NCBI RefSeq assembly: GCF_021249345.1
Contig: NZ_CP089588.1
Span: forward strand, 2,976,001-3,040,000
DNA: 64,000 bases
Direction of reading: 5' to 3'
Origin: Halobacterium wangiae
GTDB lineage: Archaea; Halobacteriota; Halobacteria; Halobacteriales; Halobacteriaceae
The notes under the pieces: model-generated
Database searches by the model: none
What the model saw: only the letters and a program-made list of their open reading frames with translations
Told to the model about the DNA's origin: nothing
Made by a program: the position numbers and the translations under genes
In this document: in pieces, positions 1 to 64,000 of the stretch
Layout: each line of letters begins with the position of its first letter
How positions within the stretch are numbered: the first letter of the stretch is position 1

Positions 1-927
1 GACGGCCTGCTGAGCGGTAACCTTCGAGTCCTCGACGTCGGCGCGGGCGTCGGCGGCCCCGCGCTCGGGCTGTTCGACTTCCTTCCCGAGGACGCGCTCG
101 TCGAGTACCACGCCGTCGAGCCGAGCGCCGCGGCGGACGTGCTCGAGGAACTGCTCGAGGACGCCCCCCGGAACGTCCACCCCGAGATACACCGCCAGAC
201 GGCCGAGGCCTTCGAGCCGGAGGGCGAGTACGACCTCGTGCTCGCGTGCAGCGTCCTCAGCGAACTCGACGACCCGGTCGCCGTCGTCGAACGCTACCTC
301 GACTGCCTCGCCGGGGATGGGACGTTTCTCGCGCTCGCCCCGGCGGACAAGCACACGAGTACGCAGCTCCGCTCGGTCGAGCGGGCGGTCGAGCGGCGCG
401 GGGCGACGGTGTACAGCCCGACGCCGCGGCTCTGGCCCGGCGAACGGCCGACCGACCGCGGCTGGAGCTTCGACGAACAGCCGGAAGTCGAGGCGCCGGC
501 GTTCCAGCGGCGTCTCGCGGAGTCCAGTCAGCGCCCCTCCGAGTTCCTCCACACCGAGGTCCGGTACTCGTACTCGCTGCTGCGGACGGACGGTCGCCGC
601 CAGCACGACGTCGCCCTGGGCGCGGACCGCCTGCTGAAACTCGCGGACGCCGACGACCGGGTGACCGACCGAACGGACGCGGTGGTCGCGAAACTCTCCC
701 GGAACCTCGCCGACGAGGACGCTAACCCGCTGTTCAAGGTGAGCGACGGCAGCGAGAGCGAGGACTGTTACGCGGTGCTCGTCCGGCCGACGAGCCTCAA
801 TCGCGACCTCCTGGACGCCGACTACGGCGACCTGCTCTCAGTGGAGTCCGCGCTCGTCCTCTGGAACGACGACGAGGAGGCGTACAACCTCGTCGTCGAC
901 GAGGAGACGGTCGTCGACGCGGCGTAG
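1..927 (+). CDS. Rsm22-like SAM-dependent methyltransferase (5'-partial)
   Basis: The reading frame is open from base 1, so the true start lies outside the window; about 308 C-terminal residues are visible. The first residues contain a class I SAM-binding motif I (VLDVGAGVGGPALGL, about residues 10-24), followed by an acidic loop and a motif like LACSVLSELDDP that resembles the Rsm22 family of ribosome-associated methyltransferases. The C-terminal third is acidic and lacks a recognisable domain. A GTG at 139 could be taken as a start but would remove the SAM motif, so it is not the real start. The substrate is unknown; assignment to Rsm22 rather than another methyltransferase is inference. 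Confidence 0.7.
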   Translation, partial: DGLLSGNLRVLDVGAGVGGPALGLFDFLPEDALVEYHAVEPSAAADVLEELLEDAPRNVHPEIHRQTAEAFEPEGEYDLVLACSVLSELDDPVAVVERYLDCLAGDGTFLALAPADKHTSTQLRSVERAVERRGATVYSPTPRLWPGERPTDRGWSFDEQPEVEAPAFQRRLAESSQRPSEFLHTEVRYSYSLLRTDGRRQHDVALGADRLLKLADADDRVTDRTDAVVAKLSRNLADEDANPLFKVSDGSESEDCYAVLVRPTSLNRDLLDADYGDLLSVESALVLWNDDEEAYNLVVDEETVVDAA

Positions 928-956
928 GCGTTCGGGAGTCGACGGTCGCAGGGTGG

Positions 957-964
957 TATTTTAT
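957..964 (+). promoter_or_regulatory. TATA-like box for the Lrp/AsnC gene
   Basis: TATTTTAT stands about 25 nt before the ATG at 990, the spacing expected for an archaeal leaderless transcript. Confidence 0.5.
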
Positions 965-989
965 GCGGATTCGTCGGTGAGTACGTCCC

Positions 990-1469
990 ATGACTCTCGA
1001 AGGGCTCGACGACCTGGACCGACTGATCATCCACGCGCTCCAGCGGAACGCCAGGAAGACATCCTCGAAGACCATCGCGGACCGCGCCGGCGTCTCCCCG
1101 AGTACGGTCCGCAACCGCATCCAGCGCCTGGAGGACCGCGGTATCCTGCGGGGCTACCACGCCGACGTCGACTACGAGCGAGCGGGCTACCAGCTGCACA
1201 CGCTCATCGTCTGTACGGCGCCAGTTCCACGGCGCGAGGAACTCGCGGCGTCCGCCTTGGAGATCCCGGGTGTCGTCCGGGTAGAGGAGGTGATGACCGG
1301 GGCCGAGAACGTACACGTCTCCGCGGTCGGGACCGACAGCGACGACCTGAGCCGCATCGGCCGGGACCTGAACGAACTCGGCCTGGAGGTGGTCGACGAG
1401 GACATCATCCGGAACATCCACCACGGGTCCTACACCGAGTTCGAGACGGGTGCTGAGGACGGAACGTGA
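990..1469 (+). CDS. Lrp/AsnC family transcriptional regulator
   Basis: The 159-residue protein has an N-terminal winged helix-turn-helix (residues about 5-60; DDLDRLIIHALQRNARKTS then STVRNRIQRLEDRGILRGY) and a C-terminal RAM/AsnC ligand-binding alpha-beta domain (about 70-150). This is the normal two-domain Lrp layout and length. Such proteins bind DNA as dimers or octamers and sense amino acids or related metabolites. It lies upstream of a TrkA-N protein and an amino-acid permease on the same strand, so it may regulate them, but no operator was identified. Confidence 0.92.
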   Translation: MTLEGLDDLDRLIIHALQRNARKTSSKTIADRAGVSPSTVRNRIQRLEDRGILRGYHADVDYERAGYQLHTLIVCTAPVPRREELAASALEIPGVVRVEEVMTGAENVHVSAVGTDSDDLSRIGRDLNELGLEVVDEDIIRNIHHGSYTEFETGAEDGT

Positions 1470-1586
1470 AATTCTAGCTTGGAAAATCCTGTTTCGTGAA
1501 TTAATACGCGTTACTTATGCTGCTCCGTTCTGTAGGTGTGGGTGAGCGGCGGTCTCGACCACCGAGGCTGCACTCGCCTCCCAACC

Positions 1587-2018
1587 ATGAGCACACCACG
1601 ACAGAACCCCAGAGAAGCGGAGCACCGACACAGTAACGATCCCGTCTTCGTGGTCGGTGGCGGACCCGTCGGACGAGACGTGGCCGACCGACTCACCGCG
1701 GACGGCCAGACGGTGACGTTCGTCGACCGGTCCCCACCCACCGACCCGCCCCCCGAACAGTCGGTCCACGGCGTCGAGGAGGTCTGCAGTGCGGTGCTCC
1801 GGGACCTCGAACTCGGAGACGTCACGACGGCTCTCGTTCTGGAACCCGAGGACGCGACCAACCTGCTGCTCGCACAGTGTCTCCGGACGCAGTTCGACGT
1901 CGAGCGCGTGATCGTCCGCGTCAACGACCCCGACCGACTGGACGTCTTCGAGAACGTCGACGTCGAAACCGTCGACGCGACGGCAGTCCTCGGTACTGAG
2001 ATCGTTCGGAGGCGGTAA
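1587..2018 (+). CDS. TrkA-N (RCK N-terminal) NAD-binding protein
   Basis: The ATG at 1587 gives 143 residues; an upstream in-frame start at 1536 would add 17 unconserved-looking residues. A Rossmann fold begins at about residue 20 with VFVVGGGPVGRDVADRL, typical of TrkA-N/RCK domains that bind NAD(H) and gate potassium transport. There is no TrkA-C domain and no membrane segment, so it must act with a partner. The next gene is an APC permease with its own cytoplasmic domains, so it could be a regulatory subunit of that or another transporter; this is inference. Confidence 0.8.
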   Translation: MSTPRQNPREAEHRHSNDPVFVVGGGPVGRDVADRLTADGQTVTFVDRSPPTDPPPEQSVHGVEEVCSAVLRDLELGDVTTALVLEPEDATNLLLAQCLRTQFDVERVIVRVNDPDRLDVFENVDVETVDATAVLGTEIVRRR

Positions 2019-2090
2019 CGTGTCGATTAGACAGCGCGAGAACCCCGTACAGACGAGTCCAGCAGCACGTTCGTCCATCCACCTGACACT

Positions 2091-4283
2091 ATGAAGAAAC
2101 TCGAACGAGACCTCGGACTCGGTGCAGTGTTCGCCATCAGCGTCGGTGCGATGATCGGCAGTGGCATCTTCATCCTCCCGGCGCTCGCACTGGAGATCGC
2201 CGGCCCGGCGGTGATCCTCGCGTACCTGCTCGCGGGACTCCTCGTCGTCCCGGCGGCGCTCTCCAAGTCGGAGATGGCGACGGCGATGCCGGAGGCCGGC
2301 GGCACCTACCTCTACATCGAGCGCGGGATGGGACCGGTGCTCGGCACCATCGCCGGCGTCGGAACGTGGTTCTCGCTGTCGTTCAAGAGTGCGCTCGCGC
2401 TCGTCGGCGGCGTCCCCTACCTGGTGTTGCTGTTCGACCTCCCCGTGAAGCCGGTCGCGCTCGGCCTCGCGGCGTTCCTCGTGCTCGTGAACCTCCTGGG
2501 CGCCAAACAGACCGGTCGGCTCCAGGTGGTCATCGTCTCGGTGATGCTCGTCGCGCTGGGCTGGTTCGTCGCCGGGAGCGCCGGCGGCGTCGAACAGGCC
2601 AACTACCAGAACTTCTTCGTCGGCGGCTGGGAGGGGCTGCTCGCCGCGACCGGCCTCGTCTTCGTCTCCTACGCGGGCGTCACGAAGGTCGCGAGCGTCG
2701 CCGAGGAGGTCGAGGACCCCGGTCGGAACATCCCCATCGGCATCCTCGGGTCGCTGGCGTTCACCACGCTGCTGTACGTCGGTATCGTCGCCGTGATGGT
2801 CGGCGTGACGGAAGCCGGAGCAGTCGCCGGGTCCGCGACTCCGGTCGCCGTCGCTGCGGACGCGACCCTCGGGCAGTGGGGCGTCTACGCGGTCATCGCC
2901 GCGGCCATCCTCGCGCTCGTCTCGACGGCCAACGCCGGGATCCTCTCGTCCTCGCGGTACCCGTTCGCGATGAGCCGCGACAGACTCGCGCCGCCGACGT
3001 TCGCGGAGATCCACGAGAAGTTCGGCACCCCCACGACGGCCATCACGCTCACCGGGGCCGTCGTCCTGGTGCTCATCGCGTTCGTCCCCATCCTCGAGAT
3101 CGCGAAACTCGCGAGCGCCTTCCAGATCCTCGTGTTCGTCCTCATAAACCTCGCCGTGGTCGCGTTCCGGCACGGCAGCACAGAGTACGAACCCGAGTTC
3201 CACTCGCCGCTGTACCCGTGGATGCAGGCCTTCGGGGTCGTCAGCGGCGTCGTGTTGCTGACCCAGATGGGGATGGTCCCGCTCCTCGGAGCCCTCGTCA
3301 TCACGCTCGGCAGTATCGCGTGGTACGTCGTGTACGCCCGTCCGCGCATCCGCCGGGAGGGCGCCGCTACGGACGTCATCCGGCGTCGACTCGGGCGCGA
3401 CGTCCTCACGGAGACCGAGGACATCGTCGCCGAGGCCGGCGACGGTGACTACGAGGTGCTCGTCGCGCTCACCCGGTACGCCACCGCAGACCGCGAACGG
3501 TCGCTGCTGGCGCTCGCCGCCGACCTCGTCCGTCCCTACGACGGCCGCGTCGTCGTGGTGCGATTCGAGGAGGTCCCCGACCAGGCACCCCTCGACCACG
3601 CGGCCGAGGTCCAGTCGCCCGCCGACGTCTCCTTCGAGGAGCAGACGGACGCCCTCGCCGCCGAGTTCGACGTGGACGTCGAGTACGGCGAGATCGTCAG
3701 CCACGACACGAAGCGCGCCATGGTGAACTTCGCGGAACACCGCGACGTGGACCTCGTCGTCGCTGAACACGAGCGACTGCGGCTCCGGTCGCGGCTCCTC
3801 GGCGACCCTATCGACTGGTTCGTCAGGCACGCCCACTGCGACGCGCTGCTGGTGGAGAACCGCGGCTACGACGACCCGCAGAACGTCGTCCTCGAGGGCG
3901 ACGGCGGCCCCTACGACCCCGCGACGGTCGCCGTCGCGAACACGATCGCCGGCGAGACCGGAGGCCACGTCACGCTCCAGTTCCCTGTGTCGGACGGACA
4001 GCCGGACCAGCGCCGGGAGACCATCGAGGCCTACCAGGAGGAGCTCGCGGGCCTGCTGTCGGCGCCGGTCCGGGCGCCGTTCCCCCGGACCGACGGCGGC
4101 GACGAGACGCTGGACGCGGGCGTCGCAGACCTCGTAATCCGCACGGGGACCCGGAACCGCATCCGTGGCGGACGGGACCGACACACGCCGACCGCGGCCG
4201 ACTGCACCGAGGTGACCGTCTACCCCCACGAGTCCAGACAGCCCGGGCTGGTCCGCCGGCTGGTCGAGCGCGTCGTGTTCTGA
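2091..4283 (+). CDS. APC-family amino-acid permease fused to UspA domains
   Basis: The 730-residue protein begins with an APC-superfamily transporter (residues about 8-420, roughly 12 hydrophobic segments). Its first helix carries the family signature VGAMIGSGIFILPA. After a basic linker (YARPRIRR) come about 300 cytoplasmic residues with two universal-stress-protein-like alpha-beta units (about 450-590 and 595-730). Permease-USP fusions are a known haloarchaeal arrangement in which nucleotide binding by the USP part may control transport. The second USP unit is less well conserved. Upstream lies a TrkA-N protein; downstream a phosphate transporter and a stand-alone UspA. The substrate (probably a cationic or neutral amino acid) is not determined. 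Confidence 0.9.
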   Translation: MKKLERDLGLGAVFAISVGAMIGSGIFILPALALEIAGPAVILAYLLAGLLVVPAALSKSEMATAMPEAGGTYLYIERGMGPVLGTIAGVGTWFSLSFKSALALVGGVPYLVLLFDLPVKPVALGLAAFLVLVNLLGAKQTGRLQVVIVSVMLVALGWFVAGSAGGVEQANYQNFFVGGWEGLLAATGLVFVSYAGVTKVASVAEEVEDPGRNIPIGILGSLAFTTLLYVGIVAVMVGVTEAGAVAGSATPVAVAADATLGQWGVYAVIAAAILALVSTANAGILSSSRYPFAMSRDRLAPPTFAEIHEKFGTPTTAITLTGAVVLVLIAFVPILEIAKLASAFQILVFVLINLAVVAFRHGSTEYEPEFHSPLYPWMQAFGVVSGVVLLTQMGMVPLLGALVITLGSIAWYVVYARPRIRREGAATDVIRRRLGRDVLTETEDIVAEAGDGDYEVLVALTRYATADRERSLLALAADLVRPYDGRVVVVRFEEVPDQAPLDHAAEVQSPADVSFEEQTDALAAEFDVDVEYGEIVSHDTKRAMVNFAEHRDVDLVVAEHERLRLRSRLLGDPIDWFVRHAHCDALLVENRGYDDPQNVVLEGDGGPYDPATVAVANTIAGETGGHVTLQFPVSDGQPDQRRETIEAYQEELAGLLSAPVRAPFPRTDGGDETLDAGVADLVIRTGTRNRIRGGRDRHTPTAADCTEVTVYPHESRQPGLVRRLVERVVF

Positions 4284-4314
4284 GTTCCACGGCCCGTTCG
4301 CCGAGCCAAATTCT

Positions 4315-4320
4315 CTTTAC
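4315..4320 (+). promoter_or_regulatory. TATA-like box before the phosphate transporter
   Basis: CTTTAC lies 24 nt before an ATG at 4344, the normal leaderless distance. That ATG is one frame off from the transporter reading frame, which matters for the start choice (see the finding on 4344). Confidence 0.4.
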
Positions 4321-4383
4321 ACCGCCGCCCGACAACGTACCGTATGGGCTGCTCAACTGCGAGAGTTCTACGTCTCTGTTCCC

Positions 4384-5670
4384 GTGTCGGGGCGTCTCCG
4401 ACAGGAGGTGCCTGAGGTGGTTTCGTTGCTCGCCGTGGTCGGCATCCTGGTCGCGGCGTTCGTCGGGTTCAACATCGGTGGCTCCTCGACGGGCGTCGCG
4501 TTCGGACCAGCGGTCGGCAGCAGACTCGTCAGGAAGGCGACAGCGGCGGGGCTGTTCAGCGTGTTCGCGCTCGCCGGCGCGTGGACCATCGGGCGGAACG
4601 TCATCGCGACGATGAGCGACGGCATCGTGCCAGCCGCACAGTTCTCGCCGGCGGCAGGCGTCGGCGTCCTCTTCTTCACGGGCTTCTCGCTGCTCATCTC
4701 GAACATCTACGGCGTCCCCGCCTCGACGTCGATGACCGCCGTCGGTGCCATCGTCGGCCTCGGTCTCGCGACGGGGTCGCTCAACGAGGCGCTGATGTTC
4801 ACCATCGTCTCGGCGTGGATCGTCGCGCCACTCGTCGGCTTCGCCATCGGCGCGGTCATCGGACGGTACGTCTACCCGCAACTCGACGCGCGGCTGTCGT
4901 TCACGCGACTCCAGCGACAGTTGATACAGGTCGACCGGTCGGGGCGGCTCCCCCGGTTACACCTCAACCCGAACGCGTCGTCCCGCGACCTCGTCGCCTC
5001 GTTCCTGGTGCTCGGCATCGCCTGCTACATGGGGTTCAGTGCGGGCGCGAGCAACGCCGCGAACGCCGTCGCGCCACTCGTCGGCAACGGCACGGTCGAC
5101 ACCAGCCAGGGGGTGTTGCTCGCGGTCGCGGCCATCAGTCTCGGCGGGTTCACCATCGCCCGTCGCACCCTGGCGACGGTCGGCGAGGGTATCACCGACC
5201 TCCCCATCCTCGCCGCCCTCATCGTCTCGACGGTCGGCGCGACGATCATCACCGTCCTCTCCTACCTCGGTATCCCGGCGAGTCTCGCGGTGAGCACGAC
5301 GTGTTGCATCATCGGCCTGGGCTGGGGGCGGGCGAGTCGCGCCGTCACGCTGGCCGAACTGGCGACGCCGTCCGTCGAACCCGAACCGGGACCCGGCCTC
5401 TCGACGGGGGCGCTGGCGGCCCCGTCCGTCGCCGACGACGACACGGGCGGGACGACGGTGGGGGACATCGCGAGCGGGGAGACCGAGGAACCGGCGACGC
5501 CCCCCAAGGAGACGCCGACGGTCCCGCCGATCGGCGAGGAGGACATCGAGGAACTGACCGCGGAGGACCTCTTCGACCCGGCGGCGACCAGCCGCATCGT
5601 GTTCCTCTGGGTGGCGACGCCCGCGCTGTCGGTCGTCGGCTCCTACGTGCTGTTCGCCTTCCTGCTGTAG
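4384..5670 (+). CDS. PiT-family inorganic phosphate transporter
   Basis: From GTG 4384 the product is 428 residues with about 10 hydrophobic segments. It has the internal duplication of PiT permeases: FNIGGSSTGVAFGPAVG near the N-terminus and SAGASNAANAVAPLVG in the middle, the latter matching the GANDVANA-type signature. These proteins import phosphate with Na+ or H+. A long acidic cytoplasmic loop (about residues 320-400) precedes the last membrane helix. The start is uncertain: the frame is open upstream but has no ATG, and the promoter-proximal ATG at 4344 is out of frame. A UspA gene follows. Confidence 0.88.
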   Translation: MSGRLRQEVPEVVSLLAVVGILVAAFVGFNIGGSSTGVAFGPAVGSRLVRKATAAGLFSVFALAGAWTIGRNVIATMSDGIVPAAQFSPAAGVGVLFFTGFSLLISNIYGVPASTSMTAVGAIVGLGLATGSLNEALMFTIVSAWIVAPLVGFAIGAVIGRYVYPQLDARLSFTRLQRQLIQVDRSGRLPRLHLNPNASSRDLVASFLVLGIACYMGFSAGASNAANAVAPLVGNGTVDTSQGVLLAVAAISLGGFTIARRTLATVGEGITDLPILAALIVSTVGATIITVLSYLGIPASLAVSTTCCIIGLGWGRASRAVTLAELATPSVEPEPGPGLSTGALAAPSVADDDTGGTTVGDIASGETEEPATPPKETPTVPPIGEEDIEELTAEDLFDPAATSRIVFLWVATPALSVVGSYVLFAFLL

Positions 5671-5709
5671 ACGGCGGGGTCGACTGGTCGTCGGCCCACC
5701 CACCGAGCG

Positions 5710-5715
5710 TTTATC
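5710..5715 (+). promoter_or_regulatory. TATA-like box for uspA
   Basis: TTTATC lies 24 nt upstream of the ATG at 5740, consistent with a leaderless transcript. Confidence 0.5.
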
Positions 5716-5739
5716 CGGGAATCACCCGTCTGTTCCCGT

Positions 5740-6159
5740 ATGGTCTCGCGCGTTCTCGTGCCGATGGACGGTTCCGAGATGGCCGAACACGCCCTCGAGT
5801 ACGCCCTCGACGAGTTCCCCGACGCCGAACTGACCGTGCTGACCGTAGTCGGGCAGCCCACCGCGTTCTGGGCGGAGGCGACGGCGCTCGCACTGGAGGA
5901 CGACATCGTACAGGCCGCCGAAGAGCGCGCGGAACCGGTCCTGGCTCGCGCTCGCGAGATCGCCGCGGACTACGACACCGAGATCGCCACCGAAGTCAGG
6001 GTGGGACACCCGAGTCGCGCCATCGTGAACATGGCATCGGACTTCGAGACGGTCGTCGTCGGTAGTCACGGCGGGTCGATGGCCGACCGCCTGATCGTGG
6101 GCAACGTCGCCGAGACCGTCTTCCGTCAGTCGCCGTCGCCGGTCGTCGTCGTTCGCTGA
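5740..6159 (+). CDS. Universal stress protein (UspA family)
   Basis: The 139-residue single-domain alpha-beta protein starts VSRVLVPMDGSEMAEHALEYA, the usual USP beginning. It ends with the ATP-binding pattern VVVGSHGGSMADRLIVGN followed by the hydrophobic strand PVVVVR. USPs of this length dimerise and commonly bind ATP. It lies directly after a phosphate transporter and near a permease-USP fusion, so it may modulate one of these transporters or act in general stress; this is inference. Confidence 0.93.
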   Translation: MVSRVLVPMDGSEMAEHALEYALDEFPDAELTVLTVVGQPTAFWAEATALALEDDIVQAAEERAEPVLARAREIAADYDTEIATEVRVGHPSRAIVNMASDFETVVVGSHGGSMADRLIVGNVAETVFRQSPSPVVVVR

Positions 6160-6199
6160 ACCCGAGTTCGCCGCGCTCCGTCCGCCGGCCGTCGATACG

Positions 6200-6205
6200 C
6201 TTTTT
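6200..6205 (+). promoter_or_regulatory. TATA-like box for surE
   Basis: CTTTTT is 24 nt upstream of the ATG at 6230. Confidence 0.45.
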
Positions 6206-6229
6206 CGCCGTCGCGTCGACGTCCGTCCA

Positions 6230-7003
6230 ATGGCAGACAGTCCGGAAATCCTCGTCACGAACGACGACGGGATCGACGCCCCTGGCATCCGTGCGCTCGC
6301 CGAGGGTCTACGCGACGTCGGCAACGTGACCGTCGTCGCGCCCGCGAACGACCAGAGCGCGACGGGGCGTGCGATGTCCCGGGAGGTCACCGTCGACGAG
6401 CACGAACTCGGCTACGCTGTCGGCGGCACTCCCTCGGACTGCATCGTCGCGGGCCTCGAGGCGCTCGGGCCGTACCCCGACCTCGTCGTCGCCGGCGTCA
6501 ACGAGGGCGCGAACCTCGGGATGTACGTCCTTGGGCGCTCGGGGACGGTCAGCGCCGCCGTCGAGGCGGCGTTCTTCGGCGTCCCCGCCATCGCCGCGTC
6601 GCTGTTCCTCACGAGCGAGGACTTCGGCGCCGAGACCCACTCCGAGGACTACGAGGCCGCCGTCGAGGCGACCGCCTACCTCGCAGAACACACGCTCGAA
6701 ACCGGCGTCTTCGAGGACGCCGACTACCTGAACGTGAACGCACCCCACCCGGGCGCCGAGCCGTCGGGCGAGATGAAGGTGACGCGGCCGTCCCACGGCT
6801 ACGACATGACCGCCGAACGGAACGGCGAGACGGTCGTCCTCAAGGACCGGATGTGGGACCTGATGGACGCCGGGACGGTCCCCGACCCGGAGGGGACGGA
6901 CCGCCGTGCTGTCGTCGACGGCCACGTCTCCGTCTCGCCGCTCACCGCGCCACACACCACCGAACACCACGAGTCCCTCGACGAACTCGCCGACGACTAC
7001 TGA
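6230..7003 (+). CDS. surE: 5'/3'-nucleotidase SurE
   Basis: The 257-residue protein has the SurE metal-binding beginning ILVTNDDGIDAPGIRAL (acidic pair DD at about residues 11-12), then VAPANDQSATGRAMS and GTPSDCIVAGL, and the Asn-containing VAGVNEGANLG. These are the catalytic-site motifs of the SurE phosphatase, which dephosphorylates nucleoside monophosphates using divalent metal. Length is normal. The convergent Nudix hydrolase lies 4 nt downstream; both deal with nucleotides but on opposite strands, so they are not an operon. Confidence 0.95.
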   Translation: MADSPEILVTNDDGIDAPGIRALAEGLRDVGNVTVVAPANDQSATGRAMSREVTVDEHELGYAVGGTPSDCIVAGLEALGPYPDLVVAGVNEGANLGMYVLGRSGTVSAAVEAAFFGVPAIAASLFLTSEDFGAETHSEDYEAAVEATAYLAEHTLETGVFEDADYLNVNAPHPGAEPSGEMKVTRPSHGYDMTAERNGETVVLKDRMWDLMDAGTVPDPEGTDRRAVVDGHVSVSPLTAPHTTEHHESLDELADDY

Positions 7004-7007
7004 CCGC

Positions 7008-7505
7008 TCAGTCGAGGCGGCAGTCCCGGAGGAGCGCCCGGGCGTCCACGAACGACTCGGTGTCCGTCGGGGGGTCGCTGAACCACGCGGCAGCCGCGAT
7101 CTCGTCGTCGTCCTCCCCGAGGTCGTCGCCGAACTCGGTCTGGTCCGTGCGTGCCGCGAACGCCACGAACCAGCCGCGCACGACCTCGTCGCCAGCGCGG
7201 AACACCTGTTCCTCGACGCGGCCAGGGTGGAGTATCTCGGCCGACAGCCCGGTCTCCTCGGCGACCTCGCGCTCGGCGGCTTCGGCGAACGTCTCACCGG
7301 GTTCGACGCTCCCACCGGGCAGCACCCAGCCGTCGCTCCACGCTGTCTCCACGAACGCCGCCTTGCCACGGGGGTTCCAGACGACGGCGCCAGCGGCCGT
7401 CCAGCCGTCCGCGGTCAGGTCGAGCTCCTCGGGAGCTACGTCGAACTCGCGGACGGCGTGGGTCGCGGACGACTCCGCCAGGAGGGCAGTGACCGTGTCG
7501 CTCAC
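7008..7505 (-). CDS. Nudix hydrolase
   Basis: The GTG at 7505 gives 165 residues (MSDTVTALLAESS...). The frame is open for another 700 nt upstream, but that portion lies antisense to the carbonic anhydrase gene and is not part of the product. A complete Nudix box is present: GGSVEPGETFAEAAEREVAE followed by ETGL, with the E residues that bind metal. It should hydrolyse a nucleoside diphosphate linked to some moiety; the substrate cannot be told from the sequence. Confidence 0.88.
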   Translation of the reverse strand: MSDTVTALLAESSATHAVREFDVAPEELDLTADGWTAAGAVVWNPRGKAAFVETAWSDGWVLPGGSVEPGETFAEAAEREVAEETGLSAEILHPGRVEEQVFRAGDEVVRGWFVAFAARTDQTEFGDDLGEDDDEIAAAAWFSDPPTDTESFVDARALLRDCRLD

Positions 7506-7622
7506 CCCCGGAACTCTACCGACACGGACCAAAAGTCTACTGTCGCCACTCTCGACAGTCGTCCAGTCGCCACCCGAGAACGGTAGTACCAAAGTCCCCG
7601 GCGGCGAACTGCCGAGCGACCC

Positions 7623-8303
7623 ATGAACAGAACCGTCCGCGAGTTGCTGGAGCGCAACGCCGAGCACGCGGCCACGTTCCACGACCGCCTCGACGGCCAC
7701 CAGGACGGCCAGCGGCCGGACGTCGTCTCGGTCTGCTGTTCGGACTCCCGCGTCCTCGGCGACCACGTCTGGGGGAACGACGAACCCGGCCGGATCTTCA
7801 CGTGTAGCAACATCGGGAACCGCGTCGTCCAACGGACCGACGATGGCCTGGTCGTCTCCGGGGACGTGCTCTACCCGCTCGAACACACTGGTACGGACAC
7901 CGCTGTCGTCGTGGGGCACACGGGCTGTGGCGCTGTCACGGCGACGTACGACTACCTCACCGACGGGCTCTCGGAACCACCGGGCATCGAACACTGCATC
8001 GAACTGCTGGCCCCGCACCTCGAAGCCGGCGTCGAGCGCCTCCCCGAGGAACTGGACCGCGAAGCCGCCATCGACCGACTCGTCGAGTACAACGTCGACC
8101 GGCAGGTGGACTCGCTGCTGGACAGCGAGGACGTCCCCGACGGCGTCGACGTCCTCGGCGTCGTCTACGACCTCCACGGCACGTACAGCGAGCGGCGTGG
8201 CGAGGTCCACGTCGTCAACGTCGACGGGGAGACCGACGTCGACACGCTACGAGACGCACATCCGGACGTCGACTCGCGAATCGCGCGGCTCTGGACGTAC
8301 TGA
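7623..8303 (+). CDS. Beta-class carbonic anhydrase
   Basis: The 226-residue protein has the beta-carbonic anhydrase zinc ligands: Cys in VVSVCCSDSRV with the Asp-Arg dyad, and His and Cys in VVVGHTGCGAV. These enzymes interconvert CO2 and bicarbonate in the cytoplasm. The first Cys is doubled (CCSDSR), of which the second fits the usual CxDSR pattern. Length matches the family. It starts 117 nt from the divergent Nudix gene. Confidence 0.92.
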   Translation: MNRTVRELLERNAEHAATFHDRLDGHQDGQRPDVVSVCCSDSRVLGDHVWGNDEPGRIFTCSNIGNRVVQRTDDGLVVSGDVLYPLEHTGTDTAVVVGHTGCGAVTATYDYLTDGLSEPPGIEHCIELLAPHLEAGVERLPEELDREAAIDRLVEYNVDRQVDSLLDSEDVPDGVDVLGVVYDLHGTYSERRGEVHVVNVDGETDVDTLRDAHPDVDSRIARLWTY

Positions 8304-8374
8304 ACCCGCAGCGACGCTCGCGGCGGCTTCGCCGAGTCGGAGGAATCATTACTCACTCTCTCCACTCGCACACC

Positions 8375-9136
8375 ATGTCCATCGACTGGAACGATATCAC
8401 ACACGTCACGAAGGTCGACCCCGCCGAGGACCTGCCGGCGAACCTCGACATCCTGGACCACACCGACCTCGTCATCGTCGGCGGGTCCGACGGCGTCACT
8501 GAGGCGAACTCCCTCGACGCCATCGAACGGATTCGGGCGGAACTGCCGGGGCTACCCGTGTTCCAGGAGCCGTACAGTTCGAGCCACGTCTCCACGGAGA
8601 CCATCGACGCCGTCGACTACCTCTCGATCCCGGCGGTGTACAACGGCGACCGTGACAACTTCGTCGACAAACACGTGGAGTTCTTCACCGAGGTCGCCCG
8701 GAAACCCGCGGAGACGCTCGGCACCGGAATCCCGCTCGTCGGCGAGGTCATCGCGTCGAAGGGTCGAGAGGCCGTCCTCGAACTCTCGGAGAAGATTCTG
8801 GCCGAGGGGTACGTGGTCCAAAACCTCGACTCGAAGGCCGCCGACGAGTCGGGCGTCGACACGAAGTACACTCCGGACCAGGTGGCCGGCGCGGCACTCG
8901 CGACGGAGTCGTTCTACGACTTCCCCGTCTTCTACGTCGAGTACTCCGGCACCTACGGCGGCCCAGAGGACGTCGAAGCGGCGGCCAACTACCTCGACGA
9001 GACGGTGCTGTTCTATGGCGGCGGCATCGAGACCCACGAGCAGACAGAGGAAATACTCGCGGCCGGCGCCGACGCGGTCGTCGTCGGCGACTGCTTCCAC
9101 GACGACCCCGAGCAGTTCCTCGAGACGATCCCCTGA
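8375..9136 (+). CDS. Geranylgeranylglyceryl phosphate synthase (PcrB family)
   Basis: The 253-residue TIM-barrel protein transfers a C20 isoprenoid from geranylgeranyl diphosphate to sn-glycerol-1-phosphate, the first ether-bond step of archaeal lipids. Visible family motifs are ITHVTKVDPAE at the N-terminus, YLSIPAVYNG, the YVEYSGTYGGPEDV region, and the phosphate-binding FYGGGIETHEQ and VVGDCFHDD at the C-terminal end. Length is as expected. It has its own intergenic space upstream and is followed by a membrane-protein gene. Confidence 0.9.
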   Translation: MSIDWNDITHVTKVDPAEDLPANLDILDHTDLVIVGGSDGVTEANSLDAIERIRAELPGLPVFQEPYSSSHVSTETIDAVDYLSIPAVYNGDRDNFVDKHVEFFTEVARKPAETLGTGIPLVGEVIASKGREAVLELSEKILAEGYVVQNLDSKAADESGVDTKYTPDQVAGAALATESFYDFPVFYVEYSGTYGGPEDVEAAANYLDETVLFYGGGIETHEQTEEILAAGADAVVVGDCFHDDPEQFLETIP

Positions 9137-9147
9137 GCGGTCAGTAC

Positions 9148-9153
9148 ACTTTT
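9148..9153 (+). promoter_or_regulatory. TATA-like box for membrane protein gene
   Basis: ACTTTT lies about 25 nt before the ATG at 9179. Confidence 0.4.
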
Positions 9154-9178
9154 CGACGGCAGCGCCGAACCAGTAGTA

Positions 9179-9937
9179 ATGGCCTCTCCAGTCGCCGCGA
9201 CGCTCCTCGCGGGCGGACTGGCGGCGGTCCACCTCCTCGCGGGGAGACTCCGCTTCCTGCAGGCCATCCCGCGCAGTCGGACGCTCTCCCTGGCGGGCGG
9301 CGCGTCGGTCGCGTACGTCTTCGTCCACCTCCTCCCGGAGGTCACCGAGCGCCAGGCCGAACTCGCCGAGGGCGGCGAGACGGCGACCGCGCTCGTGGCG
9401 GTCGACGAACACGTCCTCTTCCTCGTCGCGCTGGTCGGATTCGCCACGTTCTACGGCCTCGAACGCCTGGCCGTCCGGTCGAAGTCCGAGGTCGACCGCC
9501 GTGCAGTCGCCGGCGAGCGAGAGACACAGACGCCCCAGGACGTGTTCTGGGTCCACATCAGTTCGTTCGCGGTGTACAACGCGCTCGTCGGCTACCTCCT
9601 GGTACACCGTGAGGAGTCCGGCACTGCGGCGCTCCTGCTGTACTTCGTGGCGATGGCGCTGCACTTCGTCGTGAACGACTACGGTCTCCGCGACCACCAC
9701 CAGGAGGCGTACACGCACCGCGGTCGGTGGATACTCGCTGGAGCCGTCTTCTCCGGACTGGCAGTCGGCCTCGCCGTCGACGTCCGAGACGTCGTGCTGG
9801 GACTGCTCCTGGCGTTCCTGGCCGGTGGCGTCGTCCTCAACGTCATCAAGGAGGAACTCCCCGAGGAGCGCGAGAGTAGTTTTGGCGCGTTCGTCGCCGG
9901 CGTGGCGGGCTACACCGTCGTCCTGTTGCTCCTGTGA
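9179..9937 (+). CDS. ZIP-like integral membrane protein of unknown function
   Basis: The 252-residue protein has about seven hydrophobic segments. The second contains HLLPE (in VAYVFVHLLPEVTE) and the later ones contain HFVVNDYGLRDHH and a C-terminal VLNVIKEELPEE. His/Glu-bearing helices and an HxxPE motif recall ZIP metal transporters, but the classical H-N-x-x-D/E helix is not clear, so I only call it ZIP-like. It could instead be an unrelated archaeal membrane family. Nothing in the neighbourhood fixes its role. Confidence 0.6.
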   Translation: MASPVAATLLAGGLAAVHLLAGRLRFLQAIPRSRTLSLAGGASVAYVFVHLLPEVTERQAELAEGGETATALVAVDEHVLFLVALVGFATFYGLERLAVRSKSEVDRRAVAGERETQTPQDVFWVHISSFAVYNALVGYLLVHREESGTAALLLYFVAMALHFVVNDYGLRDHHQEAYTHRGRWILAGAVFSGLAVGLAVDVRDVVLGLLLAFLAGGVVLNVIKEELPEERESSFGAFVAGVAGYTVVLLLL

Positions 9938-9971
9938 ACGCGACGTTCGAACCGCGTTCACCACGGTTGCA

Positions 9972-9978
9972 CTTTTTG
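9972..9978 (+). promoter_or_regulatory. TATA-like box for DMT transporter
   Basis: CTTTTTG precedes the GTG at 10002 by 23 nt and supports that start over further upstream in-frame codons. Confidence 0.5.
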
Positions 9979-10001
9979 ACCGCCCTCCCGTTGGTCCGAA
10001 C

Positions 10002-10916
10002 GTGAGTCGTCTCCGCTCTCTCGGGCTGTTCGTCCTCATTGCCGCGCTGTTCGGCGGCGCGTTCCCGGCGATCAAGGCGGGCCTGGAGTACGTCCCACCG
10101 TTGCTGTTCGCGACGCTCCGCTACCTCCTCTCCGCGGTCCTCCTCCTCGGTTACGCCGCCGCGACCACGGACGACTGGACGCCCGAGACCGCGAGCGACC
10201 GCCGCGCCGTCCTCGCCGGTGGCGTCTTCTTCATCGGGGGGACGGGGCTGCTGTTCGTCGGCCAACAGTCGACCACCAGCGGGGTGGCCGCCATCATCTA
10301 CAGTTCGATTCCAATCCTGACGCCCATCGCCGCGTGGTTCCTTCTCCCCGAAGAGCGCCTCTCGCGGCGCGGACTGCTCGGCGTGCTCGTGGGTTTCGTC
10401 GGCGTCGTCATCGTCGTCCAACCCGACCCAGCGTCGCTGTTCGGCGGGGCGCTCGGCGGGCAACTGCTCGTGCTCGCCGCCGCGGCCAGCGTCACCCTCG
10501 GTACCGTGCTCGTGCGCCGGACCCACCCCTCGATGTCCATCGTGGCGATGACCGGCTGGGCGATGCTCCTCGGTTCGGCCATCCAGTACGGATTCAGCCT
10601 CGTGCTCGGCGAGTCGCTCGCAGACGTGGCGTTGCCGGTCCCGGCGCTGCTGATACTCGGCTACCTCTCCGTGTTCGCCAGCGGCATCGGGTTCGTGGTC
10701 TACTTCACGCTGCTCGAACAGTTCGGCCCCCTGGAGATCAACCTCGTCTCGTACCTCATGCCGGTCGTAGCCGTCGTGACAGGCTGGCTCCTGCTCGAGG
10801 AGTCGATAGCGGCGACCACACTCGTCGGGTTCCTGGTCGTCGTCGCCGGGTTCGTTCTGCTGAAAGAACGAGAACTCATCGCCGAACTGGCGAAGTTCCG
10901 GGGCGCGACGAGGTGA
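10002..10916 (+). CDS. DMT-superfamily (EamA) transporter
   Basis: From GTG 10002 the product has 304 residues and about ten membrane helices in two homologous EamA halves (about 8-140 and 150-290). Typical landmarks are ALFGGAFPAIKAGL in the first helix, FVGQQSTTSGVAAIIYSS, and YLMPVVAVVTGWLLLEESI in the second half. These permeases export or import small metabolites such as amino acids; substrate unknown. The frame is open upstream into the previous gene, but promoter spacing favours the GTG. Confidence 0.9.
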   Translation: MSRLRSLGLFVLIAALFGGAFPAIKAGLEYVPPLLFATLRYLLSAVLLLGYAAATTDDWTPETASDRRAVLAGGVFFIGGTGLLFVGQQSTTSGVAAIIYSSIPILTPIAAWFLLPEERLSRRGLLGVLVGFVGVVIVVQPDPASLFGGALGGQLLVLAAAASVTLGTVLVRRTHPSMSIVAMTGWAMLLGSAIQYGFSLVLGESLADVALPVPALLILGYLSVFASGIGFVVYFTLLEQFGPLEINLVSYLMPVVAVVTGWLLLEESIAATTLVGFLVVVAGFVLLKERELIAELAKFRGATR

Positions 10917-10966
10917 ATAGCCACGAACCACCACGGCTGGAGGGACACCCGAGGAGAGGCACTGTT

Positions 10967-10980
10967 TTAGACTAGTCGAA
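10967..10980. promoter_or_regulatory. Dyad upstream of the metal ABC operon
   Basis: TTAGACTAGTCGAA is a 14-bp imperfect palindrome (12 of 14 positions symmetric, core GACTAGTC) lying about 60 nt before the znuA-like start and just upstream of an AT-rich TATA-like stretch at 11003-11013. Its size and place suit an operator for a dimeric metal-responsive repressor. No regulator gene is nearby, so the binding protein is unknown. Confidence 0.35.
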
Positions 10981-11036
10981 TTCCTCAGTTAGACCGATAG
11001 CATTAACATATTTGGGGCCACTACCATCGACTGACA

Positions 11037-12104
11037 ATGACCAACAGGACTCGCTCGGAGACGTCTCCGTCTCTCTCCAGAAGAGACGTGCTTCTCGCCG
11101 GGTCGGGGGCCGTCGCCACGGGGCTCGCCGGCTGTCTCGGCGGGGCGACGAACCGAGCCGACCCCGGCGGTTCCGGGGACGGCCCCGTCGTCGTCGCGTC
11201 GTTCTTCAGCTTCTTCGACTTCGCCCGGAAGATTGCGGACGGGACGCCCGTCGAGGTACGCAATCTGATCCCGACCGGCCTCCACGGGCACGGCTGGGAG
11301 CCGAACGCGAGTATCACGAGAGACATCATCGAGGCCGACGCGTTCGTCCACGTCGGACCGGACTTCCAGCCCTGGGCCGACCGGGCGATACAGACGCTGA
11401 AAGACGACAACGTCGATACACAGCTCGTCAACGTCCGCGAGGGAGTCGAACTCGTCGACCTCGCCGCCAGCCTCGACCCCGAGGAGGAGGGTGTCGGCGA
11501 TGGACGAGGGAAGGACCCCCACTTCTGGCTGGACCCCGACCGCGCGAAGCAGTCCGTCGACAACATCACCGAGGGACTCGTCGAACTCGCACCAGAGCAC
11601 GAGTCGACCTTCCGGGAGAACGCCTCGACCTACAAGAGCGAGGTCCTCGAGCAGATCGACCGGGACTACCAGTCCATCTTCGACGCCGCCGACCGCGACG
11701 TCGTCCAGCTAGCGGCCCACAACGCGTTCCAGTACGTCGGCGCCAGGTACGGCGTCCAGATGCGTCCGCTCGTCGTCAACCTCGCCGCCAGCGGTGACGT
11801 CAAGCCCTCCGACATCACCGAGGCCAAGCGCGTCATCGACGAGAACGACATCGAGTACATCGGTGCCGGCGTGTTCGAGACGCGGAAGCCGGCCGAGCAA
11901 CTCGTCGCCGAAACGGCGGTCGAAGGGTACTATCCTGTGACCCCCTACGCCGGCGTCCGCGAGGACTGGGTCGAGAACAACTGGGGGTACGAGGAGATCG
12001 CCTACCAGATCAACATGCCCACCTTCGAGGTCGTCCTCGGGAACAGACCGCCCGAAGAGGCCGGCTACGACGGGTGGAACGAGGAATGGAGGAACTTCCA
12101 GTGA
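11037..12104 (+). CDS. Zinc/manganese ABC transporter substrate-binding lipoprotein
   Basis: The 355-residue protein has a Tat signal (SRRDVLL at residues 14-20) and a lipobox ending at Cys33 (GLAGC), so it should be exported folded and lipid-anchored. The mature part is a ZnuA/TroA-type cluster A-I binding protein: His-bearing LHGHGWEPN, DPHFWLDPD and AAHNAFQYVGARYG are the expected metal ligands, and the helical backbone follows. A His-rich loop typical of ZnuA is absent, so manganese cannot be excluded. It heads a three-gene operon with the ATPase and permease. Confidence 0.9.
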   Translation: MTNRTRSETSPSLSRRDVLLAGSGAVATGLAGCLGGATNRADPGGSGDGPVVVASFFSFFDFARKIADGTPVEVRNLIPTGLHGHGWEPNASITRDIIEADAFVHVGPDFQPWADRAIQTLKDDNVDTQLVNVREGVELVDLAASLDPEEEGVGDGRGKDPHFWLDPDRAKQSVDNITEGLVELAPEHESTFRENASTYKSEVLEQIDRDYQSIFDAADRDVVQLAAHNAFQYVGARYGVQMRPLVVNLAASGDVKPSDITEAKRVIDENDIEYIGAGVFETRKPAEQLVAETAVEGYYPVTPYAGVREDWVENNWGYEEIAYQINMPTFEVVLGNRPPEEAGYDGWNEEWRNFQ

Positions 12105-12877
12105 ACCCCGATACCGGACCCGACTCGAGGAGGACCGACGACGCGCCCATCATCGGGCTGTCGGGCGTCGACTTCGGCTACACCGCGACGCCCGTCGTCG
12201 AGGACATCTCGCTGCAGGTCGACCCCGGCGAGTATGTCGGCATTGTCGGACCGAACGGGTCGGGCAAGTCGACGCTGATGAAGCTCATGCTGGGTCTGCT
12301 CCAGCCGGACGACGGCGACGCCCGCCTGTTCGGCGAGCCCGCCCACGCGTTCGACGACGGCTCGCGCATCGGCTACGTCGCTCAACACGCCAGCGCCTCC
12401 AAGGAGATGCCAATCACCGTCCGCGAGGTCGTGAAGATGGGGCGGTTCCCCCACGTCGGCTTCCGTCGGCTCTCGGACCGCGACTGGGAGATCGTCGACC
12501 GGGCGCTGGAGACGGTCGGGATGTCGGCGTTCGCGGACCGCCGCGTGACTCAGCTCTCGGGCGGCCAGCGCCAGCGCGCGTTCATCGCCCGGGCGCTCGC
12601 CAGCGAGGCCGACCTACTCGTCCTCGACGAACCCACCGTCGGGGTCGACGTCGAGTCGGTCGACGCGTTCTACGACCTGCTCGAGTCGCTCAACGAGGAG
12701 GGGATCACGATACTCCTCATCGAACACGACCTGAGCGCCGTCACCGAGCACGCCGACCGCGTCGTCTGTCTCAACCGCGAGATCTACTTCGACGGGCCGA
12801 CCGGAGCGTTCGTCGAGAGCGACGCTCTCGGCCGTGCGTTCGGCACCGCTGCGACACTCGTCGGTGATGCCGCATGA
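12101..12877 (+). CDS. Metal ABC transporter ATP-binding protein
   Basis: The start chosen is GTG 12101, which overlaps the upstream TGA (GTGA) and has a GGAGG Shine-Dalgarno sequence at 12088-12092; the ATG at 12086 is an alternative. The 258-residue ATPase has Walker A GPNGSGKST, signature LSGGQRQRA, Walker B LLVLDEPTVG and an H-loop His in LLIEHDLS. It energises import of zinc or manganese with the neighbouring lipoprotein and permease. Confidence 0.93.
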   Translation: MNPDTGPDSRRTDDAPIIGLSGVDFGYTATPVVEDISLQVDPGEYVGIVGPNGSGKSTLMKLMLGLLQPDDGDARLFGEPAHAFDDGSRIGYVAQHASASKEMPITVREVVKMGRFPHVGFRRLSDRDWEIVDRALETVGMSAFADRRVTQLSGGQRQRAFIARALASEADLLVLDEPTVGVDVESVDAFYDLLESLNEEGITILLIEHDLSAVTEHADRVVCLNREIYFDGPTGAFVESDALGRAFGTAATLVGDAA

Positions 12878-13887
12878 CCGACGCCCTCTTCGTCGCGTTG
12901 CAGCTGGGGGCAGTGGATTCCGTTCTCACGCCCCTCTACTGGTTCCTCGACCTCTGGTACTGGCTGATGACGCAGCTCTACTACCTGACCGGCTGGGAGC
13001 TGATCAACCCCAGCTACCGCTTCATGCACCGGGCCATCCTCGTGGGGCTGTGCATCGGGGTGATGGCCCCGCTCATCGGGACGTTCCTCGTCCACCGCCA
13101 GCTCGCGCTCATCGGCGACGCGCTGGCCCACACCGCGTTCGCCGGGGTCGCCGTCGGGTTGTTCCTCAACGCAGTCCTCGATCTGGGAGTCTCTCCGTAC
13201 CTGACGGCAGTGGTCGTCGCGATGATCGCGGCGTTGCTCATCGAGTTCATCTCGGAGGTGACCGACGCTTACAACGACGTCTCGATGGCCATCGTCCTCT
13301 CGACGGGGTTCGCACTCGGGACGGTGCTCATCAGCATCAACGCCGGCGGGCTCGCCGTCGGGGTCAACCAGTACCTGTTCGGGAACCTCTCCACCGTCTC
13401 TGCGGAGAACGCGGTGATCCTCCTCGTCCTGTTCGGCGTCATCGTCGCGACGGTCGCGCTCACGCGCAACCAGCTGCTCTACGTGACGTTCGACGAGACC
13501 GCAGCGGCGGTCTCCGGCATCTCGGTCTCGTGGTACAACCGCGTGATGGTAATGCTGACGGCACTCGTCGTCGTCGGCGCGATGCAGATCATGGGCGTCA
13601 TCCTGGTCGCGGCGATGCTCGTCGTGCCCGTCGCGGGCGCGTCGCAGGTGTCCCGGAGCTTCACCGAGTCGCTGTTCGTCTCGGTGGCCCTCGCGGAACT
13701 GGCCGTCCTTCTGGGCATCGGGTTCGCCTACTACGGCGAGGCGACGGCAGGGGGCGTCATCGTCCTCGTCGCCGTCGCTATCTACGTGGTAACCGTCGTC
13801 GTCGGGAAGTTCCAGTCCCGAGCGGACGAGGGAGAAGCCGAGGTCGGCAGCATCAACACCGACGACGTAGAATCGCCCTCTGACTGA
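12874..13887 (+). CDS. Metal ABC transporter permease (ZnuB/TroC family)
   Basis: The ATG overlaps the ATPase stop (ATGA). The 337-residue protein has eight to nine hydrophobic segments, with family landmarks FLVHRQLALIGDALAHTAFAGVAVG and MGVILVAAMLVVPVAGA. An N-terminal extension of about 40 residues before the first conserved helix is longer than in most bacterial homologues. The C-terminus is acidic. It is the last gene before the aroQ-associated island. Confidence 0.93.
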   Translation: MTDALFVALQLGAVDSVLTPLYWFLDLWYWLMTQLYYLTGWELINPSYRFMHRAILVGLCIGVMAPLIGTFLVHRQLALIGDALAHTAFAGVAVGLFLNAVLDLGVSPYLTAVVVAMIAALLIEFISEVTDAYNDVSMAIVLSTGFALGTVLISINAGGLAVGVNQYLFGNLSTVSAENAVILLVLFGVIVATVALTRNQLLYVTFDETAAAVSGISVSWYNRVMVMLTALVVVGAMQIMGVILVAAMLVVPVAGASQVSRSFTESLFVSVALAELAVLLGIGFAYYGEATAGGVIVLVAVAIYVVTVVVGKFQSRADEGEAEVGSINTDDVESPSD

Positions 13888-14194
13888 CCGTCGTTCGAGG
13901 AGGGCAGCGCTCGACGCTCCTCACCGCTCTCGTGTTGCTCGACCTCGTTCAGGTGGCTGAGATCGATAACAGATCGCTACGAAAATAACTGGTTTGGCGG
14001 ATGCAGACGCCCGAAAACAAACGATAGAGAGTGTTTGACGAGATCGCGTGAAATTGACCGTCTGGTACCGGTGGTGAAACTTTGTCGAAATCCTCAGTCG
14101 GTGAGATATCGCTTCAGTAGTGCTGAGGGTACGGCGCGTTCGCTTCTCGAACGTATGCTCGAGTAGCAATCTGCGGGGGACTTCGAGGAGGGAA
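13888..14194. other. Gene-free stretch carrying island edge
   Basis: No credible gene was found here. It holds the leftmost degenerate copy of the chorismate mutase 3' end (13937-13975) and about 130 nt of sequence homologous to the segment starting at 15459. The latter part is visibly lower in GC than the flanking operon. It ends at the convergent 3' end of the CPBP-like gene. Confidence 0.5.
13937..14032 (+). repeat. aroQ-tail-like direct repeat, copy 1
   Basis: Positions 13937-13975 match 15420-15458 at 33 of 39 bases. On the minus strand the copy reads LSHLNEVEQHE, resembling the chorismate mutase tail IELNKVEQRER. A further shared block (CCGAA.ACA..TAGAGAGT) ends at 14032, matched at 15507-15514 in copy 2. 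The tail has lost its stop codon. Confidence 0.6.
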
Positions 14195-15052
14195 TTATAC
14201 CCGGTATTCTCTTGGACCCTTCTCGTCCGCGTCGAGGACGAAGAGACGTTCGACCCCGACCACGATGACCAATGCGACGAAGGCCGTTCCCAGCAGTGGC
14301 GGTAGTGGTTGTTGGTACGAGCCGATCTGACCCGCTTCGTCGAGCGTCGACACGACGCCGATCAGGGCCATGAAATTGTGGAAGGCCAGGGCCCCGTAGA
14401 AGGAGTGGCCGACGAAGTATATGAGGCCCGTTCCCACGCTCACGACCGTCAGGAGGCCCACCATTTCGACCGTGTTGAAGGGAGGGCTATGGGCGAAGTG
14501 GTAGACGCCGAACAGAAGACTGGAGAGGACTAGTGCACTCCCGCTGGCGATATACCGGTTCGACCCTCGATGCCGCAGGAGCGCCCCAATGCTTCCTCCG
14601 ACGACGACCCAGCACACGATAACCTCCGCGATAGAGACGGGGAGTACTTGCGCGAACACGTTCATCAATACCACGGGGTCGGTCGTAGGCGGCTGTTGGA
14701 GCGCGTAGAGGGTGAAGCCGAGAGCCCCGCCGATCAGAGCGGCGACGATAGTGCGGGGGAGAGAGCGGAACCCGAGACTCGAACGGGAGACGAAATCAGA
14801 CGCGACGAATTCCCGGACGAGTAACAGGGCGAGAATTGTACCGACGAGTATGTTCACGGCGCCTGTGTACACCAACCTGTCAGTCACGGCTTCTGGGCGG
14901 AGCAGCGTCTGAATTCTACCTTCGAGTAGCCACGTAAGCGCCGTCCAGGTGGCGTACGTGCCAACTGCTATGAGCGTCTTCAGGAGCGGCGAAAGGCCTC
15001 GGAGGACTGGAAATTCTAACGCCTCTCTGGTCGACTGAACAATCGATTCCAT
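14195..15052 (-). CDS. CPBP-family-like membrane protein with degenerate first motif
   Basis: The 285-residue protein has about eight hydrophobic segments. It shows two motifs of CPBP (CAAX prenyl endopeptidase/bacteriocin-processing) proteins: FGVYHFAHS and GALAFHNFMALIG. The first catalytic motif, EExxxR, is replaced by AEVIVCW, so only one Glu is kept and the Arg is missing. It may therefore be non-proteolytic, acting for example as an immunity-type membrane protein, but this is inference. It lies inside the aroQ-associated island, in DNA of lower GC than the core genes. Confidence 0.75.
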   Translation of the reverse strand: MESIVQSTREALEFPVLRGLSPLLKTLIAVGTYATWTALTWLLEGRIQTLLRPEAVTDRLVYTGAVNILVGTILALLLVREFVASDFVSRSSLGFRSLPRTIVAALIGGALGFTLYALQQPPTTDPVVLMNVFAQVLPVSIAEVIVCWVVVGGSIGALLRHRGSNRYIASGSALVLSSLLFGVYHFAHSPPFNTVEMVGLLTVVSVGTGLIYFVGHSFYGALAFHNFMALIGVVSTLDEAGQIGSYQQPLPPLLGTAFVALVIVVGVERLFVLDADEKGPREYRV

Positions 15053-15766
15053 CCGAGTATGTTCGTCCTCTGGAAGGATAGCTATTCAGTGCACGTTTCT
15101 CCGCTCCGGATGGCCTTTCGAGATGCGCAAGGAGAGACCTGTATCGCAGAACTGCTGGGCGATTCTACGTCTGCTGCGCGCGACTCATGTCTGTCGAAGA
15201 AATCGAGGACGCCGATTTTCGTGCCGAGTGAGCGGGTCCCCTCGAATAGTTTGCCAGTCGTCGCGAGGGCACGCTTGGCTTCAGTGCTGGTGGCGGCTCT
15301 GGAACAGTGTACCGTTCATCTGTCGAGGAACGAAAGAGTATCTACCGGACGAAGAATTGACTCCTCAAGCAGTGATAGAGGCCCTGAGACGACCAATTAC
15401 GGCTACCTGATCTCCCGCTGCTCGGCCTCGTTCAGGTAGCTGAAATCCATAATGGATCCTTGTGAAAACAGACCTCGACTACGGATTTATTCCGCCGAAT
15501 ACAGGGTAGAGAGTCCATCATATCGGGTGTAGTTAAACAACCTTGTCGTATCCTATCCGTTGTTGTTAGGACAAACATGACAATTCATGGTCGTGTATCG
15601 GTGGTCAACGAGCGAATGATCATCAACGGACTAACTATCCCCAAGAATCCATGTTGATGAGCGTATTGAGTGGAGCACGACGATGTTCTGGTCGTTGGCC
15701 TATCAGCACTCCCACTTGATAGTCCCCAACAACTATACTCAGTGTTCACAAACGGCCGTATCAGAA
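15053..15766. other. Long gene-free stretch with decayed coding sequence
   Basis: No intact gene was supported here. Bases about 15190-15410 contain short plus-strand fragments (MSVEEIEDADFRAE then stop; later LPDEELTPQAVIEALRRP, ending in a stop at 15408-15410) that look like a broken gene. The last fragment resembles LPEEGSSHPGEVYALKRP at 16705-16758. Copy 2 of the aroQ-tail repeat follows, and then AT-richer DNA leading to the promoter of the 15767 gene. Confidence 0.45.
15342..15514 (+). repeat. aroQ-tail-like direct repeat, copy 2, with both flanks
   Basis: The core 15411-15434 matches 16773-16796 at 22 of 24 bases. Left flank 15342-15418 aligns without gaps to 16704-16780 (52 of 77 identical). 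Right side 15420-15458 matches copy 1. On the minus strand the core reads MDFSYLNEAEQREIR and then stop, a near-copy of the chorismate mutase C-terminus with an ATG just before it. Confidence 0.65.
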
Positions 15767-16168
15767 ATGGCATCAACTGCTGAAGAGACTACTATCGATC
15801 AGGAAGACCCTCCTGACTTGAACGTCGGAGAGCTGGTAAAGGGCCGACTTGAGAAGTCTTTGCCCCGGGTTCTCTGGATTCCGCTATTCTACGGGGTATA
15901 TATGCCGTTAGCCGTTGTCACGGGATTCTCGTGGATTGTATTCTGGGCAGGTATGCCATGGACGGGTTTTGGAGGGATAATTACCGTTGTGGGCTTCGTC
16001 TTCGGTGTCCAAGCAGCGTATAAGGCGATAGGTCTCTTAGTTGTGTTAATCGTTGTTGCAACGGGTGTATATGGGAATCTCGAACCAGCCCAGGTCAACC
16101 GGGTTCGGGACTTTGGAGCGCGGGGTAGAACATATGCCAAGTGGTATCTCTACAACTCGATATTCTGA
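15767..16168 (+). CDS. Orphan small membrane protein
   Basis: I do not recognise this gene. The ATG at 15767 gives 133 residues; an in-frame upstream ATG at 15683 is less likely because a TATA-like CTATAC at 15733-15738 falls between them. The product has an acidic N-terminal tail of about 35 residues, then hydrophobic stretches at about 35-65 and 68-103 (three to four helices), and a basic C-terminal tail. GC content and codon use are lower than in neighbouring core genes, suggesting transfer. It forms a pair with the 69-residue gene downstream. Confidence 0.65.
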   Translation: MASTAEETTIDQEDPPDLNVGELVKGRLEKSLPRVLWIPLFYGVYMPLAVVTGFSWIVFWAGMPWTGFGGIITVVGFVFGVQAAYKAIGLLVVLIVVATGVYGNLEPAQVNRVRDFGARGRTYAKWYLYNSIF

Positions 16169-16273
16169 TACCGGCTCTATCTCACCTTGCTTCGCCAGAT
16201 ACGGATGTCTATTCTGAAGTGTCGCGTGTATCCACAGTTTCATTAAGCATGACAATAACGGAAGCGTAGTCGG

Positions 16274-16483
16274 ATGACAGATTCTGATTCCTCAATCGCG
16301 CGTCGTGCATTCGAGATAGCAAAGATACCAGTTCGAGGCACTGTCAAATTCGCAAAGTTCCTCGATAAAGTCGCTGATGGACTCATAAGCATAAAAGACC
16401 ACTCTATCATGACCGTCACGAAAGAAGGAGTCCGTGTGATAAATGAGGCCTACGACGATGTGTTCCGCGACAAACGTGAGTAA
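16274..16483 (+). CDS. Orphan small protein in island
   Basis: I do not recognise this gene. The product has 69 residues, no membrane segment, mixed charge with many Lys (AKFLDKVADGLISIKDHS), and probably two or three helices. Lys-rich composition and lower GC differ from the rest of the window. It follows the membrane-protein gene by about 105 nt with a possible TATA-like CATTAAGC upstream near 16239-16246. The two may act together, but nothing proves it. Confidence 0.5.
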   Translation: MTDSDSSIARRAFEIAKIPVRGTVKFAKFLDKVADGLISIKDHSIMTVTKEGVRVINEAYDDVFRDKRE

Positions 16484-16764
16484 AGTGTCGGACTAATGCG
16501 GCAATCGGCTCCCCTTGGCAGAACCGTTCCAAGATACTGATTCTAGTAATGCATCGACTGGTTGCGAGCATAACCACCTGACAGAATCGGGTTCGAATTA
16601 CTTCATAGATCCCGTCCGCTACCTAAATAACCCCTCTCGATTTAGTAGCCGAAGCATCTATGCAACTGTGTTCTCGCTCATCGACCTAGAACCGAAAGCG
16701 CAACTACCGGAAGAAGGTTCCTCGCATCCAGGGGAAGTATACGCCCTGAAACGCCCAAACTCGA
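16484..16764. other. Intergenic stretch with element-end remnant
   Basis: A plus-strand frame open from about 16515 without an ATG near its beginning reads ...SIYATVFSLIDLEPKAQLPEE... and runs into the chorismate mutase tail on the opposite strand. It aligns with the decayed coding fragment that ends at 15410. I interpret it as the remnant of a gene at the end of the inserted element rather than a live gene. Confidence 0.4.
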
Positions 16765-16796
16765 CTACCGTCTCTCCCGCTGCTCGACCTTGTTCA
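16704..16796 (+). repeat. aroQ 3' end, reference copy of the direct repeat
   Basis: This copy includes the true chorismate mutase stop (16765-16767) and C-terminal codons. It carries the 24-base core shared with 15411-15434 and the left flank shared with 15342-15410. Confidence 0.6.
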
Positions 16797-17031
16797 ACTC
16801 GATGAGCAGCCGGAAGATCGCCTTCACGAGGTTCGGGTCCACGTCGAACGCCTCGGCGTTGTGGCCCGCGCGCTCCATGACGGCCTCCTCCTGGGACTCG
16901 TCCGTGGTCGCCATGTCGCGTTCGTCTTTCACGGCTGCGATTGTCTCGGCGACGTACGTGCGCCGGGCGATGAGGTCGACGATCTCGCGGTCGATCTGTT
17001 CGATCTCCTCGCGCAGTTCCTCCAGGCTCAT
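16765..17031 (-). CDS. aroQ: Chorismate mutase (AroQ type)
   Basis: The ATG at 17031 overlaps the shikimate kinase TGA (ATGA) and gives 88 residues; an in-frame ATG at 17094 would add 21 residues inside the upstream gene. The all-helical CM_2 domain shows the catalytic pattern: LREEIEQIDREIVDLIARRTYV, then Lys in AAVKDERDM, and the C-terminal AIFRLLIELNKVEQRE. It converts chorismate to prephenate for phenylalanine and tyrosine synthesis. Degenerate copies of its 3' end occur at 13.9 and 15.4 kb, so this end is a likely integration target. Confidence 0.9.
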   Translation of the reverse strand: MSLEELREEIEQIDREIVDLIARRTYVAETIAAVKDERDMATTDESQEEAVMERAGHNAEAFDVDPNLVKAIFRLLIELNKVEQRERR

Positions 17032-17882
17032 GTCGTCCGGGCCCCGTCTGACCGCGTCGTCGTCAGCCGGACCGTCCCCGGGTTCTCGTTCCATACAGAT
17101 TTCACCTCCTTGAGTGCGTCTCGCTCCCCGACTGCGACGTAGCTCGGACCGGTCCCCGACAGTGACGCCCCGTGTGCGTGTGGGAGCGCGTCCACGATCG
17201 GGGTCGCCGGGAAGTCGAGTGCGGCGCAGAACGCCAGCCCGTTCACCGTCATGGCCGTCCCGTACTGGCCGCGTGCGGCGAGGTCCGCGACGTGCTCGGC
17301 GAGCGGCGCGATGTTCTCGCAGCGGTTCACGTCGGCGTCCGCGGAGAACGACTGCCGGGGCGGCGTCCAGACGACGGCGTTCCAGTCGACCTCCTCGCGG
17401 AACAGTAACTCGTCGACGCCGTTGTCGGTCATCGTGAGTCCACCGAGCATGCTCGCTGTCGCGTCGTCGAACGCGCCCGTCACCGTCACGCCGGTCTCGC
17501 GGGCGGCCCGCACGCCGAGCCGGGCGGCGTCGATGCGGGCGACGTCCTCGGCCCGACCGAGCGCGTCGAGCGTCGCGAGCACCGTGGCGTTCGCCGCGGC
17601 GCTCGAACTCTTCAGCCCCGAGGCCAGCGGCACCTCCGTCTCCGTCTGTACCGCGCCGCCCTCGCCGTCGCCGTACTCCGCGGTGACGAGTGAGACGCAG
17701 CGCTCGACGAGCGCGGTGTCCGCGCCGGGGTGGTCGACGACCTCGCCGGTCACGTCGTCGGTGTCCGGGTCGAGGGACACCGACGCGGTCACGTCGATGT
17801 CGATGGCGAACGCGCTCCCGACGCCGGTCGCCAGCGCGTTCAACACCGTGCCGGCGGCGGGGGCGACTGCACGGCCGTCCAT
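17028..17882 (-). CDS. Archaeal shikimate kinase (GHMP family)
   Basis: The ATG at 17882 gives 284 residues (MDGRAVAPAAGTVLNALATG). GHMP-kinase motifs are clear: the phosphate-binding loop VPLASGLKSSSAAANATV (about residues 100-117) and the C-terminal GASLSGTGPSYVAVG. It phosphorylates shikimate in the aromatic pathway; archaea use this GHMP type instead of the bacterial AroK. It overlaps the downstream chorismate mutase by 4 nt, so the two pathway genes form an operon. An extra five residues are possible from an upstream start. Confidence 0.92.
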   Translation of the reverse strand: MDGRAVAPAAGTVLNALATGVGSAFAIDIDVTASVSLDPDTDDVTGEVVDHPGADTALVERCVSLVTAEYGDGEGGAVQTETEVPLASGLKSSSAAANATVLATLDALGRAEDVARIDAARLGVRAARETGVTVTGAFDDATASMLGGLTMTDNGVDELLFREEVDWNAVVWTPPRQSFSADADVNRCENIAPLAEHVADLAARGQYGTAMTVNGLAFCAALDFPATPIVDALPHAHGASLSGTGPSYVAVGERDALKEVKSVWNENPGTVRLTTTRSDGARTT

Positions 17883-17990
17883 GTGTGAACCTGCCACGGG
17901 TCGTACTTACGACTGGCGCTTGGGGCAACAGCCGACACGCGTCGGCCGGCAAACGGCGGGCTTTTCCTCCCGGCCCGAGAATCCGCAGGC

Positions 17991-18419
17991 ATGAGCGCCC
18001 GCAGCGACATCGCGCCGAGCACCGTCGGCGTCGAACTCGACGAGGGCGGCGTCTACGTGGAGTACACGGACGGCCGCCGGACGTTCTACAACGGCGTCCC
18101 AGAGAAAGTCCACGGCACACTCAGGTGTCGGCCCGGCAAGGACGTCCACGTGCTCGTGACGGACCCCAGCGAGACGGAGGGCGTCCTCGTCTACGTCAAC
18201 GACCTGAAGACCCACGACGACATCCTCGAGTCCTCCGGCGTCGGGCGCGTGCTACTCGACCCGGGCGAGGCGGAGGAACTGTTCCCGGGCGTGACGGTGC
18301 GCGCCGACGGCTACGCGATCGAAGTCGAGGCGGACCCGGAGGAGGCGCGCGGCCGCGTGTTCGTCTTCGAGGAGGACGAGATCGGAGAGTACTCCTACGA
18401 ACTGTTCCCCGAGGAGTGA
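17991..18419 (+). CDS. Conserved haloarchaeal protein (DUF5796-like)
   Basis: The 142-residue acidic protein has no membrane segment and seems beta-rich, starting with a strand pair GVELDEGGVYVEYTDGRRTFYNG and ending with VFVFEEDEIGEYSYELFPEE. It resembles a small haloarchaeal family that I recall as DUF5796, with no known function. It stands alone, divergent from the shikimate kinase operon. Confidence 0.75.
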   Translation: MSARSDIAPSTVGVELDEGGVYVEYTDGRRTFYNGVPEKVHGTLRCRPGKDVHVLVTDPSETEGVLVYVNDLKTHDDILESSGVGRVLLDPGEAEELFPGVTVRADGYAIEVEADPEEARGRVFVFEEDEIGEYSYELFPEE

Positions 18420-18429
18420 CCGCGGCGGG

Positions 18430-18564
18430 TCACTGGAGGTAGGAGGGCGGTTCTGCGTCGCAGTTCTGCTCGTGTTGACTGGCGTCGCCCCTGTCGTCGA
18501 ACATGAGGCCACACTCCTCGCAGCGGTACCAGGTCATGTCGTCCCGCTCTGTCGCCTCGACCAT
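18430..18564 (-). CDS. Small single zinc-finger protein
   Basis: A 44-residue ORF starts at ATG 18564 and ends at TGA 18430-18432. It contains CEECGLMFDDRGDASQHEQNC, fitting a C-x2-C...H-x3-C zinc finger centred on residues 15-35 and preceded by DDMTWYRC. Such tiny haloarchaeal zinc proteins are common and uncharacterised. It is separated by only 22 nt from the downstream ABC operon end, which has the same orientation. Confidence 0.75.
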   Translation of the reverse strand: MVEATERDDMTWYRCEECGLMFDDRGDASQHEQNCDAEPPSYLQ

Positions 18565-18586
18565 GGTTGAGGATGGGCGGCCAGTG

Positions 18587-19261
18587 CTAAAAACCGTTGC
18601 CCCGCTGGGACTGTAGCTCCGCGAGCAGGCCGTCGTACGCGCTCGCGGGGCCGGTGGACAGCCCCTCCCGGCTCCACTCCCTGCGCACGCGCCCGTCGAC
18701 GAGCACCGTCAGCGTCTCGTACTCGTCGCGGAACGCCGCGAGGTTGTGCGTACACGCGAGGACGCAGTGGTCCTCGGCGTACTCCGTGGCGACGGCGACG
18801 AGACGACGACGGGTCGCCGGGTCGAGGTCGGCCAGCGGTTCGTCGAGGATGAGCGCGTCGGGGCGCTTCAGGAGCGCGAGCGCGAGGTCGAGTTTCTTCC
18901 TGAAGCCCCCCGAGAGGTCGCTGGCCGCCCGGTTGCGCTCCGGGCCGAGACGGAGCCGGGAGACGAGCGTCTGTCGCCAGGACGCCTTCGCGCCGGTCAG
19001 GGAGGCGAACACGTCGAGGTTCTCCCGGACCGTCAGTTCGGGGTAGACGTTGGGCACCTGGAAGGCGTACCCCAGCGAGTCCGGCTTCGACACGGTGCCC
19101 GAGTCCGGGCGCGTCAGCCCGGCGAACAGCCGCATCAGCGTCGTCTTCCCGGAGCCGTTCGGCCCCGCGACGCAGTGCAGTCCCTCCGCGAACTCGACGC
19201 TCACGCCTTTGAGCGCCGTCGTACCGTCGTAGCTCTTCCTGAGGTTGCGTGCTTCGAGCAT
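18587..19261 (-). CDS. ABC transporter ATP-binding protein
   Basis: The ATG at 19261 overlaps the permease stop (TGATG) and gives 224 residues. Motifs: Walker A GPNGSGKTTLM, Q-loop FQVPNVYPELTVRENL, signature LSGGFRKKL, Walker B ALILDEPLADLDP and H-loop CTHNL. It is the third gene of a lipoprotein-permease-ATPase operon, probably an exporter or lipoprotein-handling complex of the ABC-2 class; substrate unknown. Confidence 0.92.
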   Translation of the reverse strand: MLEARNLRKSYDGTTALKGVSVEFAEGLHCVAGPNGSGKTTLMRLFAGLTRPDSGTVSKPDSLGYAFQVPNVYPELTVRENLDVFASLTGAKASWRQTLVSRLRLGPERNRAASDLSGGFRKKLDLALALLKRPDALILDEPLADLDPATRRRLVAVATEYAEDHCVLACTHNLAAFRDEYETLTVLVDGRVRREWSREGLSTGPASAYDGLLAELQSQRGNGF

Positions 19262-20331
19262 CAGGCCCTCCGTTCGTACAGTTCGACCGCAGCGGCGAAC
19301 GCGAGCGCCGCCACGAGGACGGCGCCGACGAGGCCGAGCAGCCAGTCGGCGTACAGTTCGACGGGATCGTCGCGCAGCACGAACCCCCGGGTCGATATCG
19401 CCGCGTAGTGCGTCGGGACGTGGCGGACCAGCCACCGGCGCGCCGGCGAGAAGAACCCGACTGGGTACGCCAGCCCCGAGAACCCGAGCACGAACAGCAG
19501 GACGAGCAGGTTCGCGATGCGCCCCCACGCTCCGAAGCCGACGAGCAACATCACCGTCGCGGCGACCAGTCCGAGCAACAGGAACGTCAACACGGTGACG
19601 ACGATTGTACCGACGCCGAGGACCTGGACGCCCGCGTCCATGTACACGCTCATCAGGTCGAAGACGACGAGCGGGACGACCAGCAACACCGCGAAGAACG
19701 CGAGTTTGCTCGCGACGACGGCGTGCAGCGACGTCTCGACGCGCAGGCGGTCGAGGACGGCGGCCTCCGAGTCGAACGTGTACGGCAGGTACGCCAGTGC
19801 GACGAGCGCGACGAGCGTGAGAACGAACGTCGGCACGAGGTACGACGACAGGGAGTACTCCGTCCCGACGACTTGTCTGGTCACCTCGACGTCCCGGGGG
19901 AGTGTCCCGTCTAGCCCGTAGGCGACGATGTTCTCGATGGCCTGCGCGGGCGTCAGGTAGGGCACGACGCTGCCGTCGACGTACACGTCGAACTGCGCCG
20001 GCCCGAGCGACCCGTCGGTGAGGTTCGGCGGCACCGTGACGACGGCGTACACCTGTTCGCGGCCGAGTGCGTGCATCGCCGACGCCTCGGTCGCGAACGG
20101 CTGCGGGTCGCTGAAGACGGTCACCGCCGCCGTGGCGATGTTCATATCGTCGTCGGTCACCGCCGCGGTCTGGGGCGCGATGGCGATGGGGGCGTCCGTC
20201 GGGAGCACGTGCTGAAAGCCGAAGGTGGCGTACGCGAACACCGCGGGCAGCACGACCAGAATAGCGACCAGTGCGAGCAGCTTGTGTCGTCCCCACGTCA
20301 GCTCCTTGCCGAGCAGGGACGAGAGGTCCAT
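19261..20331 (-). CDS. ABC-2 type transporter permease
   Basis: The 356-residue protein has one N-terminal helix (about 20-38), a large extracytoplasmic loop (about 40-165) and five to six clustered helices in the C-terminal half, the normal ABC-2 permease layout. Its ATG directly follows the lipoprotein TAG with no gap. It should form the membrane part of an exporter with the ATPase encoded next. Confidence 0.88.
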   Translation of the reverse strand: MDLSSLLGKELTWGRHKLLALVAILVVLPAVFAYATFGFQHVLPTDAPIAIAPQTAAVTDDDMNIATAAVTVFSDPQPFATEASAMHALGREQVYAVVTVPPNLTDGSLGPAQFDVYVDGSVVPYLTPAQAIENIVAYGLDGTLPRDVEVTRQVVGTEYSLSSYLVPTFVLTLVALVALAYLPYTFDSEAAVLDRLRVETSLHAVVASKLAFFAVLLVVPLVVFDLMSVYMDAGVQVLGVGTIVVTVLTFLLLGLVAATVMLLVGFGAWGRIANLLVLLFVLGFSGLAYPVGFFSPARRWLVRHVPTHYAAISTRGFVLRDDPVELYADWLLGLVGAVLVAALAFAAAVELYERRA

Positions 20332-21414
20332 CTATGCGTCGGACGAGTTGGACGCCGAGGCGCTCCCGCTGGCCGACGCGGACGCGCCAGTGTTCATCGT
20401 GTACATCGTCTCGACGAGGTCCTCGAGGTTCTCGACGCTGTCGGTGAACGAGACGGTGGTCGTGTCGCCGTTCTGGGAGACGGAGATCTTCTCGAGGGTC
20501 GTGCGGATCTCCTCGTTCCCGACGCCGGAGTACAGCGAGAGCGCGCCGTCGACGAGGTCCGCCGTACGGGAGGCGTCGTCGCTGGACTCGCTGACCATGT
20601 TGACGTTCGCGGTGACGCTGTCACCGGACGTGGAGAACGACCCGGAGACGAACCGGACGGTGTTGAACGCGCTCGTGTCTATCGGAGAGCCTTCGCCGAG
20701 TTCCTCGCTCGGAATGTCCTCCTGCGGGACGTTCATCGCGAAGCGGACGTAGCCGTCGTCCGTGTTCTCGTACGCGCTGCGGAGGTCGCCGGCGAGCGCG
20801 TCGGCGTCGCCGGCACGCACGTCGACGACGCTCTCGACGGCGGCCACGTCGCCGAGTGCGAAGGTGCCGTCACCGAGCACCGCGAGCGCGTTCTGGTTCT
20901 CGTAGCCGTACGTGTACACCGTCGTGTCGCCGTACGTCTCCTCGGTGAGTTCCGTGCCCTCGTCCTCCATCGAGGAGACGAGCTCCTCCGCGGAGAACTC
21001 CGTAGTGACGATCATGCCGGCCTGCTCGGCGTTCGTCGCCACCTGGTCACCGGACGTACCGAAGAACGTCACGTCGTTGAACTTCTCCGGGGAGAGGCCG
21101 GACTCCGCTTCGGCCTCGTCGAGCATCTCGGAGACGCTCTCGGGACCCTCGTAGTACGGGGACGTCTCGGCCTGCGTCTCGAGTGCCGTGTTGGCGAGCG
21201 AGCGCAGCGAGTCGTCGCCCACCATACCACTGGCGTCGACGTAGCCGACGAACTCGGCGTCGTTGGGCACGCTGTCGAGCTGGGCGCCGCTCCCGGCACC
21301 GTCGCCGCCGGAGTCGAGGATGCCTGTACAACCTGCCGTGACCAGCATCGCAGCCAGCGCGACGGCCAGTAACGCCTGCCGTCCGCGCAAGCGGGGACTT
21401 GCTGTCATGGCCAC
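20332..21414 (-). CDS. Secreted lipoprotein linked to ABC-2 transporter
   Basis: The 360-residue product has a Sec-type signal with lipobox LVTAGC (Cys near residue 28; the second Met, at 21408, is an equally good start). The mature part is Ser/Asp/Glu-rich, resembles DUF3352-type surface lipoproteins only loosely, and ends in an Ala/Ser low-complexity tail (SASASGSASASNSSDA). It abuts the permease gene (TAG immediately followed by ATG), so it is probably a partner or cargo of that transporter. Function is unknown. Confidence 0.8.
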   Translation of the reverse strand: MAMTASPRLRGRQALLAVALAAMLVTAGCTGILDSGGDGAGSGAQLDSVPNDAEFVGYVDASGMVGDDSLRSLANTALETQAETSPYYEGPESVSEMLDEAEAESGLSPEKFNDVTFFGTSGDQVATNAEQAGMIVTTEFSAEELVSSMEDEGTELTEETYGDTTVYTYGYENQNALAVLGDGTFALGDVAAVESVVDVRAGDADALAGDLRSAYENTDDGYVRFAMNVPQEDIPSEELGEGSPIDTSAFNTVRFVSGSFSTSGDSVTANVNMVSESSDDASRTADLVDGALSLYSGVGNEEIRTTLEKISVSQNGDTTTVSFTDSVENLEDLVETMYTMNTGASASASGSASASNSSDA

Positions 21415-21543
21415 TTGTTTGCAACACGTCTATGAATAGCTTGTGACGTCGAGACCACCGTGGGTAACGCAGTTTCGCGACCACTGCCACCACGCCACAC
21501 ACCGGCGGAACTGACTTCGGCAGCGCCGTCGAGAGTCGAACCG

Positions 21544-21978
21544 ATGCCGACCGTCCGCGACCTCGACCCCGAGGATGCACCAGCGCTGACCGCCCTCTAC
21601 GGAGAGTACGAGTGGTGGGCCGACAGGACCGTTCCCGAAGTACGCGACGCGCTGGCCGAGACCGAAGTCGCCGTCGGCGTCGAAGACGACAGTGAACTGG
21701 TGGCCGCCGCTCGCGTGCTCACGGACTACCAGTACTACGCGAACGTCTTCGACGTGATCGTCGCCGCCGACCGCCGTGACGACGGCCTTGGCGAGACGCT
21801 GATGGAGGCGGTCATCGACCACCCCGACCTCCAGTCCGCGCCCGGCGTCTCGCTCCTCTGTCGAGACGGCCTCGTCCCGTTCTACGAGTCCGTCGGCTTC
21901 GAGCTGTTCGGCCCGGAGTACGAGGTTCCCGAGGGCGGCACCGAGGAATTCGTGCGGATGACCTACCAGTTCGACTGA
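21544..21978 (+). CDS. GNAT-family N-acetyltransferase
   Basis: The ATG at 21544 gives 144 residues. A GNAT fold is visible: strand-rich VAVGVEDDSELVAAARVL, an acetyl-CoA loop in VAADRRDDGLGETLMEAVIDH (R/Q-x2-G-x-G/A-like), and the C-terminal VPFYESVGFELFGPEY. It acetylates an unknown amine substrate. It is convergent with the helicase gene. Confidence 0.88.
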   Translation: MPTVRDLDPEDAPALTALYGEYEWWADRTVPEVRDALAETEVAVGVEDDSELVAAARVLTDYQYYANVFDVIVAADRRDDGLGETLMEAVIDHPDLQSAPGVSLLCRDGLVPFYESVGFELFGPEYEVPEGGTEEFVRMTYQFD

Positions 21979-21988
21979 GGGCGACCGC

Positions 21989-24799
21989 TCACCAGAACGC
22001 CTTCGTGCGGGCGTACTCCCGCTCTCGTTCGAGGATGTCGCGGTAGAAGTCCGCCTCGTCCTCGCGATGGCGGTTGATGACGCGGGCCGCGTTCTGCGGG
22101 CCGACGCCGCGCGCGGACAGCGCGATGACCGCCTGTTTCCCGTGGCTCTGGACGATACTCGCGTTCCGGTAGGCGCGCTCGGTCTGCTTCTCCTGTTCGT
22201 CGTCCTTCTCGTCGGCGCGCACCGCGGTCACCACCTCGTCGGCCCACGGGGACAGCGCGGCGACGCGCGTCGACCCGCAGCGGGGACACTCCGGCTGGTC
22301 GCTCACGCGACTCACCGTCGTCTCGCGCTCCCAGTCCTTGCAGTGCGTACAGAAGAGGTTCACGCGGTCGTCCTCGATGCGGTTCCGGATGGCCTGCACG
22401 ACGCTCGCGTCGGCGTTCTGCGGGGTGAGTAGCTCCTGGCCGGACGACCGACCGCCGGTGCCGATGGCGGTGCGCTCGCCGACGATGTCGACGGCCAGCG
22501 CTCCGGACTGGACGGCTTCGAGGACGGCGCTCGCGCGCTCGACGTCGAGGTCCGTGTGGAACACCTCGCGGACGGCCTCGTCGTAGACTGGCGTGTCCTC
22601 GAGCGCGCCGAGCAACCGGGAGAGACCGACGCCGTCCCGGCCCTTCCAGCGCTTGAGTGCGCCGAACTTCGCGGCGACCTGCGCGAGCGTGAACTTCAGC
22701 GTGTCCGACCGTTTGAGGCTGAGTTCCAGCAGCGGTTCGACGTGGTCGGGGTCCGTCTCGCGGAGCAGGTCGACGACCTGGTTCGCACTCACTCGCGCCG
22801 GAACCTCCAGTTCGATGCGGTACGGCCCCACGTCCAGCCCCACCGAGGAGCCCGTCTGCTGGCCGAGCAGCGACGACAGCAGGCGGCCGAGTGTCTCGTT
22901 GGTCTCGTGGCCGAAGCAGGCGTTCACGCCGATGGTCCGCCCCATCTGCTCGACGACGATGCGGTCGTCGGTGGGGACCGGCGTCTCGGCCTCGACCTGC
23001 CGGCTCACCTGGTCAAGTGCCTGCTCGGCGGTGTACTGGTCGGACGGGTAGCGGGTCGTGAACTCCCGGGCCACGCCCTCCCTGGTCCCGCCGCCGGCGA
23101 ACTGGTCGCCCGCCACCGCCCGCATCTCGCCGACCTCCTGGGCCACCGCGTATGGCACCGGAATCTCCTGGCCGGTCCACGACGGCACCTCTCCCGCGGG
23201 GTCCTCGATGGGCGAGACGTTGACCTCCTCTTCCTCCTCGTCGATGTTCGTGATGCGCCACATCTCGCCGCGCTGGACGAACGTCGCGCCGGGTTCGACG
23301 AAGTTCACGACGAACCGTTCGTCGAGGGTCCCGACCTGCCGTCCCGCGGCCATGTCGTAGACGTCGTACGTCTCCTCGTCGGGGATCATCGAGAGGTTCG
23401 CGTAGTAGTACTGCCACGTGCCGCCGGACTTCGAGATGGTGTCCTCCTCCTCGTCGACGTAGACGACGCGGTTCGAGTGGAGTTCCAGGGCCACCTCGCG
23501 GAACGTCGACTCGTCGAGGTCTTCGAACGGGTACGCCCGCGTGATGATCTGGTAGGCGTGGCGCGCGCTCGTCTCTCCGAAATCCATCGCGATACCGACG
23601 ATCTGGTTGGCCACTGTGTCGAGGCTCCCGTGGTGGATCTGGGTCGTCTCCACCTCGCCGGCGGCCGCCCGTCGCGCTATCGCGAGCGCCTCGAACGTGT
23701 CGTCCGGGTGGCCGGTGATGACGGTGCCCTCGCTGACCTCGTCGCGGCGGTGGCCCGCGCGCCCCACGCGCTGGAGCAGGCGGGCGACCTCCCGGGGCGA
23801 GGCGTACTGCACGACGTGGTCGATGCGCCCGACGTCGATGCCGAGTTCCATCGAGGACGTGCAGAGCAGGCCGTCGAGTTCCCCGGCCTTGAACTGGTCC
23901 TCGACCTCGATGCGGGCGTCCTTCGACAGCGACCCGTGGTGGACGCCGATGTTGGCGTCCAGTTCCTTGAAGCGCGAGCCGAGCGCCTCGGCGGTCTGGC
24001 GCGTGTTCACGAAGACGAGCACGGAGTCGTGGTCCTCGACGATACGCCGGATCTCCCGGACGTGGCTCGCCATCTCGGGGCTCGTCATCAGTTCGTTGCC
24101 CATGCGCTCGTCGGCCCGCGTCACCTCCGGTTCGCGGACCGTGAAGTCCACCTTCGAGGCGACGTCCACTTCGATTATCTCGCAGCCCCGGCCACCGGTG
24201 AGGAACGCCCCGACCTCCTTCGGGTCGCCCACTGTCGCGGAGAGGCCGATGCGCTGGAAGTTCCCCGCTAACTCGACGAGTCGCTCCAGCCCGATGGAGA
24301 GCTGTGCACCCCGCTTCGCGCCCGCGAGTTCGTGGACCTCGTCGACGACGACGTGGCGCACGTCGGCGAGCCCGTTGCGCAGTTTCTCCCCGCTAAGCAT
24401 CGCTTGCAGCGTCTCCGGCGTCGTCACCAGCACGTCCGGCGGGGCGTTCGCCTGCTTCGTTCGCTGGTACTGCGTGGTGTCGCCGTGGCGCACGTCGACG
24501 TCGATGTCCAGCGTCTCCCCCCACCAGTCGAGGCGCTCGCGCATGTCGCGGTTGAGCGCCCGCAGCGGCGTCACGTACAGCGCCGCGAACCCCTCCGGCG
24601 ACCCCCGCTCGGCGATGCTGTTCAACACCGGGAGCATCGCCGTCTCCGTCTTCCCGGTGCCCGTCGGCGCGACGACGAGGCCGTTGCGGCCGTCGGCGAG
24701 CGCCGGAATCGCGCGGCGCTGTGGCTCCGTGGGCGTCGCGAACCCCCGCTCGGAGAGCGCCTCGCGGACCTCGGGACCCAGGTGCGAGAACGCGTCCAT
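21989..24799 (-). CDS. Lhr-type ATP-dependent helicase
   Basis: The ATG at 24799 gives 936 residues (MDAFSHLGPEVREALSERGF); a GTG at 24817 would add six. Superfamily 2 motifs are intact: Q-motif TEPQRRAIPAL, motif I APTGTGKTETA, motif II DEVHEL, motif III SATVGDP, motif IV VFVNTRQTAE, and motif VI QRVGRAGHRR. The C-terminal half holds the Lhr winged-helix and beta-barrel core and ends with a four-Cys zinc site (CTHCKDW...CPRCGS). Archaeal Lhr proteins unwind DNA or RNA-DNA hybrids and act in replication-coupled repair. Confidence 0.92.
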   Translation of the reverse strand: MDAFSHLGPEVREALSERGFATPTEPQRRAIPALADGRNGLVVAPTGTGKTETAMLPVLNSIAERGSPEGFAALYVTPLRALNRDMRERLDWWGETLDIDVDVRHGDTTQYQRTKQANAPPDVLVTTPETLQAMLSGEKLRNGLADVRHVVVDEVHELAGAKRGAQLSIGLERLVELAGNFQRIGLSATVGDPKEVGAFLTGGRGCEIIEVDVASKVDFTVREPEVTRADERMGNELMTSPEMASHVREIRRIVEDHDSVLVFVNTRQTAEALGSRFKELDANIGVHHGSLSKDARIEVEDQFKAGELDGLLCTSSMELGIDVGRIDHVVQYASPREVARLLQRVGRAGHRRDEVSEGTVITGHPDDTFEALAIARRAAAGEVETTQIHHGSLDTVANQIVGIAMDFGETSARHAYQIITRAYPFEDLDESTFREVALELHSNRVVYVDEEEDTISKSGGTWQYYYANLSMIPDEETYDVYDMAAGRQVGTLDERFVVNFVEPGATFVQRGEMWRITNIDEEEEEVNVSPIEDPAGEVPSWTGQEIPVPYAVAQEVGEMRAVAGDQFAGGGTREGVAREFTTRYPSDQYTAEQALDQVSRQVEAETPVPTDDRIVVEQMGRTIGVNACFGHETNETLGRLLSSLLGQQTGSSVGLDVGPYRIELEVPARVSANQVVDLLRETDPDHVEPLLELSLKRSDTLKFTLAQVAAKFGALKRWKGRDGVGLSRLLGALEDTPVYDEAVREVFHTDLDVERASAVLEAVQSGALAVDIVGERTAIGTGGRSSGQELLTPQNADASVVQAIRNRIEDDRVNLFCTHCKDWERETTVSRVSDQPECPRCGSTRVAALSPWADEVVTAVRADEKDDEQEKQTERAYRNASIVQSHGKQAVIALSARGVGPQNAARVINRHREDEADFYRDILEREREYARTKAFW

Positions 24800-24910
24800 C
24801 CCCCGCGTCTCAGTCACTGTCCGTGGTAGGGGCGTGGCGGCCAAAAGCGCGTCGCCGGTGAAGAAACGTTCACAGAATCGCTTTCCGGGAGCGCCACGCC
24901 ACTCCCACCG

Positions 24911-25654
24911 ATGAAGGTCGGAACCACCGTCGGCCCCCACATCGGCATCGTCGAAGGCGACACCGACCCCTTCGAATTCGTGGAACCAGCTCTCAACCCC
25001 CGGGACTGCCCGGTCGACGAACTCGACGCCGAACGCCGCCGCGAGCAGATGGACGCCGCGGGCCTCGACTGCATGGTCCACCTGCCGCACTTCCCGCACC
25101 TCGCCACGACGATCACGGAGGTCGACGAGGGAATCCGCGCATACCAGGAGCGCGCACTCGACGTCGCGGAGACGCTGGGCGCGACGAAGGCCGTCGTCCA
25201 CGGGAAGTCGAAGGTGGCCAACGACCAGTACCGGGAGGCGTTCGTCGAGCAGGCCGGCTGGCTCGCCGACGAAGCGGCCGAGCGCGGCGTCGAACTCGTC
25301 GTCGAGAACATGGGGTACTCGGGCGGCTTCCCGCTCGACGAACTTCCGGACGTGGTCCGGGAGGTGGGTGCGAGCGTCTGCTTCGACGTCGGCCACGCGT
25401 TCCGAGAGGGCGGACAGGACGCCGTCGAGTCGTTCCTCGCGGAGCACGGCGACCTTGTCAGCCACCTCCACGTCCACGACGCCCGCAGTCGCGGCGACGA
25501 CCACATCCCGATCGGCACCGGCCAGATCGACTTCGCGCCCGTGATGGCGTGGGCGTCGGGCCGCGACGTGACCGTGGCTGTCGAACTACTCGTCGACGAC
25601 TTCGCGTTCCACCGAGAGAGTGTCCGCCGCCTGCGCTCGATGACCCCCGAGTAG
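24911..25654 (+). CDS. Sugar-phosphate isomerase/AP-endonuclease-2-like TIM barrel protein
   Basis: The 247-residue protein is an (alpha/beta)8 barrel with metal-ligand motifs seen in xylose-isomerase-like and endonuclease IV-like proteins: VVENMGYSGG, VCFDVGHAF, and HLHVHDARSRGDDHIPIGTG. It may be an endonuclease IV relative or a sugar isomerase; the sequence alone does not separate these. It is divergent from the helicase gene. Confidence 0.82.
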   Translation: MKVGTTVGPHIGIVEGDTDPFEFVEPALNPRDCPVDELDAERRREQMDAAGLDCMVHLPHFPHLATTITEVDEGIRAYQERALDVAETLGATKAVVHGKSKVANDQYREAFVEQAGWLADEAAERGVELVVENMGYSGGFPLDELPDVVREVGASVCFDVGHAFREGGQDAVESFLAEHGDLVSHLHVHDARSRGDDHIPIGTGQIDFAPVMAWASGRDVTVAVELLVDDFAFHRESVRRLRSMTPE

Positions 25655-25659
25655 AACGA

Positions 25660-26454
25660 CTACACGTGGTCGTACTGTCCGAGCCGCGTGCCGTCGAGCA
25701 GGTACAGTTGCGCGTTCGGACAGCCGTCGGGGAGGAACGGCGCGAGGAACTCCTGTCCCTCGACGTTCACCCACGTCCCGCCGGAGAGGTCGTTGAACGC
25801 CGGGAACACCGAGAGGTCGCCGTGCGCGTCGATGGTGTGGCCGTGGTACTCCTCGAACGGCGCGGCGACGAGGGGGCCACGGAGCCACGCGCGCTCGACG
25901 CGTGTGCCGCCGACGTCGTCCTCCAGGCGGACGGAGGGGTGTTCGTGACCCACGCAGACAGCCTCGGCTTCGAGCACTTCGGGACTCGGCCACGTGTGGC
26001 CGTGTGCGAACCCGACGTCGCCGAAGCGGGCGCCCTCCGGGGGCGTCACCTCGACGTCGAACTCGTCGCCGATGCCGCCGTCGTGGTTCCCGACGACGAG
26101 GGTCACCGGGACGGTGAGCGCGTCGAACAGGGCGTCGAGTTCCTCGTGCTCGGCGCCCACCGGTGTCGCGATGTCGTGGCCCAGGTCGCCGAGGAAGATG
26201 ACGCGCTCGACGCGGTTCTCCTCGACGAGTCGGAGCAGGCGCTCGCGGCGCTGCGTGCTGCGACTCCGTACTTCGAGGCCCTCGCGACGGAGCGAGCGCT
26301 CGATGCCAGCGTGGTAGTCCGCGACCACGAGTGCACGCTCTCTGGACGCGTCGCTCCCCGTTCGCCCGTCCGCGGCCTCCACACTGTCGGCCGCGCGCTC
26401 ACCGACGTCCGCCACGGCGGCGGGCGCGCCCGGTACTGGCTCGACGAGCGCCAT
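25660..26454 (-). CDS. rpe: Calcineurin-type phosphoesterase of the RPA operon (Rpe)
   Basis: The 264-residue protein has the metallophosphoesterase signature: VVADYHAG, FLGDLGH, VVGNHDGG, AHGHTWP and GHEHP supply the two-metal ligands. An acidic N-terminal tail of about 40 residues precedes the domain. It lies 4 nt downstream of the RPA-associated protein gene in the order rpa1-rpap1-rpe, an operon known from Haloferax volcanii. Its substrate is unknown, though the operon implies a role with single-strand DNA metabolism. Confidence 0.88.
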   Translation of the reverse strand: MALVEPVPGAPAAVADVGERAADSVEAADGRTGSDASRERALVVADYHAGIERSLRREGLEVRSRSTQRRERLLRLVEENRVERVIFLGDLGHDIATPVGAEHEELDALFDALTVPVTLVVGNHDGGIGDEFDVEVTPPEGARFGDVGFAHGHTWPSPEVLEAEAVCVGHEHPSVRLEDDVGGTRVERAWLRGPLVAAPFEEYHGHTIDAHGDLSVFPAFNDLSGGTWVNVEGQEFLAPFLPDGCPNAQLYLLDGTRLGQYDHV

Positions 26455-26458
26455 CCGC

Positions 26459-28111
26459 TCAGATGGCCTTCAGGTGGTCGTCGCCGGACTCGTAGCAGCG
26501 CCCGCTCATCAGCGCCGACTGGATGGCGTCCTCGACCTCGCCCTCGTCGGCGTCGCGCTCGTCGGCCGCTGTGGCGATGACCTCCTCCCGGTTGGCACCG
26601 TCGCCGTCGTCGAGTTCCTCCATCAGTTCGACTACGTAGTCCTCGAGGTCGAGTTCCATCGACCCCGCCTCCGCGTCCTCCCTCTCGGAGGACGGCTCGT
26701 CGTAGGCGTCCTCGGTGAAGTCGTCGAGGTCGTCCGAGTCGTCCTCCTGGGACTCGTCGAACGCCTCGTCCTCGGCGTCGAAGTCACCGAGGTCGTCGTC
26801 TTCGTCGCCTGCTCCCTCCCCGTCGGTGGCCGGCGCCGCCTCGGTGTCAGCACCGGCGTCCGGTGCTGCTTCGGTCTCCGGTTCGGCACTGTCGAGGTCT
26901 GTCTCGCCGGACTCCGGGATCTCGTCGCCCGAGGAGAAACCGACGTCGTAGTTCTCCTCGACCTCCTGGCGCTCCTCCTCGGAGAGTTCGTACATCTCGC
27001 CGTCGCCCGACGCGGCGTCTGCTGGGGGTTTGGCGTCTGCCGCAGATTCGGCGTCTGCCGCGGATTCGGCGTCTGCCGCGGAATCGTCCGACTCCGTGCC
27101 CGTCGCCACCGTCTCGGTGGCCGTGCCCTCGTCGGTCGCCGTCGCGTCAGCGGCCGAGGATTCGGACGCCGCTTCCGCGTCCGTCTCCGTCGGTCCACTC
27201 TCGTCTGCTGTCGCTTCGACCGACGAGTCGGCCGTCTCGGCGTCCGGACCCTGGGCCTCGCTGGCCCCGGTTTCGGCAGTCTCGCTGTCGACAGTCTCGG
27301 CCCCGGCGGGTTCGTCCTCCGCAGGTTCAGGCTCGGCAGCCTCGGGTTCGGCAGGTTCGGTCTCTGCCGCCGCCACGTCGACGTCCTCGAGGTCCGCAGC
27401 GAAGTCCAGTGGCACCTCGCCACCCTCGTCCGGTGAGAGCGACAGTTCGCCCGCAGACTCCACGTCGCCGGAGACCACGCGCGCGGCGTCGAGGGCGAGG
27501 TCGCGGACCGCCGCGAGGTACGCCGGCGACGTGCCGTAGTGGTCGAGTGCGAGCGGGATTCCCGCGGCGAGTCCGTAGTCGACTCCGGCGGCTTCGAGCA
27601 CCTGACGGAGGGTGTCGTCGCGCTCGACGCGCTGATAGGCTGCGGCCGCCGTGGCGACGCGGTCGACGGTCCGCTCGGCGGTCGTGACCACCCAGCGGTC
27701 GCGGGTGTCGGCGTCCACCTCGCTGACGGTCTCCGGCCGGATGGACGTGTAGACGACGTCCGAGTCGTCCGGCGAGAACGTGCGGGCCTTCCCCGTCACC
27801 GCGACGAACGACGGCGTCGCCGCCGATTCGAGGGCGGCAAGCGCCTCCGGCTGGTACTGACCGGCGTAGACGACGAACGCGCCGGTAGGGTCGACGACGC
27901 GGGCGCGCACGACGTCCTCGTTGACCTGTTCGACCTCCGTGAGCACGCCGACGACGAACAGGCGATTGACCCGCGCGCCGGTCGGCGTCACGACGTAGTT
28001 GGGCGCGCGCTCCTCGTCGCTCTCGGCGTAGCTGTAGTCGGCATCGTCGAACTCCGCCGCGAACAGTCGGTAGGCGACCTCGCGTCGGTTGATCTCCTCC
28101 GATTCGCTCAT
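26459..28111 (-). CDS. rpap1: RPA-associated protein (Rpap)
   Basis: The 550-residue protein has an N-terminal OB fold (about 40-130; PTGARVNRLFVVGVLTEVEQ...DPTGAFVVYAGQY). A very long acidic, Ala/Glu/Asp/Thr-rich linker (about 235-480) follows, with 18-nt tandem repeats. A C-terminal winged-helix-like region (LEDYVVELMEELDDGDG to the end) closes the protein. Such COG3390 proteins partner with RPA; here its ATG overlaps the rpa1 stop by 4 nt. The linker is longer than in most homologues I know, so its length may vary between strains. Confidence 0.88.
   Translation of the reverse strand: MSESEEINRREVAYRLFAAEFDDADYSYAESDEERAPNYVVTPTGARVNRLFVVGVLTEVEQVNEDVVRARVVDPTGAFVVYAGQYQPEALAALESAATPSFVAVTGKARTFSPDDSDVVYTSIRPETVSEVDADTRDRWVVTTAERTVDRVATAAAAYQRVERDDTLRQVLEAAGVDYGLAAGIPLALDHYGTSPAYLAAVRDLALDAARVVSGDVESAGELSLSPDEGGEVPLDFAADLEDVDVAAAETEPAEPEAAEPEPAEDEPAGAETVDSETAETGASEAQGPDAETADSSVEATADESGPTETDAEAASESSAADATATDEGTATETVATGTESDDSAADAESAADAESAADAKPPADAASGDGEMYELSEEERQEVEENYDVGFSSGDEIPESGETDLDSAEPETEAAPDAGADTEAAPATDGEGAGDEDDDLGDFDAEDEAFDESQEDDSDDLDDFTEDAYDEPSSEREDAEAGSMELDLEDYVVELMEELDDGDGANREEVIATAADERDADEGEVEDAIQSALMSGRCYESGDDHLKAI
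27032..27085 (-). repeat. Three tandem 18-nt repeats inside the Rpap gene
   Basis: Units at 27032-27049, 27050-27067 and 27068-27085 (GGCGTCTGCCGCGGATTC type) differ at one or two bases. They encode an Ala-Asp-Ala/Glu-Ser-Ala pattern in the acidic linker and keep the reading frame, so they probably arose by slippage. Confidence 0.85.
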
Positions 28112-29376
28112 GCTCCCACCTCCTGGAGGAAGCGACGAGCACGCTCCGCCGGGTCGTCCTCGCTCTCGTCGAACTCGACGGTCTCGAGGTTTGCGCCGTA
28201 CTCGTCGACCGAGAGGTGGCCGCGAACGCGGTACTCCTCGCCGACGAGTTTCTCGGCGATGGTGTCCGCAACGACCTCCTGGTCCATCGCGTCGCGTGCC
28301 TGCTGGCGGGCGTCCTCGATGCCGCCGCCGTACACCATCTCGGTGAGGTCGCGGTCGAGGACGGCCGTGACGGTCTCCGTACCGTCGTCGAGGATGGCCT
28401 TCACGCGCAGGTCGTCCTCACCGTCTACGTCGCCGTGCTGGCGGCACTGGCCCTTCTGGACGACGCGGCCGCACTCCGGACAGCGCTGGATGAGCCCGGA
28501 ACCGTCCCGTACCTCGATGACGTTCCCGACGAGTTCCACGTCGTAGGCGCCGCCGCGCTCGACGGCCTCCCGGATTGTGAGTCGGGTCGGCCCGCCGACC
28601 TCGACGTCGCGGTCGAGCGTCGACACCGTCGAGAACTCCGAGACGTTCACCGACGGGACGCCCCGGAACTCCCGGACGTAGACGTCCTCGAGTCGCACCG
28701 AGGCGCCCTCGGTGAGTTCGTCGTGGGGGTTCCAGTCGGTGAACGGGAGGCGGGCGGACTCGTCGCCGAGCACGCCGCTCAGGATCTCCGTCTCGCCGTC
28801 CCGGCCGTCGATGGTGCGCGTCTCGACTTCGGTGACGCGAACCTCCACGTTGCGGCCGCGGTCGCCCGGCTGGAGGTCGGCGAGGTCGCGGTCTCCACCC
28901 ACGTCGTACGGAATGTCGATGGCGTCTGCCGTACTGACAGACGAGGACTCCCCGAAGTTCAACTCGGGGTTGCCCTCCCACTCGCGGACGCTGGCGTTCC
29001 CGATGGTGACGGTGTCGCCCGGTTCGAGGCCGAAGTCCTCCCACGCCGTGTAGGAGATCGTCCCGGTCGCGTCGGCGACTTCGCCCTCCCGGATGACGTG
29101 GTCGTCGCCCTGGTAGCGAATCGAGCGCTGGCCGGCCGTTAGCACCGTCACAGTCACGGTGACGTTGCCGCTGTCCGGCCCGATGTCGGCGATGTCCGCG
29201 GCTGACGGGCCGCTGGACTGGCTCTCGCCCTCGTCGCCGAACTTCCGGCGGAGGCTCCGCTTGGCCTCCTCGACGGGGACGCTGTACTCCACGAGGTTCT
29301 GCAGGCTCTCTTTGACCTCCGCTTTGTCTACACCGAGGTCGGAGGCGAGCTCCTCGGCGTGATCGTCGATGTTCAT
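28108..29376 (-). CDS. rpa1: Replication protein A, single-strand DNA-binding (RPA1)
   Basis: The ATG at 29376 gives 422 residues. A short helical N-terminus (about 1-50) precedes three OB folds (about 70-170, 180-275 and 285-400; VTVTVLTAGQRS, VEVRVTEVETRT and ELVGNVIEVRDG mark them). A zinc site CPECGRVV...GQCRQHG lies in the third. It binds single-stranded DNA during replication and repair. It heads the rpa1-rpap1-rpe operon and has its own promoter. Confidence 0.93.
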   Translation of the reverse strand: MNIDDHAEELASDLGVDKAEVKESLQNLVEYSVPVEEAKRSLRRKFGDEGESQSSGPSAADIADIGPDSGNVTVTVTVLTAGQRSIRYQGDDHVIREGEVADATGTISYTAWEDFGLEPGDTVTIGNASVREWEGNPELNFGESSSVSTADAIDIPYDVGGDRDLADLQPGDRGRNVEVRVTEVETRTIDGRDGETEILSGVLGDESARLPFTDWNPHDELTEGASVRLEDVYVREFRGVPSVNVSEFSTVSTLDRDVEVGGPTRLTIREAVERGGAYDVELVGNVIEVRDGSGLIQRCPECGRVVQKGQCRQHGDVDGEDDLRVKAILDDGTETVTAVLDRDLTEMVYGGGIEDARQQARDAMDQEVVADTIAEKLVGEEYRVRGHLSVDEYGANLETVEFDESEDDPAERARRFLQEVGA

Positions 29377-29401
29377 GCGTGTTGAACTGAGGCATCCTGG
29401 G

Positions 29402-29408
29402 GTAAAAG
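29402..29408 (-). promoter_or_regulatory. TATA-like box for the rpa operon
   Basis: CTTTTAC on the minus strand is about 25 nt upstream of the ATG at 29376, placing the start of a leaderless operon transcript at rpa1. Confidence 0.5.
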
Positions 29409-29535
29409 AGTTCCCGCGAGCGGGCGCGCGGCCGACACTGTGGAGGCCGCGGACGGACGAGCGGGGAACGCAGAGGTCCGCGAACGCGCGCTCGGGAGCG
29501 AAACCGGTTTCCCGTCCCCGCCGCCTACCCCGGGT

Positions 29536-30198
29536 ATGCACGTCGTCGTGAACGCCGCGATGAGCGCGGACGGCAAACTCTCCACGCGCCGCCGCGAGCA
29601 GGTCGCCATCAGCGGGCCCGAGGACTTCGACCGCGTGGACGCCCTCCGCGCCGAGGTGGACGCCGTGATGGTCGGCGTCGGTACCGTGCTCGCGGACAAC
29701 CCCTCGCTCACGCTCGACGACGCCGACCGCATCCGCGAGCGCGAGGAGCGCGGCGAGTCGCCCCACCCCGCGAGAGTCGTCGCGGACTCGCACGCCCGTA
29801 CGCCCCCCGACGCGAAGGTGCTCGACGGCACCGCCGAGACGTTCGTCTTGGTCGCCGAGGAGGAGCCACGAGGCCACCGGAAATCACTGGAGGAGGCCGG
29901 CGCGACCGTCGTCGTCGCGGGCGACAACCGCGTCTGGCTGCCCGACGCCCTCCCGCAACTGGAGTCCCACGGCGTCGAGCGCCTCATGGTCGAGGGCGGC
30001 GGCGAACTCATCTTCTCGCTGTTCGAGTCCGACCTCGTGGACGAACTGTCCGTCTACGTCGCGCCGACGATCATCGGCGGCCGGGACGCCCCGACACTCG
30101 CCGACGGCGAGGGCTTCGTCGGCGAGTTCCCGGAACTGGAACTAACCGACGTCGAGCGCGTGGACGACGGTGTACTGCTCCGGTACGACTGCTCGTAA
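29536..30198 (+). CDS. 2,5-diamino-6-(ribosylamino)pyrimidinone 5'-phosphate reductase
   Basis: The ATG at 29536 gives 220 residues with a RibD C-terminal (dihydrofolate-reductase-like) domain: VVVNAAMSADGKLSTRR, AVMVGVGTVLADNPSLT, and LMVEGGGELIFSLFESDLVD with VAPTIIGGRDAPTL. Archaea use this stand-alone NADPH-dependent reductase in riboflavin synthesis. No deaminase domain is present, as expected for the archaeal pathway order. Confidence 0.93.
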   Translation: MHVVVNAAMSADGKLSTRRREQVAISGPEDFDRVDALRAEVDAVMVGVGTVLADNPSLTLDDADRIREREERGESPHPARVVADSHARTPPDAKVLDGTAETFVLVAEEEPRGHRKSLEEAGATVVVAGDNRVWLPDALPQLESHGVERLMVEGGGELIFSLFESDLVDELSVYVAPTIIGGRDAPTLADGEGFVGEFPELELTDVERVDDGVLLRYDCS

Positions 30199-30258
30199 CG
30201 GCAGCGGTGCACCGTTTCCCTGGAAATCCTCTTGTTTGCGGGGGATGTCTCGTACGCC

Positions 30259-30786
30259 ATGGGCGGAGCAGTTGTCGTCCGACGTGCCGAACCCGCCGAC
30301 GGTGACGACATCTACCAGGTGATGCGTCGGAGCAGGCGGGAAGCGTTCGCCGGGCTACTACCCTCGTCTGCGCTCGACTGGGGACCGGAGGTTCCCGACG
30401 AGTTCCGGGAGTTCGTCCGGGCGACGGTCGCGGACGAGGAGAGCGCCTTGCTGGTCGCTGTCCGCGAGGAGACGGTCGTGGGACTCGCCGAACTCGTGTG
30501 GAACCCCGAGGGGACCCGGGACTTCGCCGGAGCGACGGACGCCGAGTTGAGAGCAATCCACGTTCGACCGGCCGAGTGGAACGAGGGAATCGGTACGAAG
30601 CTCCTTCGTGTCGCGATAGACGCGCTGCCGTCGCGTGTTTCTGGGGTTGCGCTGTGTGTTCTCGTGGAGAACGAGCGGGCCCGGACGTTCTACGAAGAAC
30701 GAGGCTTCGAGCAGACGGGAACGGTCGTCACCACGCATGGCGACGACGACGTCACAGAGGCCGTCTACCACCGACCGCTACAGTAG
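30259..30786 (+). CDS. GNAT-family N-acetyltransferase
   Basis: The ATG at 30259 gives 175 residues. GNAT features are the substrate-side helix DIYQVMRRSRREAFAGL, the central strands LLVAVREETVVGLAELVW, the acetyl-CoA loop in IHVRPAEWNEGIGTKLLRVAI, and the final FYEERGFEQTGTV. Substrate unknown. GC is slightly lower than its neighbours. Confidence 0.9.
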   Translation: MGGAVVVRRAEPADGDDIYQVMRRSRREAFAGLLPSSALDWGPEVPDEFREFVRATVADEESALLVAVREETVVGLAELVWNPEGTRDFAGATDAELRAIHVRPAEWNEGIGTKLLRVAIDALPSRVSGVALCVLVENERARTFYEERGFEQTGTVVTTHGDDDVTEAVYHRPLQ

Positions 30787-30855
30787 GCAGTTCCGCTACA
30801 CTACCCGCTGTCCCAGTCCGAACACTGCACAAGGGAACCGTACGGTCAGCTACTA

Positions 30856-31140
30856 CTAGTGCTGGTGGCCGGTCGCTTCGCCGTAGGTCATGCCGAAGCG
30901 CTCCTCGAACTGGTCGAGGGTCGCCGTCTCGATGGCCTGGAGTTCCTCGCTCGGGTCGTCCTCGTTGTGGTGGACGACCATGTGTGCGCGCTGGGCGAAC
31001 GCCATCAGCGCGATGTCCCCGACGACCTGCGCCTGGGAGTCGTCGTCCTCCTCGCTGAACAGTTCGACGAGTTCGGCGGGGAGCGTGAGTTCGTCGGCGT
31101 TGCCGTCGGCGTCCTCGATGGTGAACGTGGTCTCGTTCAT
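30856..31140 (-). CDS. Small conserved haloarchaeal acidic protein
   Basis: The 94-residue protein starts MNETTFTIEDADGNADELTLPAELVELF, is acidic and helical after residue 20, and ends in THR/HIS-rich GEATGHQH. I recall such proteins only as an uncharacterised haloarchaeal family (DUF7545-like). It has no membrane segment. It is upstream of nothing on its strand, so no functional context is available. Confidence 0.7.
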   Translation of the reverse strand: MNETTFTIEDADGNADELTLPAELVELFSEEDDDSQAQVVGDIALMAFAQRAHMVVHHNEDDPSEELQAIETATLDQFEERFGMTYGEATGHQH

Positions 31141-31208
31141 GTGCCGACAGAGGACTGCCCGCCTAAAAGGGGTGTGGGTACGCGGCTACCGTTGCGAAGG
31201 ATCGATGT

Positions 31209-32528
31209 TCAGTCGTCGGCAGGCGCCGCTTCGCTGCCCTCGTCGGTCGCCACCGCGGCCTCGCCTTCGAGGTACTCGTCGGCGTCGATAGCTGCCTTGC
31301 AGCCCATCCCGGCCGCAGTGACCGCCTGCTGGTAGTGGAAGTCGACGACGTCGCCCGCGCCGAAGATGCCCTCGACGTCGGTGTGGGTCTGGTGGCCGCC
31401 GTCGCCGCCCTTCGTCAGGATGTACCCCTCGTCGTCGAGCTCGACGCCGGTGTCCTGGAGGTACTCCGTGTTCGGCGTGTGGCCGATGGCGACGAAGAAC
31501 GCGCCGACGGGTAGCGAGAACTCCTCGGTCTTCTCCGCGTCGAGTTTGGCCGTCGGGTGGCCCGCGGGGTGCTGGGCGAGTCTGACGCTCTCGACGCCAT
31601 CCTCCTTCGACCCGGTGACCTCGAGCGCCTCCGTGTTCCACAGCACCTCGATGTCGCCCGCGTCGACGTGCTTCTGGACGCGGTCCTCCCAGTAGTCCTC
31701 CGCGCGGAGGTCCTCGCGGCGGTGGACGAGGTAGACAGTGTCCGCGAACTTCGTGAGGAACGTGGCCTCCTCGGCGGCCGCGTCGCCGCCTCCGACGACG
31801 ACCATGTCCTCGCCCTTGAAGAACGCGCCGTCGCAGGTCGCACACGTCGAGACGCCGAAGCCCATCAGTTCGTCCTCGCCGGGGATGCCAAGCGTGCGCG
31901 CGCTGGCGCCGGAGGCCGCGATGACGGCGTCCGCGGTGTAGACGGTGCCGTCGGTCAGTTCGACCCGGAACGGGCGCACGGAGTCGTCGACGGACGCCAC
32001 CATCCCGTGTTCGATGTCGGCGCCGAAGCGCTCGGCCTGTTCTTTCATCCGGTTGATGAGATCCGGCCCCGAGAGACCCTCCGGGAACCCGGGGTAGTTG
32101 TCCACTTCGGTGGTCAGCGTGAGTTGTCCGCCGGGTTCGTCGCCCTCGAACAGCAGCGGGTCGTTGTTCGAGCGGCCGGCGTAGATGCCCGCGGTCAGCG
32201 CCGCGATGCCGGTGCCCGTGATGATGAGTTTGCGGTGCTCCTCGACGTCCGACCCGCCGTCGGCGATGCCGAGTCGTTCGTCGAGTTCGCCGCGCTGGTC
32301 GAGTTCGCTGGTGTCGTCCCAGCCGCCGATCAGTTCGTCGTCGATGAACACCTCGGGGGCGGTCTCGCGGCCGTTCGCGCGCTCTTTCATCTCCGCGAAC
32401 AGCTCCTTGTCGCCCGTGACGTTGTACGTCACGTAGTCGACGCCCTTCGAGTCGAAGAGCTCCTTGGCCTTCTCGCAGTACGGACAGTCGGTCTTCGTGT
32501 AGATCTCCACTGTCGGCTCGTCGCTCAT
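31209..32528 (-). CDS. Glutaredoxin-thioredoxin reductase fusion protein
   Basis: The 439-residue protein joins an N-terminal glutaredoxin domain (about 5-85, active site CPYC at residues about 15-18, GGWDDTSEL near its end) to a full thioredoxin-disulfide reductase (about 100-420). The reductase has CATC (STCATCDGAFF), an NADPH-binding VVVGGGDAAAEEA, and FGAGDVVDF for FAD. The first FAD-binding loop reads ITGTGIAALTAGIY, with Ala-Leu where GxGPAG is usual. The fusion would let reduction power pass inside one polypeptide to Grx substrates or glutathione-like thiols. Confidence 0.9.
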   Translation of the reverse strand: MSDEPTVEIYTKTDCPYCEKAKELFDSKGVDYVTYNVTGDKELFAEMKERANGRETAPEVFIDDELIGGWDDTSELDQRGELDERLGIADGGSDVEEHRKLIITGTGIAALTAGIYAGRSNNDPLLFEGDEPGGQLTLTTEVDNYPGFPEGLSGPDLINRMKEQAERFGADIEHGMVASVDDSVRPFRVELTDGTVYTADAVIAASGASARTLGIPGEDELMGFGVSTCATCDGAFFKGEDMVVVGGGDAAAEEATFLTKFADTVYLVHRREDLRAEDYWEDRVQKHVDAGDIEVLWNTEALEVTGSKEDGVESVRLAQHPAGHPTAKLDAEKTEEFSLPVGAFFVAIGHTPNTEYLQDTGVELDDEGYILTKGGDGGHQTHTDVEGIFGAGDVVDFHYQQAVTAAGMGCKAAIDADEYLEGEAAVATDEGSEAAPADD

Positions 32529-32632
32529 ACTCGTACTTCGACGACCACGGGGTTTGTAGATTGTGTTGGGCGAGCAGGGTGCCGCTTCGTGACACCCAAG
32601 CGCTTACGCCGCCACTCCACGCAGTGACGACT

Positions 32633-32917
32633 ATGACCGCGGACCTCCACGAGAAGATGGACCGCTACGAGGGGTTGCTCACCGAGGCGCTGGACGAGGC
32701 CGAGTCGGTCCCGCCGTCGGGGACGCCGCTCGGCGAGGCGGCAGCCGAGTACGAGGAGATGGCGAGGTCGTACCTCGAGGACGGCCGGCACTTCCGGGAG
32801 CAGGCCGACCCCGTCAACGCGCTCGCCGCGTTCTCCTACGGGCACGCGTGGCTCGACGCGGGCGCGCGCATCGGTCTCTTCGACGTCCCCGAGTCCGGCC
32901 ACCTGTTCACCGTCTAA
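32633..32917 (+). CDS. DUF357 family protein
   Basis: The ATG at 32633 gives 94 residues with the all-helical DUF357 pattern: LHEKMDRYEGLLTEALDEAE, then YEEMARSYLEDGRHFREQAD, and PVNALAAFSYGHAWLDAGARIGLF. The family is archaeal and uncharacterised. An upstream in-frame ATG-like start at 32561 was not chosen because it would begin in the divergent promoter region. Confidence 0.85.
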   Translation: MTADLHEKMDRYEGLLTEALDEAESVPPSGTPLGEAAAEYEEMARSYLEDGRHFREQADPVNALAAFSYGHAWLDAGARIGLFDVPESGHLFTV

Positions 32918-32933
32918 TCACCGACTTGGGAGG

Positions 32934-32939
32934 TTTTAC
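32934..32939 (+). promoter_or_regulatory. TATA-like box for the winged-helix gene
   Basis: TTTTAC lies 26 nt before the ATG at 32966. Confidence 0.5.
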
Positions 32940-32965
32940 GGTACTCCGCCGCGACGCCCCGACCA

Positions 32966-33241
32966 ATGGAGGCTGCGCTCTGGTACGTGTTGACCGGGAC
33001 GCGCGGCGGGCCCAACCGGGTCCGGCTGCTGCGTGCCGTCGACGAGCAGCCGCGCAACGCGAACCAGCTCGCAGAGGACCTGGAACTGGACTACAAGACA
33101 GTTCGCCACCACCTGGACGTGCTCGTCGAGCACGACATCGTGGCGTCCAGCGGCGACGACTACGGCGCCATCTACCTGCCGACCGAGCGGGTGCGGGCGA
33201 ACTGGGACACCGTCGAGAGCATCCTCGAGGAGGTCGAATGA
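32966..33241 (+). CDS. Winged-helix (ArsR-like) DNA-binding protein
   Basis: The 91-residue protein is essentially one winged helix-turn-helix: RVRLLRAVDEQPRNANQLAEDL, recognition helix LDYKTVRHHLDVLVEHDIV, and a wing in SSGDDYGAIYLPT. It lacks metal-binding Cys/His, so it is a helix-type regulator of the kind common in haloarchaea and not a classical metal sensor. The next frames overlap it by 4 nt. Confidence 0.88.
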   Translation: MEAALWYVLTGTRGGPNRVRLLRAVDEQPRNANQLAEDLELDYKTVRHHLDVLVEHDIVASSGDDYGAIYLPTERVRANWDTVESILEEVE

Positions 33242-33318
33242 TGGACGAAACTGGGCCGCGAACGGTCGAATTTGGGAAAGCGTATAACTGTCGGAGTTGC
33301 CAACGGTGGTGTAGATGA
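33238..33318 (+). CDS. Possible 26-residue small protein with CxxCxxxC
   Basis: A 26-codon ORF (MMDETGPRTVEFGKAYNCRS then CQRWCR) starts within the stop of the winged-helix gene (ATGA, 33238-33241) and ends within the start of the next gene (ATGA, 33315-33318). Both junctions are the 4-nt overlap used for coupled translation in this genome. The C-x2-C-x3-C pattern may bind metal. A TATA-like GTATAA (33280-33285) lies inside, so the same DNA may instead be a promoter, and the ORF may be chance. Confidence 0.35.
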   Translation: MMDETGPRTVEFGKAYNCRSCQRWCR

Positions 33319-33617
33319 CCGTCTGGGCCGACGTCTCGCGGGTCGCGATGGGGGTGAACGTGGTACTCCTCCTCGGGCTGTGTGCGATCTGGGCACGGAA
33401 CTACCGTCGGTTCGGCTCGAAGCACACCCTCGGGCTGTTGCTGTTCGGCCTGCTGTTACTCGGGGAAAACGCCCTCGGACTCTACTACTTCATGATGCAC
33501 GCGACGCTGGCTGGCTGGTTCGGCGGGCTGCCGGACCTCGCTGGCACCGCGCTCATGGCGCTGCGCGTACTCGAGACGTTCGCTATCGCGTTCCTCGTCT
33601 GGGTCACCTGGGACTGA
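33315..33617 (+). CDS. Small membrane protein paired with winged-helix regulator
   Basis: The 100-residue protein has three hydrophobic segments (about 10-27, 38-60 and 72-95), with the basic YRRFGSKHT between the first two. The role is unknown. Regulator plus small membrane protein pairs of this size are common in haloarchaea and may sense membrane or redox state; this is inference. Confidence 0.75.
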   Translation: MTVWADVSRVAMGVNVVLLLGLCAIWARNYRRFGSKHTLGLLLFGLLLLGENALGLYYFMMHATLAGWFGGLPDLAGTALMALRVLETFAIAFLVWVTWD

Positions 33618-33641
33618 CGCGTTCTGCGACGCCGCGGCAAC

Positions 33642-33648
33642 CTTTTTC
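33642..33648 (+). promoter_or_regulatory. TATA-like box for small zinc-ribbon gene
   Basis: CTTTTTC is 24 nt upstream of the ATG at 33673. Confidence 0.45.
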
Positions 33649-33672
33649 TGCACTCCCGTTGGACTGTGAGAC

Positions 33673-33855
33673 ATGGCTCACGAGGCGTTCGTCCAGCTGG
33701 ACTGTCCCGAGTGTTCGAAGAACTGGGAGAGCACACCCAGCGAGTTGCCCCCACACGACGCCAACTTCAGCTGTCCGAACTGTCACGCGACCCGCCGTCT
33801 GGCGGAGTTCATGCGGACGGACCGCGACCTCGAGAACCTCAAGCGACTGCAGTAA
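33673..33855 (+). CDS. Small zinc-ribbon protein
   Basis: The 60-residue protein has two CxxC knuckles (CPECSKNW at about residue 11 and CPNCHATR at about residue 34) and a basic C-terminal helix. It is an uncharacterised haloarchaeal zinc ribbon. It ends directly against the convergent aIF2-beta stop (33856). Confidence 0.8.
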   Translation: MAHEAFVQLDCPECSKNWESTPSELPPHDANFSCPNCHATRRLAEFMRTDRDLENLKRLQ

Positions 33856-34257
33856 TCAGACCGCAGACCGGGCGCCACACGCCTCGCAGTGGAGGCGTTC
33901 GTCGCCCTCCTCGTTGGCTTCGATGTTCGTGTCCGGGAGGCCACACTCCGGACAGATGACGTACGTGTCGACGTAGTCGTCGAGGACCTCCTCGACGCGA
34001 CGCTGCCCGAACTCACCGGTGAAACGCGCGCGGCCGCGGTCGTCGATCTGTGCGCTCGTCCCGAGTTCGTTCTGGATGAACTTCAGCACGTGGTCCTGCT
34101 GGCGGCTCAGGTCGTCGAGGGTCGACTGGAAGTTCTCGTACACCGTGACGTTCCCCTCCTTCCGGACGTTCGGCTCCGGCACCTCGAAGCGGCTCTCGTT
34201 GCCCGCGATGTCGGGTTTCTCCTCCATCGCGCGGTCGAGTTGCTCTTCGTAGTCCAT
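33856..34257 (-). CDS. Translation initiation factor aIF2 beta subunit
   Basis: The ATG at 34257 gives 133 residues. The N-terminal helix, central alpha-beta domain (LKFIQNELGTSAQIDDRGRARFTGEF) and C-terminal four-Cys zinc ribbon (CPECGLPDT and CEACGARS) are those of aIF2-beta, which helps deliver initiator tRNA to the small ribosomal subunit with the alpha and gamma subunits. Length is normal. Confidence 0.95.
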   Translation of the reverse strand: MDYEEQLDRAMEEKPDIAGNESRFEVPEPNVRKEGNVTVYENFQSTLDDLSRQQDHVLKFIQNELGTSAQIDDRGRARFTGEFGQRRVEEVLDDYVDTYVICPECGLPDTNIEANEEGDERLHCEACGARSAV

Positions 34258-34280
34258 ACGAGTCCGAAGTGGCGTCCTGC

Positions 34281-34288
34281 ACAAAAGC
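34281..34288 (-). promoter_or_regulatory. TATA-like box for aIF2-beta
   Basis: GCTTTTGT on the minus strand sits 23 nt upstream of the ATG at 34257. Confidence 0.4.
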
Positions 34289-34400
34289 CTTTCATAAGAG
34301 GCGGCGGAAACGGCCGTGAACGCGGTTGTCGTTTCCCAGAAGCCGTGTTAACGGTTCTCAGGATAATACTATAACCCCTTACCCGTTAGAACCGGATGTC

Positions 34401-34640
34401 ATGAAGAAGCAGGAGCTAATCCACCTTCACGGCCTTCTGGCGGAGGTCGGGAACTACTACGAGCAGCGTGAGAACGACGACATTCCACTCGACGAGTACG
34501 AGGACCTCGGTGTACGACCGACATCCATCCACAAGTCGAAAACCGACCACAAAGCAGCGGTCTTCGCACTGGCCGGCGGCATCACGTCCACGATGAACGA
34601 CGCCGAAGAGACGGACGCAGTCCCGGCCAAGGCCGACTAA
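34401..34640 (+). CDS. UPF0058 family protein
   Basis: The ATG at 34401 gives 79 residues with the UPF0058 pattern MKKQELIHLHGLLAEVGNYY and the conserved PTSIHKSKTDHKAAVFALAGGI. The family is archaeal with suggested metal binding and unknown role. GC is a little lower than average. A TATA-like run lies near 34366-34380. Confidence 0.88.
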   Translation: MKKQELIHLHGLLAEVGNYYEQRENDDIPLDEYEDLGVRPTSIHKSKTDHKAAVFALAGGITSTMNDAEETDAVPAKAD

Positions 34641-34737
34641 CTCGTCGGAACGCGACGGTTCCTCGTGCAGCAACACCCTCCAGCGACGGCTCCACCGACC
34701 GACACGCCCTCCGCCGACGGCTCCACCTGTTACGTTC

Positions 34738-35106
34738 TCAGTCCACCTCGCCCGCCTCGTCGTCGCTCTCCTCGATCTCCTCGACCGTGAGCACCTCCAG
34801 GGGGATGTTCTCCAGTCGCTGGCCGATCTCCTTGCGGGCGATGCGGGCGGCGTGCTCCTCGCGCTCGACGTTGAACACGGTCATCTCCAGTTCCAGGGCG
34901 ACGAGACTCTCGTCGGCCGCGACGAACGCCGGTTCGATGACCTCCCCGCAGTGCGGACACGACCGGTCGCCCATGCTGATCTCGACGTAGTTGAGATCCG
35001 GGTTCAGCATCTCGCCGGTCTTCGAGATGGCGATGCGTACTGCTTCGTCTGCGGACTGCACGTCGTAGACCGGGACTGCAGCCTCGACGACCACCCTACA
35101 ATCCAT
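34738..35106 (-). CDS. DUF555 (UPF0212) family protein
   Basis: The 122-residue protein starts DCRVVVEAAVPVYDVQSADEAV and has a CPHC knuckle in the middle (GDRSCPHCGEVIEPAFVAAD). It matches the archaeal DUF555 family, conserved in many archaea but without known function. It has a plain acidic tail. Confidence 0.88.
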   Translation of the reverse strand: MDCRVVVEAAVPVYDVQSADEAVRIAISKTGEMLNPDLNYVEISMGDRSCPHCGEVIEPAFVAADESLVALELEMTVFNVEREEHAARIARKEIGQRLENIPLEVLTVEEIEESDDEAGEVD

Positions 35107-35192
35107 AGCTACGTGACCTGTTCGCGGGCGACGTAGAAGAAATTTGGCCCGGAACCGAACCCGTCTTGTCCCGCGACGGCCAACCTCGCCCG

Positions 35193-36083
35193 ATGGAGCG
35201 CGGCGCGATTCCCCTCGACGAGATCCCTGGCGCGGTAGACCTCCAGTCGACCATCGAGAGCGGGCAGACGTACCTCTGGTGGCGACCGGACGGCGCGACC
35301 TACGAGACGGCCGGCGCGTACGGCGGCGACGCCTGGTACCGGACCGTCGTCGACGGCGACGTCGTCGAGGCCAGACAGACGCCCGACGCCGTCGAGTGGC
35401 GCTCGACGACGGACGCCGCGCCGCTCGTCCGGGAACTGCTCGGCCTGAACGACGACCTCTACGCGATCCGGTCAGCGGCCAGCGACGACGACCTCGTCGC
35501 GTCCGCGTGGGACGCCTACGACGGCCTCCGCATCGTCCGTGATCCGTTTTTCGGCTGCCTCGTCTCGTTCATCTGCTCGGCGCAGATGCGCGTCGAACGC
35601 ATCTTCGCGATGCAGGAGGCGCTCCGCGAGACGTACGGCGCCCCGATAGCGTACGACGGCGAGACGGTGTACAGCTTCCCGGATCCCGAGGCACTCGCGG
35701 CAGCCACGGAAGCGGACCTCCGCGAACTCAAACTGGGCTACCGCGCACCGTACGTCCAGCGAACCGCAGAGATGGTCGCGTCCGGAGAGCTCACGAGGCA
35801 GGACGTCGCGGGTCGCGCCTACGAGGTCGCTCGCGACGAACTCACGGGGTTCGTCGGCGTCGGCGATAAGGTCGCGGACTGCGTCCTGCTGTTCTCGCTG
35901 GGCTACCTCGAAGCCGTGCCGCTGGACACGTGGATCCGGACGGCCATCGAGGACTACTACCCGGACTGCGACCAGGGCAACTACGCCGACACCTCGCGGG
36001 CCATCCGGGAGCGGCTCGGCCCGTACGCTGGCTACAGCCAGACCTACCTCTTCCACTACCTGCGGTCGGGGAACGGGAACTAA
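35193..36083 (+). CDS. 8-oxoguanine DNA glycosylase (OGG/AlkA-like)
   Basis: The ATG at 35193 gives 296 residues; TTG 35166 would add nine. The N-terminal antiparallel sheet is followed by an HhH-GPD domain (about 130-285) with the helix-hairpin-helix GFVGVGDKVADCVLLFSLG and the catalytic Asp in AVPLDTWIRTAIE; Lys of GDKVADC is the expected catalytic lysine of bifunctional OGG. It excises oxidised guanine from DNA. Confidence 0.9.
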   Translation: MERGAIPLDEIPGAVDLQSTIESGQTYLWWRPDGATYETAGAYGGDAWYRTVVDGDVVEARQTPDAVEWRSTTDAAPLVRELLGLNDDLYAIRSAASDDDLVASAWDAYDGLRIVRDPFFGCLVSFICSAQMRVERIFAMQEALRETYGAPIAYDGETVYSFPDPEALAAATEADLRELKLGYRAPYVQRTAEMVASGELTRQDVAGRAYEVARDELTGFVGVGDKVADCVLLFSLGYLEAVPLDTWIRTAIEDYYPDCDQGNYADTSRAIRERLGPYAGYSQTYLFHYLRSGNGN

Positions 36084-36108
36084 GGCGCTCGCAGACCCAC
36101 GTTCGCCC

Positions 36109-36387
36109 ATGACGGAGCCGACGCGCGCACACGTCTTCGTCTCGGGCCACGTCCAGGGCGTCTACTACCGTGCGACGACCCGCGAGAAGGCGGGCGAACA
36201 CGGCGTCGACGGCTGGGTACGGAACCTCGACGACGGCCGCGTGGAAGCCGTCTTCGAGGGCCCCGAGGACGCCGTCGAGGCGATGGTGGACTGGTGCCAC
36301 GAGGGGAGCCCCGCGGCACACGTTGAAGCCGTCGACGTCGAGTACGGCGAACCGGAGGGCGAGACCGGGTTCCGCGTCCGCCGGTAG
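36109..36387 (+). CDS. Acylphosphatase
   Basis: The 92-residue protein has the acylphosphatase fold with GHVQGVYYRATTREKA (catalytic Arg) and GWVRNLDDGRVEAVFEG (catalytic Asn). It hydrolyses acyl phosphates. It stands alone between the glycosylase and nnr. Confidence 0.93.
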   Translation: MTEPTRAHVFVSGHVQGVYYRATTREKAGEHGVDGWVRNLDDGRVEAVFEGPEDAVEAMVDWCHEGSPAAHVEAVDVEYGEPEGETGFRVRR

Positions 36388-36404
36388 TCGCCCGGCCCCC
36401 ACGG

Positions 36405-36410
36405 TTTTAG
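36405..36410 (+). promoter_or_regulatory. TATA-like box for nnr-moaC
   Basis: TTTTAG lies 25 nt upstream of the ATG at 36436. Confidence 0.5.
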
Positions 36411-36435
36411 GGTGGGTGGCGACGAACGACCGGAC

Positions 36436-37872
36436 ATGATCACCAGCGAGCGCATGGCCGTCGTCGATCGGAACGCGGCCGCCCTCGGCGTCCCGCAGAA
36501 GCAGTTGATGGAGTCCAGTGGGAACGCCGTCGCCCGCGAGGTCCGGGACGTCGCCGACGCCGACGCGAGTGTCGCCGTCGTCGCCGGCCGCGGGAACAAC
36601 GGCGGCGACGCGTTCGTCGCGGCGCGCTTCCTCGACGACTACGACCTGACCAGCTACCTGCTGGGTCGCCCCGAGTCCATCGCGACCGACATCAGCAGGG
36701 AGAACTGGGAGGCACTCCGGGAGGGGGAGTACGACGCACGCGCGGTCAAAGATTCGAGAAACATCGACCTCGGCGACCCGGACGTGGTCGTCGACGGACT
36801 ACTCGGCACGGGCGTCTCCGGCGCGCCCCGCCAGCCCGAAGCGTCGGCGATCGAGGCCATCAACGACTCGGACGCGACGGTGGTCTCGGTAGACATCCCC
36901 TCGGGGATGGACGCGGATTCGGGCGAGACGCCCGGGGTCGCCGTCGACGCGGACCGCGTCGTGACCTTCCACGACCAGAAACCCGCGCTCGCCGACCGCG
37001 GTGACGTCACCGTCGCCGACATCGGCATCCCGGAGGCCGCGGAACTGTTCGTCGGCCCGGGCGACCTCCAGCGCCTCGAACGCGACCCGCAGGCCCACAA
37101 GGGCGACTTCGGGCGCGTACTCGTCGTCGGCGGCGGCCCGTACACCGGCGCGCCGGCGCTGAGTGCGCAGGCGACGCTGCGTGCGGGCGCCGACCTCGCG
37201 TTCCTCGCGGTCCCCGACACCGTCGCGGACAGTGTACGCGGGTACAGCGAGAACCTCATCGTCGACTCCCTGGTCGGCACCCGAATCGTCCCCGAGCACG
37301 TCCCGGAACTCCTCGAACGAGCGGCGGACGTCGACGTGGTCGTGTTCGGCCCGGGCCTCGGCGACGCCGAGGACACGCTCGCCGCCACGATGGCGTTCCT
37401 CGAATCGTTCGACGGGACGGCGGTCGTCGACGCCGACGCGCTCCAGGTCGTCCCCGAGGTGGACACCGACGCGACGCTGGTCTGCACGCCCCACCAGGGC
37501 GAACTCCGGCAGATGGGAGGACCGAGCGCCGACGACTGGGCGGAACGAGCGGACGCCGTCGAGGAGTTCGCCGCCGAACTCGGCCACACGCTGCTCGTGA
37601 AAGGCGCCTACGACGTGGTCTCCGACGGCGAGACGACTCGCGTGAACCGGACCGGCAACCCCGGCATGACCGTCGGCGGGACCGGCGACGTGCTGGCCGG
37701 TGCGACCGCCGCGATGGCGTCGACGCTCGACCCCGTACCCGCAGCGAGCGTGGGCGCGTACGCCAACGGCGCGGCCGGCGACCTCGTCGTCGACGAGCAG
37801 GGGTACGGCCTGCTCGCGACGGACCTACTGGACGCACTGCCGCGGGCGCTGTGGGGTGACCGCGATGAGTGA
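36436..37872 (+). CDS. nnr: Bifunctional NAD(P)HX epimerase/dehydratase
   Basis: The ATG at 36436 gives 478 residues. The N-terminal YjeF-type epimerase domain (about 1-210; AGRGNNGGDAFVAARFL, SVDIPSGMDADSGETPG) is fused to a C-terminal ADP-dependent NAD(P)H-hydrate dehydratase domain (about 225-475; LVVGGGPYTGAPALSAQATL, GNPGMTVGGTGDVLAG). The enzyme repairs hydrated NADH and NADPH. It overlaps moaC by 8 nt, so the two are probably co-transcribed. Confidence 0.95.
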   Translation: MITSERMAVVDRNAAALGVPQKQLMESSGNAVAREVRDVADADASVAVVAGRGNNGGDAFVAARFLDDYDLTSYLLGRPESIATDISRENWEALREGEYDARAVKDSRNIDLGDPDVVVDGLLGTGVSGAPRQPEASAIEAINDSDATVVSVDIPSGMDADSGETPGVAVDADRVVTFHDQKPALADRGDVTVADIGIPEAAELFVGPGDLQRLERDPQAHKGDFGRVLVVGGGPYTGAPALSAQATLRAGADLAFLAVPDTVADSVRGYSENLIVDSLVGTRIVPEHVPELLERAADVDVVVFGPGLGDAEDTLAATMAFLESFDGTAVVDADALQVVPEVDTDATLVCTPHQGELRQMGGPSADDWAERADAVEEFAAELGHTLLVKGAYDVVSDGETTRVNRTGNPGMTVGGTGDVLAGATAAMASTLDPVPAASVGAYANGAAGDLVVDEQGYGLLATDLLDALPRALWGDRDE

Positions 37873-38374
37873 GAACGACACGGGCGACGACTCGACCGGA
37901 GACGACCTCACACACACGACCGACGACGGGGACGTGCAGATGGTCGACGTCGGCGACAAACCGGATGCGGCGCGGCGGGCGGTCGCCCGGGGCGAGATTC
38001 GGCTCTCACCGTCGACCGTCGACGCCATCCGCGCCGACGAGATCGGGAAGGGCGACGTGCTCGCGACGGCCAGGGTGGGCGCCGTACAGGCCGTCAAGCA
38101 CACCTGGGAGACGATCCCAATGTGTCACCAGATCCCCATCACGAACGTCGAGACGGAGTTCGACGTGCGCGACGACCGCGTCGTCCTGGAGGTTGCCGTG
38201 GAGACGACCGGGAAGACCGGTTGCGAGATGGAGGCCCTCGAGGGCGTGACGACGGGACTGAACGTCGTCTGGGACATGGTGAAGGCGGCGGAGAAGGACG
38301 ACGACGGACAGTACCCGGGCACCGCTATCGAGGGCGTGGAGGTCGTCTCGAAGGAGAAGCGCGTGCTGGACTAG
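37865..38374 (+). CDS. moaC: Cyclic pyranopterin monophosphate synthase MoaC
   Basis: The ATG at 37865 overlaps the nnr stop; the product has 169 residues. MoaC motifs are clear: VDVGDKPDAARRAVARGEI, PMCHQIPITNVE, and CEMEALEGVTTGLNVVWDMVKA with the catalytic Lys/Asp area. It makes cyclic pyranopterin monophosphate in molybdenum cofactor synthesis. An acidic N-terminal tail of about 25 residues is a halophilic addition. It overlaps the convergent hflX by 4 nt. Confidence 0.95.
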   Translation: MSENDTGDDSTGDDLTHTTDDGDVQMVDVGDKPDAARRAVARGEIRLSPSTVDAIRADEIGKGDVLATARVGAVQAVKHTWETIPMCHQIPITNVETEFDVRDDRVVLEVAVETTGKTGCEMEALEGVTTGLNVVWDMVKAAEKDDDGQYPGTAIEGVEVVSKEKRVLD

Positions 38375-39678
38375 GCTTCGGCGACGAGTTCGCTGGCCTT
38401 CGCGTGGGACTGCTCGACGACGGTGGGCCGCGCCTCGAAGTCGATGACGACCTGTTCGTCGCCGTAGTCCACTTCGCGGACGTAGGCGTGGTCGTGGACC
38501 CAGGAGACGACGCTCATCGTGTCGTCGGTCATCGGGAGGACGAGTTTCTCACGCTCCCGCGGCGGGAGTTCGGCGTCGATGCGAGCACGGAGCGCGTCGA
38601 GGTTGGTGGCTTCGAGGCCACTCACCGCGACTGGGTTCGGCGCGAGCGCCGACAGCGCCTCCATCTTCTCCGCGAGTTCGTCGTCGTCGACCGTGTCCAC
38701 CTTGTTGAACACGGTGACGATGGGCGCCTCGTTGCGCTCGTAGAGGGTGTCGTGGCTCGTCGTCAGCTTCTCCCGTATCTCGTCGATGGACTCGCTGGCG
38801 TCCACGACGAGGAGCACGAGGTCGGCCTGGTAGACGGACTCCAGGGTCGACTTGAACGACTCGACGAGCCAGTGGGGCAGGTCGCTGATGAACCCGACGG
38901 TGTCCGTGAGGAGGACGTTCCGGCGGTCCATCTCGAGGCGCCGGGTCGTCGTACCGAGCGTCGTGAACAGTTTGTCCTGGGACTCCGCGGTGGTGTCCAG
39001 GTCCGGGTGGAGGTCCTCGTTCTCGTCGACGTCGAGGTCGTCGGCGAGCTGGCGGAGCAGCGTCGACTTCCCGGCGTTCGTGTAGCCCGCCAGCGCCACG
39101 AGGTCGAAGCCGGACTCACGGCGGGTCTCCCGGCGCTGTTCCTCTGTCTTCTCGATGTTCGCCAGTTCGTCGCGGATGCGGCTGATGCGGGCCTTGATGT
39201 CCTGCTCGCGGCTCTCGTCGTACTCGCCCAGCCCCATGAACCCCGGGCGCTCGTCGCGTTTCGCGAGGCTCGTCTTCGCCTCGGCGCGCGGGAGTTCGTA
39301 CCTGAGCTCCGCGAGTTCGACCTGCAACTGGGCCTTCCGCGTGTGCGCGCGCTGCCCGAAGATGTCCAGAATAAGGCGGAAGCGGTCGACGACCTCCGTG
39401 TCCTCGGGGAGGCGCTGTCCGAGGTTGTACGTCTGGTAGGGTCCGAGGCGGTTGTCGAAGACGACCCGGTCGGCGCCCGTCTCGTCGACGACCACCGCTA
39501 GCTCCTCGACTTTCCCCTCGCCGAACTGGAGGGCTGCGTCGGCCTTCCGTTCCTGGGTCACTTCCGCGGCCACGTCGTAGCCCGCGGCGCGCACCAGGTC
39601 CCTGATCTCGGCGGTGTCCGGCGTGCCGTCGTCAACGCGCTTGGCGACGACTGCAACGTTCGTATCGGTTCCTGTCAC
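38371..39678 (-). CDS. hflX: GTPase HflX
   Basis: The GTG at 39678 gives 435 residues. The N-terminal HflX domain (about 1-190, with the coiled segment LQVELAELRYELPRAE) precedes the G domain (about 200-370): G1 ALAGYTNAGKSTLL, G3 LTDTVGFISDLP, G4 VFNKVD, and VSGLEATNLD. HflX binds ribosomes and frees stalled complexes. The C-terminal 60 residues are acidic. Convergent with moaC. Confidence 0.94.
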   Translation of the reverse strand: MTGTDTNVAVVAKRVDDGTPDTAEIRDLVRAAGYDVAAEVTQERKADAALQFGEGKVEELAVVVDETGADRVVFDNRLGPYQTYNLGQRLPEDTEVVDRFRLILDIFGQRAHTRKAQLQVELAELRYELPRAEAKTSLAKRDERPGFMGLGEYDESREQDIKARISRIRDELANIEKTEEQRRETRRESGFDLVALAGYTNAGKSTLLRQLADDLDVDENEDLHPDLDTTAESQDKLFTTLGTTTRRLEMDRRNVLLTDTVGFISDLPHWLVESFKSTLESVYQADLVLLVVDASESIDEIREKLTTSHDTLYERNEAPIVTVFNKVDTVDDDELAEKMEALSALAPNPVAVSGLEATNLDALRARIDAELPPREREKLVLPMTDDTMSVVSWVHDHAYVREVDYGDEQVVIDFEARPTVVEQSHAKASELVAEA

Positions 39679-39700
39679 TCGCTGTGAGCTACGCCCCGCC

Positions 39701-39710
39701 GATACTTAAC
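39701..39710 (-). promoter_or_regulatory. TATA-like box for hflX
   Basis: GTTAAGTATC on the minus strand is about 23 nt upstream of the GTG at 39678 and is one half of a divergent promoter region with the FUN14 gene. Confidence 0.5.
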
Positions 39711-39756
39711 TCCGGGGCGAGGAACGTGTCGGAAACCGTTCGACTGAGCACAAGAG

Positions 39757-39762
39757 GTTTAC
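39757..39762 (+). promoter_or_regulatory. TATA-like box for FUN14 gene
   Basis: GTTTAC lies 23 nt upstream of the ATG at 39786. Confidence 0.5.
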
Positions 39763-39785
39763 CAGTTGGTTGCACACTACCCCCT

Positions 39786-40103
39786 ATGCCAGACGTAGAT
39801 CTCACCACGCTCGGCATCGAGTTCGGCGGTGGTGCGGGCATCGGTGCGATAATCGGGTTCGCCGCGAAGAAGATCGCGAAGCTCATCGCGGTCATCGTCG
39901 GCCTCCAGCTCGCCCTCTTCAAGTTCCTCGAGTCGCGGGGCATCCTCCAGGTCGACTGGAACCGCCTCACCGCGGGGATGGTGAAGGCGACGGAGATGGG
40001 GTCCAGCGGTGCGCCGCCGTCGTGGATGAACACCATCCTCTCGACGCTGTCGGTCAGCGCAGGGTTCACGGGTGGCTTCCTGCTGGGCTTCCGGCGCGGA
40101 TAA
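39786..40103 (+). CDS. FUN14-domain membrane protein
   Basis: The ATG at 39786 gives 105 residues. Two to three hydrophobic helices carry the FUN14 pattern: GGGAGIGAIIGFAAKKIAKL, then VGLQLALFKFLESRGILQVDW and LSVSAGFTGGFLLGFRRG. FUN14 proteins are small membrane proteins of unknown role in archaea. It is convergent with SBDS. Confidence 0.85.
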   Translation: MPDVDLTTLGIEFGGGAGIGAIIGFAAKKIAKLIAVIVGLQLALFKFLESRGILQVDWNRLTAGMVKATEMGSSGAPPSWMNTILSTLSVSAGFTGGFLLGFRRG

Positions 40104-40117
40104 CTGGCCGCGAGCGG

Positions 40118-40843
40118 TTATCGCGTGTCCAGTTCGTCTTTCTCCTTGACGATCTGCGTCTCGCCCTCCCCCTCCGAGACCTCGTTGACGAGTCCGTAGA
40201 AGTCGTTCTGCATCCCCGCGGGGAACGTCAGTACGCCGACCCACGAGCCGTCGGCCTGCCACTCCTCGCGCTCGAGTTCCGCGAACTCGCGGACGCGGGC
40301 CTGGCCACTCCCGGCGTAGTCGGCGGGCAACTGGACGGCCACGGTCACCTCCTCGAACCGGATGGGGATCACCGGCCGGAGCGCTTCCAGGGCCTCGTCT
40401 ACCTGCTGTTCGGCGGGCGTCATCGGGTCGACGGTGAACCCGGCCTCCTCCAGCGCGCTCTCGATGCGCTCCGGCGGGTGAGGCGCGTCGTCCATCTGCG
40501 GGTTGATGGCGTTGCGCGTGATGGTGTTTACGAGCTTGCGGCGCTTCTGCTCCTGCATCTCCTCGCGCTGCTCGGCGGTGATCTGGATCTCCCCGCGCTC
40601 GATGACCTCCGGGATGATCTCCAACGGGTCCGTCGTCCCGAACACCTCCTCCAGGTCCTCCTCGGCGGGTCGGTCCCCCCGGGAGGCGTTCTCGAAGACG
40701 TCGCGCGCGGCGATGACGTCCTCGAGTTCTCCCTCGAACTCGCCGCGTTTCATCTCCAGGGCGGCGTCCGGGTCCACGAGTACTTCGAATCGTTCCCCGT
40801 GCGTCTCGAGCCGAGCCGTCACGGCCTCGTCGAGTGAAATCAT
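40118..40843 (-). CDS. Ribosome maturation protein SBDS
   Basis: The 241-residue protein has the three SBDS domains: N-terminal FYSH (about 1-95; GERFEVLVDPDAALEMKRGE), the helical middle (QREEMQEQKRRKLVNTITRNAINP), and the C-terminal ferredoxin-like part. It functions in the late maturation of the large ribosomal subunit. It follows the proteasome alpha gene with the same orientation, 77 nt downstream. Confidence 0.94.
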   Translation of the reverse strand: MISLDEAVTARLETHGERFEVLVDPDAALEMKRGEFEGELEDVIAARDVFENASRGDRPAEEDLEEVFGTTDPLEIIPEVIERGEIQITAEQREEMQEQKRRKLVNTITRNAINPQMDDAPHPPERIESALEEAGFTVDPMTPAEQQVDEALEALRPVIPIRFEEVTVAVQLPADYAGSGQARVREFAELEREEWQADGSWVGVLTFPAGMQNDFYGLVNEVSEGEGETQIVKEKDELDTR

Positions 40844-40920
40844 ACGCGTCGTTTCGTCGGGTCACTAAAAAGACCTTCTCCCGTGAGCCGTGGTAACGTG
40901 GACCAATCGCGGTGTCCGTT

Positions 40921-41706
40921 CTACGTCTCGGACTCTTCGTCGCCGTCCGCCTCCTGCTCGTCGTCGGCCTCGCCGTCCTCGGGTAGCAGTTCGTGTTCGC
41001 CCAGGTACTCCTGGATCTCGTCGTCTGACAGTTCGATGAACGCGGCGGTCTCCGCGTCGATGGTGGCGACGCCGACGTCCTTCGGGGAGAGGGAGTCCCG
41101 GATCTCGCCGAGCGCGCGCAGCGCCAGTTCGACGCCCTCGTCGAGGGTGAGGGTGGGTTCGTACTCGTCCTCGAGGTAGCTCTGGACGTCCGAGCGGTTC
41201 TCGCCGATGGCGATGGCCTTCCACTCGTAGGGCGTCCCCGAGGGGTCCGTCTCGTAGAGGTGCGGTTCGCCGTCCGAGATTCCGCCGATGAGGAGCGCGA
41301 CGCCGAACGGACGCGCGCCACCGACCTGCGTGTACTGCTGGATGTGGTCGGTGATGTCCTTCGTGAGCGTCTCCACCGCGATGGGTTCGTCGTAGCGGAC
41401 GCGGTTGACCTGGGCGTCACGCCGTGCGAAGTCGATGAGCTGGCGGGCGTCGGCGACGTGACCCGCGCTCGCGATGCCGATGTGTTCGTCCGCCTTGTGG
41501 ATCTTCTCGACGGACGCCTCCTCCATCAGGTTCGAGCTGATGCGCTTGTCCACGAGGAGGACGACGCCGCCCTCGGTGCGGACGCCGATGCTCGGCGTGC
41601 CGCGCTTGACGGCCTCCCGAGCGTACTCGACCTGGTAGAGTCGGCCGTCCGGGGAGAAGATGGTGATACCGCGGTCGTACGCCTGTTGCTGGTTCTGGCC
41701 TTGCAT
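40921..41706 (-). CDS. psmA: 20S proteasome alpha subunit
   Basis: The 261-residue protein begins QGQNQQQAYDRGITIFSPDGRLYQVEYAREA, the alpha-type signature with the gate-forming N-terminal helix H0. The N-terminal Thr of beta subunits is absent. Family blocks VEKIHKADEHIGIASAGHVADAR and IGENRSDVQSYLE follow. It forms the outer rings of the proteasome. The C-terminus is a long acidic tail, usual in halophiles. It lies 3 nt downstream of rnp2. Confidence 0.96.
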   Translation of the reverse strand: MQGQNQQQAYDRGITIFSPDGRLYQVEYAREAVKRGTPSIGVRTEGGVVLLVDKRISSNLMEEASVEKIHKADEHIGIASAGHVADARQLIDFARRDAQVNRVRYDEPIAVETLTKDITDHIQQYTQVGGARPFGVALLIGGISDGEPHLYETDPSGTPYEWKAIAIGENRSDVQSYLEDEYEPTLTLDEGVELALRALGEIRDSLSPKDVGVATIDAETAAFIELSDDEIQEYLGEHELLPEDGEADDEQEADGDEESET

Positions 41707-41709
41707 AGT

Positions 41710-42189
41710 TCACCTGCAGTCGAATGTCGTCGCGCCGACGAACGACCCGTCGCCCTCCACGTCGACGCGCTCGCCGCGGACGACAGCGCGCCTGGAGTCG
41801 CCGTCGAACGCGACTGTCTCGTCCGATGAGGATTCTGCTCCGTCTCGTAAATACTTTTCCGCGGCCGCCCTGATCGTGCCCGAGACGCCCCGGACGGCGA
41901 CTCCGATCGGGTCGTCCCGGACCGAGTCCACGCACGCGACGGCGGCGCGCGCTCGCTCGACCTCCCCGCGTCGAACCCGGAGGAGCGCCTCGCCGGTCCC
42001 CGAGTCGAACGAGAATCGGACGACACGGAGGTCGGCGTCCGCGCTCCCCACGTCACCCACGAGGTTCTGGGCGGCGAACCAGACGCTGCGCTGGAAGTCC
42101 GCGCGGGAGACGTCGGCGTCCGGCCACGCCTCGAGTCCGACGGCGAGGTACCGCCAGCGCGGCCGGAGGTGTTTCGGGAGGTGCTTCAC
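41710..42189 (-). CDS. RNase P protein component 2 (Rpp14/Pop5)
   Basis: The 159-residue protein starts KHLPKHLRPRWRYLAVGLEAWP, typical of Pop5/Rpp14, and the alpha-beta core GDVGSADADLRVVRFSFDSGTGEALLRV follows. It is part of archaeal RNase P, which trims tRNA 5' ends. The gene follows the methyltransferase and Rpp30, on the same strand. Confidence 0.9.
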   Translation of the reverse strand: MKHLPKHLRPRWRYLAVGLEAWPDADVSRADFQRSVWFAAQNLVGDVGSADADLRVVRFSFDSGTGEALLRVRRGEVERARAAVACVDSVRDDPIGVAVRGVSGTIRAAAEKYLRDGAESSSDETVAFDGDSRRAVVRGERVDVEGDGSFVGATTFDCR

Positions 42190-42263
42190 GCCACTACGTT
42201 CGCCCGGCTCCCATTTGTCAGTTTGTGTTGGGCGACGGACCGGACGCCGGTCGCGACGCGCGC

Positions 42264-42917
42264 CTACACCCGTTCGGCGACCAGCACGCCGACCTGCTCG
42301 TGGACCATCTCGACGGCCGTCAGCGCGTAACCCGCGTCCGTGAACGCGTCCGCGAGCAGGCCAACCGTCGCCGGGTCGTCGACCTCCGGACTGAAGAACG
42401 GGTCCTCGGGGTCCGGCGCTCCGAAGAACATCACGTCACCGAGCACGATCTTCCGGGGACCGAGGGCGGCGATGGTGGCGATGGCGTCGCGCTTCTCTGC
42501 GTCGCTGAGGTGGTGCATCGCGAAGTTCGAGGTGACGATGTCGACGCGAGCATCGCGAGCGTCTGCTTGGAGCGGCTCCGCCGACCCAGCGTCGACCCCC
42601 TCCGGGAAGTTCGGGTCGCGGAACCGTCCCTCGCCGAACTCGACGTTCTCCAGGCCGCGCTCGGCGGCCTTCTGGCGGGCCTGGGCCAGCATCCCCTCGC
42701 TGATGTCGCGACCGACGACGCGCCCGGCGTCTTCGGCGAGGCCCAGTGCGATGGCGCCCGTCCCACACCCGAGGTCGAGGACGGTGTCGTCGCTGTCGGG
42801 CGCGGCGTGTTCGATGACGAGCGCGACGCACTTGTTGTACTCGGCAGTCTCGTTCTCGTCGTACTCCGCGGCGACGTCGTCGAAGCGAGCGGCGTGCTCC
42901 TCAAGCGTCTTCTTCAT
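42264..42917 (-). CDS. Class I SAM-dependent methyltransferase within RNase P operon
   Basis: The ATG at 42917 gives 217 residues and overlaps the Rpp30 gene end by 17 nt. Motif I is VLDLGCGTGAIALGLAEDA, with VVGRDISEGMLAQARQKA next and NFAMHHLS downstream. It is a Rossmann methyltransferase of unknown substrate. Its place between two RNase P subunits suggests RNA as a target, but that is only context. A longer start at 42944 is unlikely. Confidence 0.85.
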   Translation of the reverse strand: MKKTLEEHAARFDDVAAEYDENETAEYNKCVALVIEHAAPDSDDTVLDLGCGTGAIALGLAEDAGRVVGRDISEGMLAQARQKAAERGLENVEFGEGRFRDPNFPEGVDAGSAEPLQADARDARVDIVTSNFAMHHLSDAEKRDAIATIAALGPRKIVLGDVMFFGAPDPEDPFFSPEVDDPATVGLLADAFTDAGYALTAVEMVHEQVGVLVAERV

Positions 42918-43605
42918 GGTCGGCGACTTCGACGCCCGGCGCAATGAACTCCTCGGACAACAGCTCTCGGTTGCGCTCGGCGAGGACGCCCCACTCCGCG
43001 AGGCCCGCCCGGACCTGCTCGCGGTCGAACCCGATCTCCTTGCCGACGGCGAGCAGTTCCCGGGGGGCGCGCAGTTCGAGGTGGGAGGTCGGGTCTGCGC
43101 TCACGACGAACGGTGCGTCGTAGTAGAACACGAGTTCGCGGAGCTTCCGGAGGTCCCGCAGCGCCTGCACGCGCTCGCCACCGTTCGCGCGGAGCACGCC
43201 CGAGAGGTCGAACTCGATGCGGACGCCGTTCTCCTTCGCGGCCTTGACGACGACGTGGTTGACGTCGCCCCCGCCGCGCATCGGCCCCGCCAGCACGTCG
43301 ACCTTCGGGGACTCCGCGACGAACCGGTTCACTGGCGGCGTGCCGCCGCGCACGACCAACACGGTCGTCTGCTCGCGGAGGCTGGCGATGGAGCCGCTGG
43401 CGTGCGAGCGGTCCTCGGCGTCGATCTCCACGCCGTCGACGACGTCCACGCCGTACTCCTCGCGGACGGCGTCGAGGTCGGCGTCGGGGCGGGCGTCGCT
43501 CCGACTCCGCACCACGACGCCGTCGAAGCCGTCGCTGGCGGCGGTCAGCGCGAACCGCGCGACGGTGCTCTCGCCGTCTGGGTGGGCGTGGACGGCCTCG
43601 TACAC
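42901..43605 (-). CDS. RNase P protein component 3 (Rpp30)
   Basis: The GTG at 43605 gives 234 residues with a PHP-type TIM barrel: YEAVHAHPDGESTVARFALTA, the strand VDVLAGPMRGGGDVNHVVVKAA, and GVRIEFDLSGVLRANGGERV. Rpp30 pairs with Rpp14/Pop5 in RNase P. It heads the co-directional cluster Rpp30-methyltransferase-Rpp14-psmA-SBDS. Confidence 0.9.
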   Translation of the reverse strand: MYEAVHAHPDGESTVARFALTAASDGFDGVVVRSRSDARPDADLDAVREEYGVDVVDGVEIDAEDRSHASGSIASLREQTTVLVVRGGTPPVNRFVAESPKVDVLAGPMRGGGDVNHVVVKAAKENGVRIEFDLSGVLRANGGERVQALRDLRKLRELVFYYDAPFVVSADPTSHLELRAPRELLAVGKEIGFDREQVRAGLAEWGVLAERNRELLSEEFIAPGVEVADHEEDA

Positions 43606-43628
43606 GCACTCCCGTTGGACGCCCCCTC

Positions 43629-43636
43629 GTAAAAAC
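43629..43636 (-). promoter_or_regulatory. TATA-like box for the RNase P cluster
   Basis: GTTTTTAC (minus strand) is about 23 nt upstream of the GTG at 43605. Confidence 0.5.
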
Positions 43637-43719
43637 GGGTGCGGTCCGGGCGCCGGTTAGGGGCGGCCAAACGTGTTAGGCAGGCACCAACTATCTCGAT
43701 CGTACCCGTACTCGACAGT

Positions 43720-43905
43720 ATGACAGAGAGTACCGAGAACGCGACCTGGGACGACCCCGAGGCGTGCCCGTTCTGTGGCGAACGGCTCCGGAACGGCGGC
43801 GCGGGGTTCGTCGAACACGCGGACGCGAACGCCGACTGCAGGACGCGCTTCGACGAGTGGCGGGCGAACGTCGCGGGCGACGTAAACCCCGAGTGGTCCG
43901 GGTAG
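43720..43905 (+). CDS. Small zinc-finger protein
   Basis: The ATG at 43720 gives 61 residues with CPFCGERLRNGGAGFVEH and a second knuckle ending NADC, a C-x2-C...H...C pattern. This is a haloarchaeal small zinc protein (I recall DUF7501-type) of unknown role. It is convergent with the next gene. Confidence 0.7.
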   Translation: MTESTENATWDDPEACPFCGERLRNGGAGFVEHADANADCRTRFDEWRANVAGDVNPEWSG

Positions 43906-43921
43906 CAGGACAGTCGCGTCG

Positions 43922-44341
43922 TCAGGCCAGCGCGTCGCGGGCGTTCTCCACGGCGGCCTCCTTGTTCGCGGGGTAGGCCTCGACTTTCGCGCGCAGGGAG
44001 ATGCCGTTGCCGAGGCGCGCGTCCCCGAGGAACGCCTCCTGCTTGTCGAGGTGGACGAACAGCGAGCAGTTGTCGTCGACGCGCTGGTCGAGTTCCGCGC
44101 GGATGCGGTCGATGTCCGCGCCGTCGCGCAACTGGCCGAGGACGTGGCGCATCTCGTCGGCGCGCTCGACGCGTGCGGAGAGCACCACGATACGGTCGCC
44201 GTGGTGGCCCTCGGACTCGGCGCGTTCGAGTTCGACGTCCTCGGGGAGGAAGTGCCGGAGGGCGTCGGCGACGCGGTTCTCGTCCTCCGTGTCGTAGCAG
44301 AACGCCCGGAGGTCGACGTAGTGGAACGGAACCTCGCTCAT
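43922..44341 (-). CDS. RNA-binding protein (COG1325-like)
   Basis: The 139-residue protein starts VPFHYVDLRAFCYDTEDENRVADALRHFLP and is an alpha-beta RNA-binding family that I recall as COG1325, predicted to be exosome-related. Typical blocks are HHGDRIVVLSARVERADEM and LFVHLDKQEAFLGDARLGNG. Its target is unknown. It is followed by a small SH3-like gene and then the PolB2 operon, all on the minus strand. Confidence 0.8.
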   Translation of the reverse strand: MSEVPFHYVDLRAFCYDTEDENRVADALRHFLPEDVELERAESEGHHGDRIVVLSARVERADEMRHVLGQLRDGADIDRIRAELDQRVDDNCSLFVHLDKQEAFLGDARLGNGISLRAKVEAYPANKEAAVENARDALA

Positions 44342-44400
44342 TGGCCCTGGCTACTCACCGGACGCCTAAAAGGGACGCTACTGCGGGTCGCTGTACGGCG

Positions 44401-44619
44401 CTACTCCTCGCTGTCTTCTTCCGCGTCCTCGACGTCCTCGCCGTCGGCGGCTTCGAGGTTGTCCGAGGGGACGCCGGCCTCCTGGCCGTCCTCGAAGCTG
44501 ACGGTGTAGTTCGGCTCGCCGAACATCGTGTCGACGACCTGCGTGACCGTGCCGGTCTGGCCGTCGTACTCGCTGTGCTTGTCGTGCAGGACGACTTCGT
44601 CGTCTTCCTCGAAGCTCAT
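44401..44619 (-). CDS. Small SH3-like barrel protein
   Basis: The ATG at 44619 gives 72 residues, with MSFEEDDEVVLHDKHSEYDG and the strand-rich GTVTQVVDTMFGEPNYTVSFEDG followed by an acidic tail. The pattern fits a small SH3-like or KOW-type barrel, as seen in DUF1918-like or L21e-like proteins. Binding partner unknown. Confidence 0.6.
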   Translation of the reverse strand: MSFEEDDEVVLHDKHSEYDGQTGTVTQVVDTMFGEPNYTVSFEDGQEAGVPSDNLEAADGEDVEDAEEDSEE

Positions 44620-44667
44620 ACCACTGGCTTCCGTCGGCCCGCTCAAAAACACCCCGATTCCGCGCCC

Positions 44668-46770
44668 TCAGAACGACGACAGCGTGACGTCGCGCGTCCC
44701 CCGTAACTCGCGCTCCACACGCGAGCGGTCCCAACCGAACGGCGAGAGTACGGTCGCTGCGGCGCGCACGAGGCGGTCGGCGTAGTGGTCGGCGTCGTAG
44801 TCCGCGCAGTCCTCGAACGGGAGACGGACGCGTCGCCGGCCGTCCGCGTCGTCGGCCACGACCACGTACTCGACGCTCTGTCCCGGGTGGCGCTCGATGC
44901 CGTGTGCCTCGTACCGGCGGAGCGCCCCGACCGTGCGCGTCTCCCGGTCGTACTCGCCCGCTGGCTTCGACGCGCGCCGCGTCACCACGAGGTCCGCGGG
45001 AGCCACGTCGCCCGCGCGGAGCGTCGCGAGGTCCCGGGAGAGCGCGTCCACCACGACGCCCGGGTCGCCGCGGTCGAGGACGCGCAGCCACTCGCGCTGG
45101 CAGTCCGCGACGAACGGCGGCGTCGAGCGGCGCCGCGCCTCCACGCCCCGGAGTTTGTAGTCGTCTGCCCCAGCGACCTTCCCGAAGTACGACGTGAGCG
45201 CGCCACCGCCGCCGTCGCGTCGCGGTACGAAACAGACCCAGTCGTAGTGGCCGTCGCGTTCGAGGCGGACGCGCAGGTCGTCGGTAACGCGCTCGCAGAC
45301 GGCGTCCAGTGGCTCCGGGTCGTCGCCTGGCGTCACCCAGACGCTGTCGACGATGGCGTGGACGACGTGCCAGCCGGCGGCCTCCAGGGCCTCCTTCGCC
45401 GAGAAGAGGATGTCTCGCGCGTAGGCGTTGATGGCCTCGTGGCACTCGATGCGACCGAACTTGCTGTTCCGGTAGCCCTGGTAGCCGAAACACGACACCA
45501 GCACCCACTTGATGGCCGCCGACTCGGCCTCCAGGCGCTCGTCGTCGTCGCCGCCGCCCTCTGCCGCCAGTTCGCGCTTGATCTCGGCGCGGTCGTCGAG
45601 CAGCGGGCCGAGCACGTCCGCGAGGAAGCCACGCTCCGGACAGAGGTTGTAGTCGAGTTCCGGCACCACCGTCCGGTCGGGGTGGCACTCACAGAGCACG
45701 GTGTCGGGGCTGACGTTGTACTCGCGGATGATGGTCGGGTACAGCGACGCGAAGTCCACCGCGTACACGTCCTCGTGGCGGCCGACCTCCGGCGCGAGCG
45801 TCGTGCCGCCGCGGTCCGCCGCGTGGAGCGTGCGCGCGTCGGTGAACTGCTCGGGTTCCCACTTGTTCCACGGCACCAGCACGCCGCGGTCGAGGGCCTC
45901 CCGGGTCTGCATCGCGGTGAGGACGTTCCCGATGCTCGCCCACCCGGCCTCCTCGATGGGCTTCCACGAGCGCTCGACGAGGTAGCGCAGGCCAGCGAGG
46001 CCGGACTGTCCCCAGAGGAAGCTGTTGGACTCGTCCAGGACGGCCCGCCCCGGCACCGTGTACCGGGCGGGCGAGTGGCCGGTGCGCCCGTAGCTCTCGT
46101 ACGTGTTCGCGCCCGAGAGCTGGGTGACGCCGCCCGCCTCGCGGCCCCACTGCAGCGACACCCCGACCTTGCTCGCGCGGTCGGCGACGAGGTCGAGGAG
46201 ACCACCGTGGCTCACCACCAGCACGTCGGGGTTCTCGCGCTCGATGCGGGTCGCCAGCGTGCGCAGGACGGCTGGTTCGTCGCCCGCGACGCGCTCGCCG
46301 TCGATCCGGAGTTCGGTGAGGTCGCCGTCGGCGAGCGCGCGGGCTGTCGTCCGCACCGCGAGCGTGCGCAACTCGCGGGCGGGCGTCGGGTCCGTCCCCG
46401 TCTCCACGCAGTACCGGAATCCGGGCGAGAGGTCGACGTTGTACAGCCGGAACGTGCCGGGGGCGCGGCCGCGCTCATGGCGCTCGCGCACCTCCCGGGC
46501 GAGCGTCCGGACCTCCCGGACGCGGTCGACGTCCACCGCCAGCACCTCCGTCCGGTCGTCGGCGTGCAGGTCGAGGAAACGCTCGACCCAGCGGAGTTCG
46601 GCGACCTTCGGGTCGTCTGCGAGCGCGTCCGCGAGCGACCCGAGCACGCCGTCGGTGGCGTGGACGAACACGGTCGGCCGGTAGTCGGTGTCGCGTTCGG
46701 CGCGCGCCCCGTCCGCGGTGAGGTGCCACGCCGTCACGCCGTCCTCGTCCACGTCGAAGGCGTACGCCAT
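44668..46770 (-). CDS. Family B DNA polymerase, PolB2 type
   Basis: The 700-residue protein is shorter than replicative PolB (about 780-900 plus). Motif A DFASLYPTII is intact and motif B KWVLVSCFGYQGYRNSKFG is good, but motif C reads HAIVDSVWV: the catalytic Asp of YxDTDS-type motifs is kept while the first Asp is Ile. The N-terminal exonuclease motifs (DxE and the later Asp) are not visible. This fits archaeal PolB2, reported to act in damage tolerance. Its start overlaps the 80-residue gene (TGATG). Confidence 0.92.
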   Translation of the reverse strand: MAYAFDVDEDGVTAWHLTADGARAERDTDYRPTVFVHATDGVLGSLADALADDPKVAELRWVERFLDLHADDRTEVLAVDVDRVREVRTLAREVRERHERGRAPGTFRLYNVDLSPGFRYCVETGTDPTPARELRTLAVRTTARALADGDLTELRIDGERVAGDEPAVLRTLATRIERENPDVLVVSHGGLLDLVADRASKVGVSLQWGREAGGVTQLSGANTYESYGRTGHSPARYTVPGRAVLDESNSFLWGQSGLAGLRYLVERSWKPIEEAGWASIGNVLTAMQTREALDRGVLVPWNKWEPEQFTDARTLHAADRGGTTLAPEVGRHEDVYAVDFASLYPTIIREYNVSPDTVLCECHPDRTVVPELDYNLCPERGFLADVLGPLLDDRAEIKRELAAEGGGDDDERLEAESAAIKWVLVSCFGYQGYRNSKFGRIECHEAINAYARDILFSAKEALEAAGWHVVHAIVDSVWVTPGDDPEPLDAVCERVTDDLRVRLERDGHYDWVCFVPRRDGGGGALTSYFGKVAGADDYKLRGVEARRRSTPPFVADCQREWLRVLDRGDPGVVVDALSRDLATLRAGDVAPADLVVTRRASKPAGEYDRETRTVGALRRYEAHGIERHPGQSVEYVVVADDADGRRRVRLPFEDCADYDADHYADRLVRAAATVLSPFGWDRSRVERELRGTRDVTLSSF

Positions 46771-47012
46771 CAGTCGAGGCGCTCGCGGAGCTCCCGGAGC
46801 GCCGCCTCCTGGGCGACCAGCATCGAGAGGATGGCGGCGCGCTCCGGGTCGACGGCGTTCAGGTGGCCGGCGGCGTGGGCGTGGTTCCGGGCGCGCTCGA
46901 ACACGCGGTCGAAGTCCTGCTTGCGCTCGCGGCGGAGCGCCCGCCGGAACGACTGGCAGCGCTGCTCGTAGGCGTCGAGGTGGTCGCGGTACGTCGCGTT
47001 CGTGCGCCCCAT
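46770..47012 (-). CDS. Small helical protein of the PolB2 cassette
   Basis: The 80-residue protein is highly helical and charged: YRDHLDAYEQRCQSFRRALRRERKQDF, then a His/Ala-rich segment RARNHAHAAGHLNAVDPERA, and a final helix ILSMLVAQEAALRELRERLD. I do not recognise a named family. It overlaps both neighbours by one nt, so it is tightly coupled to the RecA-like gene upstream and PolB2 downstream and probably forms a complex with one of them. Confidence 0.75.
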   Translation of the reverse strand: MGRTNATYRDHLDAYEQRCQSFRRALRRERKQDFDRVFERARNHAHAAGHLNAVDPERAAILSMLVAQEAALRELRERLD

Positions 47013-47641
47013 CAGGCCACCACCTCCGGTTCCGGGGCCGCGACGCGCTCGGCCACCCGGCCCGCGATGTCGACCCAGTACGGGATGGTGGTCTGCCAGC
47101 CTCGTCGCGTCCAGTACGCCGTCGTCTCGACGTCCTCGCCCTCGAAGCGCGGCCCGAACTGCGTCTCCTCCACCGAGAGTTCGGCGTCCGCGTAGTCGGC
47201 GACCCGGTCGTCGTCCGTGGCGGTCACGAGCACCGGCACGTCCCGCGCGTCGGCGAGCGCCGAGAGCGTGGACAGCGACGCCGTCCGTAGTCGCTCGGCC
47301 TCGCAGGCGAGCAGGTCGTCGTCCCGGTAGCAGTCGTCTACCGCGGGCGCGACGACGAGACTGGTCGGCCGCCGGGCGTCGGCCACCAGCTGGCGGACGA
47401 GCGCGTGGTGCTGGTGGGCGGTGAACGCGCGCGCCACCTGCACCTGGTCGAGGACGCGGTGGGAGCGCGCGGCGTCGGCGAGCGCGTACGTCGAGGCGTG
47501 GTTCCGGGCGTCCACCCAGCGAGCGGGGCCGTCGCGGCGGTCCAGTGCGGCGACGACGAGCGCCGCGATTCCGCCGCGGTCGCCGCCCCGGAGCAGTGTC
47601 ACGCCCGAGTCGAGCGTCGGCAGTGGGTCTGCGCGTGGCAT
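47012..47641 (-). CDS. RecA/RadA-like protein lacking Walker A (PolB2 cassette)
   Basis: The ATG at 47641 gives 209 residues (MPRADPLPTLDSGVTLLRGG). The fold pattern is RecA-like: a strand where Walker A should lie reads LLRGGDRGGIAALVV, without the GK[T/S] signature, and the later strand SLVVAPAVDDCYRDDD fits a Walker B. The C-terminal half follows RadA paralogues (RVLDQVQVARAFTAHQHHALV, DVPVLVTATDDDRVADYADA). It resembles inactive RecA relatives such as bacterial ImuA in layout. It is the first gene of the PolB2 operon. Confidence 0.75.
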   Translation of the reverse strand: MPRADPLPTLDSGVTLLRGGDRGGIAALVVAALDRRDGPARWVDARNHASTYALADAARSHRVLDQVQVARAFTAHQHHALVRQLVADARRPTSLVVAPAVDDCYRDDDLLACEAERLRTASLSTLSALADARDVPVLVTATDDDRVADYADAELSVEETQFGPRFEGEDVETTAYWTRRGWQTTIPYWVDIAGRVAERVAAPEPEVVA

Positions 47642-47662
47642 ACTCGAATCGAGTGTCGACAC
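47642..47662. promoter_or_regulatory. Overlapping palindromes at the PolB2 cassette start
   Basis: ACTCGAATCGAGT (47642-47654, arms of 6 with a 1-nt spacer) and GTGTCGACAC (47653-47662, perfect) lie directly upstream of the ATG at 47641. Both could be a repressor operator controlling the RecA-like/PolB2 genes, and are also near the divergent RDD gene. No LexA-type consensus is known for haloarchaea, so this is a pattern only. Confidence 0.4.
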
Positions 47663-47757
47663 GGCGGATAACGCACCGCCAGCCCCGTAGTGAAAGTGAA
47701 AGTAGACGGCGCTATCCGGATGCAAACGTGTATGTGACGGCGCTCCGTGCGGCGCGT

Positions 47758-48216
47758 ATGACCGGTTCGGGCGACCTCGACCACTGCGGTGTGGGCATCC
47801 GCGGCGTGGCGGTGGCCATCGACTCGTTCGTCTGGTTCGTGCTCCTGTTCGTCGCCGTGTTTCCGGTCGCCGCCGTCACCGGCGACGTCTCGACGTCCGG
47901 CGGGACGACGAACGCAGACCTGAGCGGGACGCCCGCCGTCGTCGCACTGGCGCTGTGGCTCGCACTCGGCGTCGGTTACCACGCGCTGCTGGAGTGGCGG
48001 TACGGCAGGACGGTCGGGAAGTACCTCGTGAAGATCCGTGCGACGAGCGCGGACGGGTCGTCGCTCTCGCTCCGGGAGGCGGTGGTGCGCAACGCACTGC
48101 GCCTCGTCGACTGGCTCCCGCTGTGCTACGCTGTCGGCATCGCTGCCGTCCTCACGTCGGGCCGTGCGCAGCGACTCGGCGACCGCGTCGCCGACACTGT
48201 CGTCGTCCGAGACTGA
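47758..48216 (+). CDS. RDD-family membrane protein
   Basis: The ATG at 47758 gives 152 residues. It shows an RDD pattern: GIRGVAVAIDSFVWFVLLF, then ALWLALGVGYHALLEWRYG, TVGKYLVKIRATSADGSSL and the C-terminal RAQRLGDRVADTVVV, where the Arg-Asp pair appears. Three to four hydrophobic segments are present. RDD proteins are sodium/proton antiporters or transport-related; the precise role is unknown. It is divergent from the PolB2 operon. Confidence 0.82.
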   Translation: MTGSGDLDHCGVGIRGVAVAIDSFVWFVLLFVAVFPVAAVTGDVSTSGGTTNADLSGTPAVVALALWLALGVGYHALLEWRYGRTVGKYLVKIRATSADGSSLSLREAVVRNALRLVDWLPLCYAVGIAAVLTSGRAQRLGDRVADTVVVRD

Positions 48217-48219
48217 CCC

Positions 48220-49047
48220 TCACTCCGATCCGAACGTCTTCCCCTCGCGCTCCTCGGCGCCCATCCGCCGGAGCGCCGCCCGCGAGTTGCTCGCCTCGTA
48301 GCCGAAGAACACGTCCTTCGCGTACTCGTCGGCCACCTCCGCGGCGTGGACGAGGTTCTCCACGTCGACGTTGACCGCGTACAGTTCGATGCTGAGCGGC
48401 GCGTCGAGGGCGTCCTGGAACCCCGAGGCGATGGTCTCCAGCCAGTACGTCGTCCCGTAGTGGGTGTCGTACAGCGGGACGACGAACTCGTCGACGTACG
48501 CCGAGAGCGCGTCCAGGTCGAGGCCCGCGCGCTCGTAGAGGTGACCCGGGTACGGGTCGGGGTAGAGCGTGAGGTACGTCCGGCCGGGAATGCGGTCGGC
48601 GGCCTCGGCGACGAACTCCGTGATGACGCTCGCGCGCCAGTCGTACCAGTCGTCGACGTCGCTCTCCGAGAACGCAGTCTCACACCGCTCGCAGTGGCAG
48701 TACTCGGCGCGTGGGAAGCCGACGTCGTCGAGGCGCACGTCCTCGTTGAGTTCCGCGCACGTCTCGATCACGGTGAGCACGCCGGTCCGGTAGTCCTCGG
48801 CGAGCGGGCAGATGTACGCCCAGTCGAAGTACGGCTGCTCGCGGGTGGCCCGGTTGCCCTCGTCGTCGACGGGGACGAGGTCGGGTTCGGTGCCCGCGGT
48901 GGCGTTGTCCCCGAAGCAGGAGACCATGTTGACCGCGTTCTCCACGGGGTCGGTGTGCCGGCCGGTGACGTCCTTGACCTCGTAGAACGCGCGGTCGAAC
49001 TCCGGCCAGTCGAGTTCCTCGGCGTTTCGGGTGACGACGCCGTACAT
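48220..49047 (-). CDS. Conserved haloarchaeal protein of unknown function
   Basis: The 275-residue soluble protein has several Cys and Trp (CPLAEDYR, YCHCERCETAFSE) and a barrel-like alternation (LTLYPDPYPGHLYERAGLDL, VDEFVVPLYDTHYGTTYWLE, and LSIELYAVNVDVENL). It reminds me of glycoside-hydrolase-like TIM-barrel proteins but I cannot name the catalytic residues. A CxCxxC (YCHCERC) motif may bind metal. Convergent with the RDD gene. Confidence 0.6.
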   Translation of the reverse strand: MYGVVTRNAEELDWPEFDRAFYEVKDVTGRHTDPVENAVNMVSCFGDNATAGTEPDLVPVDDEGNRATREQPYFDWAYICPLAEDYRTGVLTVIETCAELNEDVRLDDVGFPRAEYCHCERCETAFSESDVDDWYDWRASVITEFVAEAADRIPGRTYLTLYPDPYPGHLYERAGLDLDALSAYVDEFVVPLYDTHYGTTYWLETIASGFQDALDAPLSIELYAVNVDVENLVHAAEVADEYAKDVFFGYEASNSRAALRRMGAEEREGKTFGSE

Positions 49048-49111
49048 GAGACAGGGTTGACTGCGCGACCGCGTAAGTCGTTCGGAAAGAGAACCGCGAG
49101 AGACGTGTCCG

Positions 49112-49228
49112 TCAGTCGATGCGGTCGACGCCGTCGTCGACAGGTTCGGCGTCGCCGCCGAGGAAGAGCTTCCAGACCAGCGCGATCACGACGAGGGCGA
49201 GCGCGAACTTCAGCAGTTTTCCTGCCAT
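49112..49228 (-). CDS. Small single-helix membrane protein
   Basis: A 38-residue ORF starts at ATG 49228 and ends at 49112. It has one hydrophobic helix (LLKFALALVVIALVWKLFLGG) and an acidic tail (DAEPVDDGVDRID). Similar mini membrane proteins occur in haloarchaea as conserved hypotheticals. Its function is unknown. Confidence 0.55.
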   Translation of the reverse strand: MAGKLLKFALALVVIALVWKLFLGGDAEPVDDGVDRID

Positions 49229-49268
49229 AGCTGCTAGTATCGTGCGAGCAACTAAACGCTTTGTGGGC

Positions 49269-49727
49269 TCAGTTCTGCAGGTAGTCGGTGACGTCCTCGC
49301 GGACGATCTCGCCGCAGTACTCACAGCGGAGCCCGTCGTCGAGCACGGCGAACGCCGCCTGGACGGGTTCGCCGGCGTTCGTGATGCAGTCGCGGTTCGG
49401 ACAGCGCAGGACGTCGGTGACCCGGTCGGGGCGTTCGACCTGGCGCTTCTCGACCACGTCGTAGTCCCGGATGATGTTGATGGTGGCCTCCGGTGCGATG
49501 AGCGACAGCACCTCCAGTTCGGAGTCGCTGAGCTCCCGGCCCTCGACTTTCACCACGTCCTTGCGCCCCATCCGGTCGGAGGGGACGTTCATGCCGAGGC
49601 TGACGGTCGCGTCGTCGTGGCCGTCGATGCCCAGCAGTGAGAGCACGTGGAGGGCCGCGCCGGCGGTGACGTGGTCGACGACGGTGCCGCTCTGGATCTT
49701 CGAGACGCGGAGTTTTGTGTCTGTCAT
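49269..49727 (-). CDS. pyrI: Aspartate carbamoyltransferase regulatory chain
   Basis: The 152-residue protein has the ATP/CTP-binding N-terminal domain ([22 protein letters not shown]) and the C-terminal zinc domain ([15 protein letters not shown]...[10 protein letters not shown] with four Cys). It binds the catalytic chain and gives allosteric control. It overlaps pyrB by 4 nt, so pyrI is upstream in the operon and pyrB lies at the 5' end of the transcript. Confidence 0.95.
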
Positions 49728-50626
49728 AGCAGGAGGTCGAGGAGGGCCATTCGGACCGGGACGCCGTTGTGTGCCTGTTCGAAGTACGTCGCGTTCGGGC
49801 TGTCGTCGACCTCGGCAGCAATCTCGTCGACGCGCGGGAGGGGGTGCATCACCGCCAGGTCGTCCTTCGCCGCCTCCAGCGTCTCGGCGGTGATGCGGTA
49901 CTCGCCGGCGACCGCCTCGTACTCGTCCTCGTCCGGGAACCGCTCGCGCTGGATGCGCGTCACGTAGAGCACGTCGAGGTTCGGCAACACGTCCTCGAGT
50001 TCCTCGTGTTCGCGGACCTGCGCGCCGGCCTCGTGGAGGTCGTAGCGGACACTCCGCGGGAGGCGGAGGCTCTCGGGGCTGACGAAGTGCTGGCGGACGT
50101 CGAAGTTCGTGAGCGCGTGCGCCAGCGAGTGGACCGTCCGGCCGTACTTCAGGTCGCCCATGATGCCGATCGAGAGGTCCTCGAGGCCCGCCTGCTCGCG
50201 GATGGTGTAGAGGTCCAGCAGCGTCTGGCTCGGGTGGTGACCGGCGCCGTCGCCGGCGTTCACGACCGGCACGTCGACGTAGTCGCTGGCGAGTTTCGCG
50301 GCGCCCTGCTTCGGGTGGCGCAGGACGAGGGCGTCGGCGTACCCCTCGACGACCCGGACGGTGTCCGCGAGCGACTCGCCCTTCTTCACCGACGACGACT
50401 CGACGGAGCCCATGTCGACGACGTCGCCGCCGAGGCGCTTGGCGGCCGCCTCGAAACTCATCTTCGTGCGCGTGCTCGGTTCGAAGAAGCAGAGCGCGAG
50501 CAACTTCCCCGCGTGCAGGTCGCTCGCACCCTCGAGGTCCGCGTCGAACTCCGCAGCCCTGTCGAGCACCGTCTCGACGTCGGCCCGGGAGAGCTGTTTG
50601 GCGGTGAGGAGGTGGTCGTGACGCAT
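49724..50626 (-). CDS. pyrB: Aspartate carbamoyltransferase catalytic chain
   Basis: The ATG at 50626 gives 300 residues. Carbamoyl-phosphate site [18 protein letters not shown], and the aspartate-binding [23 protein letters not shown] are visible. It joins carbamoyl phosphate and aspartate in pyrimidine synthesis. It is transcribed before pyrI in the same strand order and overlaps it by 4 nt. Confidence 0.97.
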
Positions 50627-50699
50627 CGGTGGAGAGCGCGACGCCCAGGAGCGTAAAACTCTCGGAGTGGTCTCGGAGTGGCCCGGAGGTTCAAGTGCG

Positions 50700-51334
50700 A
50701 TGACGGGACCACTGCGCGTCGTGTTGGCAGTCGCTGGCGGTAAAGGTGGCAGCGGCAAGACGACCACCGCACTCGGTGTGGCGTCCGCGCTCGCCCAGCG
50801 GCGGCGCCGGCCGCTGGTCGTGGACTGCGACCTCGACGCGACGAACCTCCACCTCCGCGCGGGCGTCCCGCGGGACCCGGGAATCGACGCCGGAACCGAC
50901 CCCGCCGCGGTCGCCCACGAGTCCGCGGTCGTCCCGGGAGTGGACGTCCTCCCCGCAGGGAGCGCCGACGGCGACGTGCTCGACGAGGTGCTCCCGCGAC
51001 TCCCCGACGACCGACCTGTCGTTCTCGACTGTCCGGCGGGCGCGAGCGAGGCCGCGGCGCGACCGCTCCGCGCTGCGAGCGGCTGTCTGGTCGTCGCCAC
51101 TCGCGGCCGCGAGAGCGTCGAGGACGCGGTCAAGACGCGGCGATGGCACGGGCAGTCGGCACGCCGGTTCGCGGTGTCGCGGTTTCTCGCGAACGGTCGG
51201 TCCCCAGGGGGCTCGCTCGCGCCCTCGACGCACAGCGGGTCGTCCCCGTCCCGACTGCAGGAGAGCCTCTCGGGAGCCCGGAGACGGACGCAGCGCACGC
51301 GAAACTGGCGGTCTGCGCGGAGCCAAATAGTTAA
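50700..51334 (+). pseudogene. MinD/ParA-like ATPase with one-base frameshift
   Basis: The ATG at 50700 opens [21 protein letters not shown], a deviant Walker A ATPase of the MinD/ParA type, with [18 protein letters not shown] next. At about 51137 the frame breaks: VEDAVKT is followed by R-R-W, whereas one frame over the sequence continues [20 protein letters not shown] to a stop at 51334. One missing G at a CGGCGG-like run explains this. The restored protein would have 211 residues. It is either a sequencing error or a real mutation. Confidence 0.8.
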
Positions 51335-51361
51335 CTTGCAGCGGTTCGTTGCGGACAACGA

Positions 51362-51988
51362 ATGGCCAGGCGGCTCTCGACGGGCATCGACGTGCTCGAC
51401 CGAGAACTGGGTGGCGGGGTGCCGGCAGGGACGGTGGTCGCGTACGAGGCGCCTCCCGCGAGCCAGGGGGAGCTACTGCTGTACGAGCTCACCCGGCCGC
51501 GACCGACGCTGTACCTCACCACCGACCGCACCGAGCAGGCCGTCCGCGACGCCTTCGAGGCGACGAACGCGCCGACGGGCGACCCCCAGTTCGGCTACAT
51601 CCCGGGCGCGGACTCCCTAGAGAACGCTCGCCGCGCGTTCCGCAGCGTCCCCGAGGAGTCCACCGTCGTCATCGACCCTGCGGACGCGCTGGAACGCGCC
51701 GACCGGGGCCGCTACGAGAACTTCCTCAACGAACTCGGCAACCACATGCGGAACGTCGGCGGCGTCGCCGTCCTCCACTGCCTCGACACCGACCACGAGG
51801 GGCCGCTGCGCGGCACCACCGAGCACATGGTGGACGTGGTGTTCCAGTTGCAGGTCGAGGAGAACAGCGGCGAGGTCGAGACGACGCTCACCGTGCCGAA
51901 GTTCCGCGGCGGGAGCGCGCTCGACGCACCGATAAAGCTGAACCTCCGCGAGCGCGTGCAGGTCGACACGAGTCGCGACATCGCGTAG
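51362..51988 (+). CDS. RAD55/KaiC-like RecA-superfamily protein
   Basis: The ATG at 51362 gives 208 residues with [19 protein letters not shown], the RecA/KaiC start, but the expected Walker A reads APPASQGE and lacks GK[T/S]. A Walker B-like strand [11 protein letters not shown] follows. Haloarchaeal proteins of this type occur as RAD55-like ATPase relatives of unknown role. It starts 27 nt after the MinD-like gene, and the two may be an operon. Confidence 0.8.
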
Positions 51989-52094
51989 CGAGCCGTCCTC
52001 CGCGTCGTCGGTCGCAACGTGGCGTCGCCACTCCCAGGTCGAACGGAGAAACCGCGTCCCAGACGGCGGTCCGTCCGGCGCGGGAGAAGGGAGT

Positions 52095-53018
52095 TTACTC
52101 CTCGTCGTCTTCGGCTTCGAGTTCTTCGACGATCTCGTCGGCGTCGACGTCGGCGTCCTCGAGGGCGTCCTCGATCTCACCGAGGTCCTCGCCGCCGCCC
52201 ATACCGCCCATGCCACCCATCATGCCGGGCATGCCCGCGGGCTGGCCGTCGATGATCTCCTGGACGATGACTCGGTCGAGGTCGAGCATCTCGATGAACT
52301 CGTTGAGGATCTGCTGCTTGCCCATCATCCACTGCTGGTTGAACTGGAGCTGCGGGGACTGCTCGATGTACAGCGTCTCCTTCTCGACGGTCTCCGTCTC
52401 CGACTCCTCGTCCTCGTCGTCGCCTTCGACTTCCTCCTCAACCTCGTCGGTCTCGATGTGCATGTCGAGGTCGACGTCGAAGTACATCTGCATCAGGCCC
52501 TTCGCCTTCTCGACGCGGTCCTCGGTCTCGCCGACGATCTCGTAGTCGTACTCGACGTCCTCACCGGCGAGCGGGTGATTGAAGTCGACGCGGGCGCGGC
52601 CGCCGATGACGGCCTCGACGTGGCCCTGCTGGCCGTCGATGTCGACGTGTGCACCGGGGTAGCGCTCGTCCTCGGGGATCTTCTGGGCGCTGACGGTGCG
52701 GACCTGGTCGTCGTCGTACTCGCCGAATGCCTGCTCGACGACGACGGTGCCCGAGTCACCGACCTCCTTGCCGACGATGTCGTCCTCGACGGCGTCGAAG
52801 ATGTGACCCTCGCCGATCACAATGGTGCGCGGGGAGAAGTCGCGCTCCTCGGTGTCGACGCCCTCCTCCTCGGCGGTCTCCTCGTCGGTCGTGTCCACGA
52901 GATCCTCGCTGTCGACCGTGAAGGCGGTGTAGGAGAGTTCGACGAAGTCGCCCTCCTGGAAGCCGCCCTGTTCAGCGTCGGATTCATCGGCCATGTCGGC
53001 CTCGGATTCGTCGCTCAT
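52095..53018 (-). CDS. FKBP-type peptidyl-prolyl isomerase (SlyD-like)
   Basis: The ATG at 53018 gives 307 residues; FKBP/SlyD landmarks are FVELSYTAFTVDSEDLVDTT, GEGHIFDAVEDDIVGKEVGD and a SlyD insert-in-flap region (YPGAHVDIDGQQGHVEAVIG, ARVDFNHPLAGEDVEYDY). The C-terminal part is Gly/Met-rich (PGMMGGMGGMGGGED) and strongly acidic, longer than typical SlyD. It catalyses prolyl isomerisation and probably chaperones nascent or metal-bound proteins. Confidence 0.92.
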   Translation of the reverse strand: MSDESEADMADESDAEQGGFQEGDFVELSYTAFTVDSEDLVDTTDEETAEEEGVDTEERDFSPRTIVIGEGHIFDAVEDDIVGKEVGDSGTVVVEQAFGEYDDDQVRTVSAQKIPEDERYPGAHVDIDGQQGHVEAVIGGRARVDFNHPLAGEDVEYDYEIVGETEDRVEKAKGLMQMYFDVDLDMHIETDEVEEEVEGDDEDEESETETVEKETLYIEQSPQLQFNQQWMMGKQQILNEFIEMLDLDRVIVQEIIDGQPAGMPGMMGGMGGMGGGEDLGEIEDALEDADVDADEIVEELEAEDDEE

Positions 53019-53043
53019 ACCCGTACGGACTCCCGTTCCACCC

Positions 53044-53048
53044 TTAAG
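53044..53048 (-). promoter_or_regulatory. TATA-like box for the FKBP gene
   Basis: The sequence TTAAG about 25 nt upstream of the ATG at 53018 (minus strand CTTAAG) fits an archaeal TATA element. Confidence 0.4.
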
Positions 53049-53200
53049 AATCACGTTTCGTGCCTGTCAGCGTCGGTCGGTACGAAACGTCGGCGGCGGC
53101 GTCGCGTTACCGACCACGGAGAGACGTCGAACGGGCCGATACGTGTCTCTAACGCCGCCGGACGTCGACTGGAGCCTGTCGAGCACTCGCAAGCGCCGGC

Positions 53201-53206
53201 CTTTTC
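53201..53206 (+). promoter_or_regulatory. TATA-like box for the CYTH gene
   Basis: CTTTTC lies 24 nt before the ATG at 53231. Confidence 0.4.
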
Positions 53207-53230
53207 TCGGGCGGCCGCGTGCGGTCGGCC

Positions 53231-53842
53231 ATGTACGAAGTGGAGGTGAAGGTGCCCGCCGACCTCGCTGGGGTGCGCGAGCGACTCGCGGACGCCGGGG
53301 CGGAGCGCGTCGCGACCGTCGCCCAGGCGGACACGTACTTCGACGCACCGCACCGGTCGTTCGCGGAGACGGACGAAGCGCTCCGCGTACGGCGAGTGGC
53401 GACGGCGGTGCCGGGGTTCGAGCGCGACCGGCCGCTGCCGGCGCTCGTCGACGACGTCCTCGACGGCGAGTACGGCGAGCGTGGGGAGTCCCGCGTGACC
53501 TACAAGGGGCCGCTCGTCGAGACCGAGTCGAAGACCCGCGAGGAGTTCGAGACGGTCGTCGACGACGGCGACACGATGCGCGAACTGCTCGGGCGACTCG
53601 GCTTCGAACCGGCAGCGACCGTCCGGAAACTCCGCGAGAAGCACATTCTGGGCGAGTTCGCCGTCCTCCTGGACGCGGTCGAGAACGTCGGCGAGTACGT
53701 CGAGGTGGAGACCGAAGTCCCCGACGAGGACGCCGTCGAAGCGGCCCGGGAGGCCGCCTACGAACTCCTCGAGTCGCTCGGCCTCGACCCCGACGAGCAG
53801 GTCCGCACGTCGTACCTCGGCCTGCAGCTCGAAGATGCGTAG
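53231..53842 (+). CDS. CYTH-domain protein (class IV adenylate cyclase-like)
   Basis: The ATG at 53231 gives 203 residues. The CYTH signature YEVEVKVPADLAG is complete (ExExK pattern), and basic/acidic tunnel residues appear in RVTYKGPLVETESKTREEFE and VRKLREKHILGEFAVLLDAVENVGEYVEVE. CYTH proteins hydrolyse or cyclise triphosphates (for example CyaB or thiamine triphosphatase). The specific substrate is unknown. Confidence 0.9.
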   Translation: MYEVEVKVPADLAGVRERLADAGAERVATVAQADTYFDAPHRSFAETDEALRVRRVATAVPGFERDRPLPALVDDVLDGEYGERGESRVTYKGPLVETESKTREEFETVVDDGDTMRELLGRLGFEPAATVRKLREKHILGEFAVLLDAVENVGEYVEVETEVPDEDAVEAAREAAYELLESLGLDPDEQVRTSYLGLQLEDA

Positions 53843-53876
53843 CGCGCATATTGTCGACGCTCTCTCTTTTCGCAAG

Positions 53877-53881
53877 TTATA
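53877..53881 (+). promoter_or_regulatory. TATA-like box for methionine adenosyltransferase
   Basis: TTATA lies 27 nt upstream of the ATG at 53909. Confidence 0.45.
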
Positions 53882-53908
53882 GAAGCCGAGCCCGGGTAGA
53901 GTGGCGCA

Positions 53909-55129
53909 ATGACCGAGCGGAACATCCAGGTGCAGTCGCTCGACCGTGGAGCGGTCGAGGACGAAACCGTCGAGATCGTCGAACGAAAGGGGCTCGGCCA
54001 CCCGGACTCCATCTGTGACGGCATCGCCGAGCACGTCTGCGAGGCCCTGGCTCGCGCCTACCTCGACCGCGTCGGCGAAGTCCTCCACTTCAACACGGAC
54101 GAGACCCAGCTCGTCGCCGGCCGTGCCGCGCCCGCCTTCGGTGGCGGCGAAGTCATCGAACCCATCTACATCCTCGTCGTCGGCCGCGCCACCAGCCACT
54201 ACGTGGACGAGGACGGCACCGAGTACCACATCCCCGTCGACAGCATCGCGCTGGAGGCCGCCCGCGACTACCTCGGCGAGCACCTCCCGAACCTCGACCT
54301 CGAGACCGACGTCATCGTCGACGTGAAACTCGGCGAGGGCTCCGGGGACCTCCAGGAGGTCTTCGTCGAGGACGGCCCCGACGTCCCGATGGCCAACGAC
54401 ACCTCCTTCGGCGTCGGCCACGCACCCCTGACGGAGACCGAACGCGTCGTCTACGAGACCGAGCGTTCGCTCAACGGCGCCTACGGCGAGGACACCCCCG
54501 CGGTCGGCGAGGACGTCAAGGTGATGGGGAAACGCGAGGACGACCACATCGACATCACCGTCGCCGCCGCGCTCGTCGACACCTACGTCCCGAACATGGA
54601 GGCCTACGAGGCCGAGATCGAGGCCATTCGCCAGCACGTCGAGGAACTCGCGAGCGAGTACACCGACCGCGACGTCACCGTCCACGTCAACACCGCCGAC
54701 GACTACGACGCCGGCTCGATCTACCTCACCACCACCGGCACGAGCGCCGAACAGGGCGACGACGGCTCCGTCGGCCGCGGCAACCGTGCGAACGGCCTCA
54801 TCACGCCCAACCGCTCGATGAGCATGGAAGCGACCTCCGGGAAGAACCCGGTCAACCACATCGGGAAGATCTACAACCTGCTCTCCACCAAGATTGCCGA
54901 GAGCGTCGTCGCCGAGGTGGCGGGCATCCGCGACCTCCGGGTCCGGCTGCTCTCCCAGATCGGCCGCCCCATCGACCAGCCACACGTCGCCGACGTCCAC
55001 GTCGTCACGGAAGACGGCGTCACCATCCCCGACGTCGAACCCGAGGTCGAGGCCATCGTCGACGACGAACTCGCCAGCGTCACCGACATCACACAGCGCG
55101 TCATCGACGGCGAATTGGATACCTTCTGA
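53909..55129 (+). CDS. Archaeal-type methionine adenosyltransferase
   Basis: The 406-residue protein matches the archaeal S-adenosylmethionine synthetase (AdoMet_Synthase) family with [42 protein letters not shown], and [25 protein letters not shown]. It makes AdoMet from methionine and ATP and is unrelated in fold details to bacterial MetK. Length is usual. Confidence 0.96.
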
Positions 55130-55130
55130 A

Positions 55131-55197
55131 GCGCACTTTTTGCGCTGCGGGAGGTCGCTACGCGACCCCCGCTCGGCAAAAACTTGCGGAAAAAGCA
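55131..55197. repeat. Intergenic palindromic element (T-run, GC hairpin, A-run)
   Basis: The pattern CACTTTTTGC, hairpin, then GCAAAAACTT and GAAAAAGCAC forms an imperfect outer inverted arrangement. It recalls palindromic intergenic elements found dispersed in some haloarchaeal genomes. Only this one copy occurs in the window. Confidence 0.45.
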
Positions 55198-55503
55198 CTC
55201 CTCGCTCCAGCGCGCCTTCGGCGCTTAGTCGCTCGTCGGCCTCCGCTCCTTACAGTCGCGGAGAGAACCGCTTCGCTCTCGTGAACGCTCGCTCGCGGAT
55301 GCTAGCCTCCACCAGTAGCGTACCGCTCTTAACTCGTTGCTCGCGTAGATTCAAGTAGGAAGCCGGGACCAATCCGTCGCGTGACCTGAGTAGGAGTGCG
55401 AGTCCGGTCGAAGCGGGAGCGTGGCACGCCGGCTCGCAGCGACGTTTCGCCACCTGTACGCACACAGCCGAGGGGGCAGTCTGCCCACGAGAAGGCGATA
55501 GGC

Positions 55504-55510
55504 GTTTAAT
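55504..55510 (+). promoter_or_regulatory. TATA-like box for thiI
   Basis: GTTTAAT is 23-24 nt upstream of the ATG at 55533 and supports that start over an in-frame ATG at 55509 that overlaps the box. Confidence 0.5.
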
Positions 55511-55532
55511 GCCGGGACGGCTTGCATCGACC

Positions 55533-56711
55533 ATGCTACCACCCGGTGCGGACTCCGTGGTCGTCCGACACGGCGACGTGGGGGTGAAGTCGAGCCAGGT
55601 GCAGGCGAACATGGAGACGACGCTCCGGGAGAACCTCGTGGCGATGCTGGGTGCCCGTGGCGTTCCGGGGACCGTCGAGCGAGAGTGGGGTCGACTGCTC
55701 GTTCGTACGTCCGACCCAACTGCAGCAGCGGACGCTGCAGCGGATACGTTCGGTGTCGTGTCCGCCAGTCCCGCGGTCTCCGTAGCGCCGGAGATGGAGG
55801 CCATCACGGACGCGCTCGCCGACGCCGCCCGCGAACACTACGACGGCGGCGCGTTCGCGGTGGACGCACGCCGCGCCGGCGAACACGACTTCGACAGCCA
55901 CGACGTCAACCGCGAGGGTGGGGACGCCGTCTGGCAGGCCGTCGAAGGCGAGTTCGACCCCGAAGTCGACCTCGACGACCCCGACCTGACGTTCTCCGTG
56001 GAGGTCCGCCAGGAGGAGGCGTTCGTCTTCCTCGAGACCCGCGACGGCCCGGGTGGGATGCCGCTCGGAACCCAGAAACCGCTGGTCGCGCTTGTCTCTG
56101 GCGGCATCGACTCGCCGGTCGCCGCGTGGGAGGCGATGAAACGCGGGTCGCCCGTCGTTCCGCTCTACCTCGACCTGGGACGGTTCGGCGGCCCCGACCA
56201 CCGCGCTCGCGCCGAGGAGACCGCGCGGCGACTCGCCGAGTTCGCGCCTGGCGAGGACTACCGCCTGCGCGTCGCACCCGCCGGGGACGCCGTGCAGCGA
56301 CTCACCGAGCGGACCGGCCGCACGCGGATGCTCTCCTACCGCCGATTCATGTACCGCGTCGCCGAGCACGTCGCCGAGGACGTCGGTGCCGTGGGAATCG
56401 TCACCGGCGAGGCGATGGGGCAGAAATCGAGTCAGACGGCAGCGAACTTCGCCGTGGTCGACGGGGCGACGGCCCTCCCGATTCACCGCCCACTGTTCTC
56501 ACTCGACAAGCAGGAGATCATCGCCCGGGCCCGCGAGATCGGCACCTACCGCGACTCGACGCTCGACGTGGGCTGTAATCGGCTCGCACCGAGTCAGCCG
56601 CTGACCGCGGCGCCCGCCGAGAGCGTCCGGAAGGACGAACCAGACGACCTGTTCGAGTGGGCGCGTGAGGTCGCCGACGCCGTCGAACGGCCGGCGGAGG
56701 TGGAGGCGTGA
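55533..56711 (+). CDS. thiI: tRNA 4-thiouridine synthase ThiI
   Basis: The ATG at 55533 gives 392 residues. An N-terminal ferredoxin-like and THUMP part (about 10-165) precedes the PP-loop domain (about 180-360) with LVSGGIDSPVAAWEAMKRG (SGGxDS), VVPLYLDLGRFGG and VTGEAMGQKSSQTAANF. No rhodanese domain is present, so the sulfur must come from elsewhere, as in other archaea. The GTG of the next gene overlaps its stop. Confidence 0.93.
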   Translation: MLPPGADSVVVRHGDVGVKSSQVQANMETTLRENLVAMLGARGVPGTVEREWGRLLVRTSDPTAAADAAADTFGVVSASPAVSVAPEMEAITDALADAAREHYDGGAFAVDARRAGEHDFDSHDVNREGGDAVWQAVEGEFDPEVDLDDPDLTFSVEVRQEEAFVFLETRDGPGGMPLGTQKPLVALVSGGIDSPVAAWEAMKRGSPVVPLYLDLGRFGGPDHRARAEETARRLAEFAPGEDYRLRVAPAGDAVQRLTERTGRTRMLSYRRFMYRVAEHVAEDVGAVGIVTGEAMGQKSSQTAANFAVVDGATALPIHRPLFSLDKQEIIARAREIGTYRDSTLDVGCNRLAPSQPLTAAPAESVRKDEPDDLFEWAREVADAVERPAEVEA

Positions 56712-57160
56712 CCCGCGTCTGCATCGTCGGCAAGGACGACGTCGACGTCCGCCTCGACCTCTTCTCCTACGAGACGGCACGGAGGGCGCTGGCCACCTAC
56801 GACGTGCGCTCGCCGTACGAGAACACGGTCGCCGTCGACACGGTGAGTCTGGGAGCCGCCGTCTCTCTGCTGAACGACCTGAACTGGTATCTCGTCCGCC
56901 TCGCCGACGAGGCGTTCGTTCTCGAACCGTCTATCTCGGAGACCGAGTGGCTCTCCCGGGACCTCGCGGCCGCAGTCAGAGACAGCGAGGTACGGGCGTC
57001 CGAGACGGACGCGCGCCTGAAGGTGTACGGCGTCGCGGACGGCGGACTCGTCGAACCGATGTACGTCACGCGGGTCCAAGGAGAGCGTCCCGACTACGAC
57101 CTCCGGGACGTCGAGGAGACGGTCGTCGTTCGGGTCGCCGAGTCGGAGTTCCAGACCTAG
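56708..57160 (+). CDS. Conserved haloarchaeal protein after thiI (DUF5804-like)
   Basis: GTG 56708 overlaps the thiI stop (GTGA). The 150-residue protein starts TRVCIVGKDDVDVRLDLFSYETARRAL and is soluble alpha-beta. I recall only a DUF5804-like family with no known role. Coupled translation suggests a link to ThiI function. Confidence 0.7.
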   Translation: MTRVCIVGKDDVDVRLDLFSYETARRALATYDVRSPYENTVAVDTVSLGAAVSLLNDLNWYLVRLADEAFVLEPSISETEWLSRDLAAAVRDSEVRASETDARLKVYGVADGGLVEPMYVTRVQGERPDYDLRDVEETVVVRVAESEFQT

Positions 57161-58152
57161 TCGAAGACGCCCGCCGAGAGGTAGCGCTCCCCGGAGTCGG
57201 GGAAGACGGTGACGACGAGCGGGCAGTCGTCGTAGGGGTCGCCGCCGTCCGCGAGCGCGTCCTCGTCGACGTCGGCGTCCGCGAGGTCCTCGGCGTCGAA
57301 GCTGACCTCCGGGCAGTTGAGTTCCGGTTCGGCGATACGCTCGGCGACTCGCCACGCGGTGACGTAGGCGGCGCCGCTGGACTGCCCGACGAGGATCCCC
57401 TGTTCGCGCGCCAGTTCGCGGACCGCGGCCTCCGCGTCGGCGAGCGCGACGGTCTCCACGCGGTCGATGACGTCGCGGTCGACGAGGTCGCTGACGAACC
57501 CGGGCCCCATCCCCTGGTAGTCGTCGCTCCCCGACTCGCCGGTGGAGAGCACGGCGTTCGCCGCTGGCTCGACGGCGACGACCTCCATGTCGGGGAACTC
57601 CTCGAGGAGTCGCGTCGCCGTGCCGGTTATCGTCCCGCCCGTGCCGACGCCCGCGACGAACGCGTCGATCTCGCGGCCCTCGACCTGTTCGATGATCTCT
57701 TCGGCGGTCGTCCGGTAGTGCGCTCGCGGGTTCGCCGGGTTCTCGAACTGGGAGACGCGGAAGCCACCGACCGCCTCGGCGAGTTCGTCCGCGCGCTGGT
57801 TGGCGGTCGTCATGTCGCCGTCGACGAGTTCGAGGTCGGCACCGTACGCTCGCAGCAGTTGCTTGCGCTCTTCGGACATCGATTGGGGCATCACGATGGT
57901 GAGGTCGTAGCCGCGCGCCGCCGCGACGACGGCGAGCCCGATGCCGGTGTTGCCGCTGGTCGCCTCCACGAGGCGGTCGCCGGGCTGGACGAGGCCCTCG
58001 CGTTCCGCGGCCAGCACCATCTCGCGGGCCGGGCGGTCCTTCGCGGAGCCGCCGGGGTTGAACCCCTCCAGTTTGGCCGCGATGGTCGCGCCCTCGGGTG
58101 CCGGCACGCGGACGAGTGGCGACCCGATGGCGTCCAGTATGCTGTCCTTCAT
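57157..58152 (-). CDS. Cysteine synthase (PLP-dependent, CysK/CysM family)
   Basis: The 331-residue protein has the PLP Lys in FNPGGSAKDRPAREMV, TSGNTGIGLAVVAAARGYDL, GVGTGGTITGTATRLLE, and GILVGQSSGAAY. It should make cysteine from O-acetylserine (or O-phosphoserine) and sulfide. A C-terminal acidic part with two Cys (ELNCPEV, YDDCPLVVTVF) is unlike short bacterial CysK. It overlaps the convergent DUF5804-like gene by 4 nt. Confidence 0.92.
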   Translation of the reverse strand: MKDSILDAIGSPLVRVPAPEGATIAAKLEGFNPGGSAKDRPAREMVLAAEREGLVQPGDRLVEATSGNTGIGLAVVAAARGYDLTIVMPQSMSEERKQLLRAYGADLELVDGDMTTANQRADELAEAVGGFRVSQFENPANPRAHYRTTAEEIIEQVEGREIDAFVAGVGTGGTITGTATRLLEEFPDMEVVAVEPAANAVLSTGESGSDDYQGMGPGFVSDLVDRDVIDRVETVALADAEAAVRELAREQGILVGQSSGAAYVTAWRVAERIAEPELNCPEVSFDAEDLADADVDEDALADGGDPYDDCPLVVTVFPDSGERYLSAGVFD

Positions 58153-58213
58153 TGGTGAGAGCTACTCACTGGGAGAGTAAACATGTGGCGGGCAGTGGCA
58201 GGCGCTGCCGCCT

Positions 58214-58564
58214 CTACAGGCTACCGAGGTGGGTGTCTCCGAAGCCGGTCGGTTCCTTGAGCCCGTACCCCAGGGCGCGGTCCGCGCCGATGTGGGCTGC
58301 CCAGACGAGTCCGCCGAGGACTGCGAGTTCGACAGCGAACGCCAGTCCGGCACCGGCGAGCGCGAGCGGGCCGGCGTAGAGGTGGACCGCGTTGTACGTC
58401 CACGACCCGACGCGCGGCCCGGCGAGGTAGCCGACCATGCCGAGGTCCGGCAGGAGGACGAGCAGGAGGTAGAGCCACCACGCGCCGTCGAGTGCGACGA
58501 AACTGCCGGTAGCCGCGAGGAACACCGCTAGCCCTTCCAGGCGGAGGAGTCGAGTCGTCGCCAT
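58214..58564 (-). CDS. DUF4260 family membrane protein
   Basis: The ATG at 58564 gives 116 residues with four hydrophobic segments and the DUF4260 pattern: LRLEGLAVFLAATGSFVAL, LLPDLGMVGYLAGPRVGSW, AVHLYAGPLAL, IGADRALGYGLKEPTGFGDT. The family is small and uncharacterised. Confidence 0.85.
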   Translation of the reverse strand: MATTRLLRLEGLAVFLAATGSFVALDGAWWLYLLLVLLPDLGMVGYLAGPRVGSWTYNAVHLYAGPLALAGAGLAFAVELAVLGGLVWAAHIGADRALGYGLKEPTGFGDTHLGSL

Positions 58565-58629
58565 GGGAACGTGCACGCCGACTGACCGGATAGTCGTGTC
58601 GGGCGGCAACCACCGCGACGAGCGCGAGG

Positions 58630-58636
58630 CTTTTGC
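58630..58636 (+). promoter_or_regulatory. TATA-like box for thioredoxin-like gene
   Basis: CTTTTGC lies 23-24 nt before the ATG at 58659. Confidence 0.4.
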
Positions 58637-58658
58637 CGGGTCCACGCCAATCCGGGGT

Positions 58659-59024
58659 ATGACACTGAACACGATGGAGCCGAACCCGACGTGGGGTGCC
58701 GACGCCTACCCGGAGGTCGTCGAAGCGTTCTCGGACCTCGACGACGACGCGGTCGTGCGGGTGTGGGGCGCGGACTGGTGTGGCGACTGCCGCTCGCAGC
58801 TCCCGGACTTCGCCGCGGCGCTCGAGGCGGCGGGCGTCGAGAACGTCGAGACGTACCCCGTCGAGCGCGAGGACGGGGAGAAAGTCGGTCCGCAGGTCGA
58901 AGCGTACGACGTCACGCTCATCCCGACCATCGTCGTCGAGCGCGACGGCGAAGAGGTCGCCCGGTTCGTCGAAGAAGAACCCACGAGCCCCGAGGTGTAC
59001 CTCGCGGATCGGCTCAGCGACTGA
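58659..59024 (+). CDS. Thioredoxin family protein
   Basis: The ATG at 58659 gives 121 residues with a thioredoxin fold; the active site is WCGDC (GADWCGDCRSQLPDF), and the cis-Pro appears in VTLIPTIVVE. It probably reduces disulfides or carries a redox-active thiol. The ends of this gene and the convergent DUF255 gene overlap by 11 nt, and both are thioredoxin-like. Confidence 0.88.
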   Translation: MTLNTMEPNPTWGADAYPEVVEAFSDLDDDAVVRVWGADWCGDCRSQLPDFAAALEAAGVENVETYPVEREDGEKVGPQVEAYDVTLIPTIVVERDGEEVARFVEEEPTSPEVYLADRLSD

Positions 59025-61188
59025 ACTCCGCGAGCCACTCCTCGATCTCTTCTGCCGAGGACAGCGGTGGCGAGCACGCGCGCCGACAGACGTAGGCGGT
59101 CGGGCCTTCGACGCTCTCCCGGTCGGCCCAGACGGGGGGTGCACCGTCGATTTCGAGGGAGTCGAGCCACTCGTCCAGTTCGCCGTCGGTCCGCGGTCGG
59201 CGACTCAACAGCCGGTCCGGCAGGTACGCGGTGCCGACCGTTCGCCGCCAGTCCTCGGGCAGCGAGTCCGCGGCGACCGTGACCTCGCGGTGGCCGACGG
59301 CGTGCGTGTCGGCGGCGAGGACGAGTGTCGGGTGGGCAGCGGGACTGCGCTGGACGCGCTCGCCGTACCGTTCGAGCATCGCCTCGGCTGCGTCCGCGTA
59401 GCCGGCGTCGGGGTCGATCGCGTCGAGTGCGAGTAGCGTCTCGGCGGCGACGCCCACTGGCGAGGGTGTCGGCCCGCCGTCGACCGCCTGCGAGCGCACG
59501 TCGACGTCCTGGACGGACGCCGGTGTCTGGTAGAGTGCGCCCGTCTCGTCGTCGTAACAGGCGTCAAGGAGGGCGTCCACCAGGTCGAGTGCGAACCCGA
59601 GGTGCGCGTGGTCGCCGGTCGCCTCGTAGGTCGCCAGCGCGCCGGCCGCGAGGTAGGCGTAGTCCTCAGCGTAGCCGACGCCAGCGACGTTCCCCTGGAT
59701 GACCCGGCGCGCCAGACGCTCGCCGTCCCACAGTTCAGAGCGGACGTAGTCGACGGCGTCGGCCGCGCGCTCGGAGTAGGAGTCGCCTTCGTCGCTCGCA
59801 CGCTCGTTCGCGTCGTCGAACGCGAGGCCAGCCTCCGCGTAGGCTCGCGCCATCAGTCCGTTCCAGCCGGCGAGCACCTTGTCGTCGCGGGCGGGCCGCG
59901 GGCGGTCGGCGCGTGCGGCGCGGAGTCTGGTCTCCGCGGCCGCGAGCAGGTCGGCTACCTCGTCCTCGGTGTAGTCGAACTCCGCAGCGAGTGCTTCGGG
60001 AGTGGCGGAGACGGTCAGCACGGTCTGGCCGTGCTCGAAGTTGCCGGCCTCGTCGACACCGTAGCGAGCGCAGAACAGGGCTGCGAGGTCGGCCGGGTCC
60101 GCGTCGGCGGGCGCCTCGTCGGCGTAGTCGGCGACCGCCTCGTCGACCTGTGCGGGCGTCCAGACGTAGAACGCGCCCTCCTCGCGCTCTCCCTCGGGGT
60201 CGTCCAACGGCGGACTGCGCGCGTCGAGCGTCGCGTAGAAGCCGCCATCCGGGTGGCCGAGTTCGCGGTCGACGAACGCCAGCGTTTCCGCGACGACGTC
60301 GGCGTAGCGCTCGTCGCCGAACACCCGGTAGCCGTCCACGTACGTCCGGGCGAGCGTGGCCTGGTCGTACAGCATCTTCTCGAAGTGCGGGACCGTCCAG
60401 TCGGCGTCCGTGCAGTAGCGGTGGAAACCCCCGCCGAGGTGGTCGTAGAGGCCGCCGCTTGCCATCGCGTCGAGTGCTTCGCGAGCGACGGTCCCGTACT
60501 GGTCGTCGGCGGACTCCTGAGCGCGGAGCATCGCGTCGACGCGACCCGCCTGCGGGAACTTCGGCGCGCGTCCGAAGCCGCCGTTGTCGCGGTCGGCAGT
60601 CCTAGCGAGCGCGTCAGCGGCGTCGTCGAGCGGACTGGACTCGCCGAGGTCCGCGGCGTCCGGGAGGTCCTCCAGTTCGCCCTTCGCCGCGCCGAGCCAC
60701 TGCTCGGCGCGGTCCTCCAGGTCGTCGCGCTCGGTCTGCCAGGAGTCGGCCACGTCGTCGAGCAACTGCGTGAACCCTGGCTGGCCTCGCCTGGCCTCCT
60801 TCGGGAAGTACGTCCCCACGAAGAACGGCTTCCGGTCGGGCGTGAGGAACGCCGACAGCGGCCACCCGCCGCCGCCCCGGACGACCTGACAGACCTTCAT
60901 GTACAGCGAGTCCACGTCCGGACGCTCCTCCCGGTCGACTTTCACCGGAACGAAGTGCTCGTTGAGTGCCTCGGCGACGTCGTCGTCGGAGAACGACTCC
61001 TCCTCCATCACGTGACACCAGTGGCACGCGGAGTAGCCGATAGAGAGGAAGATGGGGACGTCGCGCTCCTGTGCTGCCGCGAAGGCCGCCTCGTCCCACG
61101 GCTGCCAGTTGACGGGGTTGTCGGCGTGCTGGCGGAGGTAGGGGCTCGCCGCCTCGTCGAGTCGGTTTCGGCGCGTCGGGTCGGTCAT
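59014..61188 (-). CDS. DUF255 thioredoxin-domain protein (YyaL/SPATA20-like)
   Basis: The ATG at 61188 gives 724 residues. The N-terminal thioredoxin-like DUF255 domain (about 1-165) starts RLDEAASPYLRQHADNPVNW and has YSACHWCHVMEEESF with a CxxC. The remaining about 550 residues are an alpha/alpha-barrel like six-hairpin glycosidase or N-acylglucosamine epimerase folds. The family is broadly distributed and of unknown role. The ORF extension upstream (to 61386) is not part of it. Confidence 0.9.
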   Translation of the reverse strand: MTDPTRRNRLDEAASPYLRQHADNPVNWQPWDEAAFAAAQERDVPIFLSIGYSACHWCHVMEEESFSDDDVAEALNEHFVPVKVDREERPDVDSLYMKVCQVVRGGGGWPLSAFLTPDRKPFFVGTYFPKEARRGQPGFTQLLDDVADSWQTERDDLEDRAEQWLGAAKGELEDLPDAADLGESSPLDDAADALARTADRDNGGFGRAPKFPQAGRVDAMLRAQESADDQYGTVAREALDAMASGGLYDHLGGGFHRYCTDADWTVPHFEKMLYDQATLARTYVDGYRVFGDERYADVVAETLAFVDRELGHPDGGFYATLDARSPPLDDPEGEREEGAFYVWTPAQVDEAVADYADEAPADADPADLAALFCARYGVDEAGNFEHGQTVLTVSATPEALAAEFDYTEDEVADLLAAAETRLRAARADRPRPARDDKVLAGWNGLMARAYAEAGLAFDDANERASDEGDSYSERAADAVDYVRSELWDGERLARRVIQGNVAGVGYAEDYAYLAAGALATYEATGDHAHLGFALDLVDALLDACYDDETGALYQTPASVQDVDVRSQAVDGGPTPSPVGVAAETLLALDAIDPDAGYADAAEAMLERYGERVQRSPAAHPTLVLAADTHAVGHREVTVAADSLPEDWRRTVGTAYLPDRLLSRRPRTDGELDEWLDSLEIDGAPPVWADRESVEGPTAYVCRRACSPPLSSAEEIEEWLAEFSR

Positions 61189-61305
61189 GTGTGGTCGTCG
61201 GGGCTGCGAGCGGGTAAATCCCCGAGTACCGACACCGCTCTGGGCGGACCGGCCCGCAGCACGGTGTGCACGAACGAGCATACACGCGGCCAGTTGAAGG
61301 GCAAG

Positions 61306-61312
61306 GTTTACA
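61306..61312 (+). promoter_or_regulatory. TATA-like box for purD
   Basis: GTTTACA is about 24 nt upstream of the ATG at 61337. Confidence 0.5.
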
Positions 61313-61336
61313 CTTGCTTGCTCACTCCGTTCGGGT

Positions 61337-62623
61337 ATGACCGAACGCGTCCTGCTCGTCGGTGGCGGCGGCCGCGAGCACGCCATCGCCGACGCGCTGG
61401 CCCCCGACTGCGACCTCTACGCCTGCGCGAGCAACCGTAACCCCGGTATCGACCGCCTCGCTGAGGCGTTCCGGGCGCTCGACCCGAGTGACACCGACGC
61501 AGTAGTCGACTACGCCGAGGAAGTCGAGGCGACGCTCGTCGTCGTCGGCCCCGAAGGCCCACTCGCCGCGGGCGTCGTGGACGCGCTCGAAGACGCCGGC
61601 ATCTACGCCTTCGGCCCGAAGCAGGCCGAGGCCCGCATCGAGACGGACAAGCCGTTCCAGCGGGAGTTCATGGCCGAGGCGGACGTCCCTGGACAGGCAG
61701 ACTTCGAGACGTTCACCGACGCCGAGGCGGCCGCCGACTACGTCGAGACCGTCGCTGGCCACGTCGCCGTCAAGCCCGCCGGTCTCACCGGCGGCAAGGG
61801 TGTCCGCGTCACCGGCGACCAGGTGACGAAGGCGGAGGCCGCGGAGTACGTCCGTAGCGCGGGCCACGACGAGTGGGTCATCGAGGAGCGACTGGTCGGC
61901 GAGGAGATCACCGTCCAGGCGTTCGTCGCGAACGGGGAGTTCCGCGCGACTCCCGTAGCCCACGACCACGGCCGCGCCTACGAGGACGACGAGGGTCCGA
62001 ACACGGGCGGTATGGGCAGCATCGCCGGTCCCGAAAAACTGCTGCCGTTCGTCACCGAGGCGGAGTACGAGGCCGCCCTCGAGACGATAGACGCGGTGGT
62101 CGAGGGACTCCCCGACTACCGCGGCATCCTCTACGGCCAGTTTATGCTCACCCCCGAGGGCCCGAAGGTCGTCGAGTTCAACGCGCGCTTCGGCGACCCG
62201 GAGGCGATGAACACGCTACCAGCAATGGAGACGCCGCTGCTCGACGTGCTCACCGCGGCGCGGGACGACGACCCGCTCCCCGACCTCGAGTTCGCCGATG
62301 TCGCGACCGTCTGCAAGTACGCCGTCCCCGAGGGCTACCCGACGAACCCGGAGGGCGGTGTCCGCCTCACCGTCGACGAGTCGTCGGTCGGTGACGCCCA
62401 GCTGTTCTACGCGAGCGTCGACGCGCGCGACGACGGCGTCTACACGACGACCTCGCGGTCGTTCGCCGTCGTCGGCACCGGCGACACGCTCGCGGAAGCG
62501 AACGCGGAGGCCGAGGCAGCACTCACCGACCTCCCCGAGGGCCTGCGGGTCCGCCACGACATCGGGAGCGAGGAACTGCTCCAGCGCCGCGTCGACCACC
62601 TCGCCGAACTGCGCGGCGAGTAG
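61337..62623 (+). CDS. purD: Phosphoribosylamine-glycine ligase
   Basis: The 428-residue ATP-grasp enzyme starts RVLLVGGGGREHAIADAL, with VAVKPAGLTGGKGVRVTGDQ, NTGGMGSIAGPEKLLP and EFNARFGDPEAMNTLPAMET as expected for PurD. It forms GAR from phosphoribosylamine and glycine in purine synthesis. It has its own promoter and is divergent from the DUF255 gene. Confidence 0.96.
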   Translation: MTERVLLVGGGGREHAIADALAPDCDLYACASNRNPGIDRLAEAFRALDPSDTDAVVDYAEEVEATLVVVGPEGPLAAGVVDALEDAGIYAFGPKQAEARIETDKPFQREFMAEADVPGQADFETFTDAEAAADYVETVAGHVAVKPAGLTGGKGVRVTGDQVTKAEAAEYVRSAGHDEWVIEERLVGEEITVQAFVANGEFRATPVAHDHGRAYEDDEGPNTGGMGSIAGPEKLLPFVTEAEYEAALETIDAVVEGLPDYRGILYGQFMLTPEGPKVVEFNARFGDPEAMNTLPAMETPLLDVLTAARDDDPLPDLEFADVATVCKYAVPEGYPTNPEGGVRLTVDESSVGDAQLFYASVDARDDGVYTTTSRSFAVVGTGDTLAEANAEAEAALTDLPEGLRVRHDIGSEELLQRRVDHLAELRGE

Positions 62624-62629
62624 GGCGGC

Positions 62630-63259
62630 TCAGTCCTCCAGCAGGCGGCGACGGGCGAACGAGACGAGGCCGCCGAGGTAGCCCGTCCCGAAGGCGGCGA
62701 CGATGAGCGCGCCGAGTGTGTTGAACACGAGGTCCGTGACGATGTCGTCGACTCCCTTCACGGCCAGTGGCGCTTCTGCGCCGAGCGAGCGTGCGAGCGC
62801 TCCCGAGGCGAACTCCAGCAACTCCCAGAAGACCCCCGCCGCCAGCACGAAGACGACGATGAAGACGGCCCGGAACTCGCCGGGGACGTCGATCTCCGGA
62901 GAGTGCTCCTCGAACGTCCGGAGTATCACGTAGCCGATGCTAGCGATCACGACCGCCGAGACGGTGTGGGCGACGCTGTCGTACCACGAGAACCAGTCGT
63001 AGGGTCCCAGCGAGCCGAACGTGTGGATGGAGATGGACAGCGTGACCCAGAGCGCGAGCAGCGGGTCCATCGAGTAGCCGTACTCGTGGCGGACCAGGGC
63101 GGGTAACAGCGTCACGCCGAGACCGAACGCCACGCCGAGTGCCAGCCCCAGCCGAACCGTGACGAGCGTGTAGAGGAGCAACAGGAGCAGTCCGGTCTGC
63201 ATGATCAGGACCGCGATGCGCTGGGCGCCGTCGGGAAGTGTGAGTGAGCGGTGTCCCAT
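62630..63259 (-). CDS. DUF2238-like membrane protein
   Basis: The ATG at 63259 gives 209 residues; a GTG at 63268 is an alternative and would overlap the preceding gene. There are about six hydrophobic helices, with WYDSVAHTVSAVVIASIGY and FWELLEFASGALARS resembling DUF2238 (YjdF-type) proteins. Role unknown. It overlaps or abuts the upstream membrane-protein gene. Confidence 0.78.
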   Translation of the reverse strand: MGHRSLTLPDGAQRIAVLIMQTGLLLLLLYTLVTVRLGLALGVAFGLGVTLLPALVRHEYGYSMDPLLALWVTLSISIHTFGSLGPYDWFSWYDSVAHTVSAVVIASIGYVILRTFEEHSPEIDVPGEFRAVFIVVFVLAAGVFWELLEFASGALARSLGAEAPLAVKGVDDIVTDLVFNTLGALIVAAFGTGYLGGLVSFARRRLLED

Positions 63260-63264
63260 TGGTG

Positions 63265-63843
63265 TCACTCGACGGTCGGTTCCTCGGCAGTTCCCGCCTC
63301 CTCGGCTCGTTTGAAGTACAGTTCGAAGGCGCCGCCGACGACGACCGCGACGACGGTGACGAAGACGAAGTCCCACTGGATGTCCGCCTGGCTCTGGACG
63401 TACTGGGTCCCCAGCCACTGGTCCGAGTAGTACTGGACGACGGTCCACAGTCCCTGGACCGCCATCGTCGTCAACGCTGCGAACGCGACCGCGAAGCGCC
63501 TGCTCATCTCCACGTCCGTGTACGTGTCCAGTTCGGCGACGCCGACGAGCGCGAGGCTGGCGACGGCGGTGTAGGCGGTGATCTCCTGGTGGATGCCGAC
63601 CGCTCGCGCGGCCATCGCGGCGGCGCCGACGAACAGCACTGGCCACGGAACCAGCACCGTCCAGTCTCTGGTCGACAGGGTAGGGAGGGCGGCGACGAAG
63701 ACGAAGACGACCGCGAACCCGCCCCAGAGGAGGGTCCCGAAGACGAAGCTCTCGACGGCCGCCAGCAGGACGACGCCGAGCAATCCCCACCCGAGGAGGG
63801 CGTTCGTCCGCGCACTGGGGTCCCGGAGACGACGTACCGACAC
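63265..63843 (-). CDS. Membrane protein of unknown function
   Basis: The GTG at 63843 gives 192 residues with about six hydrophobic segments and an acidic C-terminal tail. I do not recognise the family. It lies 5 nt upstream of the DUF2238-like gene, so the two are co-transcribed and possibly form a complex. Confidence 0.75.
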   Translation of the reverse strand: MSVRRLRDPSARTNALLGWGLLGVVLLAAVESFVFGTLLWGGFAVVFVFVAALPTLSTRDWTVLVPWPVLFVGAAAMAARAVGIHQEITAYTAVASLALVGVAELDTYTDVEMSRRFAVAFAALTTMAVQGLWTVVQYYSDQWLGTQYVQSQADIQWDFVFVTVVAVVVGGAFELYFKRAEEAGTAEEPTVE

Positions 63844-63960
63844 ACCGGACCTACGCGAGATTCGCGTAAAGGTATGGACTCCGTACTCGCCAGACGGGAC
63901 GGCCGAAGGCGGCAGGAGCAGTCCGAGTCGGGCAACCGACGGACGGGAAGCGGCCGGCCG

Positions 63961-64000
63961 CTACTGCGTTCCAGTCGACGTGCTCTCACTGCTCGGGAGT
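63961..64000 (-). CDS. Partial C-terminus of an unknown gene
   Basis: On the minus strand the last 13 codons (LPSSESTSTGTQ then TAG) are open to the window edge. A Ser/Thr-rich tail gives no family. A real gene is likely but not certain. Confidence 0.25.
   Translation of the reverse strand, partial: LPSSESTSTGTQ

Follow-up and report, generated by a model that had tools for sequence, protein, structure and literature searches.

PolB2 operons have been described in archaea on two occasions that bear on the present locus. Makarova et al. 2014 (PMC4104785) reported that polB2 is linked with arCOG07300 and with inactivated radA genes, including the severely decayed radA-like arCOG07763. More recently, Timinskas et al. 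2025 (PMC11791011) have named these parts PPB2 and iRadA and have modelled a PolB2-iRadA-PPB2(3) complex, the "PolB2 mutasome". That study also describes an MGRT signature of PPB2, finds that only a small minority of PolB2 proteins have PCNA motifs, with weak ones possibly missed, and records that Dpo2 of Sulfolobus islandicus, whose motif C reads IID, is active and required for targeted mutagenesis. In a published comparison, the PolB2 mutasome is likened to E. coli Pol V (UmuD'2C-RecA), which also joins a polymerase to a small accessory oligomer and a RecA-family subunit and which also has an accessory N-terminal arm near the active site. Pol V differs, however, in having a Y-family polymerase, an unrelated small subunit and an active RecA. 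Damage-response promoters of Sulfolobus are bound by Orc1-2, which recognizes ANTTTC in its own and in other such promoters.

In Halobacterium NRC-1, the sequence TTTCACTTTCA lies upstream of the TATA box in the UV-B-induced genes radA1, top6B, vng17 and vng280, and it is present in radA promoters of other halophiles too (Boubriak et al. 2008, PMC2556686). The link between TTTCACTTTCA and UV induction rests on NRC-1 transcript data from a study that did not identify a binding protein and whose text does not contain the word "polymerase". Here we describe a three-gene cassette in a window of 64,000 nucleotides, the whole stretch of Halobacterium wangiae DNA that was analysed (NZ_CP089588.1, 2,976,001 to 3,040,000; positions below are those of the window). 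The cassette, which is predicted to encode an error-prone polymerase complex for DNA damage tolerance, is a further example of the published PolB2 operon, and we interpret it with good confidence as a chromosomal operon of Halobacterium that encodes the PolB2 mutasome and works by the mechanism proposed below. The novelty seems to lie in its promoter, which shares a short element with that of UV-induced radA.

The PolB2 operon of Halobacterium wangiae

The three genes are adjacent and co-directional on the minus strand in the order iRadA (47012..47641, read as ORF 47641..47012, 209 aa), PPB2 (arCOG07300, a small helical partner; 46770..47012, 80 aa) and PolB2 (a family B polymerase; 44668..46770, 700 aa). 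Each starts with ATG, and both gene junctions read ...TGATG..., with the A of the stop codon doubling as the A of the next ATG. The genes and overlaps set out in the original prediction are confirmed. The operon sits on the 3.1 Mb main contig of a 3.11 Mb, one-contig genome, and its nearest named relative is found in Halobacterium sp. TGN-42-S1 (PolB2 82% identity). Values of dN/dS of about 0.16-0.40 for the three genes, window versus two congeners, show that the operon is under purifying selection. Together with a PolB2 match to NCBIfam NF004418 at 876 bits and the conserved co-occurrence described below, these values establish that the genes are not chance ORFs.

Like the published PolB2 operon, the window copy has the three families in iRadA-PPB2-PolB2 order, the MGRT arm, an IVD motif C and a decayed exonuclease. 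Unlike many euryarchaeal PolB2 operons, it has no adjacent orc1/cdc6 and carries a radA-type UV-B element; a CDC6 query over window positions 38001-56000 returned no orc1/cdc6 gene. Two minus-strand neighbours accompany the operon in Halobacterium relatives alone: at 48220-49047 an unassigned protein of 275 aa with a weak GHL10 match, and at 44401-44652 a protein of 83 aa that weakly matches DUF1918.

ImuA-ImuB-DnaE2 is likewise a damage cassette of three genes, one of them for a RecA-like partner, and the original prediction drew this parallel. The likeness holds at the level of the cassette and its RecA-like member but does not extend to the polymerases, as DnaE2 is a C-family enzyme accompanied by an inactive Y-family ImuB, and neither the polymerase nor the small subunit is shared; Pol V is the closer published parallel. 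Direct homology with ImuA-ImuB-DnaE2 was rejected, since the polymerase here is of family B and there is no Y-family gene among the three. The two partners had also been called uncharacterised, although both have already been named and modelled computationally. A complex for lesion bypass, judged plausible in the same prediction, is supported by the published operon model (PMC11791011) and by Sulfolobus Dpo2 genetics, and is an idea already in print.

PolB2 retains part of a polymerase active site

Several features predicted for the polymerase gene hold on closer comparison with the PolB3 of the same genome. PolB2 is short (700 aa against a PolB3 open frame of 904 aa), its motif C reads AIVDSVW where PolB3 has GDTDS, so that IVD replaces DxD with Ile for the first Asp, and its exonuclease site is gone, the ExoI DIE of PolB3 having become DLS with the ExoII Asn and the ExoIII YxxxD lost. 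The predicted structure (single chain, pLDDT 85.9) aligns with archaeal family B polymerase structures at Z up to about 27 over about 640 residues.

The altered motif C raises the alternative that the Halobacterium PolB2 does not function as a polymerase and that the complex is instead a regulatory or structural factor, perhaps at stalled forks or in the control of origins, an idea that dates from the time when PolB2 was regarded as inactive. The first DxD Asp is missing well beyond the window protein, as 107 of 111 haloarchaeal loci fit [GA][IV]VDS[VLI]W, and Makarova et al. 2014 (PMC4104785) preferred inactivation and drew attention to the arORC2 gene nearby. Against this, the S. islandicus Dpo2, which belongs to the same polymerase group and has suffered the same loss, is an active enzyme on which targeted mutagenesis depends (PMC11791011), and the PolB2 family alignment shows no variation in the motif A Asp, in SLYP or in the second Asp of motif C, which is not expected of a dead enzyme. 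We consequently regard a nonworking PolB2 as improbable and favour a working polymerase, for which lesion bypass and mutagenesis would be expected by analogy with Sulfolobus Dpo2 and from the literature. No haloarchaeal lesion-bypass experiment was found in the open-access literature, only an unpublished note that polB2 of Haloferax can be deleted.

The window PolB2 ends in DVTLSSF and the PolB3 of this genome in QTGLGSFT. A C-terminal Lxx[FY] tail is present at 105 of the 111 PolB2 loci, usually with the canonical Gln missing, and looks like a degenerate PIP box.

iRadA and PPB2

iRadA is a Rad51/RadA core without ATPase motifs. Where RadA has GEFGAGKS it reads RGGDRGGI, with no GKS/T and hence no Walker A or P-loop, and APAVDD stands at the expected Walker B position with the Walker B Asp missing. 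In family searches (Pfam/NCBIfam) its Rad51/RadB signal is weak (E about 7e-4); the single-chain AlphaFold2 model (pLDDT 89.5), however, matches Rad51/Dmc1/RadA structures at Z 17-18 over 175-180 residues. The description of this gene as RecA-like and lacking the P-loop was thus accurate, as was that of the 80-residue middle gene, which proves to be PPB2. The latter has no family match with E <0.08 in the Pfam/NCBIfam search. It begins MGRTNATYR and so carries the MGRT arm, of which M1, G2 and R3 are invariant and T4 nearly so in an alignment of 24 haloarchaeal PPB2 proteins. A natural PPB2-PolB2 fusion is found in Haloarcula rara (L050:5627-9106), where MGRTNPTYR continues into PolB2 in a single frame.

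A model of operon function can be assembled from these features and the literature. A promoter spanning about -62 to -26 relative to iRadA would give rise to one mRNA, and the two TGATG overlaps may help, through translational coupling, to balance the three products. PolB2, which lacks proofreading and keeps of its active site only the motif A Asp and the second Asp of motif C, would extend distorted primer ends past lesions. From published work, iRadA, which is without the usual ATP-binding residues, is predicted to dock on PolB2 in place of a Rad51 filament neighbour, and a PPB2 trimer to pass its MGRT arm between iRadA and PolB2, beside the DNA. We further suppose that the PIP-like tail of PolB2 may recruit PCNA.

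The window operon promoter contains a UV-B element

Upstream of iRadA lies ACTTTCACTTTCAC (47690..47703, minus strand; -62 to -49 from the iRadA ATG), which contains TTTCACTTTCA. It is followed by a TATA-like GTTATC, read by eye (47667..47672, minus strand; -31 to -26), whose position would fit a leaderless transcript. Nine exact genomic copies of the element exist versus 0.08 expected under a first-order model of the window, and an A/T-rich stretch occurs 8-19 bases downstream in eight of the nine (the window copy and seven of the other eight). The 14-mer was tested by shuffles and Markov expectation; reversing the repeat yields almost the same repeat at a shifted position, which makes a reversed control unfair here. 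Among the copies are those in the promoters of radA (L134/L146; Rad51 family) and of topoisomerase VI B (L124/L150), the latter a GHKL ATPase by profile that is named from sequence. Because ACTTTCACTTTCAC is common to radA and top6B, its presence suggests that the window operon belongs to the UV-B response.

As ACTTTCACTTTCAC lies between divergent genes, it might instead belong to the plus-strand RDD gene. This ownership appears less likely because the element recurs before iRadA elsewhere at the same distance and in the same orientation. The Sulfolobus motif ANTTTC was also considered as the window element. Two ACTTTC copies fit, but they lie within the distinct haloarchaeal TTTCACTTTCA repeat, which is the better candidate in both position and sequence. 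The promoter provides a cheap and concrete entry to the question of which protein recognises TTTCACTTTCA when haloarchaea respond to UV.

Exact TTTCACTTTCA copies with a downstream A/T-rich box are also seen at L144/L126, L145/L123, L147/L140 and L149/L129. The copy at L126 is 135 nt before a gene for a PLP-dependent enzyme, and the other extra copies are upstream of short or unidentified ORFs. In Halobacterium (L128) and Natrinema (L161), a small protein with a similar final stretch (FLERRGGKTFLVTVE and VSLEHRGGRTYLLIEE) is encoded about 55-60 nt after TTTCACTTTCA. The Halobacterium version has no Pfam match, and this small protein is a possible unrecognised member of the UV-B regulon. At L127, a 14-mer copy with one mismatch, ACCTTCACTTTCAC, occurs 96 nt before a gene that is RPA-like by eye and has no Pfam match.

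Distribution of the operon and its mobile relatives

Among 292 Halobacteria genomes, PolB2 was found in 189, PPB2 in 179 and iRadA in 177. All three families are present in 171 genomes, that is, in 171 of the 189 that bear PolB2, and none in 98, counts that ignore relatedness and that, like the promoter-class counts below, are inflated by kinship. The three genes are therefore not rare companions, in keeping with the co-occurrence on which the prediction of a joint system had been made to depend. Their order was iRadA-PPB2-PolB2 at 30 of the first 31 loci inspected, and order and orientation are kept at nearly all loci inspected, some with an insertion of a few kb. Such insertions separate PPB2 from PolB2 at L097, L104, L109, L114, L116, L118 and L122 and in genomes G012, G060, G066 and G197, and several of these copies are plasmid-borne. 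The 98 genomes without any of the three genes indicate that the function of the PolB2 system is dispensable.

The same genome has a second full iRadA-PPB2-PolB2 operon (C1:1785338-1788341; L013:6747-12899 with the sequence downstream), with identities to the window operon of 48% for PolB2, 47% for PPB2 and 43% for iRadA. Its neighbours are genes for SRAP and for an AAA+ protein of Orc1/Cdc6 type, and in the haloarchaeal PolB2 tree it falls on the main branch opposite to that of the window operon. PolB2 copies on plasmids of H. salinarum NRC-34001 are not of the window type, being only about 48% identical to window PolB2.

It could be argued that the operon is a mobile cassette, or one derived from a plasmid, that mainly benefits a plasmid or virus, through plasmid repair or replication, and not host damage tolerance. 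PolB2 relatives are indeed present in 106 plasmid records and, at about 30% identity, in four records of Leptospira phages, the distribution is patchy, and the paralogous operon stands beside SRAP and Orc1/Cdc6-type genes. The window operon itself, however, is located on the main contig, clusters on the PolB2 tree with the copies of other Halobacterium genomes, is subject to purifying selection and has a promoter element in common with radA and top6B. We judge this explanation very unlikely, and prefer to view the window copy as a host operon of Halobacterium.

Two promoter classes across Haloarchaea

The promoter comparison was extended to 78 non-redundant iRadA upstream regions. Start codons were assigned by rule, and the promoter analysis as a whole is comparative. 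The motif TTTCACTT[TC]C is present in 17 of the 78, always in forward orientation at -85 to -40, a location at which it never arose in 300 shuffles. In the same location, 42 of the 78 have a GGAA-N4-6-GGAA direct repeat (shuffle maximum 2), usually in the form CGGAA-N4/5-CGGAAAC. At least seven switches between promoter classes occur along the PolB2 tree. The second operon of H. wangiae has neither a TTTCACTTTCA-type element nor a CGGAA repeat in its promoter.

At loci with long flanks, orc1/cdc6 lies within about 6.5 kb upstream at none of 14 TTTCACTTTCA-class loci versus 23 of 33 CGGAA-class loci. A Fisher test of promoter class against adjacent orc1/cdc6 gives 8e-6 with kinship ignored, but a tree-aware test finds only about four independent pairs, 3.4 of them in the expected direction (p about 0.25). 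With so few independent pairs on the tree, the association is only a trend. Of the 43 adjacent orc1/cdc6 genes, 20 are also preceded by the CGGAA repeat; for random windows of equal length the figure is 139 of 2150.

These patterns lead us to propose, tentatively and with slightly more doubt than conviction, that haloarchaeal PolB2 operons are damage-induced through either of two interchangeable operators at the same position. One would be the radA1/top6B UV-B element, used without an adjacent orc1/cdc6; the other would be CGGAA-N4/5-CGGAA, which is also found before the adjacent orc1/cdc6 and may serve an autoregulated Orc1/Cdc6-type regulator. By analogy, this suggests a circuit comparable to that of Sulfolobus Orc1-2 with a different site. 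In the open-access literature we found no report of the two-class pattern, which is weak evidence for novelty, and no test of Orc1/Cdc6 as a damage regulator in Euryarchaea. Since Halobacterium and Haloferax are genetically tractable, both the reader of TTTCACTTTCA and the putative Orc1/Cdc6 regulator are directly accessible to experiment. In the Natrinema genome of L046, the CGGAA repeat precedes the orc1/cdc6 of the locus and radA retains TTTCACTTTCA.
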